A DNA stretch of 53,645 nt from a virus, in IMG/VR virus record IMGVR_UViG_3300030419_006157, positions 1 to 53,645 of that record. One strand, 5' to 3'. The number at the start of each line of letters is the position of its first letter. The stretch's first letter is position 1. The notes beneath the pieces were generated by a model that saw nothing but the letters and a program-made list of their open reading frames with translations, did no database searches and was not told where the DNA came from. Of this stretch, positions 1 through 53,645 are shown one piece after another. Position numbers and translations under genes: made by a program.

Positions 1-67
1 TCTGGTTCTTCTTCTGGCTCTGGTTCTGGTTCTTCTTCTGGCTCTGGTTCTGGTTCTTCTTCGGGTT
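1..67 (-). repeat. 24-nt tandem repeat encoding a Glu/Pro repeat
   Basis: Just over two 24-nt units are visible before the window edge. Read on the minus strand they encode the eight-residue repeat EPEPEEEP inside the truncated gene that covers the left edge. The unit is nearly identical between copies at DNA level, so copy number could vary by slippage. The array runs off the window and its full length is unknown. Confidence 0.85.
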
Positions 68-848
68 CTGAATTTTCATCAATGTAACTATCTAGCATAT
101 CTAGGTTGTCCCCCATACCTTGTTCTGCTATCAATGACTTCAAGTCCTCCTCGTTATCTACCTTAGACACAAACCAAAAACTGATCAGATAAGTGAATTT
201 TCTAATTACATTATCTGTAAACTCGTCCTCTTCTTCTACGAGCATATCGTAATATTCTAATTTGTCTTCAATAGAATCCCCCGGAAAAAAAGGAGACTCA
301 CCCCCTCCTTCTTTATCCACTTTGTAAGAAGCGCTTAAAACCCACCAAAGGATAGTCTTATTTCTAGCTCTAACTTCAGCTGTTTGATCAAATAAAGCTT
401 GCTGACTCATTTCGAAACTTGTCAGAGCGCTTCTGGTGTTATCAATAACGTCTTTTAGCTCGTTTAGCTTCTCTTGCTCCTCCTTCGTTACTTTTCCATC
501 GGCATGTAAATCTGCTATTTCTTTTTGTTTATTGTAAAAATCGATATATAATTTCCCATATTTTTCGATTTCATCGTTACTTAAAGCTCCTCCATCGTTA
601 TCGTACCTTTTTTCAAGTAGGGCTTTAGTCAGGAGTCCAGCTTTAATGCCTTCAGATAGCTTTACGGCATAATAGAGGTCAGCATCATCATAAAGTCTTC
701 TATTGGGCTTCCTCATGAAAAATTCATAAGGAACGTCCTTTTCCTCTTCTTTTTCTACGGTTATTTTTTCGCCCTTTTCGTTTTCCGTAGACTCTTTAGT
801 TAATACTTTTTCTTTCTTAACTTCTTTAAAAGTATATAGTTTTTTCAT
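1..848 (-). CDS. Partial tail-region protein with C-terminal Glu/Pro repeat
   Basis: An open frame of 282 codons from ATG at 848 runs off the left edge, so the C-terminus is missing. The visible part is highly charged and mostly helical, without a motif I recognise, and the last visible residues are an acidic Glu/Pro repeat. Its ATG overlaps the stop of the preceding 77-residue gene as ATGA, which implies translational coupling. Lying just downstream of the tail-tube-like gene, this pair occupies the position where siphophages keep tail-assembly chaperones ahead of the tape measure. That role is inferred from position only. Confidence 0.75.
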   Translation of the reverse strand, partial: MKKLYTFKEVKKEKVLTKESTENEKGEKITVEKEEEKDVPYEFFMRKPNRRLYDDADLYYAVKLSEGIKAGLLTKALLEKRYDNDGGALSNDEIEKYGKLYIDFYNKQKEIADLHADGKVTKEEQEKLNELKDVIDNTRSALTSFEMSQQALFDQTAEVRARNKTILWWVLSASYKVDKEGGGESPFFPGDSIEDKLEYYDMLVEEEDEFTDNVIRKFTYLISFWFVSKVDNEEDLKSLIAEQGMGDNLDMLDSYIDENSEPEEEPEPEPEEEPEPEPEEEP

Positions 849-1078
849 TTGAGCTTTATATCAAACTTATCAAGGTTTTCTTCTATTTCCCGAATTGTAT
901 CATTGCCATAGTCTAGCACTCTTTTTCTGGCTTTTTGGTACACCTCATCAGGTATTTGAAGACCGGAATCTTCTAGGTCTTCAAGGATAAAAAGGAAGTT
1001 TTTATAGAGATTTGTGACTTTCCGCCTTACCTGAAAAGCCATAAAATCCCTAGAATTATTATTGGAGTCATCCAACAC
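845..1078 (-). CDS. Small helical protein after the tail-tube gene (putative tail assembly chaperone)
   Basis: This 77-residue protein begins with GTG at 1078 and has no recognised domain. It is charged and predicted helical by eye (for example IPDEVYQKARKRVLDYG). A late-type GTGTAA element lies 25 nt upstream and a purine-rich AAAAAGGA stretch lies between. The stop overlaps the start of the next gene (ATGA). Position between the tail-tube-like protein and a larger overlapping gene fits a tail assembly chaperone, but no slippery heptamer was needed or seen, because the downstream gene has its own ATG. Confidence 0.7.
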   Translation of the reverse strand: MLDDSNNNSRDFMAFQVRRKVTNLYKNFLFILEDLEDSGLQIPDEVYQKARKRVLDYGNDTIREIEENLDKFDIKLK

Positions 1079-1103
1079 CCTGTATCCTTTTTCCTAAGTA
1101 TTA

Positions 1104-1109
1104 TTACAC
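1104..1109 (-). promoter_or_regulatory. Candidate late promoter element GTGTAA
   Basis: Minus-strand GTGTAATAATA lies between the upstream terminator (1128-1157) and the GTG start at 1078. It belongs to the set of GTGTAA elements found before late transcription units in this window. Confidence 0.55.
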
Positions 1110-1127
1110 CATGTTTTCAAAAAATGC

Positions 1128-1157
1128 AAAAAAATAACCCCCCTCCGAAGAGGGGGG
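1128..1157 (-). terminator. Intrinsic terminator with TTCG loop
   Basis: On the minus strand an 8-bp stem CCCCCCTC-TTCG-GAGGGGGG is followed by TTATTTTTTT. It lies about 40 nt after the stop of the tail-tube-like gene. Confidence 0.9.
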
Positions 1158-1197
1158 CATGGTTTACATATGTCTTACTACTTAATTAATTTCTCAA

Positions 1198-2559
1198 TTA
1201 CTGCATTGCGCTGGAATCTTGGATGATCGGTTCGAAGTCATCCGCAAAGATACCGCTCATGAACAGTCCTTGTCTAACTTGATTAGGACCGCCAATTTGA
1301 GTTGAGAAGTCAAGAGTCACAGACTTATTAGATCCGATATCGGAACTGAAAGACTGAGCATCGACCTTACAATTCTTTAAGGCGTACTGAGCAAAGATCT
1401 CTTTAGCTACAGCTGAATCACCCGGACAGTTAGTAGGACGCAGCAAGTTAACTGTAATGTCGTAACTGTCATCACAATTAATTACGTCAGACAAACTACC
1501 AGTGGTAAGATCAGCAACAAGAGCATCAATCGAGCAACTGACAGTCATTGGGAAGGTGATCTCGCGAGTAAACGCAAACCTACTTCCAAGTCTGTTAATC
1601 GGTTCTCTGCCCATGTCCAAGTTAATATTGTAACTTTGGATCTTAGCGTGAGCCTTACTGGTCATATCCCCAAGCGTAGCACCCGGAGCATCATAACTAT
1701 TCAAGCCTCCAGCACTAACATCGCTAAGGTGTCCACCTTCAGAGTCAGCCTTCTGGAACTCAAAGGTGATATCTCCCGGACGAAGAGCACTTGTTGCAAG
1801 AATTCCTGTTCCAGCACTACCAGTTGCTACTGGGATACAATACTTGAAGTGATCTAGTCTTGTACCGCTTTCAGGAGAAATAGCTGGGCTACCTCCAGAA
1901 ACGCTATTGTTGAAGGTCATGTTCATACCCTCGACAGAAACAGAACAAGTTGGGAAGTTTCCTACTGAACACTCAGTAGCGTAAGAGGTCAAGAATCCGT
2001 TACCAACTCCAATCACTGAGATTGTGTCGGTTACAGCATTTCCACCTTCGCCAGCAGCCTTGGAAAGATCACCCACTGCGTCTTCGCCTTCAGCTACGGT
2101 TTTGACAAAGTAGTTCTTTTCATCCGAAGCCTTATTCAAAAGACCCGAAATACAAGAAACGCCTTTAGCAACGGTAAACCCTAGATTCGCTTCGTTATCC
2201 ATAGTAGCAAGGATATAAGAAAAGTCTAAAGCAACAGTCGGTGTGTCCATGACCACCCTATCAATCGCCGCTAATTCACCAAATTGGTTAATATCTGTAC
2301 GGGCGATATTGAAAGAATAGTTACAAGTTTGAACTCTATGAAGTTGTTTGATAGCATTCGGGAAAGATTCCGCGCCAGCGGCTCCTCCGTTTGCTCCAGT
2401 AGCAATGCCATTATTGGTCTTGCCCGTGCCAAGATCCTTGGCTCCGTTCCAGCCTTCAACGTGACCGCCAAGGCCATTAGATTTGAAAAATCCGCTTACG
2501 GCTGGAGAAGGACCAACGTAAACGGCTTCTGATTGGTAAATAACTCTATTTCTAGCCAT
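1198..2559 (-). CDS. Major tail (tube-like) protein, copy 1
   Basis: This 453-residue protein starts at ATG 2559 behind an AAAGGAAT ribosome binding site. It is paralogous to the protein at 26118-27422. Shared features in the same order are an N-terminal V[YF].GPSP-type segment followed by GFF..NG, a LHR/ING..[TS]..YS[FI] strand, a D.[VS]..[DS]TPTV.LDF-type strand, and a C-terminal [KQ]GLF.SG motif. Size, strand-rich glycine/serine composition and position after the neck genes fit a tail-tube or major tail protein. A terminator follows, so it is probably expressed at high level. The exact tail type (sheathed or not) cannot be told from this window. Confidence 0.7.
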   Translation of the reverse strand: MARNRVIYQSEAVYVGPSPAVSGFFKSNGLGGHVEGWNGAKDLGTGKTNNGIATGANGGAAGAESFPNAIKQLHRVQTCNYSFNIARTDINQFGELAAIDRVVMDTPTVALDFSYILATMDNEANLGFTVAKGVSCISGLLNKASDEKNYFVKTVAEGEDAVGDLSKAAGEGGNAVTDTISVIGVGNGFLTSYATECSVGNFPTCSVSVEGMNMTFNNSVSGGSPAISPESGTRLDHFKYCIPVATGSAGTGILATSALRPGDITFEFQKADSEGGHLSDVSAGGLNSYDAPGATLGDMTSKAHAKIQSYNINLDMGREPINRLGSRFAFTREITFPMTVSCSIDALVADLTTGSLSDVINCDDSYDITVNLLRPTNCPGDSAVAKEIFAQYALKNCKVDAQSFSSDIGSNKSVTLDFSTQIGGPNQVRQGLFMSGIFADDFEPIIQDSSAMQ

Positions 2560-2637
2560 AAGTTTATTCCTTTATAATAATTACATTTTTTTAGGTTAAA
2601 TGAGAAATATTTTCTCCTATTTTTATAAAAAAAACTG

Positions 2638-3567
2638 TTATTGTATATCTTCTCCTTGAGTAGCCTTTCTTGGGTATCTAGGTTTAGATATCTCAAAGTC
2701 TATTACACCATTAAATACGTCTGGGTTCATATTTTCTATCTTCAAATTAACATTTCTACTAAATTTCGCAATATTTACTTCGTCGATAAATACGAACTGA
2801 TCTTCAGACTTTTTACCAGTTATAAGTCCAGTGTATGAATATTTATCGTTATTCTTGTAAGAGCCGAGTGAATTAAACGGCATATCCGTAGTATTAAGCA
2901 AAGTAACATGGGTTCTGGATAAATCTCTAAATATTGAGCAAACCGCATCTAAAGCGTACTGAGAATCTGCCAAAACTACAGCCCTTAAATTAAATGTAGT
3001 TGAGTCATAGCCCCCAAAAGCAAGCGGCTCGTTTCTAGATCCATTATGCCTTAAGAATATAGCAGGATAAGTTATCGCATTGGTAGCTAACCCAGTTTGG
3101 CTTTCTGTAGTTTTTGGCGTTAAATTAAACTTAGTTTCGAATAAAAGTTTCTCTTCGGGCTCATTTGTAAGATAAACATTAAAGTCTTTTACCGCATATT
3201 CCCCGCTTATAGATGTATCTGGGTTTTGAACAGGGTAGGTCATATATACCTGACCTTGGTCGTAATTTATTCCAGATAACCCATTTGTCCCGACAGGAGT
3301 AAAAGTTCCACTCAAATAGACCCCTGTAGGAACATTTACAGTTTTAGATGAAGCTTTATTCGGGTATGCATTTCCAGTTCCAGTTACTGAAAAATCCGCC
3401 ACAAACTGCTTAAAAGGAGCCCCATATGTATAATAGCCATTAATTAAATTATCTACGGGATAAAAAGCGCCAGAGGTGTTTGTAAATGCTTCTCCACGCC
3501 TCACAAGATTATGGTCAAACCATAACAAAAAGCTAGACATCAATCTGTTGTCAAATTGCGGAAGCAT
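2638..3567 (-). CDS. Putative tail completion/terminator or minor tail protein
   Basis: This 309-residue protein starts at ATG 3567, one base after the stop of the preceding gene. It is beta-rich with many Asn, Thr and Tyr residues, and ends with a charged tail (RKATQGEDIQ). I do not recognise the family. It sits between neck-type proteins and the major tail protein, where phages encode tail terminator or minor tail proteins. That position is the only basis for the call. Confidence 0.6.
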   Translation of the reverse strand: MLPQFDNRLMSSFLLWFDHNLVRRGEAFTNTSGAFYPVDNLINGYYTYGAPFKQFVADFSVTGTGNAYPNKASSKTVNVPTGVYLSGTFTPVGTNGLSGINYDQGQVYMTYPVQNPDTSISGEYAVKDFNVYLTNEPEEKLLFETKFNLTPKTTESQTGLATNAITYPAIFLRHNGSRNEPLAFGGYDSTTFNLRAVVLADSQYALDAVCSIFRDLSRTHVTLLNTTDMPFNSLGSYKNNDKYSYTGLITGKKSEDQFVFIDEVNIAKFSRNVNLKIENMNPDVFNGVIDFEISKPRYPRKATQGEDIQ

Positions 3568-3568
3568 T

Positions 3569-4282
3569 TTAGACTCGTCCTAATTTACCTCTAGTGTCCG
3601 CAGGAGTCGAAGTTCCCGACTTACCACCTGCTAAATCCCGACTAAATTCATTATACAATGCACTAATATAACTAACTGGCCTATAACCGCCACTCCTTAA
3701 TGAGTTTTTAACCTGTACGGCAGTTCCAGATCTGCTGTTTTTAAAATTCTCATCTTCTACGTATAAATATGCTCCTAACCCTGAAATTCCGCTTTCTATA
3801 CCTTTTAGCCAGCTTTTCCCCATCCAAGGAACAGTCGATCTTGTGCTACTAAAAAGTTTACTCTTGGACATACCTACAACTTTCCAAGAGAATTCAAATC
3901 CTATGCGATCTCTCCCCTTCCCTACATTGCCCGTTTTTCTTACTCGTTTATGTGAACTCAAACGATGCTGATCAATCAGCGCCAAAACCTCACCTATAGG
4001 ATCACTCCCATCCTCAAAACCTATATAAGAAAATAAATTCCCATAACCACCTAAAGTGCCTGAAAGATTTTGCTCTTCCGGCCCTCCATCTATCTCTTGT
4101 GAAACAGGATGGTTTAATAGATTATTTTTAAATCTTCTTAGAGCTTGATTCAACTTAACTACAGCCTTGTCTCGAATCCTTTTCTCGGTTCTGCTGCTTA
4201 AATTGCCCCTTTTAGTAATCGCTTTAGACACGGCGGTTTGAAGAACAATTTTATTCCACTTTATTTTTCCTGATATTGGCAT
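3569..4282 (-). CDS. Putative neck/tail-joining protein
   Basis: A 237-residue protein if translated from ATG 4282, which lies one base after the upstream stop codon; an earlier in-frame start would overlap the upstream gene by 44 nt. The N-terminus is basic (MPISGKIKWNKIVLQTAVSK), with an Arg/Lys-rich region around residues 25-65 and a C-terminal Arg/Gly-rich end. Size, charge and place in the neck gene series suggest a tail completion or HK97-gp10-like joining protein, but no diagnostic motif was identified. Confidence 0.6.
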   Translation of the reverse strand: MPISGKIKWNKIVLQTAVSKAITKRGNLSSRTEKRIRDKAVVKLNQALRRFKNNLLNHPVSQEIDGGPEEQNLSGTLGGYGNLFSYIGFEDGSDPIGEVLALIDQHRLSSHKRVRKTGNVGKGRDRIGFEFSWKVVGMSKSKLFSSTRSTVPWMGKSWLKGIESGISGLGAYLYVEDENFKNSRSGTAVQVKNSLRSGGYRPVSYISALYNEFSRDLAGGKSGTSTPADTRGKLGRV

Positions 4283-4283
4283 T

Positions 4284-4730
4284 TTAGTTGGTATATTTAA
4301 GGTGGAATACGTAAAGCTTAACCCCAAAGAAATATTTTACAGATTCTTCTGTCATTAGTTGAAAGTCCTTTCCATCAACTACTATCTTTTCCGTTTTTCC
4401 GTTTTTAATGTAGTCTTTGCAATCTTCTTGGACCTTAATTCTTATGTCTCCGGCGAAATATCTAATTTGGGTCCCTACGTCTGACATCTCATCAGAGAAT
4501 TGCTCATCTTTATATTTAATCATGCCAGAGAAAGATTTATATACTGGCTCATAAGTATAATTAGCTTGCTGCGCTGAAGTCCCATACCCATACAAGAAAT
4601 CTGTGTTTATTTGAGATATTACTTTTTTAGACTCCTTATGAACAACGAAGTCCCTTTTGAAAGTATCAAATAGGTTTATGAAGTCGCCTGTAAAAGCGTT
4701 AACTTCTGTGGCTGAAACTAAACTCGCCAT
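4284..4730 (-). CDS. Putative head-closure (stopper) protein
   Basis: This 148-residue protein contains alternating beta strands and a conserved-looking region KSFSGMIKYKDEQ followed by GTQIRYFAGDIRIKV. The gene lies directly after the connector-like gene at 4733-5221, with two bases between them. Length and order (connector, stopper, joining protein, tail protein) match the standard neck module. The function is inferred from synteny, not from a recognised signature. Confidence 0.6.
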   Translation of the reverse strand: MASLVSATEVNAFTGDFINLFDTFKRDFVVHKESKKVISQINTDFLYGYGTSAQQANYTYEPVYKSFSGMIKYKDEQFSDEMSDVGTQIRYFAGDIRIKVQEDCKDYIKNGKTEKIVVDGKDFQLMTEESVKYFFGVKLYVFHLKYTN

Positions 4731-4732
4731 AA

Positions 4733-5221
4733 TTAAACCCTATTATAATCTCTGTTTGGTCTGTATACAGCAGCAACAGTATCATCCCCGGCAACTTGAA
4801 GGGGCTTAGTACCTCTTCTAACATATGCGGTAATCAATTTATAAAGCTCCTCATGATAAACGTTCCTCATCTGAAGATAGGTTTTTGATTGTTCGTTTTT
4901 ATTTATTTTCCTGATCGAAGAACCATCTGAAGACAAAGCGATAACAGCGTCTGTGGTGGCGGCGTTAATGGTATCTCTCAGTTTCCCATCAAAATGATGC
5001 ACCATATACATTTTTTTCATAATCACTACTTCTTCTGGCGCTATTTCTCGCGTCCCTTCTTCGATCTCAAAAGTGGAAGAATTTACATCAAAATCAGTAT
5101 TTAGATGATTATTTAAGGCTCCAATATTAGTCCTAACATAAAAAGCAATAGCGGGAATACTAAGATCCGAAGGAGCCCCCAACTCTCTATGGATTTCATC
5201 AGCTATATCGACTATTTTCAT
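4733..5221 (-). CDS. Putative head-tail connector (adaptor) protein
   Basis: This 162-residue, mainly helical protein starts MKIVDIADEIHRELGAP. The pattern of an N-terminal helix, a short hairpin (FEIEEGTREIAPEE) and long C-terminal helices is typical of head-tail adaptor proteins that bind under the portal. A GTGTAA element sits 8 nt before its ATG, so this gene may begin its own late transcript covering the neck and tail genes downstream. Confidence 0.6.
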   Translation of the reverse strand: MKIVDIADEIHRELGAPSDLSIPAIAFYVRTNIGALNNHLNTDFDVNSSTFEIEEGTREIAPEEVVIMKKMYMVHHFDGKLRDTINAATTDAVIALSSDGSSIRKINKNEQSKTYLQMRNVYHEELYKLITAYVRRGTKPLQVAGDDTVAAVYRPNRDYNRV

Positions 5222-5229
5222 AATAATAT

Positions 5230-5235
5230 TTACAC
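5230..5235 (-). promoter_or_regulatory. Candidate late promoter element GTGTAA
   Basis: Minus-strand GTGTAAATATTATT is followed immediately by the connector gene ATG at 5221. Eight bases separate the hexamer from the ATG, leaving no room for a normal leader if transcription starts about 7 nt downstream. Confidence 0.55.
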
Positions 5236-5241
5236 GCGATT

Positions 5242-5472
5242 CTACATTATTTGAGTATAGAATGGATATTTCCCATCAGGTATAGTAAGTCCGGGGGTAT
5301 TTAGCGACCTTTGAGTAGATAATTCAGCATCTATTTGAAGTCGCCGTCTTCTTTTTCTTCCGTCTGGGCCTAAAGGCCATCCCGGATCTGGAAGACTACT
5401 CAAAGAATTTATATCTTTGATCCTAGGGAAAGCATTTATATCTGTATATGGTAAGTTGCTAGTTCCAATCAT
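5242..5472 (-). CDS. Small Pro/Arg-rich protein in the neck module, unknown function
   Basis: This 76-residue protein has a central PDPGWPLGPDGRKRRRRLQ segment with six basic residues in seven positions. It is not recognised. The start at ATG 5472 is preceded at 8 nt by a GTGTAA element. Small basic proteins in neck modules can be head completion or DNA-contacting factors, but nothing here shows that directly. Confidence 0.6.
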   Translation of the reverse strand: MIGTSNLPYTDINAFPRIKDINSLSSLPDPGWPLGPDGRKRRRRLQIDAELSTQRSLNTPGLTIPDGKYPFYTQIM

Positions 5473-5480
5473 AAATGTTT

Positions 5481-5486
5481 TTACAC
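5481..5486 (-). promoter_or_regulatory. Candidate late promoter element GTGTAA
   Basis: Minus-strand GTGTAAAAACATTT precedes the ATG at 5472 with the same 8-nt spacing as the element at 5230-5235. It falls in the short gap after the methyltransferase gene. Confidence 0.55.
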
Positions 5487-5494
5487 TTTTCCTA

Positions 5495-6208
5495 TTATTT
5501 TTTACTTACGAAAAATATAGTGTCGAATTTCTCTTCTTGAACTAATCGTTTACCCAAGAATTTCTCTAGTCTAGGCACAAAGGTATTGGCATGTCTTTGA
5601 CATTCTGGGGGTATCGACTGGTGGGAGAATATCTCATTTACGTTAAACTTTTTGGACCCATCTGCAATCATCCTAAATTCTTCTGGGCTAAATTCTCTTA
5701 CGTGTCCATCTCTATTAATTCTTGGCGAGCCGCATTGAGGAACATCACCATGTAATATTTTCCTAAAGGCGAAAGGGCATACTCTATTTCTTGTAGTCAC
5801 ATAAAAAGTACCATTAGGCTTTAAAACTCTATGAGACTCATACCAAAAATTTAGAACCCCTTTCCAAGATAATTGGCCAGTATTATCTATTATCCATAAA
5901 TGCTCTATTGTTTCCCAACTAATTACCAAATCAAAAGAGTCATTCCTGAAAGGAAGTAAGTTCCACCTCATGTCTAAGTTGCTACTATTAACGCAATGAT
6001 ATTCTACGTCGCACTCAGACTTTATGTACTCCTCAAAGGAATAGCCATGACCTGACCCCTCCAAAGAACCACCTATATCTAATATTTTTTCCCCTCCTTT
6101 TATTATTTTTTTTAAGTATTTTACAGCATTAAATATTCTTCTTTTCCCATGATAGACATAACTAAATTTAAGAGAATCTTCCTTGAGTTTTTTAGCTAGG
6201 TTTTTCAT
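5495..6208 (-). CDS. Class I SAM-dependent methyltransferase
   Basis: This 237-residue protein has a Rossmann-type SAM-binding motif I (EKILDIGGSLEGSGHG, about residue 40) and a FDLVISWETIEHL motif typical of small-molecule or sugar methyltransferases. A VLKPNGTFYVTTRNR strand follows. Its ATG overlaps the stop of the sulfotransferase gene (ATGA). Linkage to a sulfotransferase and a glycosyltransferase suggests modification of a glycan rather than of DNA. The acceptor is not evident. Confidence 0.85.
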   Translation of the reverse strand: MKNLAKKLKEDSLKFSYVYHGKRRIFNAVKYLKKIIKGGEKILDIGGSLEGSGHGYSFEEYIKSECDVEYHCVNSSNLDMRWNLLPFRNDSFDLVISWETIEHLWIIDNTGQLSWKGVLNFWYESHRVLKPNGTFYVTTRNRVCPFAFRKILHGDVPQCGSPRINRDGHVREFSPEEFRMIADGSKKFNVNEIFSHQSIPPECQRHANTFVPRLEKFLGKRLVQEEKFDTIFFVSKK

Positions 6209-6873
6209 ATGAAAAGAGAATACTTTTCGAAATCTGGATCATTAAATAATCTTTCTTCTGTTTTTTCATGTATCCGATCATTTTCCCTGAACCACCTAAA
6301 CCCCTTATTGCTGCTTGCGTTTTGTTTTTCGATTGGAGTGTAGCCAATGCCTAACTCAGATCTTATAAAATCTTGCAAGTTAGAATGATTAAATTCTCTA
6401 ACGTCTTTTACTTCGTTAATATAATCCGGTAGGACCCAGAGATTTCTCAATGCTGTATCTATACATCGATGAATAAACACATCCATGTCCCACTCATGAG
6501 AATCTACCATAAGTGGGTTTTTCCCCGTCTCTAAGTGAACCTGTTTCGACCAACAATACAAAGAGCAAATAAGATCTTCAGGTTTCCTTATGAAGGTGAA
6601 AGTCGTCCATCCTTTTTCATTAAATTCGGATATAGTGCTCTTTGACCAAGCTATATGGTGATTATGTACGTAAGCTGGGCCTTCATCATTAGAAATTTCC
6701 GACAATTCTTCTTTAGTCCAATCTCTGCCTTTGTAAGTTTCAGGTAATCTTTTGACCCAAGAATTATAAATTTTGTAATCAGAATTATAGAAGGCCTTGG
6801 TTTCTAACCAGCGAGAGACATACGAGCCAGCGCACTTACCGAAATGGACAAAAGCTAATTTACTTTTTTTCAT
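6205..6873 (-). CDS. Sulfotransferase, stand-alone paralogue
   Basis: This 222-residue protein has a PAPS 5'-phosphosulfate-binding type motif near the N-terminus (LAFVHFGKCAGSYVSRWL) and a 3'-phosphate-binding type motif TFTFIRKPEDLICSLYCW around residue 92. Shared blocks with the first half of the 36920-38416 protein (GKCAG, RDWTKEEL, RNLW.LPDYI.E, NAS..KG) show the two are paralogues. It overlaps both neighbours by a few bases in a three-gene glycosyltransferase-sulfotransferase-methyltransferase set just after the fibre genes. It probably transfers sulfate to a sugar made or added by its partners. Confidence 0.8.
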   Translation of the reverse strand: MKKSKLAFVHFGKCAGSYVSRWLETKAFYNSDYKIYNSWVKRLPETYKGRDWTKEELSEISNDEGPAYVHNHHIAWSKSTISEFNEKGWTTFTFIRKPEDLICSLYCWSKQVHLETGKNPLMVDSHEWDMDVFIHRCIDTALRNLWVLPDYINEVKDVREFNHSNLQDFIRSELGIGYTPIEKQNASSNKGFRWFRENDRIHEKTEERLFNDPDFEKYSLFI

Positions 6874-8107
6874 TCATTAAAAAATTTATTTTATCTTTTA
6901 GGTAAAGAATTTCTTCTCTGTTTAAATTATCGTCTAAAAATTTATAAAATACATCTTTTATTTTTTGGTTCATGGTTATTATTCCCTGCCCAGCATTTTT
7001 AGATTTATAAATCCCATCGGTTAGATGAAGGTGAAAACTCTTCATGTCTTTGGGTATGTTAAAATTGTTTCTCCAAAATCCCCAATTATGTCTCCTATCA
7101 AAAATTCCCGTATCAAAAGCCTCATCTATATAGTTCATGCACTCCTGCTCATAAAATTTGGACCTAGTAAGATATAACTCCTTCCAATAATCTGGAAATG
7201 TATTATCGGCGCAAAATAAATATCCAGCATTAAAAAATCCATATTTCAGGCTATTTTGAGTGTTTTTTATACAATGATAATGAGGAGATAAAATGATTTC
7301 CTTGTTAAGGTTCTGATCGATTTTATCTACTAGGATTATATCGCAATCCAAGAAAAAAGTATTTCTATGATGACTCAAGGCAAAATCCATAGCTGCCATT
7401 TTCTGGAAAATGCATTCAACCCTATGGGGAGACTTAATCTCAGAGTAAAGCGTTTGAAAATGCTTCGACTTAACTTCTTTTAGTATATCCTCTTCAGCGT
7501 CTAATTTAAAAATTAAATTCTTAAGCTCTAATGAGTCAAAATATCTTTTAGTTTCCGTATCGCATATAACGTAAATTGGTAAGTCGTAAAAAAGATTAAC
7601 GCTTTCAATAAAAACTGCGCCCTCTCTCATTAACTCTTTAGTACATACGAAAGAAAAACTTTCTAAGTCTATATTTTCGGAATCACATTCCTGAGTTATG
7701 CAGATTTGAGACTCAAATTCATAATCATATTGAGACGATATTTTTTCTAACGAAGATTTAGCCAATATAGGGTCATAGCCTTGAGCCATTTTTAAAGGGG
7801 CGAATATAGAAGCGGAACAATAAATTCCATAATGTTCAATTATATCGAAAGACTTGTCTTCCTTGCTTATATCAGCAATCCAGAAAGCCCACTTCCTATT
7901 CTCCATTTTGTTTTCTATAGAGTTTAGGAGTTCGGACAAACCCTCAACAGTCTTTACTACTAGCAAAACAGAGATCGAATCGGGTGCAGTGCTAATCGTC
8001 CCCAAAGCGTTCTCTAGTATTTGGCTATTCTTAGGCTCATAAAGGTCATCTCTAATTTTTCGAAGACCTATTTTTTTCCCCTTGTATTGAAGTGTTATGC
8101 TCTCCAT
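6860..8107 (-). CDS. Putative glycosyltransferase (GT8/GT77-like, GT-A fold)
   Basis: This 415-residue protein has a C-terminal region with FFLDCDIILV, a DxD-type metal/nucleotide-sugar site around residue 250, followed by GFFNAGYLF, the pattern seen in GT8/GT77-like transferases. The first 200 residues are poorly conserved. It overlaps the preceding gene by 13 nt and the sulfotransferase gene by 14 nt, so the three are co-translated. It lies directly after the LamG-like fibre gene set, which makes fibre glycosylation an attractive but unproven role. Confidence 0.65.
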   Translation of the reverse strand: MESITLQYKGKKIGLRKIRDDLYEPKNSQILENALGTISTAPDSISVLLVVKTVEGLSELLNSIENKMENRKWAFWIADISKEDKSFDIIEHYGIYCSASIFAPLKMAQGYDPILAKSSLEKISSQYDYEFESQICITQECDSENIDLESFSFVCTKELMREGAVFIESVNLFYDLPIYVICDTETKRYFDSLELKNLIFKLDAEEDILKEVKSKHFQTLYSEIKSPHRVECIFQKMAAMDFALSHHRNTFFLDCDIILVDKIDQNLNKEIILSPHYHCIKNTQNSLKYGFFNAGYLFCADNTFPDYWKELYLTRSKFYEQECMNYIDEAFDTGIFDRRHNWGFWRNNFNIPKDMKSFHLHLTDGIYKSKNAGQGIITMNQKIKDVFYKFLDDNLNREEILYLKDKINFLMNEKK

Positions 8108-8334
8108 TCCTCTGAACTTAAGATGCTTAATATTTCTGATTGGGTGTATTCCGGTAAACCAATGTCATCCTCCGTAATTTTAAACACAAAGTCTGGCTGG
8201 TCCCCAAAGTATTTTATAACAACTTTCTCTTTATCTGGAGAATACCTCAATGTGGAATGGGAAGATTGCAGGACCTGATCAAAGTCTATCAAGTAAACAT
8301 CGTCGGAATTAATTATGCAATATTTAGTTTCCAT
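8095..8334 (-). CDS. Small fibre-linked conserved protein
   Basis: A 79-residue protein from ATG 8334, one base after the stop of the LamG-like fibre gene. Its sequence (CIINSDDVYLIDFDQVLQ, then LRYS, then FVFKI, ending YTQSEILSILSSEEW) resembles small proteins I associate with marine myovirus tail-fibre clusters. Their function is unknown; a fibre assembly or chaperone role is possible. A longer upstream in-frame start would overlap the fibre gene and is less likely. Confidence 0.65.
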   Translation of the reverse strand: METKYCIINSDDVYLIDFDQVLQSSHSTLRYSPDKEKVVIKYFGDQPDFVFKITEDDIGLPEYTQSEILSILSSEEWRA

Positions 8335-8335
8335 T

Positions 8336-10132
8336 TTACGCAGTACATGTCGCTTGTGTGCTATTAGCCGCTTGGTTCCCAACGTATTCAGTATCTCCAA
8401 TCATTGGTATAAAGGCAATATGAAAAGTTCTTGGGTCACAATTAGACGTAGTCGCAAGCTGTAAATTATCAGCGCCACAAGGACCTTCGGAAAAATCACT
8501 GCTTTTAAATAAGCCTTCAGCGTTCAAAAAAATGAAGCCATGAGTATTAATCGAAGGAGTCCCTCCGGTTGAAGCTATAGTTACTTTTAGTTTGTCGTAT
8601 GCAATAAGATCAGTTTCTCCAAAAACGCCTCTAGCCTTATAAAGCCAAGCCGTACTCATACTAGCGCAAACTGCTCCCAAGCTTGCACTAGCCGCTGCAC
8701 TTGCAGCGCCCATTACATGAACTATTTCATAATTAGCTGGATCTAATACATAAAATTCCCTAAGTAGTTCAAAGTTTTTTCTGATTTCAGACAGTTTAAG
8801 GGCTCGCTCATATACTATTAAATGCCCAACCTTAACATTCGAATCTGTCGCGGATGCAGCTATACTTTTGCCTAGTGTTATGGCGCAACTTTTTACACCT
8901 ACGTCACTACCATCCATGTAATACATTTGACTAACAAGACTTTGATTTATTGAGTATGAGGCAGAATCCACAGTATCACTAGGATTAGTGAATCTAAATC
9001 CATCGTATTGTTTATTTGTGTATGCGTTTATATGAGAGCCAAAAGCATTTAACTTAGGGTGAATTGTCATAGAAAACATATTCCAATGGTTAGTTTCCAA
9101 TTCAACATTAAGAGCTATTTTACCAGTTTTACCCGGAACTAAAACGTAAAAACGAGAAGCACCATTTTCAACTATAACACCAAACTCTATGTAGAATCGC
9201 TCTGATAGACCCTCTCCGGGCGCTTTTATATTTCCTATAGGATAAGAAGTATTACCTGTTTTTTTAGGAACATAAACCCATTGAGATACGGTGGTTGGCT
9301 TTTGCATGTTGATCGTAAAAGCAGACCCACCATAACCAGCACTTTGAGCCCCTATTTCATCATCAACCCCATCAAAACCAAAACACCTAACTGCTCTTCC
9401 GTACAGATTAACTGGACTTGCCATCCCAATATAGTTGTCTTCTATGCCATTATTGAGAAAAAGGTCTTTTGTGTTTCCAACATTTGTATCGTTTTCCCAT
9501 TTTAAATTTCCACTAGTTGTATCAACAGCGCCTATATCATCTGGATCAAACAGTCCTATCATATCAGGTGTATCATCTGAAGAGCCAAAGGTTAAAGACC
9601 CAGCAGAAGAAGGCGTTGGGGCAGAACCACTATAAATGACTTCCCCATCAGTAAAGTAAGTAGCTTGACCAGCAGAAAAACCATATATGAATGAACCATC
9701 TGAATTGAGAAAGGTAAGACCTATATCGCTTTCAGTGCCTACATCTGTACCGTCGTCTCCTCTAACATAGACAAGCGAGATTGACCCTGTGGCTTCTGTA
9801 GATATAGTATAGGTTTCGCTAAGGTGATCGTTATAAAAATCACTCCAAGTAACCCATACTTTGTCAGAAGCACCTTGGACAGTCATTAAATTGTTGCCTT
9901 CGTAAACCTCTACGTAAGGATGATTATAATACTCATCTCCCCAACCATCTCCCATCACATCAGTAACCTGTATGGTCATTTCCTCGGCGGAACTAGGAGT
10001 AGGGTAAGACACTAGGCCACTGGTAGGGTGTTGATTAGCGCCATTTTGATCCCTATAGAGCTTATGTTGGCTAGAAAACGTCTTGCCAATTGTAGCAACT
10101 TTAGGGCAGCTATGTATTCCAATAAAATCCAT
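8336..10132 (-). CDS. Large fibre/adhesin protein with LamG-like domain
   Basis: This 598-residue protein has an N-terminal beta-rich part containing VTDVMGDGWGDEYY, followed by a LamG/concanavalin-type jelly roll at about residues 190-460. Hallmarks are CFGFDGVDDEI, TTVSQWVYVP, NHWNMFSMTI and VGHLIVYERALKLSEIRKNF. The same domain order is seen in the 10632-11621 protein, so the two are paralogues. The C-terminus resembles fibre tips rich in Ala and Gly. Such domains typically bind host polysaccharide. The gene starts by TAATG overlap with the preceding gene. Confidence 0.75.
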   Translation of the reverse strand: MDFIGIHSCPKVATIGKTFSSQHKLYRDQNGANQHPTSGLVSYPTPSSAEEMTIQVTDVMGDGWGDEYYNHPYVEVYEGNNLMTVQGASDKVWVTWSDFYNDHLSETYTISTEATGSISLVYVRGDDGTDVGTESDIGLTFLNSDGSFIYGFSAGQATYFTDGEVIYSGSAPTPSSAGSLTFGSSDDTPDMIGLFDPDDIGAVDTTSGNLKWENDTNVGNTKDLFLNNGIEDNYIGMASPVNLYGRAVRCFGFDGVDDEIGAQSAGYGGSAFTINMQKPTTVSQWVYVPKKTGNTSYPIGNIKAPGEGLSERFYIEFGVIVENGASRFYVLVPGKTGKIALNVELETNHWNMFSMTIHPKLNAFGSHINAYTNKQYDGFRFTNPSDTVDSASYSINQSLVSQMYYMDGSDVGVKSCAITLGKSIAASATDSNVKVGHLIVYERALKLSEIRKNFELLREFYVLDPANYEIVHVMGAASAAASASLGAVCASMSTAWLYKARGVFGETDLIAYDKLKVTIASTGGTPSINTHGFIFLNAEGLFKSSDFSEGPCGADNLQLATTSNCDPRTFHIAFIPMIGDTEYVGNQAANSTQATCTA

Positions 10133-10611
10133 TAATCCTCCGCAGCATAAGCGGCAGTTAATTGCCCTGTGACTTGACTTCCACCCGCATAAGAAACTAA
10201 AGATAGCAAAGCTTGACTACCTGATTCAATCGCCCCCGGAGATCCCCCAATCCATTTTATGCCGTTATCCCAAAAAAGATTATAACCAGTTCCATTTGAA
10301 TTATTAATTAATTTAATTGTAGAAGTTTTCCCTTCTCCCATATTAGAAAAAGTAAAACCTGAAATATTTCCCGTGACTTCTAACGTGCAAAATGTTTGCC
10401 TCATATCCCCAGTAAAGGGTCCACCAAGTGAATTAGCTCCTGAAACAATTGGCGCTCTTCCATAATCGTGTAGGCCAGTATAGCCTCCCGCAGAGACTAC
10501 ATTTCCATATTCAAGTCCATCTCCTGCACTATTTACAATAATCGATTGAGCAGGTTCTGCGCCCGATACGCTAACTCGATCAATCATTATTTGTTTTAAT
10601 TTATCATCCAT
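10132..10611 (-). CDS. Fibre tip domain protein, homologous to the collagen fibre C-terminus
   Basis: This 159-residue protein has a C-terminal half aligning by eye with the last 90 residues of the 1986-residue fibre. Both have strand patterns of the type F..LEVTGNISGF.F.N..EG followed by .LINNS and W.GG.P, ending with a short Ala-rich tail. It starts MDDKLKQIMIDRVSVSG. The relationship suggests a stand-alone copy of a trimeric fibre-head domain that could form an alternative or additional tip. Translation is coupled to the next gene by TAATG. Confidence 0.65.
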   Translation of the reverse strand: MDDKLKQIMIDRVSVSGAEPAQSIIVNSAGDGLEYGNVVSAGGYTGLHDYGRAPIVSGANSLGGPFTGDMRQTFCTLEVTGNISGFTFSNMGEGKTSTIKLINNSNGTGYNLFWDNGIKWIGGSPGAIESGSQALLSLVSYAGGSQVTGQLTAAYAAED

Positions 10612-10631
10612 TTTTAATCCTTATTTAAATT

Positions 10632-11621
10632 TTATGGGCCGCTGCCGCCCACGAGATGCTCATAATCTCCAGTTTTCAAAAAATCATTTTTAGTTGCATA
10701 ATAATTTTGCCTTATCTCCGATTCTTTAAGTTCCTTACTATACACTAAAACTCTACCCAGTCTAAAGTTTTGTCCAGCATAGTGAGTACCCCCTATAAAT
10801 GGATAATCATCAGAGGTATAGTCAGGGTACTTATCAACTTTTCCAAGCCATAACGCAGCCCCTGTGGCATCAGCGTTTTGTAAAGTCCTATGAGAATAAC
10901 TACTATAAGTGGTAGGCTCCGAAGAAGCATCAATATAGATATGCCAATCCGCAACACCGCCCCCGCCAGAAGAAACGGTGCAAGATATCATATGCCATTC
11001 GTTATCTCCACTAGTTAACTTATATCGATCACTGAAACCATTTTCGAAAAATCCAGCATCTTGGCCTTGTTGATTAGTTATGATCCACCAAGGATAATTT
11101 GTATCTGCGTCGTCCTCATGAGCCTCAAGCATAATATGACCCTTGCCGTTATCTGAATTACTTCCCATATAATGGCCCGATACATGAGCTAACGAACCCA
11201 TCCAAAAGCCAGACTCTTTTACTACATCACCAGCTGAAACTAATGGCGCATATTCGACATATGACCCTCCACCTGCGGCTGTAAATTCTCCAGTATTGCC
11301 GCTCATCGACCACCACGCGCAAATAGAGAATCCATTATGTAAATTTACATTAAAAGATTCATTATAAACGTCATTGTAAGCTCCTATGTAATTATCTACT
11401 CCATCGAACTTAAAATAACTAGAGGCATCACTTGTCCCAGATACCCATTCAGTACCATTTTTAATTTCTAGGTCTGGCTCGTTAGTAATTGAATTAGACC
11501 ATCTTGTTATCCCTGATGTATTTCCAGTATTAGGATTGAAATCGCCTATTAATCCGTCTGTTGCTATTCCAGACGGATTTAAGCTGCCCAATTGGGCCGT
11601 GTTATGGAATCCTCCAAACAT
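10632..11621 (-). CDS. LamG-like domain fibre protein
   Basis: This 329-residue protein is almost entirely one LamG/concanavalin-like jelly roll: YFKFDGVDNYIGA, FSICAWWSMSG, NEWHMISCTV, and FRLGRVLVYSKELKESEIRQNY near the end. It is paralogous to the central region of the 8336-10132 protein. Short gaps and co-orientation place it in one fibre operon after the collagen-like fibre. Polysaccharide binding is the usual role of this fold. Confidence 0.75.
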   Translation of the reverse strand: MFGGFHNTAQLGSLNPSGIATDGLIGDFNPNTGNTSGITRWSNSITNEPDLEIKNGTEWVSGTSDASSYFKFDGVDNYIGAYNDVYNESFNVNLHNGFSICAWWSMSGNTGEFTAAGGGSYVEYAPLVSAGDVVKESGFWMGSLAHVSGHYMGSNSDNGKGHIMLEAHEDDADTNYPWWIITNQQGQDAGFFENGFSDRYKLTSGDNEWHMISCTVSSGGGGVADWHIYIDASSEPTTYSSYSHRTLQNADATGAALWLGKVDKYPDYTSDDYPFIGGTHYAGQNFRLGRVLVYSKELKESEIRQNYYATKNDFLKTGDYEHLVGGSGP

Positions 11622-11624
11622 ACC

Positions 11625-17976
<6,352 letters not shown>

Positions 17977-17987
17977 ACTAATAAGTA

Positions 17988-17993
17988 TTACAC
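17988..17993 (-). promoter_or_regulatory. Candidate late promoter element GTGTAA
   Basis: Minus-strand GTGTAATACTTATTAGT precedes the fibre-adaptor ATG at 17976 by 11 nt. It would drive the whole fibre operon. Confidence 0.55.
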
Positions 17994-18019
17994 GGCGAAA
18001 AACCTAGATATACACTATT

Positions 18020-18406
18020 TTATTTACCTTCTTCTAGAATTTTTCTCACATGTTCGGGTACATCAGCATTGGTTGTGGTATTAGTGTCTGCTGGTTTTCT
18101 ATAACCGTTAAAATGTCTCTGGAATTCATACACTAGACGCTCTTCGAGGCGAACACGATCTCCCGCTGGCAAAATACCAAGATTATTGGCGTGAGATTCG
18201 AGATCGGTTTTGCTCATTTCGTCTAATTCTTTTTTATATTCTTCTTCATTTGAGGTGGAGTATTTGCCCATTCCATCATCTCCCCAAATTTGATCTAACG
18301 TCGTAGGCTGAAAGTTCTCCTCTTTGCCGTGAGACTGTTCTAAATCAGACATTTTAGTCTTTTTAGATGCTTTAGTAGTTTTTTTCGATGGTTTCTTTTT
18401 GTTCAT
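18020..18406 (-). CDS. Lys-rich head-associated protein with SAP/HeH-like segment
   Basis: A 128-residue protein from ATG 18406 with a GGTGAT ribosome binding site. A TTG four codons earlier is less likely. Residues 1-20 are extremely Lys-rich (KKKPSKKTTKASKKTK), then the chain turns acidic. A helix-extended-helix segment MSKTDLESHANNLGI...DRVRLEERL near residues 70-100 resembles SAP/HeH domains of phage head-completion proteins. It lies between the major capsid protein and the fibre operon. A minor head protein contacting DNA is plausible. Confidence 0.6.
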   Translation of the reverse strand: MNKKKPSKKTTKASKKTKMSDLEQSHGKEENFQPTTLDQIWGDDGMGKYSTSNEEEYKKELDEMSKTDLESHANNLGILPAGDRVRLEERLVYEFQRHFNGYRKPADTNTTTNADVPEHVRKILEEGK

Positions 18407-18425
18407 AATTATCACCAATCCGTAA

Positions 18426-18454
18426 ATTATAGCCTATAAAACCAAAAAACCCAA
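18426..18454 (-). promoter_or_regulatory. Possible sigma70-type promoter
   Basis: On the minus strand TTGGGT and TATAAT are separated by 17 bp, upstream of ATG 18406. The -35 half overlaps the terminator hairpin of the capsid gene, which makes this a weaker candidate. Confidence 0.35.
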
Positions 18455-18472
18455 GGGGAAAAACCCCTTGGG
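18443..18472 (-). terminator. Intrinsic terminator after the major capsid gene
   Basis: A perfect 9-bp stem CCCAAGGGG with a TTTTT loop, followed by TTTTTT on the minus strand, sits 20 nt after the capsid stop codon. Its strength fits the need to isolate the most abundant transcript. Confidence 0.9.
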
Positions 18473-18492
18473 CTTGATTTAGTTAATTGTTA

Positions 18493-19671
18493 TTAACCAA
18501 GAATAGTGCCGCATACTGCGCGTCCATCGAGGCAGAGACGACCCTCTTCGAGAGAACCGTAGAATCCAGCCTTATCAGAACGAGAAGCATACCATTGATC
18601 ATCAGGAACCGCAGTAAACTGCGATCCGGTGTCAGCGTCACGAGCAACGGGGCGAACAAACGCCTCGCGGCCCAAGTCGATACCGACAAGGATCTGATGA
18701 GATGCAGTAGCAAAGTTGGAGATGCTATTGCTAGAACCATCCAAGTTAGTAGCGGCAGTGCCGACACTATCGAAGAAGGTTTCGAACAATGCATTGTAGC
18801 GTTGGCTTTCGCCAAGCTCAACCAACTCATGAATAGCTACACCGTAGATGTTCTCCATGCCAGCGGCATTAAAGATCGCCATACGTGCATCATCCGGCAA
18901 GTTCTGTGCGTTAGCAGCAGTTGCTCCAGAATCGCTACGAAGAGCGTTGTAAGCGAACTTACGAATCTGACCCTTAACTTCAGGGGAAACGAACAAGTCG
19001 GTTAGCCCCTTAGCGTTATAGTCAGCGGGAGTACCGCCAGCCCATGACACGTTAACTCTCTTCATGCGAGTCATCAGATCATTAAGATCTTGAAGAACGA
19101 ACTCGGCAGAAGCGCCAGTGTTGACAGAAGTCAAGCAATGACGAAGAGCGCCAGAAGTACTGGCAGCAGCAGAGCGACCATCTTTGGTAGCTGCTTCGGC
19201 AAGAGCCTTCATGACCACTGCCCAAGCATTTCTTTCTTGTTTAATGAGGACCTCTTGAGCCATGCGCTCAACAGCTTTGCTCACTACGTCAAGACGAGCC
19301 TTACGAGCGTACTTCTTATGAAGATGAACGGCACTATCTAAACGATAGGTCATTACCTTCATCTCTTGTACGGGAACGTGGGCGTCTGAGCTTGGCAAGC
19401 CGCCAGCCATGTTCTGAGACCACACACTAACATGACCTTTGTCAGTGTTGTAATAAAGGTCGAGCGGATAGCTAGGGTTATCGTCCTGATCGAACTCAGA
19501 ATCCGAATACAAAGCAGCAGAAGTGCCAGCTTCGTTAACGACTTTCTGAACGACAGGGCCAATAAAAGCAGCGAAGGCCTCGCTTGCTTCACGAGAGACA
19601 CCAAGGTCTCTAGAGCCAAGAGCTTTAATCAACTCCACCTGTTCTGGTGTATTTTTAAGCTTTAATTTCAT
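18493..19671 (-). CDS. Major capsid protein (HK97-type)
   Basis: This 392-residue protein begins MKLKLKNTPEQVELIKALG. It is alpha/beta with a long helix near residues 120-165 (KARLDVVSKAVERMAQEV...) and a C-terminal region GIDLGREAFVRPVA...DQWYASRSDKAGFYGS. These fit HK97-fold major capsid proteins of large marine phages. It lies directly after protease/scaffold and decoration genes, has an AAGGAT ribosome binding site and is followed by a strong terminator. There is no obvious N-terminal delta domain, in line with the separate scaffold. Confidence 0.8.
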   Translation of the reverse strand: MKLKLKNTPEQVELIKALGSRDLGVSREASEAFAAFIGPVVQKVVNEAGTSAALYSDSEFDQDDNPSYPLDLYYNTDKGHVSVWSQNMAGGLPSSDAHVPVQEMKVMTYRLDSAVHLHKKYARKARLDVVSKAVERMAQEVLIKQERNAWAVVMKALAEAATKDGRSAAASTSGALRHCLTSVNTGASAEFVLQDLNDLMTRMKRVNVSWAGGTPADYNAKGLTDLFVSPEVKGQIRKFAYNALRSDSGATAANAQNLPDDARMAIFNAAGMENIYGVAIHELVELGESQRYNALFETFFDSVGTAATNLDGSSNSISNFATASHQILVGIDLGREAFVRPVARDADTGSQFTAVPDDQWYASRSDKAGFYGSLEEGRLCLDGRAVCGTILG

Positions 19672-19702
19672 TAGTAATCCTTCTTTCTATAATTAAAAGG
19701 TT

Positions 19703-20266
19703 TTACAGTTCCAACTTGATAAGCGCATAGCCATCAGTGTCACTCGCGCCAAGAACGTGGCCAACTTTGTAGCCAGCGCTATCGCCGTTAGTTGCGATGA
19801 TTTCTCCAGAGTCACCAGCAAAAAGCTTGGTTCCCGGAGTAACCGTACCGATGGAATCGCCCGAATAAAGAAGGATTCCTCGTGACAAAACAGGAGCGGA
19901 TTGGCCGCTAATAGCGACTTCCATCTCTGCTGCTTTACGTGGGTTAAACTTCAGTAGCTCTCCGTTCTCGTCTACTTCGGCAATATCATGGAGAAGAACT
20001 CCAAGCGCTACGTTGCCAGAACTAGTCTGACAAATCTTAGCTGTTGAGCCGTATCGTTGAGAAACAGTGCCGTTGTAAGAAGCACCGGGACTACCCAACA
20101 TCTCTGTTGGCTCGTCGGTGTTCTTCCAACCATCGCCCTGAACCTTTACAAGAGTTCCTTTCGGAACTTTGTCGCCAGCCGTGAGACCAATCGATCCGCT
20201 ATAAGCGTAGAGATTGATCACATCGTGCTCATCATATACTCTAAATGGTTTTAAGTTAATAGCCAT
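19703..20266 (-). CDS. Head decoration / capsid-associated protein
   Basis: This 187-residue beta-rich protein starts AINLKPFRVYDEHDVINLYA, with G-rich turns and a pattern of short strands (TKLFAGDSGEI, YKVGHVLG). Its position between protease/scaffold and the major capsid protein is the usual place of capsid decoration proteins. A GGAGTAAATT ribosome binding site precedes the ATG. The specific family was not identified. Confidence 0.65.
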   Translation of the reverse strand: MAINLKPFRVYDEHDVINLYAYSGSIGLTAGDKVPKGTLVKVQGDGWKNTDEPTEMLGSPGASYNGTVSQRYGSTAKICQTSSGNVALGVLLHDIAEVDENGELLKFNPRKAAEMEVAISGQSAPVLSRGILLYSGDSIGTVTPGTKLFAGDSGEIIATNGDSAGYKVGHVLGASDTDGYALIKLEL

Positions 20267-20284
20267 AATTTACTCCTAAATTAT

Positions 20285-20941
20285 TTATTTAATCCAATTT
20301 TCTACGCTGAAAGCGTCCTTGTATTTATCATAAGTGTTAGCTTCCTCAGTCTCGGAAGAGACGGGAACCTCAGATGCTTCTGCTTCAGAAGAATCAAGAG
20401 CTTCATCAACCACTTCTTCAGCGGGTTTGGGCTCTGGCTCTTCAGACGCTTTCGCCTCTGGTTCTTCCGAAGCTTTAGCTACTTGAGCAGCTTCCGCTTC
20501 GGCCTTCTCCAAACTTTCTCTATCTTTGGCATTCAAAAGAATGCTCATTTTCTTAGAGTAAGTTTCGAAATCTTCATCGTTCATATCCTTGATATCGTGA
20601 GCAATAATCTCTCGATCTTCATCGGTAAGAACGTAGGTGTCGTCAAAGGTAGTCATGCGGGTAACAAAACGCTCTTCAGCCTCTTTTGCCGCAACTTCCT
20701 TTTTAATTTCTTCGAGTTCTGCCTGAACAGCTTCAAAAGTTTTCTTCGACTCTTCAGTATTATTCTTTAGAGATTCGATTTCTTCTTGTGCGGCTTTCAA
20801 GTTATTCTCGACTTCTTGTTTTTGAGCAATGTACTCTTCGGAGGCCTTCTGCAACTCATCCTCTATGAAATCAGAGATCGATGAGGCAGAAAGCTCCTTC
20901 AGATTCTCATCGCTGATATCTTTTAAGCTTTCGATTTTCAT
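20285..20941 (-). CDS. Nested scaffold protein from an internal start
   Basis: An in-frame ATG at 20941 is preceded by AAAAAGAGAGTTATT, a plausible ribosome binding site. It would yield a 218-residue product beginning MKIESLKDISDENLKEL. The product holds all of the coiled-coil and acidic C-terminal region and none of the protease domain. This is the arrangement of lambda C/Nu3, where scaffold is translated from within the protease gene. It is inferred from sequence only. Confidence 0.5.
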   Translation of the reverse strand: MKIESLKDISDENLKELSASSISDFIEDELQKASEEYIAQKQEVENNLKAAQEEIESLKNNTEESKKTFEAVQAELEEIKKEVAAKEAEERFVTRMTTFDDTYVLTDEDREIIAHDIKDMNDEDFETYSKKMSILLNAKDRESLEKAEAEAAQVAKASEEPEAKASEEPEPKPAEEVVDEALDSSEAEASEVPVSSETEEANTYDKYKDAFSVENWIK

Positions 20942-21814
20942 AATAACTCTCTTTTTATTCTTTACATTAATTTCCTCTGATTGTGAAATAATATTTACTG
21001 TTTTTTCTGTTTTTTCGTCCAAAACCTTATCTTCAGGAGCGCTCGCTTCTGAGGTTTCGGCTTCTGGAAGTTTCGATGGGACAATGACTCCCTTGACGTC
21101 CGCAGCGGGAGTCTCCGTAAGTCCGATTCCAAGTGGGACAACTTGACCAATTACCTTTCGATAAATGCTCCTGCCGTCTTCGGTTTCGCCTGTTCCACCA
21201 AAAGCCTTTAAATTCGCTTTTAATGAGTCAATTTCGTTTTCATCAGAAACGACGACTGAAGATTCAATGTTTTTATTTCCATTTTCAGTCAAAACTAGAT
21301 TATATTCGCTGAAACCAAGTTCCCAACTTGCGCTTATCGACATATATTTTTCGCTAGTTGGATCATTGGATTCTTCTATAATATTAGCCAATTGATCATT
21401 TACCACCTTCCATATAATTCCACCAAGAGTAATATTAAACGGATGGTTGCCTTCTCCTAGTCTTTCTTCTGCTAATACCTCATCAGTACCAAATTCGCTA
21501 AAGCCAGCGGCAAGAATAACTCCGCAGACCTTTTGTCTATTATGCTCAATATTAATAGGCTTATTAATGAAAGACTTGTGAATCTCTAAGGCTGTAGCTG
21601 TATCAATGACATCTCCGTTCCTATTTACCCTATTGGCCACACAAGCGTTAAAAGCTACTGGAAGAAGATCTATTTCTTTTTCTGTGTCGATACCCGGAAT
21701 AAATTTTTCTATATCTAACTGACTAGCCAAGGACAAATACTTATCCTTGTCTTCTGAAACCATAGGCTTCAGCACTGAGCTAAAAGTTGTATAGTACTTA
21801 TAATCCTTTTTCAT
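20285..21814 (-). CDS. Prohead protease fused to scaffold
   Basis: In this 509-residue protein, residues about 1-240 look like a prohead protease, with NIEHNRQKVCGVIL around residues 92-105 (candidate catalytic His) and MSISASWE around 163-170 (candidate catalytic Ser). Residues about 290-509 are coiled coil plus an acidic Glu/Pro/Ala-rich tail, typical of scaffolds. An internal ATG with a purine-rich site could give the scaffold alone (see 20285-20941). The gene is just upstream of decoration and major capsid genes. It should direct procapsid assembly and cleave itself. Confidence 0.75.
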   Translation of the reverse strand: MKKDYKYYTTFSSVLKPMVSEDKDKYLSLASQLDIEKFIPGIDTEKEIDLLPVAFNACVANRVNRNGDVIDTATALEIHKSFINKPINIEHNRQKVCGVILAAGFSEFGTDEVLAEERLGEGNHPFNITLGGIIWKVVNDQLANIIEESNDPTSEKYMSISASWELGFSEYNLVLTENGNKNIESSVVVSDENEIDSLKANLKAFGGTGETEDGRSIYRKVIGQVVPLGIGLTETPAADVKGVIVPSKLPEAETSEASAPEDKVLDEKTEKTVNIISQSEEINVKNKKRVIMKIESLKDISDENLKELSASSISDFIEDELQKASEEYIAQKQEVENNLKAAQEEIESLKNNTEESKKTFEAVQAELEEIKKEVAAKEAEERFVTRMTTFDDTYVLTDEDREIIAHDIKDMNDEDFETYSKKMSILLNAKDRESLEKAEAEAAQVAKASEEPEAKASEEPEPKPAEEVVDEALDSSEAEASEVPVSSETEEANTYDKYKDAFSVENWIK

Positions 21815-21832
21815 TTTTAGTTCCTAAGTCAT

Positions 21833-22372
21833 TCAGGGGGAAAAGTAATAGTCTTCCGGCTTGTATTGCAGAAACAAATCCGAAAGATCAAACTCAAATA
21901 CTAACCCATAATCTTTACACTCAAAATCCGCGAAGTTTACGTCTTTTTCGCTTGGCTGGATAAAATTCTCGTCACATTTAGAATCTATGAAGTTATTAAT
22001 ACTGGCTACACACCAATTATTAATATCGTAATTTGCCATTAACGAGTTCGAGGCAGCGGAACAGAAAACTTTTTTAAATTTTGCGAGAGGGACTCTTTTA
22101 TTATTTTCTTTATTGAATTTTTTTCGTTTTTCTTCCAAGAAGTTAATAATTTTATTAGAATAGTCTATCGCATCGGATTGGGTGGCTATTTTAGAAGAAG
22201 TCGATTCATTACTGGGAGACTCTGGCTCTTTTTCAGCGGCTTCTTCTGCCTTCGGCTCTTCCTTGGGCTCTTCTTGTTCCTTAGTGGGCGCAACGGGGGC
22301 TTCCTTCTCATGATTATTATTCACCTTATCCCAAAGGCTTTTGTAATCTATGTTTCCCCGAATTTTTTTCAT
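21833..22372 (-). CDS. Acidic head-region protein of unknown function
   Basis: This 179-residue protein has an N-terminal third dominated by Glu, Pro, Ala and Lys (residues 20-60, likely disordered). A more globular C-terminal part carries KVFCSAASNSL and INNWCVASINNFIDSKCDENF. No family is recognised. It starts after a GTGTAA element and precedes the protease gene by 18 nt, so it is probably the first gene of the capsid operon. A role as minor head or assembly protein is a guess from position. Confidence 0.6.
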   Translation of the reverse strand: MKKIRGNIDYKSLWDKVNNNHEKEAPVAPTKEQEEPKEEPKAEEAAEKEPESPSNESTSSKIATQSDAIDYSNKIINFLEEKRKKFNKENNKRVPLAKFKKVFCSAASNSLMANYDINNWCVASINNFIDSKCDENFIQPSEKDVNFADFECKDYGLVFEFDLSDLFLQYKPEDYYFSP

Positions 22373-22391
22373 AATAATATCTAATTGTATA

Positions 22392-22397
22392 TTACAC
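22392..22397 (-). promoter_or_regulatory. Candidate late promoter element GTGTAA
   Basis: Minus-strand GTGTAATATACAATTAG lies 19 nt before ATG 22372 and after a terminator. It would start the capsid operon. Confidence 0.55.
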
Positions 22398-22430
22398 TAG
22401 TTTTAAATAAAAACAATCAAATTTAAAAAT

Positions 22431-22457
22431 AAAAAACCCCCGCTAAAAAGCGAGGGG
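22431..22457 (-). terminator. Intrinsic terminator after the lysis cassette
   Basis: On the minus strand the stem CCCC(T)CGCT pairs with AGCGGGG, followed by a T-rich run. It lies 24 nt after the stop of the small lipoprotein gene. Confidence 0.85.
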
Positions 22458-22481
22458 TGTGTTCAGATTATTTATCCTACT

Positions 22482-22679
22482 TTACTTTTTTTTGGAGGAA
22501 CCCGTCGCGTTAACTTCAGCCTTAACAAAAGGGACTGTTACACTTGCCCCCTCTGTACTCGCGGAAGCTCCAAGGTATCCATTATCGTTAGCTTTAGGGC
22601 CAACCGTCACGGTGCTCGCGCACCCAAATCCAAAAAAGGATACGGCTGCAACTACTAGCAATTTTACTTTATTTTTCAT
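22482..22679 (-). CDS. Small lipoprotein
   Basis: This 65-residue protein has a Lys-rich start, a hydrophobic stretch and a lipobox FGFGC around residue 20, so the mature protein would be about 46 residues tethered by lipid. The mature part is Gly/Ser/Val-rich with a Lys-rich end (SSKKK). Its place at the end of the lysis cassette, before a terminator, suggests a role in envelope disruption or superinfection control. No family was recognised. Confidence 0.7.
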   Translation of the reverse strand: MKNKVKLLVVAAVSFFGFGCASTVTVGPKANDNGYLGASASTEGASVTVPFVKAEVNATGSSKKK

Positions 22680-22737
22680 TTGTTTATAAACAAGCCAATA
22701 TGACTTGGGGATAAGGTATCAATTAGCGAAAACTAAA

Positions 22738-23247
22738 TCAAGGTAAAAAAACTTCTTTTTCTACTACTAAGATAGCGTGAATTTTTGTGCAGTCGCCGTG
22801 GTATTTTTCGATGGGTAAATTATTCGGAAAAGCCATCCAGTGATATAATAACGTCCACTTTTTACTTATTAATACTATAGCTACGTCCTTATTTGGGTCT
22901 AAATCAGATAGAGAGCTTACTTCTCTGGTTTTAAAACCGTATAATTTTAAAACGTGTTTTATGTCACTCTCGAAAGAAATACCTCTCGCTCTATGGTGAA
23001 ATATAGAAAGGAAAGATCTGCATTCATGCCCCCTCTCTTGTATTATTCTGCTGATTTCTTTTCTTTCCTCTTTTATATTAAGGTGAGAAAGAACTTTCTT
23101 GAGGGCTGTCGGACCACAGCTTCTTACGTGTCTTGGGTCTTGCTTATTTGCGATTAAATCGGCTACCCTCCGACCTTCAAAAGCGGTATTTATAGTGCCG
23201 CAACCAACAGCAACTAGCATTAAAGATATTAATATTTTTTTCAACAA
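22738..23247 (-). CDS. Lipoprotein with C39/papain-like cysteine peptidase motif
   Basis: This protein of about 169 residues starts at one of two tandem TTG codons (23247 or 23244) after a GGGGG ribosome binding site. It has a signal sequence with lipobox VAVGC (Cys16). RSCGPTALKKVL around Cys44 matches the cysteine-nucleophile segment of C39-like peptidases, and LLYHWMAF (His136) is a good candidate for the catalytic His. It should act outside the cytoplasm, anchored to a membrane. It lies between a spanin-like lipoprotein and a small lipoprotein, so it may cleave a periplasmic protein or peptide crosslink during lysis. The substrate is unknown. Confidence 0.6.
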   Translation of the reverse strand: MLKKILISLMLVAVGCGTINTAFEGRRVADLIANKQDPRHVRSCGPTALKKVLSHLNIKEERKEISRIIQERGHECRSFLSIFHHRARGISFESDIKHVLKLYGFKTREVSSLSDLDPNKDVAIVLISKKWTLLYHWMAFPNNLPIEKYHGDCTKIHAILVVEKEVFLP

Positions 23248-23264
23248 TTCCCCCTTAGTACTAA

Positions 23265-23270
23265 TTACAC
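23265..23270 (-). promoter_or_regulatory. Candidate late promoter element GTGTAA
   Basis: Minus-strand GTGTAATTAGTACTAAG leads directly into the GGGGG ribosome binding site of the peptidase lipoprotein gene. Confidence 0.5.
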
Positions 23271-23289
23271 CAAAGGGGAGTTAGGAAAT

Positions 23290-24147
23290 TTATTTTTTTC
23301 TTAGGGCTGCTTTCTTCTTGGCAACTTTCTTTTTAGCAACCTTCTTCTTAGCTACCTTCTTCTTAGCTGGGGCCTTCTTCGCTGCCTTCTTCGGGGCTGT
23401 TTTCTTACTCGTCTTTTTGGGGGATCTTTTCTTAGTTGGCTTTTTCGCAAAAGGATTTCCTTCTTTGTCTTGCTTTTTCATTTCTCTAATAAAGTCATAA
23501 GTAATATATGCAATAATAAGAATCATTAGCGCCAAAAAATAAAACAATATAAGCTCACTCCAATTAATTTTCATATTCTCCTTTTCTAATTCCGATAGTC
23601 TTTTAGCTTCTAGCTCTCTTTTCTCTACTTTTTCCTTGTCGGATTTTTCCTCTGGGGTTTTTTCTAAATCAGGCGCTGGTACTACTTCAAGTATCGGCAT
23701 ATTATCTTTTACGTCCCCTAAAGGCAAATCAGGAAGTATAGGTTTATCGTAATCAAGTTTCGATAACTCTAAGTTGGCACTTGCTAAAGCTATATCGAAA
23801 TTATCCGTTTCAGGTTCGGCAATAGACAGCCTTGGAGAAATAGGGGTAGACTTTACAGGGGGAATTTTTACTTTTTCAATAGGAGGCAAAGGGGCAGCTT
23901 CTTCCCAAGAAGTCACTTCTTCCCTTTTCGGTATTAAATTACCATCCGGGATATTTTCCGTGGATTCAACTATGGGTTTTTCTGGCGCTGGGTTCCCCTT
24001 TGGGATTGAGCTTCCTTTGTTTATTTCCTTTATTGTTTTAGGTTTAACAATCTTTCCCGCTGAGTCTTCCCCAATGCGTAACCCTCCAGTTTTACAACCG
24101 ATAATAAAAAATACTAAAACACAAACAGATAAAATATTATGCTTCAA
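23290..24147 (-). CDS. Lipoprotein with C-terminal TM and histone H1-like tail (spanin-like)
   Basis: This 285-residue protein carries an N-terminal signal with lipobox FFIIGC (Cys18), a long Pro-rich periplasmic stretch, a short charged coiled coil, a single TM helix (LILFYFLALMILIIAYI, about residues 200-220) and a cytoplasmic tail of about 55 residues. The tail repeats KKxxKKxx and AKKKVAKKK. Lipid anchor plus C-terminal TM is the topology of unimolecular spanins (T1 gp11), which join outer and inner membranes. The Lys/Ala tail resembles histone H1-like or bacterial HU-extension tails and is unexpected in a spanin. It overlaps the preceding TM/coiled-coil gene by 11 nt. Confidence 0.65.
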   Translation of the reverse strand: MKHNILSVCVLVFFIIGCKTGGLRIGEDSAGKIVKPKTIKEINKGSSIPKGNPAPEKPIVESTENIPDGNLIPKREEVTSWEEAAPLPPIEKVKIPPVKSTPISPRLSIAEPETDNFDIALASANLELSKLDYDKPILPDLPLGDVKDNMPILEVVPAPDLEKTPEEKSDKEKVEKRELEAKRLSELEKENMKINWSELILFYFLALMILIIAYITYDFIREMKKQDKEGNPFAKKPTKKRSPKKTSKKTAPKKAAKKAPAKKKVAKKKVAKKKVAKKKAALRKK

Positions 24148-24406
24148 GTCTACTCCTTTGGTCTTTTTTCAGTTCTTCTTCTATTTTCTTAAAAATTTCT
24201 AATAGTCTTTGATGAGAGCGAAACAGCTTGTTTCCTTCATGCATTAGGATTGTATTCTCAAGCATTAGCCCCTTATTCTGTTTCTTGAGTAATTCATTAG
24301 ACTGATAAGATAAAAAGTTTATATAAATGGATATAAATAATAGGAGCCCCAAGCAAAACTTAATTGCAAAATCGTTCTTATTTTTTTTAGTATTATTTTC
24401 CATCAA
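24137..24406 (-). CDS. Inner-membrane coiled-coil protein (Rz/i-spanin-like)
   Basis: This 89-residue protein has a basic N-terminus, one TM helix (IKFCLGLLLFISIYINFLS, residues 16-34) and a periplasmic helical part rich in Leu, Lys and Glu, ending KKIEEELKKDQRSRLEA. The topology and size match i-spanins of the Rz type. It overlaps the holin gene upstream and the lipoprotein gene downstream, the standard place of Rz. The partner lipoprotein is unusual because it carries its own TM helix. Confidence 0.65.
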   Translation of the reverse strand: MMENNTKKNKNDFAIKFCLGLLLFISIYINFLSYQSNELLKKQNKGLMLENTILMHEGNKLFRSHQRLLEIFKKIEEELKKDQRSRLEA

Positions 24407-24840
24407 GTTGACCCTTTTGCAGCTGCATTACCAAAATAGAAACCAACTATGGCGCTTAATGTTTGCCTTACTTCAGGAACCATTAAATAACCATCAAGTT
24501 CGACGAAATTAATTTCTTTACCTCCCCCGAATAAACCAAAAAACCAAGTTGGGTTTTCTGTTTCTACTTCGACAATTGTTGAATGACCCATTAGAGACAA
24601 AATAAAAGGAGCGGCAATTACCCCAAATAAAATACAGCATACGATTAAGCGGCGAACCCACTTACCTACATCTATAGGAACTCTTTCAGCCGCTTTATCG
24701 GCGCTATCATCTTGAGCTTTCTTCAGGGCTATTGCGTTTTTAAATATTTCGTGACGTTCTTTGGCTCTTTCGGCCATGTAACGAAAAATAAACCCTACGA
24801 TGCTCCCTCCGATCATCGTTATTAATTCCATAGATAACAT
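24403..24840 (-). CDS. Putative holin (3-TM, GTA-holin-like)
   Basis: This 145-residue protein has an N-terminal hydrophobic helix (ELITMIGGSIVGFIFRYMAE), a charged amphipathic segment (RAKERHEIFKNAI), a strong TM helix at about 63-85 (LIVCCILFGVIAAPFILSL) and a C-terminal hydrophobic segment with FYFGNAAAKG. This order is that of 3-TM holins such as those of gene transfer agents. It is the first gene of the lysis cassette, right after a terminator and a GTGTAA element. Confidence 0.7.
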   Translation of the reverse strand: MLSMELITMIGGSIVGFIFRYMAERAKERHEIFKNAIALKKAQDDSADKAAERVPIDVGKWVRRLIVCCILFGVIAAPFILSLMGHSTIVEVETENPTWFFGLFGGGKEINFVELDGYLMVPEVRQTLSAIVGFYFGNAAAKGST

Positions 24841-24851
24841 TCTATATAAAA

Positions 24852-24857
24852 TTACAC
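24852..24857 (-). promoter_or_regulatory. Candidate late promoter element GTGTAA
   Basis: Minus-strand GTGTAATTTTATATAGA ends at the holin ATG (24840), with 11 nt between hexamer and ATG. It sits directly after the T-run of the tubulin-gene terminator. Confidence 0.55.
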
Positions 24858-24858
24858 T

Positions 24859-24888
24859 AAAAAAGCCGCACAGTGAAAACCGTGCGGC
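24859..24888 (-). terminator. Intrinsic terminator after the tubulin-like gene
   Basis: A perfect 7-bp stem GCCGCAC/GTGCGGC is followed by TTTTTT on the minus strand, 24 nt after the tubulin-like gene stop. Confidence 0.9.
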
Positions 24889-24912
24889 CTTTGGGCGGGG
24901 GGAATAAATTCC

Positions 24913-26094
24913 CTATTCTTCTGAGATGTCCCCTAATTTAGCCAATTCCTTAAGTTTTTCGTCAGGTCTGCCGATACCACTTATTGAAGTATAAACAATT
25001 AGATTCGGTTTATCTCCAACGTATATACCTCTATGAACTACATTTCCGGGGCGTAATAGCCTACAAAGCTGATCGAACGCTTGATCCAGAGCAGACTGAG
25101 GAATATTATCCAACTGCTCTTTTCCTCCAACGACTACAGCGCCAGCGTGACTTCCAGAAGACAAATCTATACCTCCGGATAAAAGACCGCTCTTGAAGTT
25201 ATCTCTCAAAGCTCTAGAGATACTCACTGGATCGCTCCATTCCTTAACTGGCGCAGCCCCAAAGACCATCAATCCAGAATCAAGAATAGTCTTATAATCA
25301 TTAGCATCAAAAGATGTGAATGAGCTATCCCTTGCCGCAGTAAGATTAAATAAATGGAATAATCCAGCCATACTCGCATTAGCAGTTTGCCAAAAATTAG
25401 AAACTACAAGATTGGGGTAAACCTTACCAATTCTCTCGTTATCAATTACTACCAAGGGGGAAACTTTCCCTTCCTCGACTAAATCGTAAACGTCATTTAA
25501 ACATTTGTGAGCATTGGCATTTACCTTTTTTCCTTCTGAAGCTTTTGGCAGAGCTAAAATCACCCCGACTTTATCGGTGGGAGCTTTAATCGTTTCTTGA
25601 AGCTCTTTTGCCGCCTCAACCAAACTAGTGACAGTACCAGATCCAGTACCACCGCCAGCGCCAGCGCAAACAAAGATTCTATCAAGGGTTTCGCCAAACG
25701 AATACCTCATAAAATCTACAACGTCTTCTTTTTTGCCAGAGAAAACTTTTTTTGCGTAATCTGGGTCTTTACCCGCTCCCCCATCTCCAATGCATAACTT
25801 ATGGGGAACTTTTTTAATGGTGTTCAAATCTTGCTGCGCCGTATTAAGAACAGCCACTTTTCTATAACCGAAATCATAGAACGTCTCAGCTATTCTTGAA
25901 CCTCCTTGCCCAGCGCCAATGAAAGCGAACTTAAAAGCGGTCTCTACTTCATCTTTTACTTCTTTTTCTGCCGCCAACTCCTCTTCCGGTTCGGGCATGG
26001 GGATATCAGGCATGGAAATATCAAATGACTCCCCCGGATTCATATACTCATTTACGCTTTGGCCTACTGGCTTATCTTGATTTTCTTCACTCAT
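24913..26094 (-). CDS. Phage tubulin/FtsZ-family GTPase
   Basis: This 393-residue protein has, after a 50-residue acidic, Pro-rich extension, FAFIGAGQGGSRIAETF (residues 57-71) and the tubulin signature AGAGGGTGSG (144-153). Later SFDANDYK (261-268) sits in the position of the FtsZ T7 catalytic loop; both acidic residues of NxDxxD are kept but the first Asn is Ser. The globular core is FtsZ-length and there is no obvious C-terminal FtsA-binding peptide. It should form GTP-dependent filaments. It lies between tail/portal genes and the lysis cassette, between a GTGTAA element and a terminator, so it appears to be a late, separately controlled gene. Confidence 0.9.
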   Translation of the reverse strand: MSEENQDKPVGQSVNEYMNPGESFDISMPDIPMPEPEEELAAEKEVKDEVETAFKFAFIGAGQGGSRIAETFYDFGYRKVAVLNTAQQDLNTIKKVPHKLCIGDGGAGKDPDYAKKVFSGKKEDVVDFMRYSFGETLDRIFVCAGAGGGTGSGTVTSLVEAAKELQETIKAPTDKVGVILALPKASEGKKVNANAHKCLNDVYDLVEEGKVSPLVVIDNERIGKVYPNLVVSNFWQTANASMAGLFHLFNLTAARDSSFTSFDANDYKTILDSGLMVFGAAPVKEWSDPVSISRALRDNFKSGLLSGGIDLSSGSHAGAVVVGGKEQLDNIPQSALDQAFDQLCRLLRPGNVVHRGIYVGDKPNLIVYTSISGIGRPDEKLKELAKLGDISEE

Positions 26095-26109
26095 AATTCT
26101 TTATTTAAG

Positions 26110-26115
26110 TTACAC
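26110..26115 (-). promoter_or_regulatory. Candidate late promoter element GTGTAA
   Basis: Minus-strand GTGTAACTTAAATAAAG lies 15 nt before the tubulin-like ATG (26094), overlapping the end of the upstream tail gene's untranslated region. Confidence 0.55.
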
Positions 26116-26117
26116 TT

Positions 26118-27422
26118 TTAAAAGTTAAAACCAGAAAACACCGTTCCTGATTCGATTATTTTACCACTAACAAACAACCCTTTTCCAGAGACATTATCTG
26201 CAACATCTGTTGAAAAAGTCATACCTAATACTGACCTTTCGTTAACTTGATTGGAAAAATCTATATTCTCTACTCTACAATTAATAAGGTCATATTGCAA
26301 AACTACAAAAGGATCAGCTTCTCCAGAACATGCTACTTGCCTATTTCTAGCCTTTATATTTATATCGTATCTATAGTCATTATTAAATACATTTCTTAAC
26401 TCGCCTGTTTTATTATGCGCTACTAAAGCGGATATAGAGGCATCTATAACCATTGGATATTTTACAGGTCTATCAATTGGAATTGTATACCCCATCCCAA
26501 TGTATTCCCTTCTCTCAAGCTCGGTTCGGAAAGTTACCTCCTGAAGGTTAAAAGTACCGAAATTATAACCAACGTCCGCTATATCTGATTGATTATCTCC
26601 ATACCCAGTAGCTTTGATAGTGATTAATAAATCAGAGCACATCAATGGGGTACTCGGATTCATATTATGCGTAGCCATCCCTATCTTATTTTTGCTCGAA
26701 GTTTCATCTAATGTTTTAGGGATTTTAAAAATATTATCATTAACCTTCGTATAGCCAGTGGGCTCTATAGCTGGAGAAAAACCAGAACCACTAGTATGGT
26801 AACTTACGTTATCTCCAATATACGAAACCGACGAACTGACTATTGAGCCAACTCTAAGTTCTGTACTGTATGAATTTAAATAGCAATCCCCAAATGCCAA
26901 CACAGATACCTCATCCAACTTGGACTCGCTCATATTGATTAGGTCTTCGCCTTTTTTGCCGTTAACGAAAAATAGATTCCTTTTGTCTCTATCTTTGTAA
27001 GGCCAATTAGATTGGGAATATGTCGAAGAGGTACTCTCAGAGGTTAACCCTTCAAAGAAAAATACTTCTAAATTTTCATCGAAATAAGACAACTGATCAC
27101 CGCCAGTGGGAAAATTTGGATTTAAACCAAGTCTAACTTCGTTTCTTAAATCGTAAACGTTATAATCAAAATTTATTTCTATTGTAGGAGGGGATATTTG
27201 TACGCTATCTACTAATTCTCTTCTTCCTAATTCTGAGATTTCTGTTCTATTAGATACTATACTGTAACTAAAACTGGTAAGGCCATTAATTTGCTTTAAG
27301 GCGCTTGGTTGAGAAGAGTCTCCCGTAAGGAAACCGGAAGAGTTTATAAAGTGGAATCCAGTTGATGGCGCTGGACCAGCAAATAACCCTTGCTCGTTGG
27401 ATTTTATAGTAAACTCAGGCAT
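26118..27422 (-). CDS. Major tail-tube-like protein, copy 2
   Basis: This 434-residue paralogue of the 1198-2559 product has an N-terminal LFAGPAPSTGFHF, then INGLTSFSYSIVSNRTEISELG, then SPPTIEINFDYNVYDLRNE, and a C-terminal GKGLFVSGK. All are in the same order as in copy 1, at moderate similarity. Its position immediately after the portal is unusual for a tail-tube protein. One copy may be a tube subunit and the other a neck or minor tube protein. It overlaps the portal gene by 8 nt, so the two are co-translated. Confidence 0.65.
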   Translation of the reverse strand: MPEFTIKSNEQGLFAGPAPSTGFHFINSSGFLTGDSSQPSALKQINGLTSFSYSIVSNRTEISELGRRELVDSVQISPPTIEINFDYNVYDLRNEVRLGLNPNFPTGGDQLSYFDENLEVFFFEGLTSESTSSTYSQSNWPYKDRDKRNLFFVNGKKGEDLINMSESKLDEVSVLAFGDCYLNSYSTELRVGSIVSSSVSYIGDNVSYHTSGSGFSPAIEPTGYTKVNDNIFKIPKTLDETSSKNKIGMATHNMNPSTPLMCSDLLITIKATGYGDNQSDIADVGYNFGTFNLQEVTFRTELERREYIGMGYTIPIDRPVKYPMVIDASISALVAHNKTGELRNVFNNDYRYDINIKARNRQVACSGEADPFVVLQYDLINCRVENIDFSNQVNERSVLGMTFSTDVADNVSGKGLFVSGKIIESGTVFSGFNF

Positions 27423-29364
27423 CTCTTTTTACCTCACTAGCATAAAGTATACTTGCAAGGTAAGAACTGATTTGATGATCACATGCGATATCGTGAATTT
27501 GATCTATCGCTTTTGCATTAGTGTCTACAGGTGATTTCAAATACTTTCTAATCACGCCTACCTTAATCCATTGATCTGGAGACTCATTTGAGATTATCAA
27601 CTCCGCTATTTCACCAGCTACTTGGCTTTGTTTTTCGTCTAACGTATCTAGCTTGTGCATTTTCTTGAGTTGATCTTTAACCTTGTCCTCAAGTTTAGTA
27701 GCAAGAGTTAGATTTTCTTTAACTTTCTTTAAGCTGTAGTTAGCTCTTGATTGCTTATCTCCAATTTTCCCCGGTTGCCTATCTGATTGAGGGGTACTAA
27801 TTTCAGGTGGTCTTCCATTTTTATCTTCACCTTTATCCTCTTTATTCGGGGTAGAATTTTTCCCCCCAATTAAAGGCTCGTAGAACCCTTGAGTTTTTAA
27901 CTCCTTGAATCTCTTTTGCGACTCTAAAGAAGACTCTCTATCTGGAAGCTTGTTGTTTTGTATTGCGTCAAAGCCCTCCTCTGGAGTTAAAATTCCAAGC
28001 TCCATCAATCTGCTGTAAATCCTCTGAGTATTAAAATTGTTCTTTAAAGGGATATCTTCGAAAACTGGCATTGGATAAGACTTGAATCCTAGAGTCTTAG
28101 AAATCCTCTTAACTTCTGGCTTGAGGAATTTATTAACAAATGCTTCACGAGCTTGTTTAAGTCTCGCCATGAAAACTTCCACTTTGGTTTGTTGATTAGC
28201 AAATTTTTCGCCACCCACCAATACATTGTTTAACCCTTCATTAATATCTCTATCAATTACCTCGTATTTTCTAGGATGAAGAAGATCCGCAATGTCAGGT
28301 ATAATAAATTTAGCATCAGTAGTATAATCCGAAATCAATACCCTGCCTACGGATTCATTTGCAAAAAGTTTTTGCATTGCTTCTAGGTTCTTTTGGTTTA
28401 CCCCGCCTTTTTCTGGTTCAGCACCCATAGTAACCAATAGAATTGCCTGATGAGTTGTCCTTGTGATAGCAAGGTCCATTTTTCTCATTTCCGCTTTAGC
28501 ATTTATAGACTCTAAAACTGGAAAGCCCATAGGAACCGCCAAGGGCTCATAATCTTGCTTCTTGTAAAAGACGGCGGATGTTTTTTCTGGATTGAGTTCT
28601 ATTTGGACACTGTTGTTTCTCTTATCTTTGACCTCCTCTTGCTTCTCTGGGGGTAAAGCGTTTAAAACTTCCTCATCCTCTGCCGTCTTGGGATTCCTCA
28701 ATCTTTCTAGTTCATAATCAGAAAGATTTTTATAAAATTTAGTTTTGGCAAAAGATATGTTTCCTCCAGCTTGTATATCAGCTGGATTTAGAATTATATA
28801 TCTAGATGGTAAAACAATGCTCCCATCTTCAGCTAAGGAACTTGAAAACCCCTTGTTGAGACCAAAGGATCTCGCAATTTTAATCACATCCGCTTTTCTA
28901 ATTCTGTTATCGAATCTATGGATAAATACATTGCCTGACCTAAAGTATTCGCGGAAAAATTTTTCCTGTAGATCCCAAATATCAAACTTTTCGAAAAGAG
29001 CGGAAAAGAAATCCCTAGACTTTTTTGTTCCTCCTGATAAGTAAATATCGGAAATAGAAAACTCAGTCATTAGGTCAATTACATTTCTGAATACTGCGAA
29101 ATTATAATAAGCCTTCTGACAAAGGATAACTACATCCCTAACATTTATACTCCTAGTACCCCCATAGTCTCCACTTTGACTGTATCTAAACGGAGTAAGC
29201 CCCTCTTTTATGTTTCTAAACCTATCCGTTCTTTCTATGTACGAAGAAGCATTTCTGCGCGTTCTGGTGGTTTTCTCCGCTCTGGAATAAGCGAGAGATT
29301 CCTCCATCCCCGCCATTAATGGTTCCGTTGGTGAATTTTCAGGTTTTTTGCGTGGTCTTGCCAT
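27415..29364 (-). CDS. Portal protein
   Basis: This 649-residue protein has an early conserved region NFAVFRNVIDLMTEFSISDIYLSG, a wing/stem region with RYIILNPADIQAGG, a motif RTTHQAILLVTMGAE and a crown with helices (LKQAREAFVNKFLKPEVKRI). It is the gene after TerL, in the order terminase-portal found in nearly all tailed phages. The C-terminal 150 residues are Lys/Glu-rich and probably flexible. A GTGTAA element lies 14 nt before its ATG. Confidence 0.85.
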   Translation of the reverse strand: MARPRKKPENSPTEPLMAGMEESLAYSRAEKTTRTRRNASSYIERTDRFRNIKEGLTPFRYSQSGDYGGTRSINVRDVVILCQKAYYNFAVFRNVIDLMTEFSISDIYLSGGTKKSRDFFSALFEKFDIWDLQEKFFREYFRSGNVFIHRFDNRIRKADVIKIARSFGLNKGFSSSLAEDGSIVLPSRYIILNPADIQAGGNISFAKTKFYKNLSDYELERLRNPKTAEDEEVLNALPPEKQEEVKDKRNNSVQIELNPEKTSAVFYKKQDYEPLAVPMGFPVLESINAKAEMRKMDLAITRTTHQAILLVTMGAEPEKGGVNQKNLEAMQKLFANESVGRVLISDYTTDAKFIIPDIADLLHPRKYEVIDRDINEGLNNVLVGGEKFANQQTKVEVFMARLKQAREAFVNKFLKPEVKRISKTLGFKSYPMPVFEDIPLKNNFNTQRIYSRLMELGILTPEEGFDAIQNNKLPDRESSLESQKRFKELKTQGFYEPLIGGKNSTPNKEDKGEDKNGRPPEISTPQSDRQPGKIGDKQSRANYSLKKVKENLTLATKLEDKVKDQLKKMHKLDTLDEKQSQVAGEIAELIISNESPDQWIKVGVIRKYLKSPVDTNAKAIDQIHDIACDHQISSYLASILYASEVKRDA

Positions 29365-29378
29365 GATTTCTATTAAAA

Positions 29379-29384
29379 TTACAC
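29379..29384 (-). promoter_or_regulatory. Candidate late promoter element GTGTAA
   Basis: Minus-strand GTGTAATTTTAATAGAA lies 14 nt before the portal ATG at 29364, in the gap after TerL. Confidence 0.55.
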
Positions 29385-29385
29385 A

Positions 29386-31215
29386 TTATTTAATAACAAT
29401 CGGAGTAAAAGTTGTTGGAATCTGTTCTTCTTTTAGATTCTGGGAGTCATAATAACATTTTGTAGCCCAATTTGCTAACATTAGGGTCGTGTAATTATCT
29501 TTTCTAGCCCGAAGAGCAGATGTACTCCTTTTTAAATGCTGGGGCAAGTCAAAAGTTTGAGTCCCTTTCGCGGTTGACTTCACCTCAACTAAAGCACATT
29601 GCTTCTTAGTCTGATGTATAAGCGAGTCTTGAGTCTCTATAAAGTCTAGTATGTTGCTCTCGTTTACGTATTTCAAATCTATTTTTGAACCAGAATACTT
29701 ATTAAACGAATTTACGTTAGCTACCGTCTTAGAGCCGAACCATATCCTTTTATGGTCTATGCTGCTCTGTAAAAACTCATTAGCCTTTCTAAGCCATTCG
29801 CTTGTAAATATTTGTTTGAAGCAAATATAGCCAGTGTCCTTATTGTGATCCCTTTTAAGTTTTTTAATTTCTTTTTGGTAGTCTCCACCATCTTTATTGC
29901 TATCAAAGTCAATAAAGTTAATTTTTCTATTATCTCTTTTGAAATGCTCTGACTCATTTGCCCCATCTATAAACTGATATCCAGCGTTATCAATGCATAT
30001 CATTTCTATATTAAAATTCTTCATTATATAATGCAGATATTTTATATGGTCTTTTAAATTCCCCCCGGCAACAGCATAGCTATGCACTAAAGTTCCAGAC
30101 TTCGCTTCATCGTCCAACTCCAGCATAGACATGGCAAAATAATCGGAGCTAGGACTATTCGAAAATGAAGGGTCAATTCCCAAGACGTATTTTTTATCTT
30201 CGTCCCCTACTATTTTTGTAGTCGGGCTTTCTCCATCAGGGATAGTGCATAGGTGCATTTTCTTTGCGCTAAAGTAAGAGTCTGATCCATCAGTAAACTG
30301 AGCGCAATACTCCCTTAAGAATGAAGAATGAGAAGCTCCTCCATTTTGGGCTTCATCGATAATTGTTTTGTCTATCATCTCTTCCGGTAATGACTCATAC
30401 CCCATTTGAGATATAAAATATTTACCATCTGTTTCATCTTTAGATGTAATTTTATCTGTCCATTCTTGGTATGTTTTATATAGATTTTCAAAGGTATAAC
30501 TAGCAGATGATAGCGCTATCATTTTAGATGTATTCTCAAAAACCATCCTATCCTCTTCTTTCATCTTGCCCTCTTTAATGAGCTTGTCCTCAATTTCTTT
30601 TACTTCTAATCTCTCCTTCATGTTTTGAGGGGCCACCAAGAAAGGCATCAATACATTATTGATTATATCTTCAGGTATTAGAAGGTACTCATCCAGTACC
30701 AATATATTCGCACGAAAACCACGGATCTTTTCGCCGTTGAGAGGGATAGCTGTTATAGTTCCTTCGTTTATTTTCCACTCAAACTGGTCATTTCGTTTCG
30801 ACTTAGCGCCGAAAGCTTGAGCCAGTAATTCGGCCCCCTTGCTTTCTACAAGTTTTTCCAAGTTGTTAAAAATGAAACGAGCAGTACGAAACGTAGGTCC
30901 AGCTATCAATATTTTTGTTCCGGGATTAAATATGCACTGAAGAAAACAAAATACCGAAGCAATAAAAGTTTTACCGCAGCCACGACCCCAAACACACATA
31001 GAGAAATTTCTATTCATCATTCCTTTTAGAGTAATCTCTTGGAATGGGGCTAATTTTATACCGGATATTAATTCAGTGGTAACTCCTAAATTGCTTCTTA
31101 GAAATCTAGCCAAGCTAACCTTGGCTTGCTTGTCAGTTAACTCACCCTTGAGATTTAAAAGCTCCTTATTTAAATCAGGCAAATTCTGCTGGTATTTTTC
31201 TGGGGCGTACCACAT
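29386..31215 (-). CDS. terL: Terminase large subunit
   Basis: This 609-residue protein has a Walker A motif GRGCGKT (residues 77-83), Walker B ILVLDEY (171-177) and a coupling region MIALSSASYT. The RNase H-like nuclease domain begins with VLGIDPSFSNSPSSDY and has further acidic residues in MICIDNAGY. It is the packaging ATPase and nuclease that binds the portal. Translation is coupled to the nuclease gene upstream by a TAATG overlap. Confidence 0.95.
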   Translation of the reverse strand: MWYAPEKYQQNLPDLNKELLNLKGELTDKQAKVSLARFLRSNLGVTTELISGIKLAPFQEITLKGMMNRNFSMCVWGRGCGKTFIASVFCFLQCIFNPGTKILIAGPTFRTARFIFNNLEKLVESKGAELLAQAFGAKSKRNDQFEWKINEGTITAIPLNGEKIRGFRANILVLDEYLLIPEDIINNVLMPFLVAPQNMKERLEVKEIEDKLIKEGKMKEEDRMVFENTSKMIALSSASYTFENLYKTYQEWTDKITSKDETDGKYFISQMGYESLPEEMIDKTIIDEAQNGGASHSSFLREYCAQFTDGSDSYFSAKKMHLCTIPDGESPTTKIVGDEDKKYVLGIDPSFSNSPSSDYFAMSMLELDDEAKSGTLVHSYAVAGGNLKDHIKYLHYIMKNFNIEMICIDNAGYQFIDGANESEHFKRDNRKINFIDFDSNKDGGDYQKEIKKLKRDHNKDTGYICFKQIFTSEWLRKANEFLQSSIDHKRIWFGSKTVANVNSFNKYSGSKIDLKYVNESNILDFIETQDSLIHQTKKQCALVEVKSTAKGTQTFDLPQHLKRSTSALRARKDNYTTLMLANWATKCYYDSQNLKEEQIPTTFTPIVIK

Positions 31216-32168
31216 TATAAAGATCCTAGATCATAGTATAGCTGAAGGTCTATAGTTTTAACTCCTCCTCCTGAAGTTAAAATTTTCTCAACTATCCTTG
31301 ATGCTTCCTTTCTTCCTTCGACAAATAGAAATTGCACATGATCATTATCCTGAATTAAAGATCTTACGTTATGAAATACAAATTCTGGATTAATTTTTAT
31401 TTTGTTGTAAAGTTTGTAGCTTGTCCCTTTACGCCTTATTTCGTTGAAGTGCAAGGCGTCATTAAACTTAGATTCTACTAAAACCACTAGGTACGCCTTA
31501 GACTCCTTTGCCCTTTCAACTTCCCTCTTGAATCTTTCTAGACCACCACTCATGGTCCCTATGAAATCAGTTAAAGATTTTCTTTCTACGTAACAGTTAC
31601 CCGAAGCTCCTCTATTACTAAAAGAGTAGTCTCCAAAGTTTAACTTTTTGACTTCTATTGGACGTTTGAATCTTAAAGACTTTTGCTCTCTTGTATCTAT
31701 ATATATTTTATATTCTGGATCGTTCCATTCTTCCCCAGAAATTAGTTCGCCTTGGTCTAAGAATTTATTTTTCAGGCCAAGTTTCGAGCATAGTTCTTGA
31801 TAGCTTTCGAATATCTCATTGTAGTATTGAACCGGAGGAAACATTAAAGATCTTAACTCTACTTGGCTAGGGGCATACTGAAGGTCTTTTTCTACTATCC
31901 TTTCTTGGAGAATTTCTTCACAAAATTTTTGAGCGCTCTCTAAATCTTGCTTCTTTAACCACATTCTTAGATTAGTTTTAGAATTAAACCTAGAGGAGAA
32001 ATACTGAGTTTTATTTTTAAACTTTATAATCTTTCCATCATACAAATCATACCGTGGGTAATACGATTGATAATATTCAACCACCCTCAACTTATGAGCC
32101 TTCAAATGACCATGAAGCTGCCTTTCAGAGTCAAAGGAGACACCACATACTTTGCAAGTATTAGCCAT
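31215..32168 (-). CDS. C2H2 zinc finger-ERCC4-type nuclease
   Basis: In this 317-residue protein, residues 5-25 form a classical C2H2 finger (C5, C8, H21, H25), rare in phages. From about residue 155, YIDTREQKSLRF and then GDYSF...YVERKSLTDF match the XPF/ERCC4 nuclease signature GD...ERK...D, with LERFKREVERA following. This fold cuts DNA at structured sites in XPF/Mus81. The gene overlaps both candidate TerS (8 nt) and TerL (TAATG), suggesting a role in resolving branched DNA before or during packaging, comparable to T4 gp49. Confidence 0.85.
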   Translation of the reverse strand: MANTCKVCGVSFDSERQLHGHLKAHKLRVVEYYQSYYPRYDLYDGKIIKFKNKTQYFSSRFNSKTNLRMWLKKQDLESAQKFCEEILQERIVEKDLQYAPSQVELRSLMFPPVQYYNEIFESYQELCSKLGLKNKFLDQGELISGEEWNDPEYKIYIDTREQKSLRFKRPIEVKKLNFGDYSFSNRGASGNCYVERKSLTDFIGTMSGGLERFKREVERAKESKAYLVVLVESKFNDALHFNEIRRKGTSYKLYNKIKINPEFVFHNVRSLIQDNDHVQFLFVEGRKEASRIVEKILTSGGGVKTIDLQLYYDLGSL

Positions 32169-33258
32169 TCAATACCTCATCTTCAGTCAAGCCCATTATC
32201 CTAGCTTTTATTTCGTCCATACTAGCAAGTTTTTTTGTTTCTTCCTTAAGGGATTCTTTTCTCAGATCTGCCAATTTTATCATTTTTTCTCTATTCTCTT
32301 CGTCTTTCCACATCTGAACCAAGTTTAGAATGCTGGCATTTTCTTGAATCTGTTTGCTCAGGCGGTCACTTCTTTTTACTTTTAGGTCGTTTAAGAGTTT
32401 TTGCTGTCTGGTAACGCATTGATTGTATTCTGTTCTGGCCGTATTATTAGCTTCAATCAAGGTCATAGGTATTCTATTGCCCTGTTCGACTTCTTGATCG
32501 ATTTGCATCTGGATCATTTGAATCGTTTCTTGAATACTTGAAGAAATAATTATTTCAGTGCATAAAACGATATATTGATCTACTTCTTCTTGGGTCAAAT
32601 CAGATTTATCGTTGGTATAACGAACGAAGCTAGACTCGAATAACTCCCTATCTGTTTCTGCCTGATAGGTGTTAATCTGGTGGTTAAACCTATAAGTATT
32701 CATATACCCAATTAAGGAAGATAGCTCCTTTTTTTGGGACGGCTTTAATTTATCTTTGTCTATTTTTTCGGCTACATACTTATTAACTTTAAAGATCGCA
32801 GATAATATAGTTTTCGGGGGTTTATAATGACCAGTTGCAACATCCTCATGCTCTGGCTGTGCGTAAACCAATTGCGGGTCTAAAGTTTTTATTTCTTCTA
32901 GAACTGTCCTAGCCTCTTGACTTAGCGCTGTTAGCTTATCGTTATTATATAAAGCTCTCGTTATTTCTAACGGCTTCATGGTAAGGACGTTATTTTGTAT
33001 GAATTCTTTTTGCTGGTCAGTTAGAGTTTTTGTCCCTTTAGCTTTATACTCGTGAGCGCCACGCGCCTTAAGCGATTTAGAGGCCAAAAACGCTTTTACA
33101 GCCTTTCCTTCCTTGCTCCTGCCGTCTGCACTCTCTATACTAGGAAAAGCCTCTCTAACAAGCTCTAGGAGCGAAGGAGGGTCTTCCTCTCGACTATTCC
33201 AAAGCTCAATCACTCTGGCTTGTTGATCTTCTGTTAGCTCTAATGGTTTCGCGCTCAT
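32161..33258 (-). CDS. Candidate terminase small subunit
   Basis: This 365-residue, almost all-helical protein contains two helix-turn-helix-like segments (LTEDQQARVIELWNSREE near the start and LTDQQKEFIQNNVL... around residue 77). Long coiled-coil helices follow, around 215-330. It lies two genes upstream of TerL in one overlapping operon. Size and helix content exceed typical TerS, so the call rests on position and the N-terminal DNA-binding look. Confidence 0.5.
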   Translation of the reverse strand: MSAKPLELTEDQQARVIELWNSREEDPPSLLELVREAFPSIESADGRSKEGKAVKAFLASKSLKARGAHEYKAKGTKTLTDQQKEFIQNNVLTMKPLEITRALYNNDKLTALSQEARTVLEEIKTLDPQLVYAQPEHEDVATGHYKPPKTILSAIFKVNKYVAEKIDKDKLKPSQKKELSSLIGYMNTYRFNHQINTYQAETDRELFESSFVRYTNDKSDLTQEEVDQYIVLCTEIIISSSIQETIQMIQMQIDQEVEQGNRIPMTLIEANNTARTEYNQCVTRQQKLLNDLKVKRSDRLSKQIQENASILNLVQMWKDEENREKMIKLADLRKESLKEETKKLASMDEIKARIMGLTEDEVLNG

Positions 33259-33959
33259 TATAGATCTATCTCTCCATTATATAAGATTTTTTTGACTTTT
33301 TCTAATATGGTTTTCTTGATGTTCTTTAACTGTTTGTATCCCGGCGCTCTATTTTTCTCCGCGCTCTTATATCCCATTAGTTTTGAAGCTTCTTCTTCTG
33401 ATTTAAACTGTATATATAAAAGGTTGTAAAGTTTCCACTCTATGGGCTTCAGTACTTCTTTCATTTTGTCATGCAGTTGTTTTGACTTAACGTCAAAATT
33501 CATAGTCTCCATAGACATTTGAAATACTTCCTGCTTATGGTTTTCTAAAGATACTGGAAGTTTTGTATCATGGGCTCTTTTTTTTGTTTTTTCCCAGTTA
33601 GCATATAAAGGACATTCGTTACATTGCTTTCCGTATATGGAGCACATGTCAACTCCCTCGGCGGCATCGCACTTTAAACAAGGACGACTAAAACTTCCGT
33701 AGTTGTTCCTTATAAGGTTTTTTATTTGATTTGATATTATCCTATTGAGCCAAGGAGCTAATGGCTTCGCTGGGTCGTACAGATGCCATTTTTTGTATAT
33801 ATGAATCCTTAAAATTTGAGAGACGTCATCGAAATCCATCCAAGACAAAATACTCAAATTCCATTTTCCCCGTCTCTTGAGAATTTCAGTATCTATCTTA
33901 TCAATAACATCTTCAAATTTTGGACTTATTTTTTTACTAGGTTTCTTTTTTCGAGGCAC
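33258..33959 (-). CDS. Phage sigma-70-family factor with Cys cluster
   Basis: This 233-residue protein starts at GTG 33959. Residues about 35-85 (MDFDDVSQILRIHIYKKWHLYDPAKPLAPWLNRIISNQIKNLIR) match sigma region 2 with the usual F..W...I..N pattern. The C-terminal part (LKPIEWKLYNLLYIQFKSEEEASKLMGY) matches region 4. Between them is a Cys-rich insert with CLKC, then C, C, and CNEC, likely a zinc site. It probably directs host RNA polymerase to late promoters; the GTGTAA elements listed here are candidate targets. It overlaps genes on both sides. Confidence 0.75.
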   Translation of the reverse strand: MPRKKKPSKKISPKFEDVIDKIDTEILKRRGKWNLSILSWMDFDDVSQILRIHIYKKWHLYDPAKPLAPWLNRIISNQIKNLIRNNYGSFSRPCLKCDAAEGVDMCSIYGKQCNECPLYANWEKTKKRAHDTKLPVSLENHKQEVFQMSMETMNFDVKSKQLHDKMKEVLKPIEWKLYNLLYIQFKSEEEASKLMGYKSAEKNRAPGYKQLKNIKKTILEKVKKILYNGEIDL

Positions 33960-34360
33960 TATTCGCTATTTTTTTCCCTAAGCGACCCGGCCTCGGCTCT
34001 GAACTGTTCCATGTTTTGCTGGGCCGTAGGCCCTTCGCTTCTAGGGGTCGAGACATCGCTTTTAGGCTCAACGTCCATAGAAGACCCCTTGAATATGGAA
34101 CCTAGAGTTTCTGAGTTCTGAGAGTCGGGTTCAAAATCATAATCCAGCCCTTTCATAGATTGGAAGTCTGGCACTCCTTCTGCGTCGTATTCCACATCAA
34201 ACCCCAAACCTTCTTTATCAAAGTCGGGCTTTTCATCTACGGGGGTAGGCTTAGACGACGCTTTACTAACGGTTAGCCCATGACCACAGTTAGGGCAAAA
34301 ATTGGGCTTTTTACTAGCAAACTCAATCTTAGTACCACAATCTGGACAATAAGTTTTCAT
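33959..34360 (-). CDS. Zinc-ribbon protein with acidic disordered tail
   Basis: A 133-residue protein from ATG 34360. Residues 1-30 hold two CPxCG knuckles (YCPDCGTKIEF, FCPNCGHGL) forming one zinc ribbon. The rest is Asp/Glu/Ser/Pro-rich and probably disordered. Its stop overlaps the GTG of the sigma factor gene (TAGTG), so the two are made together. A transcription accessory role alongside the sigma factor is possible but not shown. Confidence 0.7.
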   Translation of the reverse strand: MKTYCPDCGTKIEFASKKPNFCPNCGHGLTVSKASSKPTPVDEKPDFDKEGLGFDVEYDAEGVPDFQSMKGLDYDFEPDSQNSETLGSIFKGSSMDVEPKSDVSTPRSEGPTAQQNMEQFRAEAGSLREKNSE

Positions 34361-34408
34361 AATACAAAACAATGTTAACACACAAAATTTTAAAAATCTA
34401 ATATTTAG

Positions 34409-34414
34409 GTGTAA
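34409..34414 (+). promoter_or_regulatory. Plus-strand GTGTAA element
   Basis: AGGTGTAAATATAGACGTC is followed by ATG 34426, with 11 nt spacing. This is the only plus-strand member of the GTGTAA set, and it precedes the only plus-strand gene of this neighbourhood. Confidence 0.5.
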
Positions 34415-34425
34415 ATATAGACGTC

Positions 34426-34611
34426 ATGAGCAAAGAAGAAGTTCTAAGGGATTTCGAAAAAATTTTAGAATTAAGTATTAAATATTGTAGTGGAGATAAT
34501 CTAAAAGATAGAGAGCTTAATGAATTTGTAGAAAATTTAGCGCAGCAGATAAACGCCAAAGCCCATCTGGTTAAGAAGCGCGTCAAGCGAACAAGTGGTA
34601 ACGTAGTCTGA
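34426..34611 (+). CDS. Small charged protein, unknown function
   Basis: This 61-residue helical protein begins MSKEEVLRDFEKILELSIKY and has a basic end (LVKKRVKRTSGNVV). It is flanked by minus-strand genes on both sides. Evidence that it is real: a GTGTAA element 11 nt upstream, ordinary residue composition and almost no overlap with neighbours. No ribosome binding site is obvious and no family is recognised. Confidence 0.55.
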   Translation: MSKEEVLRDFEKILELSIKYCSGDNLKDRELNEFVENLAQQINAKAHLVKKRVKRTSGNVV

Positions 34612-34624
34612 GCGCCACTACAAA

Positions 34625-35677
34625 TTAACGAAACTTAAGAAGATTTTCAAAGCACTCTCTATATTCGAGAGGTATAACTCTCTTTGCGTAATCGTCGCAC
34701 ACCCTAAAGCAAACATCTTTTTTACCTGTGTGAAAACAGCTTAAAGCATACTCCAAGGGGATTTTGTAATCTCTTGCGGTTTTATCTACAAACAAAATGT
34801 CTTCTGACTCAGGTTTTGCTAAGTACTCCAAGCTCATATCGTGGGAAAACTTATAAAGCTCTTTTCTCCTAAAGTAAGTGATTACTCTATACGCAGCCTC
34901 AAATCTAAAAGGTCTAAATTTTAAAGCGTCAATGTATAAGCCTATTGGGTAATTCAAATCTTCTGGATTTTTAGAGATGCATTCCGCTCTTCTCAACTTT
35001 GATATGTACGTCTCTTCATCCCAGCCACTCATTTCCGAGCGCCTTTTATACATGTCAGAAGCTTTTTCAAGCTCCCCATTGCACCCATAAGACTGAGCTA
35101 AATAAAAAACATCTCTAGGGTTATTAGGGTTATCTTTGACTGATTTCTCTAATAAGGATATATCCTCTTGATTCTTGTATGAATGTCTAGATCCGTCACT
35201 ATAGTGAATTAAAGCTATTAAATCCGTGGAGCCAGTATTAATGTCTCCTTCTCCTATTATGTATTCATGAGTAACTCCTTCGTACCTCCAATCTATATCT
35301 CCCTTCACTAGCATTTTTTGTCGGAAGTACATATCTCCTTCATATTTAAGCATGTAAGAAGTATGGTATAGCTCATCCATGAAGTTTAGATCATTAACGC
35401 GCAACTCCATATCAGCGTCTATTAGAAGTATGTAGTCCGCTTTATTAGAGCATAACTTCATCAACTCGGATCTATTGTGGCCGAAATCTTTCCATTCGGC
35501 TTCATGAAGCTCTCCGGGGATATTTCGAAGCTTGTCGGATATTATTTCTTTGGTCTTATCTGTGGAGCCAGTGTCACATATGACCCAGTAGTCAATGTGA
35601 TTCTTAAATGAGTTGATGCATCTCTCGATGACATGTTCCTCATTTTTAACGATAAGAGCTACACAAAGGGTACTCAC
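34625..35677 (-). CDS. Family 2 glycosyltransferase with C-terminal helical repeats
   Basis: This 350-residue protein starts at GTG 35677. ALIVKNEEHVIERCINSF, ICDTGSTDKTKEI and ILLIDADME (DxD, about residue 86) are the canonical GT2 nucleotide-sugar site. The C-terminal half has TPR-like helices (DVFYLAQSYGCNGELEKASDMY), as in SunS-like and other two-domain GT2 enzymes. The acceptor is unknown. A sigma70-like TTGAAA-17-TACTAT lies just upstream. Confidence 0.85.
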   Translation of the reverse strand: MSTLCVALIVKNEEHVIERCINSFKNHIDYWVICDTGSTDKTKEIISDKLRNIPGELHEAEWKDFGHNRSELMKLCSNKADYILLIDADMELRVNDLNFMDELYHTSYMLKYEGDMYFRQKMLVKGDIDWRYEGVTHEYIIGEGDINTGSTDLIALIHYSDGSRHSYKNQEDISLLEKSVKDNPNNPRDVFYLAQSYGCNGELEKASDMYKRRSEMSGWDEETYISKLRRAECISKNPEDLNYPIGLYIDALKFRPFRFEAAYRVITYFRRKELYKFSHDMSLEYLAKPESEDILFVDKTARDYKIPLEYALSCFHTGKKDVCFRVCDDYAKRVIPLEYRECFENLLKFR

Positions 35678-35720
35678 GACCCCATAGTATATCCAAGAAC
35701 GTATTTTTTCAATTAAAGCT

Positions 35721-35906
35721 TCAGCAATCGTAATCTTTCTTAGTCCAAGAGCTATCTTCCATGCCTTTTATTTTTTTAACCCATTCTTTTTTGCTGGCAT
35801 CTTGATACCTGTTTAGAAAGGACTGCAATTCGATTTCAGCTTGCTTATTACTAATTCTAACTACGTCTTGTTCTCCATTTTCGTATTTTACATTTATCTT
35901 AACCAT
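35721..35906 (-). CDS. Small protein, unknown function
   Basis: A 61-residue protein from ATG 35906 (MVKINVKYENGEQDVVRIS), overlapping the stop of the gene before it as TAATG. An upstream start would give 80 residues but would overlap that gene. It looks like a short beta strand pair followed by helices with many Lys and Trp residues. Not recognised. Confidence 0.6.
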   Translation of the reverse strand: MVKINVKYENGEQDVVRISNKQAEIELQSFLNRYQDASKKEWVKKIKGMEDSSWTKKDYDC

Positions 35907-36076
35907 TAAACTAAATGATGTAGTGACCAATCTGCATTTTCCCCCCATTTGGAGCGAACCCATTCACCCGCTTGATCTCTTGCTTCGTCTTCTGTCTTTT
36001 TGCTAAATAACCTAGAGGCAACTTTGTCTCCTTCGGAGTAAACGATAGCCACCCAATTTTCCGATTTTTGATTCAT
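35906..36076 (-). CDS. Small protein, unknown function (56 residues)
   Basis: This 56-codon frame starts at ATG 36076 (MNQKSENWVAIVYSEGDKVA) and ends with TAA overlapping the next ATG. The composition (WVAIVYSEG, then ARDQAGEWVRSKWG) is that of a compact folded protein and similar to small phage hypotheticals. It follows PhoH with almost no gap, so it is probably part of the same transcript. Confidence 0.65.
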   Translation of the reverse strand: MNQKSENWVAIVYSEGDKVASRLFSKKTEDEARDQAGEWVRSKWGENADWSLHHLV

Positions 36077-36077
36077 C

Positions 36078-36863
36078 TTATTTGGCCTTTAAGCTTTTTA
36101 GCTTTTTGGTCAGAAACTTAACTAGCTCCGATCTCATAATGTCTTCCTCGTCGAAAGTAAAAGTATGGATCCCCATCTCCTGACTCTGCTGATCAGTGAA
36201 TATCTTAATCATGGACTCGAAAGCTCCACGCTGGTCTTGATGCCTTAAATCGGTTTGCATTGGATCAGCCAGTATAAAGCATTTACTGTTTTTTCCCATT
36301 CTGGTTAAAACAGTTGTAATTTCCTTAGCAGTAGAATTTTGCGCTTCATCCAAAATGATGCACTTTGCATCCCAGTGGAGTCCTCTAGCAAAATTAACAG
36401 GGAACATTGAGATTCTACCTTCCGACTCAAGTTTTTCTGCTCTCGTCGTTGCTAACAACTCATCTAACTTATCTAGAAAAGGTAAATTGTAGAAACGAAG
36501 TTTATCTTCCGCGCTTCCGGGAAGGAAGCCGAGTTTAGCTTCGCTACTTTCAACTGCTGACCTCAGATACATTATATCCGAGATAACTTTCATGTTCAGT
36601 AATTGTAAGCCGCAATATACAGACAATAACGTTTTACTTGTCCCTGCCGGACCGTTCACGAACATTATTTTTGTGTCCGGATGTAGAGCCACCTTAAAGA
36701 AACTTTTTTGATTTTCCGTCCAAGGGAAAGACTTTACCTTAATTTGTCTTTTTATAGGATTCTCGGTAAATGCGGGACTCAAGGCTTCTTCAATTTCGGC
36801 TAGAGCTTCTGCTTTTTGCTTGGATTTAGTAGGGTGTTTGGATGATCCAGATTTTCGCGCCAT
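36078..36863 (-). CDS. phoH: PhoH-family ATPase
   Basis: This 261-residue protein has Walker A GPAGTSKT (residues 71-78), RSAVESSEAKLGFLPGS, Walker B CIILDEAQN followed by T..E..T.LTRMGKNSK and ADPMQTDLR. These are characteristic PhoH motifs and are common in marine phages. The first 40 residues are Lys-rich and variable. PhoH's role in phage is not settled; RNA metabolism has been proposed for the family. A GTGTAA element is 12 nt upstream. Confidence 0.9.
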   Translation of the reverse strand: MARKSGSSKHPTKSKQKAEALAEIEEALSPAFTENPIKRQIKVKSFPWTENQKSFFKVALHPDTKIMFVNGPAGTSKTLLSVYCGLQLLNMKVISDIMYLRSAVESSEAKLGFLPGSAEDKLRFYNLPFLDKLDELLATTRAEKLESEGRISMFPVNFARGLHWDAKCIILDEAQNSTAKEITTVLTRMGKNSKCFILADPMQTDLRHQDQRGAFESMIKIFTDQQSQEMGIHTFTFDEEDIMRSELVKFLTKKLKSLKAK

Positions 36864-36875
36864 AACTAATTTTAT

Positions 36876-36881
36876 TTACAC
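36876..36881 (-). promoter_or_regulatory. Candidate late promoter element GTGTAA
   Basis: Minus-strand GTGTAAATAAAATTAGTT ends at the PhoH ATG, with 12 nt between hexamer and ATG. Confidence 0.55.
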
Positions 36882-36919
36882 TTGATACCACGAAAGGGTT
36901 AATTATTCATGGTCTTTAT

Positions 36920-38416
36920 TTAGTTTTTGTTTTTTAACTTTTTTCTGTAAGTGAATGTTGCTTCTTGATCTTCTAGCCATTGAAGTAGGTTTTCGTTATC
37001 AATAGAAAAACCGTTTTTAATGTATTTCAATAATCTTCTATTATTACCCCTAGGATAAGCGTCTCGTATAGAGTTTCTAATTAAAATTTTATTAGTTATA
37101 TCATTCTCAAAGGTCGGATAACAAAAGAATTCTCCTTCGCTATCTAGTGCTGCCATTTCTATAGTAAAATCAAACCAACTAATACACTCTTGAGGGGTGG
37201 TGGCGTAACAAGTTGGGTCGCCAGACTTTCCGTCCCAGCACCCAATATCCATTGAATGATATTTATACTTTGCTCCTTGAGCTAAATGACCATATTCTTC
37301 TGGAACACCTTTTGTAGTTAGATCAAAGACTGCGCCACGATCTCTAGGTAATTCGCTAATAACTTTAAATTGTTTCCATTTTAAATAGTTAATAGTCTTA
37401 TCGCGCTCTTTTGTGTTTGGGAAAAATATATCTATATCTTTTGGCGTCATACCTCCAGTAACAAAGTAATCTCTTATAGCTCCACTAGCTATCCAAAAAT
37501 ATTTAGAGCCAGATTCCTTAATCAAATCAACAAAAGGCTTCAAGTGACTTTTTAGCCCTTCAACATTTATCGCTTTAACTTTAGCTTTATAGTTTAAATT
37601 GATTCTCTTGATTGGTTCATTCATTGTTTCAAATCCTCTAGTTAAAAACTTATCATATTTGCGATAGTCAGCATCCTTTTCTAGTCGTTCTTTTGTAGCT
37701 TCTGATATTTCTCCCGAATCGTAATAAAATTGGTATCCTTTACTCCCGCTGGCATTCTTCTTTTCCGCTGGGACATACTCATGGTGAAAATAATTTAACA
37801 AGAAATTTTTAAAATTATTATCGTTAAACTCTGCCACGTAGTTTATTTCATCTATGTAATCCGGCAATGTCCATAAATTGCGAGCGTCCTCATCTGTAAT
37901 CAAAAAATTAAAGAAAGTATCTAATGAAACTTTTCGTGGGTCCGACTGCCCCGACATTGATTCTATTTCTTTTCTTAAGGGGTTCGCCAAGTCTTCTGCG
38001 TCATGGCGCTTCCTTTGACTCTTTGACCAAGAGTACAAAGAGCAAATGATATCCTTTGGGTCTCTAAGGAATGTAAAAGTAAACCATCCATTGTCATTGA
38101 AGGCTTTAATGGTTTCAGGACACCAATTAATCATATGGTTATGGGCAAAGCCAGACTCAATATTTTTTGTAGCTATTTCCAGTAGCTCTTCCTTCGTCCA
38201 ATCTCTATGAAGGTTTCGCTTCACCTCTTTCTGGGAAAAGTCCCACCAAGAATTAAACTGAGGTATTTTTGGTATAACAAAATCTCGTAAATATTTTTGA
38301 GTATACACTCCCGCACATTTGCCATAGTGAATGAAAGCTATCTTTTTAGGCGCATGTTTCCAAAGACCCGTATTCGGATCTACTTCTCCCCCCTCAACTA
38401 CTGAACTTCGGCTCAT
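36920..38416 (-). CDS. Sulfotransferase-nucleotidyltransferase fusion
   Basis: This 498-residue protein is a two-domain fusion. Residues about 22-260 are a sulfotransferase paralogous to 6205-6873 (KIAFIHYGKCAGVY; FTFLRDPKDIICSLYSWSK; RNLWTLPDYIDEI). Residues about 280-498 contain SGAIRDYF...PKDIDIFFPN, the G..R...D.D pattern of polymerase-beta-type nucleotidyltransferases, and later SMDIGCWDG. One protein thus joins sulfate transfer with a nucleotidyl transfer domain, which I have not met before. Its stop and start overlap the lipoprotein gene by ATGA. Substrates are unknown. Confidence 0.75.
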   Translation of the reverse strand: MSRSSVVEGGEVDPNTGLWKHAPKKIAFIHYGKCAGVYTQKYLRDFVIPKIPQFNSWWDFSQKEVKRNLHRDWTKEELLEIATKNIESGFAHNHMINWCPETIKAFNDNGWFTFTFLRDPKDIICSLYSWSKSQRKRHDAEDLANPLRKEIESMSGQSDPRKVSLDTFFNFLITDEDARNLWTLPDYIDEINYVAEFNDNNFKNFLLNYFHHEYVPAEKKNASGSKGYQFYYDSGEISEATKERLEKDADYRKYDKFLTRGFETMNEPIKRINLNYKAKVKAINVEGLKSHLKPFVDLIKESGSKYFWIASGAIRDYFVTGGMTPKDIDIFFPNTKERDKTINYLKWKQFKVISELPRDRGAVFDLTTKGVPEEYGHLAQGAKYKYHSMDIGCWDGKSGDPTCYATTPQECISWFDFTIEMAALDSEGEFFCYPTFENDITNKILIRNSIRDAYPRGNNRRLLKYIKNGFSIDNENLLQWLEDQEATFTYRKKLKNKN

Positions 38417-38688
38417 CTCATGATTAGGAACAAGAGCTTTCTAGCTATAATTAACACAATTAATATAATTACGGCTATAATGCAATAAAGCTTAAGGCTA
38501 GGCACACTACCTTGTTCACTTTCATTTGGGGATTTTGGAAAAATTCGTATACCATTAGGTTTTTTTTCGACTTTTTCGACCTTGGGGTCTGAATCAGTTA
38601 TCCCGATAGTATCCGTCACTTTCTTCAATACCGAGCAAGACGTTAGAAGAACGATAATCAAAGATAATAATATGATGTACCTGTTCAC
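38413..38688 (-). CDS. Small lipoprotein with C-terminal TM (u-spanin-like)
   Basis: A 91-residue protein from GTG 38688, chosen because AAAGGATAAA precedes it; longer in-frame starts lack this and overlap the divergent gene. It has a signal sequence with lipobox LLTSC near residue 18, a short polar linker rich in Lys, Pro and Ser, and a C-terminal TM helix LYCIIAVIILIVLIIA. The lipid anchor plus C-terminal TM is the u-spanin topology. It is far from the lysis cassette, which contains a second, longer protein of the same layout. Confidence 0.6.
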   Translation of the reverse strand: MNRYIILLSLIIVLLTSCSVLKKVTDTIGITDSDPKVEKVEKKPNGIRIFPKSPNESEQGSVPSLKLYCIIAVIILIVLIIARKLLFLIMR

Positions 38689-38696
38689 TTTATCCT

Positions 38697-38702
38697 TTAC
38701 AC
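38697..38702 (-). promoter_or_regulatory. Candidate late promoter element GTGTAA
   Basis: Minus-strand GTGTAAAGGATAAA directly precedes the GTG start at 38688 (8 nt spacing) and contains the ribosome binding site AAAGGA. Confidence 0.5.
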
Positions 38703-38737
38703 TTATTTTGTTTTCATCTAATTTTCTGGGGTTTTTA

Positions 38738-39604
38738 ATGAAAATCGCACTCGTAGCATCCGAAGGTAACAAAACTGCGAAATGGTCTACCCCCATAGGT
38801 CTATCGAAGGCCTTTTCTAAAAAAGGGCATGATGTTGATAATTATTACTTAAACGCAAAACAATGTGATTTCTCTAAAATAGAAGAAAATTCAGATGGGT
38901 ATGATTTAATCTTTTTCTGTTGGTGCGGTCCATCTCCATCATTTGACGAAAATTTAAAAAAATTAAAATCTAAAACCGAAACCCCCGTATACCTAGAGCT
39001 TGGAGATGAACCTCAAACCTATACCCACAACCAGCAAAGAATAAATCATGTTGATGCATTCTTCACACCGGACCTGAGATGCCACATGCATTATCGCGGG
39101 AGAAATCTCCCATCGCATTGGATGACTCATTGGTGTGATGATGAAATTTTTTATAAAACAAACACTGAAAGAGAAAATATCTGCGTAACGACCTGCATAG
39201 GCGAAAGGCCTTTACTTCACATGTTTTCCAGATCTTATGGAGGTAAATTCATAAATAAGAAAGTAAGTGATTATGAGAATACTGAGTTTTATAACTCTGG
39301 CACAATTACTTACCAATTTGCTAGATTTGATGAAATAACCAGAAGGATATTTGAAGCAGGGGGTTGTGGTAATGCAATAATTACAAATAGAATATCCCCT
39401 GATACTGGAATATATGATCTTTTTAAGGAAGATGAAGATATATGCTACTTCTCCAATGAAGGAGAAGCTATTGAAAAAATGAGAAAACTGTATAATGATG
39501 ACGATTACAGAAATCACCTAGCAAATAACATCTATAAAAAAATAAAAGAAAAACATTTGGTCGGTAATCGTATAGATCAGATACTAGAAGTTCTCGAAGG
39601 ATGA
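38738..39604 (+). CDS. CgeB-like glycosyltransferase
   Basis: A 288-residue protein from ATG 38738; an earlier start would run through the divergent lipoprotein gene. The C-terminal RIFEAGGCGNAIITNRI and LFKEDEDICYFSNEGEAIEKMRKLY match the Glyco_trans_1_2 (CgeB) nucleotide-binding region, GT-B fold. The N-terminus (IALVASEGNKTAKWSTPIGL) fits the acceptor domain. It is the first gene of a four-gene plus-strand operon. Its stop overlaps the next start (ATGA). Confidence 0.8.
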   Translation: MKIALVASEGNKTAKWSTPIGLSKAFSKKGHDVDNYYLNAKQCDFSKIEENSDGYDLIFFCWCGPSPSFDENLKKLKSKTETPVYLELGDEPQTYTHNQQRINHVDAFFTPDLRCHMHYRGRNLPSHWMTHWCDDEIFYKTNTERENICVTTCIGERPLLHMFSRSYGGKFINKKVSDYENTEFYNSGTITYQFARFDEITRRIFEAGGCGNAIITNRISPDTGIYDLFKEDEDICYFSNEGEAIEKMRKLYNDDDYRNHLANNIYKKIKEKHLVGNRIDQILEVLEG

Positions 39605-40602
39605 AGATAATTCTAACAGGTGCAGCAGGGCTACTAGGTTGCCATCTTACAAGACATCTACTCAAAAAAGGGCATACTGTAATAGGTATAGATAATCTCT
39701 CTGGTGGATATAAAGATTTCTTGCCAGAAGATGAGAAGTTTCACTTTTTCAAATACGACTTGGGGGCAAATACTGATTCTCGCGAATTAATAAATAGCAC
39801 TTTTGATCAGTTCAAACCAGAAGTGGTGTACCACTTAGCCGCTTACGCAGCAGAAGGGCTATCCCCATTCATTAGAAACTACAATTATGTCAATAATGTC
39901 TTATCTTCTGTTAATTTAATAAATGCATGTGTTGAGTATGAATGTAAATTGATTTTTACATCCTCTATGGCTGTCTACGGGCAACAGAAGCCGCCTTTTA
40001 GAGAAGATATGAGGCCAAACCCTATAGACCCCTATGGGATTGCTAAATACGCCGTAGAAATGGATCTAGAGCAAGCACACAGGCAATTTGAGTTGCAATA
40101 TAATATAGTAAGACCTCATAACGTGTTAGGTACTTATCAAAATATCTGGGATAGGTACAGAAACGTAATAGGGATCTTTATTAGAAGGGCGTTAAACAAC
40201 GAGCCATTGAGAATTTACGGCGACGGAGAGCAAACTCGCGCATTTTCTGATATTTCTTATTATATGGAGCCATTTGAAAAGCTCATGGAGAATCATAACG
40301 GTGAAACCTTCAACATCGGGGCGGATAAATATTGGTCTATTAATGAAGTTGCACTACTTGTGCAAAAAATAGCATCAAAACACAACTATAATGTCCAAAT
40401 AGAGCACGTAGAGCCAAGACACGAGGCAAAACATGCTTATTGTGATCACTCCAAGGCTAAAGAGCTTTTAGAATTCAAAGATGAAACAAACTTAAATGTA
40501 TTAATTGAAGAAATGTTCAATTGGGCTATGGCTCAACCAAATAGAGAAGTAAAAGATCTTAAATATGAATTAACAAAAAATATATACTCCTATTGGAAAT
40601 GA
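39601..40602 (+). CDS. NAD-dependent nucleotide-sugar epimerase/dehydratase
   Basis: This 333-residue extended SDR has the Rossmann motif TGAAGLLG (residues 6-13) and the catalytic pair Y145-x3-K149 in PYGIAKYAVE, with SS(M)AVYG before it. It resembles UDP-glucose 4-epimerase and related enzymes. It would supply the sugar nucleotide used by the flanking glycosyltransferases. ATGA overlaps at both ends couple it tightly to them. Confidence 0.9.
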   Translation: MKIILTGAAGLLGCHLTRHLLKKGHTVIGIDNLSGGYKDFLPEDEKFHFFKYDLGANTDSRELINSTFDQFKPEVVYHLAAYAAEGLSPFIRNYNYVNNVLSSVNLINACVEYECKLIFTSSMAVYGQQKPPFREDMRPNPIDPYGIAKYAVEMDLEQAHRQFELQYNIVRPHNVLGTYQNIWDRYRNVIGIFIRRALNNEPLRIYGDGEQTRAFSDISYYMEPFEKLMENHNGETFNIGADKYWSINEVALLVQKIASKHNYNVQIEHVEPRHEAKHAYCDHSKAKELLEFKDETNLNVLIEEMFNWAMAQPNREVKDLKYELTKNIYSYWK

Positions 40603-41315
40603 AAAATGCAGTAATATTGCCAACTTATAATCGCCCCGAATCTCTCAAAAGATTCTGTGATAGCTTTAATAGTACCTCTAAACACTCTCAACTGTTTGTT
40701 GTATTAGATAAAGTTGATCCCAAGTTTGATGAATGTGTTAATATATGCACCGAAAACCAAGTAGTGACATTCGTCACGCCTTTCAGGCAAAGGTTATCAA
40801 GTAAAATTAATTTTGGGTGGATGAATAGCCTGAATTATATGACCTATGCTTACTATAATAATCCCGAAAAGACAGCTACCCACTTTTCTTTTTATGGAGA
40901 CGATGTAGTATTTAATACAGAAGATTGGGATTTGAAGCTTATGGAAGCCTGTAACGGAAATCCCTTCCATATTGTCTACCCGAATGACGGCCAAAGACTA
41001 GATCTTCCGAATCATTGGACTATAACTAGCAAAATTGCTGCTGCAACAGGCTTTTTATCCCTTCCATGCCTCGATCATATGTATGTTGACATGTTTTGGC
41101 TTGAAGTGGGCAATCAATTAGGGGTAATTCGTAGGGCAGACGAGGTAAAAACAACTCATTTGCACCCAGCCTATGATCCCAACGTGGAAAAAGACGAAAA
41201 TTACAACTCATCACAAGAATTATACAAATCAGATGAGTATATGTTTAACGCATTTAAGGGTACTGGCAAAATGCAAATGCTAATCGATAAGCTAAAACCA
41301 ATATTAAAAGAATAA
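40599..41315 (+). CDS. Family 2-like glycosyltransferase
   Basis: A 238-residue protein from ATG 40599 within the ATGA overlap; an upstream TTG is unlikely. AVILPTYNRPESLKRFCDSF and FSFYGDDVVFNTEDWD (DDV in the DxD position, about residue 100) define a GT2-like enzyme. The region LHPAYDPNVEKDENY may hold a further metal ligand. Part of the plus-strand glycan operon. Confidence 0.8.
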   Translation: MKNAVILPTYNRPESLKRFCDSFNSTSKHSQLFVVLDKVDPKFDECVNICTENQVVTFVTPFRQRLSSKINFGWMNSLNYMTYAYYNNPEKTATHFSFYGDDVVFNTEDWDLKLMEACNGNPFHIVYPNDGQRLDLPNHWTITSKIAAATGFLSLPCLDHMYVDMFWLEVGNQLGVIRRADEVKTTHLHPAYDPNVEKDENYNSSQELYKSDEYMFNAFKGTGKMQMLIDKLKPILKE

Positions 41316-42061
41316 TGCCGCCTTTAACCGTACTAATTCCCACTCATGCTCTGAAAAGAGAGGTCATTGGACCTTTCAAGGACATGAATCAGCAAAATGC
41401 TTCGGCTCCCTCTACTAAATTAATAGAGCTAGTAGTAAAAAACGTTGAGGATCACATTACCGACATCCCTTTGGAGTTTGTTATTGGCCTAGATCATAAA
41501 CCAGATCTTGCCTTGTCTATAGATTACCTTGAAAATCTAGAGAATTACGCAAAAAGTACCAAAAACGTTAAAATTACTCATGTAGATTTCAAATACTGCG
41601 ATAGAGTAATGACAACGAAGACGGCTACAGAGAATTTTTACAACTTAATAGAGACATGTGAGACCGATTACTTCATGATGTGGGAGCATGATTGGGTTTT
41701 CATAGATAAAGTTGACCAAGAGCAGTTAAAAATATGGAATCGTGATATCGATATGCTCCGTTTTAACCAACATCCCAATGAACCCCGAAAAGAAGACGAG
41801 TTGATGTGGCATGATGAGAGGGGTTTAAGGACATCTCTATATAGCAATAACCCTTTTGTGACATCAAAAGCACATTGGATATTAAAATATATACATCATG
41901 GCTATGAAATACCCGATTGGTGGGGTGAATATGGAGCTTTTATAGAAGGCCCAATTAATAGATTAATAAAAGAAGAGAAAATTAAGCCCAGAATTCATCT
42001 ATACGGGGATAGATCTGATCTTCCAGTGATAAAACATCTTAACGGCCAAGTCTGGCAGTAA
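41315..42061 (+). CDS. Glycosyltransferase-like protein
   Basis: This 248-residue protein has an N-terminal LTVLIPTHALKREV, typical of the GT-A nucleotide-sugar fold, and MMWEHDWVFIDKVDQ with acidic/His residues in the DxD position. WWGEYGAFIEGPINRLI lies near the end. The stop of the previous gene and this start overlap (TAATG). It is the last gene of the glycan operon and is followed by a strong terminator. Confidence 0.7.
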   Translation: MPPLTVLIPTHALKREVIGPFKDMNQQNASAPSTKLIELVVKNVEDHITDIPLEFVIGLDHKPDLALSIDYLENLENYAKSTKNVKITHVDFKYCDRVMTTKTATENFYNLIETCETDYFMMWEHDWVFIDKVDQEQLKIWNRDIDMLRFNQHPNEPRKEDELMWHDERGLRTSLYSNNPFVTSKAHWILKYIHHGYEIPDWWGEYGAFIEGPINRLIKEEKIKPRIHLYGDRSDLPVIKHLNGQVWQ

Positions 42062-42089
42062 ATTAAAAAGCAATAAACTAAAAGACCCT

Positions 42090-42119
42090 CCCCGGATTTT
42101 TTCTTCCGGGGATTTTTTT
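42090..42119 (+). terminator. Intrinsic terminator after the glycan operon
   Basis: Stem CCCCGGA/TCCGGGG followed by ATTTTTTT, 28 nt after the last glycosyltransferase gene. It marks the border with the repeat-rich early region. Confidence 0.9.
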
Positions 42120-42337
42120 GGCTTAGTGTTTATTAAAACTCGTTTTAAATTTAAAATATTTTGAAACCGGGGGCTATATGAGAAACGGTATATGAGAAAA
42201 CCTATGGGGTTTCGGGGAGAGTCTTTTTTACCCCCCGCGCTGATATGTTAATAACTTGTTAGTAACTTTTTTCGAATAACTGGTGGGGCTGTCAATAACT
42301 TTGTGAATATCTTGTGAATTATTTCGTGCGAAATATC
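42120..42337 (+). other. Gene-free border region with degenerate DnaA-box-like copies
   Basis: No gene was found here. A direct repeat TATATGAGAAA occurs twice near 42175-42200. From 42245 on there are several diverged copies of the element found further right: TTGTTAATAACTT, GTCAATAACTT, TGTGAATATCTT and TGTGAATTA. These may be decayed or weaker members of the TGTGAATAA family. Confidence 0.5.
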
Positions 42338-42367
42338 TGGACAGAGACAGGTTTTTTTTGGTATAAA
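42338..42367 (+). promoter_or_regulatory. Sigma70-like promoter for 42418-43026
   Basis: TGGACA and TATAAA are separated by 18 bp, with an AT-rich spacer of eight Ts. Unlike the neighbouring promoters, it is followed by a leader of about 45 nt. Confidence 0.55.
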
Positions 42368-42417
42368 ATAAACATCGCCGCGAGGTGAGACAAGCAACAC
42401 AAAAACCAAATACAAAA

Positions 42418-43026
42418 ATGGAACACACACAATACACAATCACGAAGGGCGCGACAGAGATCGAAACCGTACTGCGCGGAATTAAGGGCTGCCAGTTCAT
42501 CACGATGCAAGTTTTGATCAGCGCAGGATTACGCAAGACACGCGACATTGACGGCAAGCGAGTAAAGCACGAACACGGCGCGATCATGAAACGCCAAAAG
42601 GTTCAGGCCATCGTTGGGTGGAATTATGCGAGCCGCCTCGACAGACAGGCAGAGCGAGAGGGCAAGGAAATTGATTTCGAGGTGCAGCCGCGTATGTGGG
42701 GCGAACGCATCGCGGGAACGTGCCTAGTGGAACACAAGGGCGCGATGTACGTCGAAGCCGCACCGATTCACATCATGCAAACTGAATATATCAGCGAGCA
42801 TGGCGAAACAATCGACGCAAACGACATTCGCGATCTAATCGACCACAAGGCAGAGCAGAAAAGCAAAAGCAGCACACAAGAGGAACTTGCAAACGAGGTA
42901 TTCGTGCGCGATTACAAACTCGCAAACATCGAGACACTAGCCGCGAACGGTTTCCGCCTAACCGTCGAGGAGAGAGACAAGGCACTAAACGAATTGCCAC
43001 CAATCCCTAACGTGATCCACATCTAA
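42418..43026 (+). CDS. Conserved phage protein of unknown function
   Basis: A 202-residue protein from ATG 42418 (MEHTQYTITKGATEIETVLR); an upstream GTG adds 11 residues and is less likely. It is rich in Arg, Glu and His with a central block WNYASRLDRQAEREGKEIDF...PRMWGERIAGTCLVEHKG. The block's conserved look suggests a globular nucleic-acid-related protein, but I do not recognise it. GC content is visibly higher than in the glycan operon. It is followed two bases later by a 23-residue membrane microprotein. Confidence 0.75.
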   Translation: MEHTQYTITKGATEIETVLRGIKGCQFITMQVLISAGLRKTRDIDGKRVKHEHGAIMKRQKVQAIVGWNYASRLDRQAEREGKEIDFEVQPRMWGERIAGTCLVEHKGAMYVEAAPIHIMQTEYISEHGETIDANDIRDLIDHKAEQKSKSSTQEELANEVFVRDYKLANIETLAANGFRLTVEERDKALNELPPIPNVIHI

Positions 43027-43028
43027 TC

Positions 43029-43100
43029 ATGGATATAGCTATAATAATAATTGGATACTATACAACCAAAACCATAATCGAACACATCGACGAATCATGA
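43029..43100 (+). CDS. 23-residue membrane microprotein A
   Basis: ATG 43029 to TGA 43100 encodes 23 residues beginning MDIAIIIIGYYTTKTIIEH, a single hydrophobic helix with a charged end. Its TGA overlaps the ATG of the next gene (ATGA), and it starts two bases after the previous stop, so it sits in a tight three-gene unit. It shares length and layout with microproteins at 43650, 44909 and 47597. Confidence 0.55.
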   Translation: MDIAIIIIGYYTTKTIIEHIDES

Positions 43101-43303
43101 AAAATACTTACAGACACGCGATCCAAAAAGCCAGCGCATTCCAGACACGCGACCTAGGCAACAACTTAAACAAAATCATAAAAGAGATGGAGACAGAAAA
43201 AGTAGAACGCGCCGAAACATACACGGATGGTCTAATCACTGGCGTGATGGTCGGGATACTAGCCGGAATGATACTAGCCGGAATACTGGTGCAAATAGTT
43301 TAG
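43097..43303 (+). CDS. Tail-anchored membrane protein
   Basis: This 68-residue protein has a charged helical N-terminal part (residues 1-44) and a strongly hydrophobic, Gly-rich C-terminal helix (GLITGVMVGILAGMILAGIL). Repeated GxxxG-type spacing suggests helix-helix packing. Coupled by ATGA to microprotein A, with which it could form a membrane complex. Followed by a terminator. Confidence 0.7.
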   Translation: MKNTYRHAIQKASAFQTRDLGNNLNKIIKEMETEKVERAETYTDGLITGVMVGILAGMILAGILVQIV

Positions 43304-43318
43304 TGTGGTGTTGCGAGA

Positions 43319-43346
43319 CGGGAGGGCGAAAGCCCTCTCGTTTTTT
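43319..43346 (+). terminator. Intrinsic terminator with GAAA loop
   Basis: CGGGAGGGC-GAAA-GCCCTCTCG followed by TTTTTT, 16 nt after the membrane protein gene. Confidence 0.9.
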
Positions 43347-43613
43347 GAATTTTCGACCCTGAAAGAAAGTACGTGTACGTATAATACGTATGCGTACTAA
43401 ATTTTCGACCCTGAATAGTCGCTTCGCGAATATTCGACCCTAATTGACCCTGATTAGACTACCTTATTTGGCCTTCGACCCTAAAAGAGGCGTTTTATTT
43501 GGCGTTCGACCCTAAAAGTGGCGTTTTATTTGGGTTGTTCACAAAAAGCCGGTGAAATTGTTAATAACTTCTTGATTTTGTGGATAACTTTTTAAATTGT
43601 GAATAACTTTTTC
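43347..43613 (+). other. Gene-free repeat-rich region (candidate origin, left part)
   Basis: It holds six GACCCT motifs, two iterons 15 bp apart, three TTATTTG copies, a perfect DnaA box TGTGGATAA (43579) and TGTGAATAA (43598). It ends in the microprotein promoter. No gene was found. Confidence 0.75.
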
Positions 43614-43641
43614 TTGTAATTAAAAAAAATTTTGCTATAAT
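43614..43641 (+). promoter_or_regulatory. Early promoter TTGTAA-16-TATAAT
   Basis: The -35 box TTGTAA directly follows TGTGAATAACTTTTTC, and -10 TATAAT ends 8 nt before the ATG of microprotein B. Confidence 0.75.
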
Positions 43642-43649
43642 CAACGGAA

Positions 43650-43718
43650 ATGTTAGAAATACTAGTAATTGCGGCATTTATCATGGTTATTGACAGGTTG
43701 TCAAAAGGCGGTGAATAA
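43650..43718 (+). CDS. 22-residue membrane microprotein B
   Basis: ATG 43650 to TAA 43718 encodes 22 residues beginning MLEILVIAAFIMVIDRLS. It aligns along its whole length with microprotein D at 47597 (MMEVFVIALVIYIVDRYS). It has its own consensus promoter with only 8 nt between the -10 box and ATG, which argues it is a real gene. The hydrophobic stretch followed by Asp-Arg suggests a single membrane helix with a cytoplasmic C-terminus. The stop lies inside a GTGAATAA element. Confidence 0.65.
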   Translation: MLEILVIAAFIMVIDRLSKGGE

Positions 43719-43951
43719 GTGCGGGATTACCTGTGAATAACTCTGTGAATAACTTGTGAATAACTCTGAAGCATATAGTACGTATGCGTACTATACGTGT
43801 GCGTATGAAATGATACGTGTGCGTATGATTATGGTAACAACATGGTACGTATACGTATGATTGTTGTTAGCCGTTGTTACCTGTTTTTTTCGACCCTGTA
43901 CGTACACGTACTAAATGTGAATAACTTTTTTAAAAAGTTGTGTCATAAAGC
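43719..43951 (+). other. Gene-free repeat-rich region (candidate origin, centre)
   Basis: It holds three DnaA-box-like elements at 11-12 bp spacing (43732-43763), five iterons (43779-43910), one GACCCT motif and another box at 43916. No gene was found. The combination of iterons, phased boxes and AT-rich DNA makes this the best candidate for an origin core. Confidence 0.65.
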
Positions 43952-43979
43952 TTGACTTTTTTTCGTAATGTGGTATTAT
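43952..43979 (+). promoter_or_regulatory. Promoter TTGACT-16-TATTAT
   Basis: Near-consensus sigma70 promoter for 44016-44288. It differs from its neighbours in having a leader of about 30 nt with an inverted repeat. Confidence 0.75.
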
Positions 43980-43984
43980 GTATT

Positions 43985-44008
43985 GTCGCGCATGGTGTGC
44001 GACACCAT
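43985..44008 (+). promoter_or_regulatory. Leader with two mutually exclusive hairpins
   Basis: GTCGCGC (43985) can pair with GTGCGAC (43997), or ATGGTGT (43992) can pair perfectly with ACACCAT (44002). The two stems share bases and cannot form together. It lies between the promoter and ATG 44016, and could be a switch or a repressor operator. Confidence 0.5.
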
Positions 44009-44015
44009 ACAAAAA

Positions 44016-44288
44016 ATGAGTAATACAAAAAACAAAGTGTCCGAAACTACCGTTCGCAACCTGCTCGCCGGAGCAAATGACGCAAGAGAGTTAAACACTC
44101 AAATGGCCGAAATGCAAAACGGATTGATCCTCACCGATCAGGATGTTGCAAATCTGGAAAGCACGGTTCAACTGCTACAGCAGCAGCAGGAGCGACTCAA
44201 TCAGGCATATGAAATCCTGAATAAGTTGCCAAGCGGGATAAAAGCAGTCTATCACAAGACTGATCCTAACGGCAGATACCGGAGCTAG
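44016..44288 (+). CDS. Coiled-coil protein, unknown function
   Basis: A 90-residue protein from ATG 44016 (MSNTKNKVSETTVRNLLAGA); a start 16 codons earlier would lie within the -10 region. Residues 35-65 form a Gln-rich coiled coil (LESTVQLLQQQQERLNQAYEIL). No family recognised. It is flanked by iteron arrays on both sides, which would suit a replication or regulatory factor, but nothing in the sequence proves this. Confidence 0.7.
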   Translation: MSNTKNKVSETTVRNLLAGANDARELNTQMAEMQNGLILTDQDVANLESTVQLLQQQQERLNQAYEILNKLPSGIKAVYHKTDPNGRYRS

Positions 44289-44302
44289 TCAGAGTATCTC
44301 AG

Positions 44303-44335
44303 CCCCTCACCGGAAACGGTGGGGGGTCTTTTTTT
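44303..44335 (+). terminator. Intrinsic terminator
   Basis: CCCCTCACC/GGTGGGGGG stem with GGAAAC loop, followed by TCTTTTTTT. Confidence 0.9.
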
Positions 44336-44562
44336 GCTCTCCAAATGATATAGTACGTACACGTACTATACGTATGCGTACTATACGTACACGTACTATG
44401 CGTACACGTACTGTACGTATGCGTATCAAATTTCGACCCTAATTGACCCTAAAAAAGTATATTATTTGGCTACTTATATACAAAACGGGCCTCTACGTTA
44501 TTTGACTTATTTGATAGGAAACGGGCCTGTGAATAACTCGATTATTTTTTTTCGTTATTCTG
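44336..44562 (+). other. Gene-free region with five-copy 15-bp iteron array
   Basis: Five iterons start at 44354, 44369, 44384, 44399 and 44414, exactly 15 bp apart with linkers CTA, CTA, CTA and CTG. They are followed by two GACCCT motifs, TTATTTG copies, a pair of AAACGGGCCT repeats and a DnaA-box-like element (44528). No gene was found. Confidence 0.8.
44354..44428 (+). repeat. Tandem array of five 15-bp iterons
   Basis: Units of the form TACGT-RY-RCGTA-CTA repeat with exact 15-bp phase. The phase is about one and a half helical turns, so adjacent proteins would sit on opposite faces. Confidence 0.9.
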
Positions 44563-44591
44563 TTGACATACGAAACAAATTACTGTAGGTT
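44563..44591 (+). promoter_or_regulatory. Early promoter TTGACA-17-TAGGTT
   Basis: The -10 region is followed by TATATCGTT and then ATG 44601, 9 nt away. The 3' half is nearly identical to the promoter at 47377-47405 (shared TTATATCGTTATGAGC). Confidence 0.7.
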
Positions 44592-44600
44592 TATATCGTT

Positions 44601-44873
44601 ATGAGCAACTTGAAACTACATCACAACCGAAACGCCAAACTCGCCGCCGCAGTAACCAACCACATCAAAATGCGGAAGCGGCAGGGCGCAGATCACACGG
44701 TAGCCAAAACAGAGGCCTACCTTTTGTATGGTATCAAAAACCAAAACAGCCCAGACGTTAATTACGCTTGGTTGAATCATGCGCGGGAATACTTCGCGCC
44801 AGAAAACGTCCAAGAGCAATATTACTCATTCTTGGAAAAGTATCACGGCAAAGACTTGGTTCCCTCTGCCTAA
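44601..44873 (+). CDS. Small basic protein, unknown function
   Basis: This 90-residue protein has a Lys/His/Arg-rich N-terminus (LHHNRNAKLAAAVTNHIKMRKRQG) followed by helical, aromatic-rich segments (AWLNHAREYFAP, YYSFLEKYHG). It starts at ATG 44601 of a leaderless-type promoter. It ends at a TTCG hairpin. Not recognised; nucleic acid binding is possible from its charge. Confidence 0.7.
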   Translation: MSNLKLHHNRNAKLAAAVTNHIKMRKRQGADHTVAKTEAYLLYGIKNQNSPDVNYAWLNHAREYFAPENVQEQYYSFLEKYHGKDLVPSA

Positions 44874-44879
44874 TGAAAC

Positions 44880-44901
44880 GGGGAGGCCTTCGGGCCTCCC
44901 C
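44880..44901 (+). terminator. TTCG hairpin between genes
   Basis: GGGGAGGCC-TTCG-GGCCTCCCC has no long T-run after it (TTCCCTG). It may be a leaky terminator or an mRNA stabiliser, since microprotein C starts 8 nt later. Confidence 0.7.
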
Positions 44902-44908
44902 TTCCCTG

Positions 44909-44983
44909 ATGCAAGAAATAATAATATTCGCCATCGCTTTTTTAATACTAGAAAAAATATTCTCTGATGAAATTACTCACTAA
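44909..44983 (+). CDS. 24-residue membrane microprotein C
   Basis: ATG 44909 to TAA 44983 encodes 24 residues beginning MQEIIIFAIAFLILEKIFS, a single hydrophobic helix then charged residues. It overlaps the start of the DUF2958 gene by 17 nt. It shares the M-x-E-hydrophobic-acidic-basic plan with microproteins B and D. No promoter of its own is visible, so it depends on read-through. Confidence 0.55.
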   Translation: MQEIIIFAIAFLILEKIFSDEITH

Positions 44984-45239
44984 AGAAATCAAGAAGCAAC
45001 TCCCCGCATTATATACAAATGAAAACAACCCCAACCCCAAGGCAATTGTCAAGTTCTTCACTCCGTTTGCGAATTGGACATGGTACGCGACAGAGTTTGA
45101 CGGTGAGGACACCTTTTTCGGATTGGTGGAAGGACACGACAAAGAGCTTGGCTACTTCAGCCTTGCCGAGTTGGAGAGCATGGGTCACAAAATTGAAAGG
45201 GATCTCTACTTTAAGCCAACGCCATTAAACGATTTGTAA
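44967..45239 (+). CDS. DUF2958 domain protein
   Basis: A 90-residue protein with LTKEIKKQLPALY, AIVKFFTPFANWTWYATEFDGED, FFGLVEGHDKELGYFSLAELE and IERDLYFKP, the full set of motifs of the DUF2958 family. That family is common on plasmids and in phages. Its biochemical role is unknown. It starts inside the end of microprotein C and is closed by a TTCG terminator. Confidence 0.85.
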   Translation: MKLLTKEIKKQLPALYTNENNPNPKAIVKFFTPFANWTWYATEFDGEDTFFGLVEGHDKELGYFSLAELESMGHKIERDLYFKPTPLNDL

Positions 45240-45254
45240 AGTGTGTTGCTCATG

Positions 45255-45279
45255 GGCGGCCTTCGGGCCGCCTTTTTTT
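45255..45279 (+). terminator. Intrinsic terminator with TTCG loop
   Basis: Perfect 7-bp stem GGCGGCC-TTCG-GGCCGCC and seven Ts, running directly into a GACCCT motif. Confidence 0.95.
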
Positions 45280-45461
45280 GACCCTGAATATAGTACGTAT
45301 ACGTACATTTTTTCGACCCTGAATAGTTGCTCCGCAAATTGACCCTAATTGACCCTGAAAATTAATATTATTTGGCCATATTTAAATAAAACGGGCAAGT
45401 AGTCAAGCAAAAGTTATTAACACTTATTTGGATCAATGTGAATAACCCGCGAAAAAATATC

Positions 45462-45491
45462 TCGACATTCAAAAGGCTTTATGACTATAAT
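45462..45491 (+). promoter_or_regulatory. Early promoter TCGACA-18-TATAAT
   Basis: Consensus -10 box; ATG 45501 follows 9 nt later. The intergenic gap 45280-45461 holds four GACCCT motifs, one iteron (45294), TTATTTG twice and a DnaA-box-like element (45437). Confidence 0.65.
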
Positions 45492-45500
45492 GCCCCCGTT

Positions 45501-46130
45501 ATGCAACAGTACACATTCACCATCGAACGCGAGCAAAGCGATTTTGCCTCGCAAATTGAAACACTCGCCACCATCGGAACCCGTGCAATTTCCGTTACCC
45601 TACAGCGTGAAATGCACGTTGGCAAAACGCCTTGGGGAACCAAAGGTGATTTTAAGCTGAACACGCCAAGCGAATTTTTTGGCATGGTTAAGACTTGGAA
45701 AATGACCGGATTGGTTAACGTGGATTACACCGCCGCCGTCAATCGCCACCTTTCAAAGATTGGCCACTCGGATGCGGGAACGTGGGAAGGCAGCGGATCG
45801 TGGGGAACCCGCCAAGGCGGAACCCGCGCCAACATTGGCCACAAGCTCCAAAGCTACTTGCAACTTTTCCGCTGGTATGGTGAGCGCAACCTTTTTACGC
45901 GCTACAGCGTGGACAACGTGCAAATCGACCCTGAAAGCTTTTCAGAGCATCTGTACGCCAAGGGATCAAGCTCCCCAAGCATCCGAACAAGCGACGGCGA
46001 GCGCGTCCCCGTTCCGTTTTACGTTTCGCGAGTGAAGTTTGAAGATATTCTGGAATTGGAAGGACTGCCAAAAATCCAAAGCGAACCACGCGAGCGGATG
46101 CTTGCCGAATATAGGCTTTCAGATTTATAG
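45501..46130 (+). CDS. Unknown phage protein, 209 residues
   Basis: The start is ATG 45501 because a promoter -10 box lies between it and any upstream start. It begins MQQYTFTIEREQSDFASQI and has a Gly/Trp-rich central stretch (GTWEGSGSWGTRQGG). A GACCCT motif at 45927 encodes IDPE within the gene. The visibly GC-rich codon use differs from the late genes. No family recognised. Confidence 0.75.
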   Translation: MQQYTFTIEREQSDFASQIETLATIGTRAISVTLQREMHVGKTPWGTKGDFKLNTPSEFFGMVKTWKMTGLVNVDYTAAVNRHLSKIGHSDAGTWEGSGSWGTRQGGTRANIGHKLQSYLQLFRWYGERNLFTRYSVDNVQIDPESFSEHLYAKGSSSPSIRTSDGERVPVPFYVSRVKFEDILELEGLPKIQSEPRERMLAEYRLSDL

Positions 46131-46154
46131 ATTCAAATTCCCAAGGAGGAAACC

Positions 46155-46188
46155 AATCTGCCCGATCCCCACGGGCAGATTTTTTTTG
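46155..46188 (+). terminator. Intrinsic terminator
   Basis: Ten-bp stem AATCTGCCCG/CGGGCAGATT followed by seven Ts, then a GACCCT motif. Confidence 0.95.
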
Positions 46189-46204
46189 ACCCTAAATCGA
46201 CCCT

Positions 46205-46227
46205 GAAAAATCCACTACGTGGATTTT
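46205..46227 (+). repeat. Perfect hairpin between two GACCCT motifs
   Basis: AAAATCCAC-TAC-GTGGATTTT is bracketed directly by GACCCT copies at 46199 and 46228. Similar brackets occur at 43414-43435, 45321-45340 and 47746-47760. Confidence 0.8.
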
Positions 46228-46294
46228 GACCCTAAAGGATCTGGTTATTTGATAGATTGTGAATAAGCTGGCGTTCATTGTGAATAACTTTTTC

Positions 46295-46323
46295 TTGGCA
46301 TGAAAACGATTTTAGACTAGTCT
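46295..46323 (+). promoter_or_regulatory. Early promoter TTGGCA-17-TAGTCT
   Basis: Preceded by two DnaA-box-like elements (46258, 46279). ATG 46334 lies 10 nt after the -10 box. Confidence 0.65.
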
Positions 46324-46333
46324 TGGCGGCGTT

Positions 46334-46579
46334 ATGAGTAACACTGACATTCAACTGCACAAGGCCACCGCCGAGCAGATTAATCAGATCGAGGATCTGG
46401 TCAATTCTGGATCGGGGCAAGGCTTCAGGGATCTGCTCGCGTGGATCTACAAGGCGCAGATCCGCCAAGCGGATACTGCGGAGATCGCCAACATGATCGC
46501 CCACGATCTGCCAATGCTCGTGGGGGATCGTGACGGCCTCCCCCGATCCGCAGGGGCCGAGGATCTGTATTCCCTTTGA
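46334..46579 (+). CDS. Small acidic protein encoded by GATC-dense DNA
   Basis: This 81-residue protein (MSNTDIQLHKATAEQINQIE...) is helical, not recognised. Its coding sequence plus the following 5 nt carries 13 GATC sites within about 200 bp. Many come from choosing GAT-CTG for Asp-Leu, GAG-ATC for Glu-Ile or GGA-TC for Gly-Ser. Starts 10 nt after a promoter -10 box. Confidence 0.7.
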   Translation: MSNTDIQLHKATAEQINQIEDLVNSGSGQGFRDLLAWIYKAQIRQADTAEIANMIAHDLPMLVGDRDGLPRSAGAEDLYSL

Positions 46580-46584
46580 GGATC
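46387..46584 (+). repeat. Cluster of 13 GATC sites
   Basis: Thirteen GATC in about 198 bp, where about one is expected by chance. The density is comparable with E. coli oriC (11 in about 250 bp). It lies just right of two DnaA-box-like elements. Confidence 0.9.
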
Positions 46585-46597
46585 CTCAGAATCACCA

Positions 46598-46626
46598 ACG
46601 TCGCCTTCGGGCGGCGTCTTTTTTTT
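46598..46626 (+). terminator. Intrinsic terminator with TTCG loop
   Basis: ACGTCGCC-TTCG-GGCGGCGT stem (one wobble) followed by CTTTTTTTT, then two GACCCT motifs. Confidence 0.9.
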
Positions 46627-46733
46627 GACCCTAATTGACCCTAAAGGGTTAAGTTATTTGACCCTGAAATATTTCAGTATTTGACTTATTAACAATCGGG
46701 TGGGGAATTGTGAATAACTTTCTTATTTTTTTC

Positions 46734-46762
46734 TTGTAGTAAAATCAATTTTAGTGTTTAAT
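46734..46762 (+). promoter_or_regulatory. Early promoter TTGTAG-17-TTTAAT
   Basis: DnaA-box-like element (46709) just upstream; ATG 46769 begins 6 nt after the -10 box, so the mRNA is probably leaderless. Confidence 0.7.
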
Positions 46763-46768
46763 CTAACC

Positions 46769-47092
46769 ATGCAAACGAACTACGTAATCCAAATTCAAGA
46801 CATCGAAAATTACGGCCTCCACAGTGACGAGCCTTCCCATTATTGGAAATTCAAAGGCGGGGATCTGCTGGTGGTGGAGAATGCCCCTACCCGTGCCGCT
46901 ACCGTAATCGCGGTGGTCAATCTTCTCAAGTGTCAAGGCGGCATGGCCTTCCAATCCATTATTCGCGGATGGGATCAACATAGCGAAATTCCCGCCGAGA
47001 TCCGCAATGACGAGTGGGCTACTTTCATCGATTGGGCCGACCTAGAGGCAGACGCCAACGAAAAATTCGACCCTGAAAAGGTGGAGGTGTGA
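46769..47092 (+). CDS. Unknown phage protein, 107 residues
   Basis: The start is ATG 46769, since an upstream GTG lies within the promoter. It begins MQTNYVIQIQDIENYGLHSD and contains HYWKFKGGDLLVVENAPT and ATFIDWADLEADANE. A GACCCT motif encodes its FDPEK near the C-terminus. Its stop codon is inside the DnaA-box-like element of the next promoter, showing how tightly the cassette is packed. Function not recognised. Confidence 0.7.
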   Translation: MQTNYVIQIQDIENYGLHSDEPSHYWKFKGGDLLVVENAPTRAATVIAVVNLLKCQGGMAFQSIIRGWDQHSEIPAEIRNDEWATFIDWADLEADANEKFDPEKVEV

Positions 47093-47103
47093 ATAACTTT
47101 TTC

Positions 47104-47132
47104 TTGCAATAAAAATAATTTTATGATTTAAT
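47104..47132 (+). promoter_or_regulatory. Early promoter TTGCAA-17-TTTAAT
   Basis: Preceded by TGTGAATAACTTTTTC (47088), with ATG 47142 9 nt after the -10 box. Confidence 0.7.
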
Positions 47133-47141
47133 AAGCGCGTT

Positions 47142-47342
47142 ATGAGATTCACATTTAAAAACTTCATGAGTGATGTTGACACCCACGTTCAAATCCGTTG
47201 TGGTTTAGGCATCGATGACTTGCCCGACGTTAACTTTCACGATTTTTGGTGGAAGGGAATTGACGAGGCAGATTGGCAACATATGGTTGAGGCAGCAGCA
47301 GACGAGGCCTTGAATAGTGCAGGATTTGAAGGAGTGATTTGA
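47142..47342 (+). CDS. Small conserved phage protein with LPD...FxDF motif
   Basis: This 66-residue protein has GLGIDDLPDVNFHDFWWKG and a helical end (AAADEALNSAGF). The LPD-x-x-F-x-D pattern recalls small acidic proteins widespread in phages and plasmids whose function is unknown. Promoter and ATG are nearly adjacent. Confidence 0.7.
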   Translation: MRFTFKNFMSDVDTHVQIRCGLGIDDLPDVNFHDFWWKGIDEADWQHMVEAAADEALNSAGFEGVI

Positions 47343-47376
47343 AAATTCGACCCTGAATAACTTACAAAAATAATCC

Positions 47377-47405
47377 TTGCATTACGAAAAAAATTAGTAT
47401 ATGGT
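47377..47405 (+). promoter_or_regulatory. Early promoter TTGCAT-17-TATGGT
   Basis: Shares TTATATCGTTATGAGC with the promoter of 44601-44873. ATG 47415 lies 9 nt after the -10 box. Confidence 0.7.
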
Positions 47406-47414
47406 TATATCGTT

Positions 47415-47600
47415 ATGAGCGAACAATATAAAACTAGAGCAGAGCGCGAACTCGTTTCGTGGAAACTATGGGCCGTCAATATGGGAATGTTGCGCGAGAT
47501 ACACAAGGAGATCGAAGAAAAAAATTCGACCCTGAAAGAAGATCCCGTAGTGTATACGGCAAATTCAAAATATCAAAATGAGTATTCGATCATTGTATGA
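47415..47600 (+). CDS. Small protein, unknown function
   Basis: This 61-residue protein begins MSEQYKTRAERELVSWKLW, is helical and contains a GACCCT motif translated in a second frame as STL (in EKNSTLKED). Its stop overlaps the ATG of microprotein D (ATGA). Confidence 0.65.
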   Translation: MSEQYKTRAERELVSWKLWAVNMGMLREIHKEIEEKNSTLKEDPVVYTANSKYQNEYSIIV

Positions 47601-47665
47601 TGGAGGTTTTTGTGATCGCCCTAGTCATCTATATAGTGGACAGATATTCGACCCTGAATGAGTAA
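47597..47665 (+). CDS. 22-residue membrane microprotein D
   Basis: ATG 47597 (or the adjacent ATG 47600) to TAA 47665 encodes up to 22 residues, beginning MMEVFVIALVIYIVDRYS. It is the closest relative of microprotein B at 43650. The last residues (STLNE) are encoded by a GACCCT motif. Coupled by ATGA to the gene before it. Confidence 0.65.
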   Translation: MMEVFVIALVIYIVDRYSTLNE

Positions 47666-47700
47666 ATGATTTTTGGTTAGGGTTGTTTGTTGCGTAATAA

Positions 47701-47726
47701 AGGGAGGCCTTCGGGCCTCTCTTTTT
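47701..47726 (+). terminator. Intrinsic terminator with TTCG loop
   Basis: AGGGAGGCC-TTCG-GGCCTCTCT followed by TTTTT. Confidence 0.85.
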
Positions 47727-47871
47727 CGCGTCATTTTTTGACCCTAAAAGCTACGCTTTTGACCCTGAATGAGTGTTTATTTGAATAATATACCATAAAA
47801 TGGGCATTCTGTCAATGTTTTTTTATTACCAAAATAAATTTGATTGTGAATAACAATAACGAAAAAAAAGC

Positions 47872-47899
47872 TTGCATAAATTTTTATATCTGTTATTCT
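47872..47899 (+). promoter_or_regulatory. Early promoter TTGCAT-16-TATTCT
   Basis: Preceded by a DnaA-box-like element (47845). ATG 47910 lies 10 nt after the -10 box. Confidence 0.65.
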
Positions 47900-47909
47900 C
47901 TTTTCTGTT

Positions 47910-48614
47910 ATGGGAAACGCAAAACTAAAATTCGGAAAGCCAAATTCAAAGCTTAAAAAACTACAGGCAAAACGCGGTGTGAAATTGATCACCTTTACCT
48001 TGCCAAGCGGCCACACTTGCCCCGGTGCAAAGGATTGCCTTGCAAAGGCGGACAAGGTCACCGGAAAAGTTAAAGACGGAAAGCAAACAGAATTTCGCTG
48101 TTTTATGGCTTCACTTGAAGCGGTTTTTCCGTCACTGCGTGAATCCGTTTGGCACAATTTGACCCTGATTAAAAACGCGCTCAAAAATAGCGTTGAAGCT
48201 TGCGCGGATCTCATTTGCGAAAGCTTGCCGAAAAAGTTTGATATCGTGCGCGTCCACGTTGGCGGCGATTACTTTTCCCGCAACTATTTTTTGGCGTGGT
48301 GTGAAGTTGCCAAGCGCAACCCTGAAAAGATTTTTTACTCTTACACTAAAAGCTTAAAAATTATTTCTGGAATTGATAAACCTAAAAATCTAGTATTGAC
48401 TGCGTCCCGTGGTGGCAAGTTTGACGATATGATCAAAAAGCTTTCACTTAAAGAAGCAAAGGTTGTCTTCAGTAAAGAAGAGGCGCAATTGCAAAAGCTT
48501 GAAATTGACACCGACGACGAAAAGGCCGCATACGGCAAGAAAGACTTTGCCCTTTTAATTCACGGTGTGCAGCCAGCAGGAAGCAAAGCGGCGGCGGCAG
48601 TGAATGCATTATAA
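47910..48614 (+). CDS. gp88-like conserved protein
   Basis: In this 234-residue protein, TFTLPSGHTCPGAKDCLAKAD, EFRCFMASLEAVFPSLRESVW, VRVHVGGDYFS, FYSYTKSL and VLTASRGGKFDD match the mycobacteriophage gene product 88-like family found in phages and plasmids. Two Cys in the TCPGAKDC motif and a later Cys may bind metal. Function is not established. A GACCCT motif at 48161 is translated as NLTL. Start ATG 47910 is 10 nt after the promoter -10 box. Confidence 0.7.
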   Translation: MGNAKLKFGKPNSKLKKLQAKRGVKLITFTLPSGHTCPGAKDCLAKADKVTGKVKDGKQTEFRCFMASLEAVFPSLRESVWHNLTLIKNALKNSVEACADLICESLPKKFDIVRVHVGGDYFSRNYFLAWCEVAKRNPEKIFYSYTKSLKIISGIDKPKNLVLTASRGGKFDDMIKKLSLKEAKVVFSKEEAQLQKLEIDTDDEKAAYGKKDFALLIHGVQPAGSKAAAAVNAL

Positions 48615-48636
48615 TAGTGCGCCCATAACATAACAA

Positions 48637-48678
48637 GGGCGGTGCAGGATCCACTCGTGACCTGTGCCGCCCATTTTT
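48637..48678 (+). terminator. Intrinsic terminator
   Basis: Twelve-bp stem GGGCGGTGCAGG/CCTGTGCCGCCC with 14-nt loop, then TTTTT. Confidence 0.85.
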
Positions 48679-48831
48679 CGACCCTGAATAGGTCTTCGAC
48701 CCTAGATAGATTTGACCCTGAAAGAGTGTTTATTTGTCTAGTAGTGAATAAGCTGGCGGTTTTTTGACCCTGAAAGGACTCCTTATTTGTTTGGTTGTGA
48801 ATAAGCTGGCAATAAATAACGAAAAAAAAGC

Positions 48832-48860
48832 TTGTAATCAAATCGTTTTTACTGTTTAAT
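48832..48860 (+). promoter_or_regulatory. Early promoter TTGTAA-17-TTTAAT
   Basis: DnaA-box-like elements upstream (48743 partial, 48796 exact, both followed by GCTGGC). ATG 48867 lies 6 nt after the -10 box. Confidence 0.7.
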
Positions 48861-48866
48861 AAAACC

Positions 48867-49100
48867 ATGCAAACGCAAGAGTGGACAATCATCGGACGCA
48901 CATACAAATTTGGTCATCTCAACTACGAGGTTGGATGCGGTGGAACGGAAACCCCCTATTGCTGGAATGGCAAGTATTACCTCATGGTCTGGAACAAGGC
49001 CGAAAAAAAGCATGAGCATTATTGTTTCGAGGATGATCTCTTTTATCAGTCAGTTGGTTATAGCGATGATGATTGGCAAGGGTGCAGTCACTTCGATTGA
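48867..49100 (+). CDS. Unknown phage protein, 77 residues
   Basis: This aromatic-rich protein (MQTQEWTIIGRTYKFGHLNY; YCWNGKYYLMVWNKAEKKHEHYCF) begins 6 nt after a -10 box. Probably a small beta-rich fold. Not recognised. Confidence 0.7.
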   Translation: MQTQEWTIIGRTYKFGHLNYEVGCGGTETPYCWNGKYYLMVWNKAEKKHEHYCFEDDLFYQSVGYSDDDWQGCSHFD

Positions 49101-49148
49101 ATTCGACCCTGAAAGAAAGCTTTGTGAATAACTCTCTGAAGTTTTTTC

Positions 49149-49177
49149 TTGTAATGAAAACGAATCTATGATTTAAT
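49149..49177 (+). promoter_or_regulatory. Early promoter TTGTAA-17-TTTAAT
   Basis: ATGATG at 49184 starts 6 nt after the -10 box. DnaA-box-like element at 49123. Confidence 0.7.
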
Positions 49178-49183
49178 AAAAAC

Positions 49184-49372
49184 ATGATGAGCAACACGAA
49201 TACAAACAATCCCGAAAATAACCCTAACAGTCACAACGACCCACAGAGTGAACTGCGCGACCTAATCCAAGTCCAACCAGAGGAAGCGTGGGAACTCTGG
49301 GGAACCAATTCTTCCGGTGTCGAAGAATGGGATGCCCAAGTTTGGCAAGACATTAACTTCATGGGAGAATAA
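49184..49372 (+). CDS. Small Asn-rich acidic protein, unknown function
   Basis: This 62-residue protein has an N-terminal half that is Asn/Pro/Ser-rich and likely flexible. The rest (DLIQVQPEEAWELWG...) is acidic with several Trp residues. Its TAA overlaps the next ATG (TAATG). Confidence 0.65.
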   Translation: MMSNTNTNNPENNPNSHNDPQSELRDLIQVQPEEAWELWGTNSSGVEEWDAQVWQDINFMGE

Positions 49373-49545
49373 TGAAAAACAACTTTTTCTATACTAAAAA
49401 AGGGGCGAATCTCTGGGCCAAATCACAAAGGCTAAAGGGAGCAAAGGCAAAAGTAATCAAATTGTCCGAGCCGAGTTATGTCGGTGGCTTCAATTACGAG
49501 GTGCAAGTAACTGGAGAGCCGTCTATATTCGACCCTGAAAAATAA
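49372..49545 (+). CDS. Small basic protein, unknown function (57 residues)
   Basis: ATG 49372 within the TAATG overlap opens a 57-residue frame (MKNNFFYTKKGANLWAKSQR ...) rich in Lys and aromatic residues. The C-terminal FDPEK is encoded by a GACCCT motif directly before the stop. The tight coupling and sensible composition make it likely real. Not recognised. Confidence 0.6.
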   Translation: MKNNFFYTKKGANLWAKSQRLKGAKAKVIKLSEPSYVGGFNYEVQVTGEPSIFDPEK

Positions 49546-49557
49546 TAAAGTTTTTTC

Positions 49558-49585
49558 TTGTAATAAAAATAAAATCCTGTACTAT
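49558..49585 (+). promoter_or_regulatory. Early promoter TTGTAA-16-TACTAT
   Basis: ATG 49593 starts 7 nt after the -10 box. This gap lacks a terminator and DnaA-box element, having only a GACCCT motif at the end of the previous gene. Confidence 0.7.
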
Positions 49586-49592
49586 AAGAACC

Positions 49593-49961
49593 ATGAGCTA
49601 CGAATACGAACTTGAATACCTCTTTGAGGAAGTTGAAAAGAATGGCAAACTGTATAGCGTTGAAGCCACCATCGGGTATGACGCCGAAATGGTTGACAAC
49701 GGAATCGGCCCCTATGAGTTTTGGGGTGCGCGGGGAACCGATGTTCTGATGGAGGTCGAAATTGGCAACAGCGGCATCATCAGCATCGACAAAATCGAAG
49801 ATGAGGACTGCAATGAAATTGACCCTGAAACCATCTCAATCTCAGACATTGAGGATTGGTTGAAGCCCTTTTACCAGAAGGGATACCGCGACAGGTGGAA
49901 CCCTGCGCGGTGGTACGATGAGGCCATTGAGAATGATGCTCAGAAAAATTTTGAAGAGTAG
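49593..49961 (+). CDS. Unknown acidic phage protein, 122 residues
   Basis: It begins MSYEYELEYLFEEVEKNGKL and continues with YEFWGARGTDVLMEVEIG, then a helix ISDIEDWLKPFYQKGY. Highly acidic. A GACCCT motif encodes IDPE inside the gene. The last gene of the plus-strand block. Not recognised. Confidence 0.7.
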   Translation: MSYEYELEYLFEEVEKNGKLYSVEATIGYDAEMVDNGIGPYEFWGARGTDVLMEVEIGNSGIISIDKIEDEDCNEIDPETISISDIEDWLKPFYQKGYRDRWNPARWYDEAIENDAQKNFEE

Positions 49962-49984
49962 GCTGCTCTCATAACAACTAAAGG

Positions 49985-50011
49985 CGGAAAGGGAAACCTT
50001 TCCGTTTTTTT
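49985..50011 (+). terminator. Intrinsic terminator with GAAA loop
   Basis: CGGAAAGG-GAAA-CCTTTCCG and seven Ts, closing the plus-strand block. Confidence 0.95.
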
Positions 50012-50221
50012 ATTGTTAAAATTTGACCCTGAATTTCTTAAAATCAGCGAATTTCTCATCGGAGAAAACACCCCTTTTCACGAAATTTTTTCGACCCTAA
50101 ATTGACCCTAGATAGTTATTGACCCTGAAAAATAACACTTATTTGTTTAGCCCTGAAAAAGCCGACCGATTTATTTGACCCTAATTAAATCAGTTTATTT
50201 GAGCTAATTGACCCTAAAATA
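50012..50221 (+). other. Gene-free repeat tail between convergent units
   Basis: It holds six GACCCT motifs and three TTATTTG copies but no DnaA-box-like element or promoter. The motifs are present even where no plus-strand gene follows, so they do not need a downstream plus-strand promoter. Confidence 0.75.
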
Positions 50222-50262
50222 AAACCCCCGCTCCGAGGAGGTATAGAAAGGAGCGAGGGTTT
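50222..50262 (-). terminator. Intrinsic terminator after the endolysin gene
   Basis: On the minus strand the stem AAACCCTCGCTCC/GGAGCGGGGGTTT is followed by TATTTTA, 25 nt after the endolysin stop. Confidence 0.8.
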
Positions 50263-50286
50263 GGTTGTGAGGCAGGAGAAAGGAGA

Positions 50287-50796
50287 CTACCTCAAATTAT
50301 AAAACACATGATTGCCGATAACCTTTGTGGGCTTAACAGGGATCTTATTTCCTTTCTTATCTTTTAAAAACTTCCCTGTGCGTTTGTCTATTTTGTACGC
50401 CCAAGAGGGAGGACTCTTCATCATTTTTTTACTGTAATAATGATCGGCGTTGCCAGTGAACTTTTGCACAAGGTCGAATCCGCTATCGATTGCTAAAGCA
50501 AGCGACTTGGCATAAGGGGCAGATTTGGATTCCCACAAGTGACTCAACTCTTTCTCTGTCTTGATCTTCCCGTTACCAGCATTCCAAACGCTGAACTGCC
50601 AAGGCTGGTGACACACCTGTGCGGGAGTGATCTTCTTTTCCTTTGCGCGTTCTTGAATGACACATCCCACGGCGTACATCCCACTCGCTCCTTCGCCACG
50701 GGCTTCTCCAAGAATCGTAAGTGCGATTATCCGTTGCTCTTTTTCACCACCAAAAACACTGGCGGCTAATGCAATTAGTATAGCGATGTTCTTCAT
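50287..50796 (-). CDS. Endolysin, SleB-like cell wall hydrolase with signal sequence
   Basis: This 169-residue protein has an N-terminal hydrophobic signal (residues 1-17, ending SVFGG). TILGEARGEGASGMYAVGCVIQERAK follows, with Glu31 the likely catalytic acid of the SleB/Hydrolase_2 family. CHQPWQFSVWN and ADHYY are further family motifs. The enzyme should cleave glycan strands of peptidoglycan after export. It lies 25 kb from the holin/spanin cassette and has an early-type promoter, so timing may be set by membrane release. The start is 9 nt after a -10 box. Confidence 0.85.
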   Translation of the reverse strand: MKNIAILIALAASVFGGEKEQRIIALTILGEARGEGASGMYAVGCVIQERAKEKKITPAQVCHQPWQFSVWNAGNGKIKTEKELSHLWESKSAPYAKSLALAIDSGFDLVQKFTGNADHYYSKKMMKSPPSWAYKIDKRTGKFLKDKKGNKIPVKPTKVIGNHVFYNLR

Positions 50797-50805
50797 ATTG
50801 CGTAT

Positions 50806-50834
50806 ATCCTACCAAAGCTCATCTTCATTGTCAA
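50806..50834 (-). promoter_or_regulatory. Early promoter TTGACA-17-TAGGAT
   Basis: The -35 box lies in the 3' end of the next gene upstream; ATG 50796 is 9 nt past the -10 box. Confidence 0.7.
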
Positions 50835-51015
50835 CGTTTTTTTTATTATCAAAAACCTTTTCGTCATCTAGGAAACCCTCGGTGGATAGGTATTTGAAAA
50901 TAGCCATTTGTCTTTCTTTGGTCATGCCCCCTTCGGAGCTAATTGAAATATTCTTGTTGGTTTTATCTAGTAGAACTTCTACTCCGTTTATCAATAAACA
51001 ATTTAAGGTACTCAT
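50809..51015 (-). CDS. Small protein, unknown function
   Basis: A 68-residue protein from ATG 51015 (MSTLNCLLINGVEVLLDKTN), with a helical C-terminus rich in Asp and Asn. It carries the promoter of the endolysin gene in its 3' end. Its own mRNA would begin with a stable hairpin. Confidence 0.65.
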   Translation of the reverse strand: MSTLNCLLINGVEVLLDKTNKNISISSEGGMTKERQMAIFKYLSTEGFLDDEKVFDNKKNVDNEDELW

Positions 51016-51021
51016 AAGATG

Positions 51022-51041
51022 CCCCAACCGTGAGGCTGGGG
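51022..51041 (-). promoter_or_regulatory. 5'-terminal mRNA hairpin
   Basis: CCCCAGCC-TCAC-GGTTGGGG (eight pairs, one wobble) would lie at the very 5' end of the transcript from the promoter at 51044-51071. Such hairpins can protect mRNA 5' ends from decay. There is no T-run, so it is not a terminator. Confidence 0.6.
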
Positions 51042-51043
51042 TA

Positions 51044-51071
51044 ATCGTAACCTTACTCTAGGTAAAGTCAA
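51044..51071 (-). promoter_or_regulatory. Early promoter TTGACT-16-TACGAT
   Basis: The -35 box overlaps the stop codon of the gene upstream. Unlike its neighbours it gives a leader of about 28 nt, which contains the hairpin. Confidence 0.65.
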
Positions 51072-51247
51072 GATTCAATTGGATCGCGTTTAACGATCTC
51101 GATTTGTGGGTCGTATCCATCATGATTGATAAGCATACTCCGAACATCTTCTAGTTCGCATGATGGTAGATAGAAAACCGTATCGATTTTCTCTTTATTG
51201 AGATAGACATCCCAACTCGTCATTACTTGGCTAACGTGTCTTAACAT
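51068..51247 (-). CDS. Small conserved phage protein (59 residues)
   Basis: ATG 51247 to TGA 51068. WDVYLNKEKIDTVFYLPSCE and VRSMLINHDGYDPQIEI match a pattern I know from many small marine phage proteins (VYLN..IDTVF...V...LINHDGY). Function unknown. It starts 6 nt after a -10 box. Confidence 0.75.
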   Translation of the reverse strand: MLRHVSQVMTSWDVYLNKEKIDTVFYLPSCELEDVRSMLINHDGYDPQIEIVKRDPIES

Positions 51248-51253
51248 GGCTCT

Positions 51254-51281
51254 ATTGTATCAAGGTTATTTTTATAGTCAA
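51254..51281 (-). promoter_or_regulatory. Early promoter TTGACT-16-TACAAT
   Basis: Directly follows the eight-T end of the large RNA. ATG 51247 lies 6 nt after the -10 box. Confidence 0.7.
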
Positions 51282-51282
51282 C

Positions 51283-51832
51283 AAAAAAAACAGTCTGCTC
51301 GTGCTTACTCGCCCCTAACAGGTCGCGTGTCCTGTTCGCTGCGTTAGTCCTGCCAAGGCTGTGTTTCGCCTCCGAGCAAACCTAGAGAGACACCATCGGC
51401 GGTTTCCCGTTTCCCCACCTTTCGGCTCCACTTTCTTCGTATAGTGGCATTTAAGGCTGCGCCTTTATTACAACGAGTATGTTTCTCTCCTGTTCCCTTT
51501 CGGGAAATTGCTGTCGGTGTGAGGGGCTCGAACCCTCCCCCGTCCCTATCGTGTCACCGTCTAGCTTCAATGCATCTCCACTAGGGGCTTTCAGCCACGG
51601 GCGGTATTGCGGTACTTAACGAAATTCGTCAGAGGTTATAACCGTAATACTTCCAGTCTCACCAACATAAATTGATTCCCACGGTTTTGTATGATGTAGT
51701 CTCCCTAGGGCTACGACGACTACAACCCGCGCCTGTATTAGCGCATCTTTGTCGTGGGCGTTGCAAGATCTGGGCATCTAGTGACGGAGGGCGTTAGTAC
51801 CGAACCGTTTAGGGCATCATCCCCTGCAACTG
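51283..51832 (-). ncRNA. Large structured RNA, about 550 nt (GOLLD/ROOL-like in style)
   Basis: No credible reading frame fits, but nested complementary segments do. Pairs by plus-strand position: 51760-51765/51825-51830; 51811-51814/51822-51825; 51729-51732/51741-51744; 51695-51701/51718-51724 (7 bp); 51515-51519/51555-51559 enclosing 51521-51525/51533-51537; 51493-51497/51502-51506 with GAAA loop; 51385-51390/51484-51489 closing a multi-branch; 51453-51457/51461-51465; 51428-51432/51443-51447; 51317-51322/51331-51336; 51296-51301/51373-51378. Two more GAAA loops are at 51403-51406 and 51420-51423. A sigma70 promoter precedes it and eight Ts end it. The arm at 51521-51537 looks like a tRNA T-arm (loop TTCGAGC). 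The family is not identified. Confidence 0.7.
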
Positions 51833-51837
51833 ATATT

Positions 51838-51866
51838 AACTTACTACAATTAGTTTCGTAAGTCAA
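51838..51866 (-). promoter_or_regulatory. Promoter for the large RNA, TTGACT-17-TAAGTT
   Basis: Lies in the only AT-rich linker of the 0.8-kb RNA region. Predicted start near 51831 coincides with the first outer helix (GTTGCA). Confidence 0.55.
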
Positions 51867-51896
51867 CACTTTTTTTAAATTAATGAGAGAGAGGAT

Positions 51897-52080
51897 TTCT
51901 TGTTTGCCTCCAACGTTTTCGGGGTCACAGCCAAGATAGTTCAAGTCTGTCCCTACTTCGAGCCAACCTTACAGACCCCCAAGAGATTGGTGATCTCCTA
52001 GTCCGTAACATTGCACCTTAGCTGCTATGACAACAGCTTATTCGGTCACTCTCTTAGGGTCTCCGTCGAGTCCCTAAATT
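51897..52080 (-). ncRNA. Second structured RNA block, possibly 5' part of the large RNA
   Basis: Between the stop at 52092 and the promoter-like linker are four more hairpins on the minus strand: 52054-52059/52072-52077 (TTAGGG/CCCTAA), 52020-52024/52034-52038 (AGCTG/CAGCT), 51983-51987/51993-51997 (GAGAT/ATCTC) and 51945-51950/51971-51976 (GTCTGT/ACAGAC). It may be the 3' UTR of 52092-52496, a separate RNA, or the 5' domain of one RNA of about 800 nt. No reading frame looks real. Confidence 0.5.
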
Positions 52081-52091
52081 ATTTAAAAGAA

Positions 52092-52496
52092 CTACTTATC
52101 TTCTTTTACGATGTACACCTTCTGTCCATCGATAAAGACATCCCTTGCATAATGCACGGGCTCCTTTGTTTTAACGTCTACAAAGGATTCATACTTATAA
52201 GGATTATAAGTCACCTGCCTAAGCGTCTTAGGCTTCCTAGCTTTACGCTCCTCTAAAGATTTAACCTTACCTAGATCGTGAACATAACCGCGCACGGTTG
52301 CGTGGACGTTCTTCCGTCTGGTTTCTAAAACTCTCTGCCTTCCCGCTTCGCTAACATTAAAGTCTATGCGCCCATAATGACCCTTCTTACCAACTATCCT
52401 TATAGCGTGGGTATGCTTTACAACAAGGCCCGTTTTGCGATCTTTCACGCTCAAGCACTTCTTATGTAAGTTGTAATATACTTCTACTGCCCTCAT
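52092..52496 (-). CDS. Conserved phage protein, unknown function
   Basis: This 134-residue basic protein begins MRAVEVYYNLHKKCLSVKD, with a central EAGRQRVLETRRKNVHATVRG that resembles a conserved hypothetical family of T4-like and cyanophages. Lys/Arg-rich, strand-helix pattern. It starts 9 nt after an early -10 box. Function unknown. Confidence 0.75.
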   Translation of the reverse strand: MRAVEVYYNLHKKCLSVKDRKTGLVVKHTHAIRIVGKKGHYGRIDFNVSEAGRQRVLETRRKNVHATVRGYVHDLGKVKSLEERKARKPKTLRQVTYNPYKYESFVDVKTKEPVHYARDVFIDGQKVYIVKEDK

Positions 52497-52505
52497 TGTC
52501 TTTAT

Positions 52506-52534
52506 AGACTATCAAAAAGATATTTAAGTGTCAA
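52506..52534 (-). promoter_or_regulatory. Early promoter TTGACA-17-TAGTCT
   Basis: Consensus -35; ATG 52496 lies 9 nt after the -10 box. The -35 overlaps the end of the next gene upstream. Confidence 0.75.
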
Positions 52535-52811
52535 TACTTTTTTTTCCTAATTCGATTATTAAATTAAGCTCTCTTTCAACACATTCTTCATCTAGATATC
52601 CTTTGACTGTATCACCCCAACCTAATGGATCGCACATCATTCCTTGGTGGCGAAATACACCCATCTCATACAAGCCCTTTTCGCTGCCATATGAATGCTT
52701 ATGTTTCACCACGGAAACGTCATAGCCATTTGGCAATTCCACGTATGCCTGAATCGCACCCTCTCCGTGCGTCTTGGATATATCATCAAACTTTAGTTGA
52801 GCAAATTCCAT
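52524..52811 (-). CDS. Conserved phage protein, unknown function
   Basis: This 95-residue protein has GEGAIQAYVELPNGYDVSVV, GLYEMGVF, DPLGWGDTVKGYLDEECVERELNLI. The alternation of a strand region with PNGY and a C-terminal helix resembles small conserved proteins of cyanophages. No clear promoter was found directly upstream, so it may be read from the 53126 unit. Confidence 0.7.
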   Translation of the reverse strand: MEFAQLKFDDISKTHGEGAIQAYVELPNGYDVSVVKHKHSYGSEKGLYEMGVFRHQGMMCDPLGWGDTVKGYLDEECVERELNLIIELGKKSIDT

Positions 52812-52839
52812 TTTATTTACTGTAAAAAAGATCCCGCTT

Positions 52840-52908
52840 TTATGTGGTTACGGAATAGGCGTTTATGATAACCAGTGACAAAACATAGTACAAAAAGCAC
52901 CGCCACAT
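52840..52908 (-). CDS. Possible 22-residue hydrophobic microprotein
   Basis: ATG 52908 to TAA 52840 encodes 22 residues beginning MWRCFLYYVLSLVIINAYS, after an AAGGGAAGG ribosome binding site. Its length and hydrophobicity match the plus-strand microproteins, but it lacks their acidic-basic pair after the helix. The upstream gap carries the only minus-strand GACCCT motif. Confidence 0.35.
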   Translation of the reverse strand: MWRCFLYYVLSLVIINAYSVTT

Positions 52909-52931
52909 TGCCTTCCCTTTTCAGGGTCAAA

Positions 52932-53126
52932 TTAACATCTATCAGGTAACATCCAATCCTCTCGGATGCGTTTGGTGCGAGCCACTGATTCCTCAATGAG
53001 TCGATGAACATCTTCGACCATCTCACTACCCATTGTGACTTCCCCATGAGTAGTTAACCAATCCTCAAGGTCATCCTTGATTCGGTTAATCATTATTCTG
53101 TCGTGTTGGTCTTGTTTGTCATCCAT
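52932..53126 (-). CDS. Small charged protein, unknown function
   Basis: This 64-residue helical protein (MDDKQDQHDRIMINRIKDDL...) starts 6 nt after a consensus early promoter. Asp, Glu and Arg dominate. Not recognised. Confidence 0.7.
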   Translation of the reverse strand: MDDKQDQHDRIMINRIKDDLEDWLTTHGEVTMGSEMVEDVHRLIEESVARTKRIREDWMLPDRC

Positions 53127-53132
53127 GTTTTT

Positions 53133-53161
53133 ATTAAACCAGAAATAAGTTCGTTTGTCAA
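53133..53161 (-). promoter_or_regulatory. Early promoter TTGACA-17-TTTAAT
   Basis: Consensus -35 and the TTTAAT -10 seen in the plus-strand block. ATG 53126 lies 6 nt after the -10 box. Confidence 0.75.
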
Positions 53162-53412
53162 CTATTATTTTCGTTATTCTCTCTTATAATATCGGCAGCA
53201 TTATCGGGGCAAAGGCTCAATACTTTGTCATTCATTCCAAATCTGGATAAATCATAATCCCATTTGAGAGTTACTTCATCTCTATATTCTGAATCTGCAT
53301 CATATACCTCAAACTCCATCTCTTTATATGGGCCAGAGTTGTCTGTAAAATTTGTCCTTATGTCTTGGATGTAGCCGCCCTCAATCCATACCATGAATTT
53401 AAGATTCTTCAT
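53158..53412 (-). CDS. Small protein, unknown function
   Basis: This 84-residue protein begins MKNLKFMVWIEGGYIQDIRT, is acidic with strand-rich N-terminus and ends in an Asn/Glu stretch. A GGAGGGC ribosome binding site lies in the end of the gene before it. The VWIEGGYI segment is reminiscent of phage conserved hypotheticals, but no family is named. Confidence 0.65.
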   Translation of the reverse strand: MKNLKFMVWIEGGYIQDIRTNFTDNSGPYKEMEFEVYDADSEYRDEVTLKWDYDLSRFGMNDKVLSLCPDNAADIIRENNENNS

Positions 53413-53571
53413 TTAGCCCTCCAATTTCTTAAAGTTGTTTACTACAATGTCACAAGTATCTTCTAGTATGATTTGCCCTAGAACTGGGTCAATTCCACTC
53501 GCTGTGATAAAAGCGTCCATGTAAGCAATGAATTCCTCTTGGATTTGTTCTCTGACTTCTTCTTTAGTCAT
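53413..53571 (-). CDS. Small acidic protein, unknown function (52 residues)
   Basis: ATG 53571 to TAA 53413, beginning MTKEEVREQIQEEFIAYMDA and ending NNFKKLEG. It has a GGAGGAC ribosome binding site and is adjacent to both neighbours, as in an operon using ordinary Shine-Dalgarno sites rather than leaderless starts. Confidence 0.65.
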   Translation of the reverse strand: MTKEEVREQIQEEFIAYMDAFITASGIDPVLGQIILEDTCDIVVNNFKKLEG

Positions 53572-53645
53572 TTAGTCCTCCAATAAATAGTTTTTTGCTG
53601 ACTCAATTACTTTTTGATAATACTCATTATCTTCTGGCTCGAAAC
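53572..53645 (-). CDS. Partial CDS at the right edge
   Basis: The last 23 codons of a gene entering from the right, ending VIESAKNYLLED, stop directly before the ATG of the next gene. The rest is outside the window. Confidence 0.6.
   Translation of the reverse strand, partial: FEPEDNEYYQKVIESAKNYLLED

Follow-up and report, generated by a model that had tools for sequence, protein, structure and literature searches.

The minus strand of a 53,645-nucleotide stretch of viral DNA (IMG/VR record IMGVR_UViG_3300030419_006157, positions 1 to 53,645; hereafter the window) carries, at 51283-51831, a noncoding RNA gene of about 550 nt, in which five self-closed modules follow each other in the order F-H-X-B-I. 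Sequence comparison supports the region as a genuine noncoding RNA gene that had been absent from catalogues until now, and its best reading is a new modular RNA restricted to phages. GOLLD, ROOL and similar large phage noncoding RNAs are abundant and unexplained. The family of module X is unlisted; its sequences reveal which modules it is built from, how they are ordered and how phages exchange them, and the recognisable tRNA-like surface of its core leads to a short list of host partners. The elements of the locus are the following.

51880-52073, minus: probable divergent manA RNA (RF01745), upstream neighbour lying outside the 550-nt transcript
51838-51866, minus: promoter-like element TTGACT-17-TAAGTT, read from the sequence
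51760-51830, minus: module F, closed by GTTGCA/TGCAAC (51825-51830/51760-51765; helix checked)
51678-51758, minus: module H, closed by CCCACG/CGTGGG and holding a 7-bp stem (51718-51724/51695-51701; helices checked)
51512-51666, minus: module X, tRNA-like, 155 nt, central; nine copies in nine phage contigs, window included
51660-51666/51513-51519, minus: acceptor-like helix of X, 7 bp
51646-51650/51604-51608, minus: helix P2 of X
51609-51645, minus: element M (GTTATAACCTCTRACG...CGTTAAGTACCGC), nested in the P2 loop of X (sequences and pattern scan)
51597-51601/51539-51543, minus: helix P3 of X
51581-51584/51561-51564, minus: base of P4 of X
51521-51537, minus: T-arm of X, loop TTCGAGC
A51512, minus: discriminator-like base of X
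51495-51504, minus: small GAAA hairpin CCC-GAAA-GGG linking X and B (from sequence)
51384-51490, minus: module B, closed by GAGAGA/TCTCTC, with relatives in contigs G005 and G006
51283-51381, minus: module I and 3' end, a 9-bp helix GTTTGCTCG/CGAGCAGAC (51373-51381/51293-51301) followed by TG and T8, terminator-like

The 550-nt locus and its transcription signals

An earlier note on this DNA had proposed a large, ornate RNA on the strength of its many perfect helices. The helices 51718-51724/51695-51701, 51484-51489/51385-51390 and 51825-51830/51760-51765 are indeed present and pair perfectly, and the one placed at 51373-51378/51296-51301 also exists, its true length being 9 bp (51373-51381/51293-51301). 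Their abundance, offered as evidence, is that of chance: the RNA contains 33 helices of at least 5 bp (35 in shuffled sequence), 10 of at least 6 bp (8.2) and 2 of at least 7 bp (2.1), and the fold energy of the 550-nt region has a z-score of −0.87, 16 of 100 shuffles folding as well. Since both measures stay at the shuffled level, the earlier description is correct but statistically empty, and helix counting and fold energy were rejected as proof of a structured RNA; the gene is accepted instead because X is conserved and covarying and B is conserved. Together these two modules make up about half of the 550 nt, whereas no relatives were found for F, H and I, which are unique to the window and whose folds are unproven predictions from a single sequence, of a kind that chance would give likewise.

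The locus appears to encode no plausible protein, as had been claimed, and its relatives share no conserved reading frame. The P2 loops of the X copies differ in length by non-multiples of three, and a short ATG frame opening X (MLVRLEV...) is absent from loci L111 and L161; both observations argue against a conserved frame, and the latter candidate was rejected.

The element TTGACT-17-TAAGTT (51866...51838) and the eight T (51290-51283) are both found as described; of the promoter claim itself, the promoter-like element stands, while its score lies below the threshold of a strict consensus scan. The start predicted from it lies near A51831, a single base ahead of the closing helix of F, and the same hexamer arrangement precedes the X-bearing RNAs of G003, G004 and G006. 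Upstream of X in G002 and G007, the promoter-like elements TTGACA-17-TACTGT and TTGACC-17-TACTCT, whose -10 hexamers hold only 3 of 6 consensus bases, place +1 on the first base of the X acceptor helix, so that X can be its own transcript. We infer that the 550-nt RNA is expressed from a promoter as an autonomous molecule.

The position of the RNA upstream of a small gene on the same strand (from 51247), next to a manA family that Rfam lists as cis-regulatory, would also fit a cis-acting 5' leader controlling that gene; against this reading, which we hold to be the least probable of those considered, stand the terminator-like end, the separate promoter-like element of the downstream gene (51281-51254), located between it and the RNA, and the unrelated sequence that follows X in relatives.

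Fold and covariation of module X

Comparison shows that the RNA structure of X is conserved and includes the acceptor/T-arm half of a tRNA, the variable stem P2 taking the place of the anticodon arm and P3/P4 that of the variable region. Its T-arm-like hairpin with the loop TTCGAGC (51537-51521), mentioned in passing by the earlier note, proved to be the key feature: the arm follows the motif TTCGARY, and the TTCGA of its loop and a TGG at the D-loop position are invariant across the copies, a pair that would suit a D-loop/T-loop contact. There is no anticodon arm in X; the stem and loop of P2 vary freely in sequence and length, the loop measuring between 7 and about 75 nt. The P3/P4 domain is large and conserved, with the core GAAAGCC...GGUGACACGAUA; most copies have CTAG/CTAG in P4, and L007 and L082 have CACGC/GCGTG. 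Six of the seven acceptor pairs form in the L161 copy, and window-type copies have one extra base between T-stem and acceptor.

Covariation, which the earlier note had left to be checked in homologues, is present in X. Eight distinct sequences, cut by hand to the paired core (7-bp acceptor, 5-bp P2, 5-bp P3, 5-bp T-stem and 7-nt loop), give a score of 0.594 against a shuffled mean of 0.184, a value as high being reached in 0 of 500 shuffles; sliding controls all remain below 0.14. Compensatory changes occur in 12 of the 22 pairs of these sequences, and 98.9% of the alignment cells are paired, a percentage favoured by taking out the core with the structure in mind. The covariation falls in the acceptor, P2, P3 and T-arm helices; in particular, the changes in P3 (GC/UA; UA/AU/CG), T-stem (GC/UA; AU/CG; GC/AU) and acceptor (UA/CG/GC) sit inside otherwise highly similar sequence.

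Distribution of X and its exchangeable neighbours

Besides the window, X was found in eight IMG/VR phage contigs, and the phages carrying it all belong to one loose group. The search started from the upstream protein gene (52092-52496, Pfam Phage_L5_gp82), which gave 80 phage loci. The five closest (L002-L006) share this gene and manA at 94-98% and diverge exactly at the start of the 550-nt RNA locus, the RNA being absent from the corresponding place in each; L007 (contig G001) has an X-matching piece between gene and manA. Patterns made from this piece located X in L082-L085, L111 and L117 and in the 158-kb contig G005 (133003-133158), and the L161 copy was reached via a further module, D. 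Searched with a profile of eight copies, each of the nine records scores an E value of 1e-23 or better, and no other searched locus gives a convincing match, so that known copies separate from noise.

Pattern matches in L086, L087, L152-L160 and most of L101-L127 were put down to chance; most of them fall within coding DNA. Among GTDB species genomes the X pattern yields nothing beyond a chance hit, and DNA searches with the 861-nt region and with the G001 copy give only chance-level matches in named phages. An intergenic stretch of L104 (3279-3322) reads GAAAGTAAAGCC-hairpin-ACGGTGACACGAT and resembles the P3/P4 core of X (GAAAG...GGTGACACGAT), with no T-arm beside it.

The company of X differs from phage to phage. 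The order is X-B in the window, where the small hairpin lies between the two, and in G005, where B directly follows X on the 3' side; it is X-M-B in G006, X-manA in G001, and X-D in G003, G004, G007 and L161. Element M, nested in the P2 loop of the window copy, stands free between X and B in L117. As X has different neighbours in different phages, the RNA is, to judge by these arrangements, a mosaic in which X is combined with differing modules; several module borders show AATTT-like linkers on direct reading. The large multi-branch design proposed earlier thus holds for a structured phage RNA and fails for a fixed architecture, the relatives being modules variously combined around a tRNA-like core of about 155 nt. 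Module B is near-invariant in three phages, G005 and G006 being 94-95% identical to the window; the copies are too similar for covariation to reveal its structure.

Module D (CCTCAACCGGACGCAG...AAGCCGTGG) is another unlisted structured RNA; its five copies show three compensatory pairs.

L083 2725-2815: module D
L082 6878-6968: module D
L111 8373-8463: module D
L161 5041-5131: module D
L084 11682-11772: module D

The manA RNA, which adjoins X RNA in the window and in G001, is unrelated to X in sequence and fold and is a separate element. It matches the full model with 45.2 bits (E 4e-10; gathering cut-off 55.2) in the window, 53.9 bits in G001 and 49.1 bits in G005; manA is a phage RNA of unknown function (PMC2864571). 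It lies 3' of the gp82-like gene, not in a 5' UTR. The window and G005 agree at 97.7% over a 611-bp island comprising both (window 51877-52487; L002 6010-6620) and differ in its flanks, and gene and manA seem to travel as one cassette.

Comparison with known RNAs and candidate roles

In line with the earlier proposal of a new class, the RNA lies outside Rfam: no match at gathering level occurs in the region, and a relaxed scan yields manA as the only convincing match. Membership of GOLLD or ROOL, suggested as an alternative, was not borne out, as neither GOLLD (RF02032) nor ROOL (RF03087) matches up to E=10 in 51000-52200. In the whole window record GOLLD has no match, and across the nine X-bearing records its model finds only 7-10-bit fragments in two relatives, with matches in control genomes too; the ROOL model finds none in these records, a search that is weak alone because control genomes gave no match either.

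GOLLD and the window RNA are both large structured phage noncoding RNAs with more and less conserved parts (PMC12286853). GOLLD often exceeds 800 nt and has a conserved 3' region, whereas the window RNA has about 550 nt, with its conserved parts central, tRNA-like and flanked by neighbours exchanged between phages. ROOL, of 574 model positions, is likewise a large phage or prophage noncoding RNA without known function; unlike it, the window RNA is modular instead of fixed and does not lie by a tRNA island. Phage location, size and complex fold, together with the tRNAs at times found in the GOLLD linker (PMC12286853), would suit an ornate RNA of this type assembling into an oligomeric cage; given the lack of model matches, an architecture that is not fixed across relatives and a window without tRNA genes (ARAGORN), we judge such a cage very unlikely. 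Where tRNAs may belong to the GOLLD locus, the window RNA has none nearby and X is tRNA-like only.

X shares with tRNA a 5-bp T-arm with a TTCRANY loop and a 7-bp acceptor. Identity with tRNA was rejected: neither ARAGORN nor the Rfam tRNA model finds a cloverleaf, and the anticodon arm is missing. The D-loop without D-stem, T-arm and acceptor are also the arrangement of tmRNA (RF00023), and the extent of the likeness bears on whether X is a tmRNA derivative whose messenger part has been lost and whose ribosome-linked role (SmpB or ribosome binding) persists. The stemless D-loop (CUGG) agrees with such a descent, as do a weak Rfam match to the G005 copy (16.9 bits, E 0.003, the best for any X; gathering 47) and a complete tmRNA elsewhere in G005 (63676-64080, minus; third pair GU, the G3-U70, and CCA). 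Scanned alone, however, that copy drops to 8.8 bits and E 0.2. Moreover, X has no G3-U70 (its third pair is UA, UG, CG or GC), CCA or resume codon, and no tag frame is found by ARAGORN or common to the P2 loops; an extra P3/P4 domain separates P2 from the T-arm, and its 130-205 nt compare with about 370 nt for tmRNA. Identity with tmRNA was therefore rejected for want of G3-U70, CCA and tag frame, and descent from it is in our estimate decidedly unlikely. The G005 tmRNA (IMGVR_UViG_3300020477_000001) has an unusually long tag, ANNNVDMAPSVAEADAILAKHGWAEEAAVAA.

YrlA-type bacterial Y RNA is another RNA with a tRNA-like domain; X differs in having the acceptor/T-arm half without a D-stem. A search for a Ro60/TROVE gene, in which the control genome Deinobacterium matched, gave none in eight X-bearing records, which may be fragments.

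That the locus is a phage gene for a modular RNA in which X acts in trans as a tRNA mimic is a reading to which we give about an even chance. Transcription would run on the minus strand from the promoter-like element (51866-51838) to the helix and T8 at 51301-51283; X would then offer a tRNA elbow and acceptor stem to a host tRNA-binding factor, candidates being RNase P, RNase Z, EF-Tu, a synthetase or a tRNA-targeting defence nuclease for which X would be a decoy, and specific activity would come from the P3/P4 core and the exchangeable modules. Action in trans by mimicry of the tRNA acceptor/T-arm is what we infer from the fold. CCA is encoded in these phages' own tRNAs and in the G005 tmRNA and is missing from the X copies, which argues against direct charging of X; charging or EF-Tu binding would need prior 3' processing.

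A 7 + 5 bp helix bearing a T-loop suffices as an RNase P substrate, and X might accordingly serve mainly as a processing mark, at which RNase P and RNase Z (or exonucleases) free flanking RNAs like tRNA punctuation. Its place between structured modules in the window, G003-G006 and L161, and between gene and manA in G001, would suit this role. X begins at the predicted transcription start in G002 and G007, where no 5' processing is needed, which argues against a mere mark, and the large invariant P3/P4 core would be superfluous for processing; we consider this explanation rather unlikely. The preferred trans-acting mimic can be widened to a new phage RNA class that arises by exchange of structured cassettes around an anticodon-less tRNA mimic as hub, capturing host tRNA-handling or tRNA-attacking proteins during infection, a tentative proposal that we hold to be less likely than not.

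The X-bearing genomes have many noncoding gaps of more than 500 bases, and more such noncoding RNAs are therefore likely there. G004 (353-8948) and G005 (118986-121905, 132900-136089) contain stretches as long as 3.7 kb in which no reading frame reaches 80 aa, some of them repeat-rich. A noncoding element of 45-60 nt (GCATCGGAGAAAACACCCCTTT type) is shared by six of these phages, on one strand or the other.

Window 50034-50094: GCATCGGAGAAAACACCCCTTT-type element
G004 40293-40353: GCATCGGAGAAAACACCCCTTT-type element
G003 38314-38368: GCATCGGAGAAAACACCCCTTT-type element
G001 25882-25940: GCATCGGAGAAAACACCCCTTT-type element
G006 29428-29479: GCATCGGAGAAAACACCCCTTT-type element
G007 8088-8131: GCATCGGAGAAAACACCCCTTT-type element

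Elsewhere in the window, the minus strand at 11625-17585 encodes a 1986-aa protein, probably a fibre, with an N-terminal part packed with collagen-like GPTGPTG repeats.
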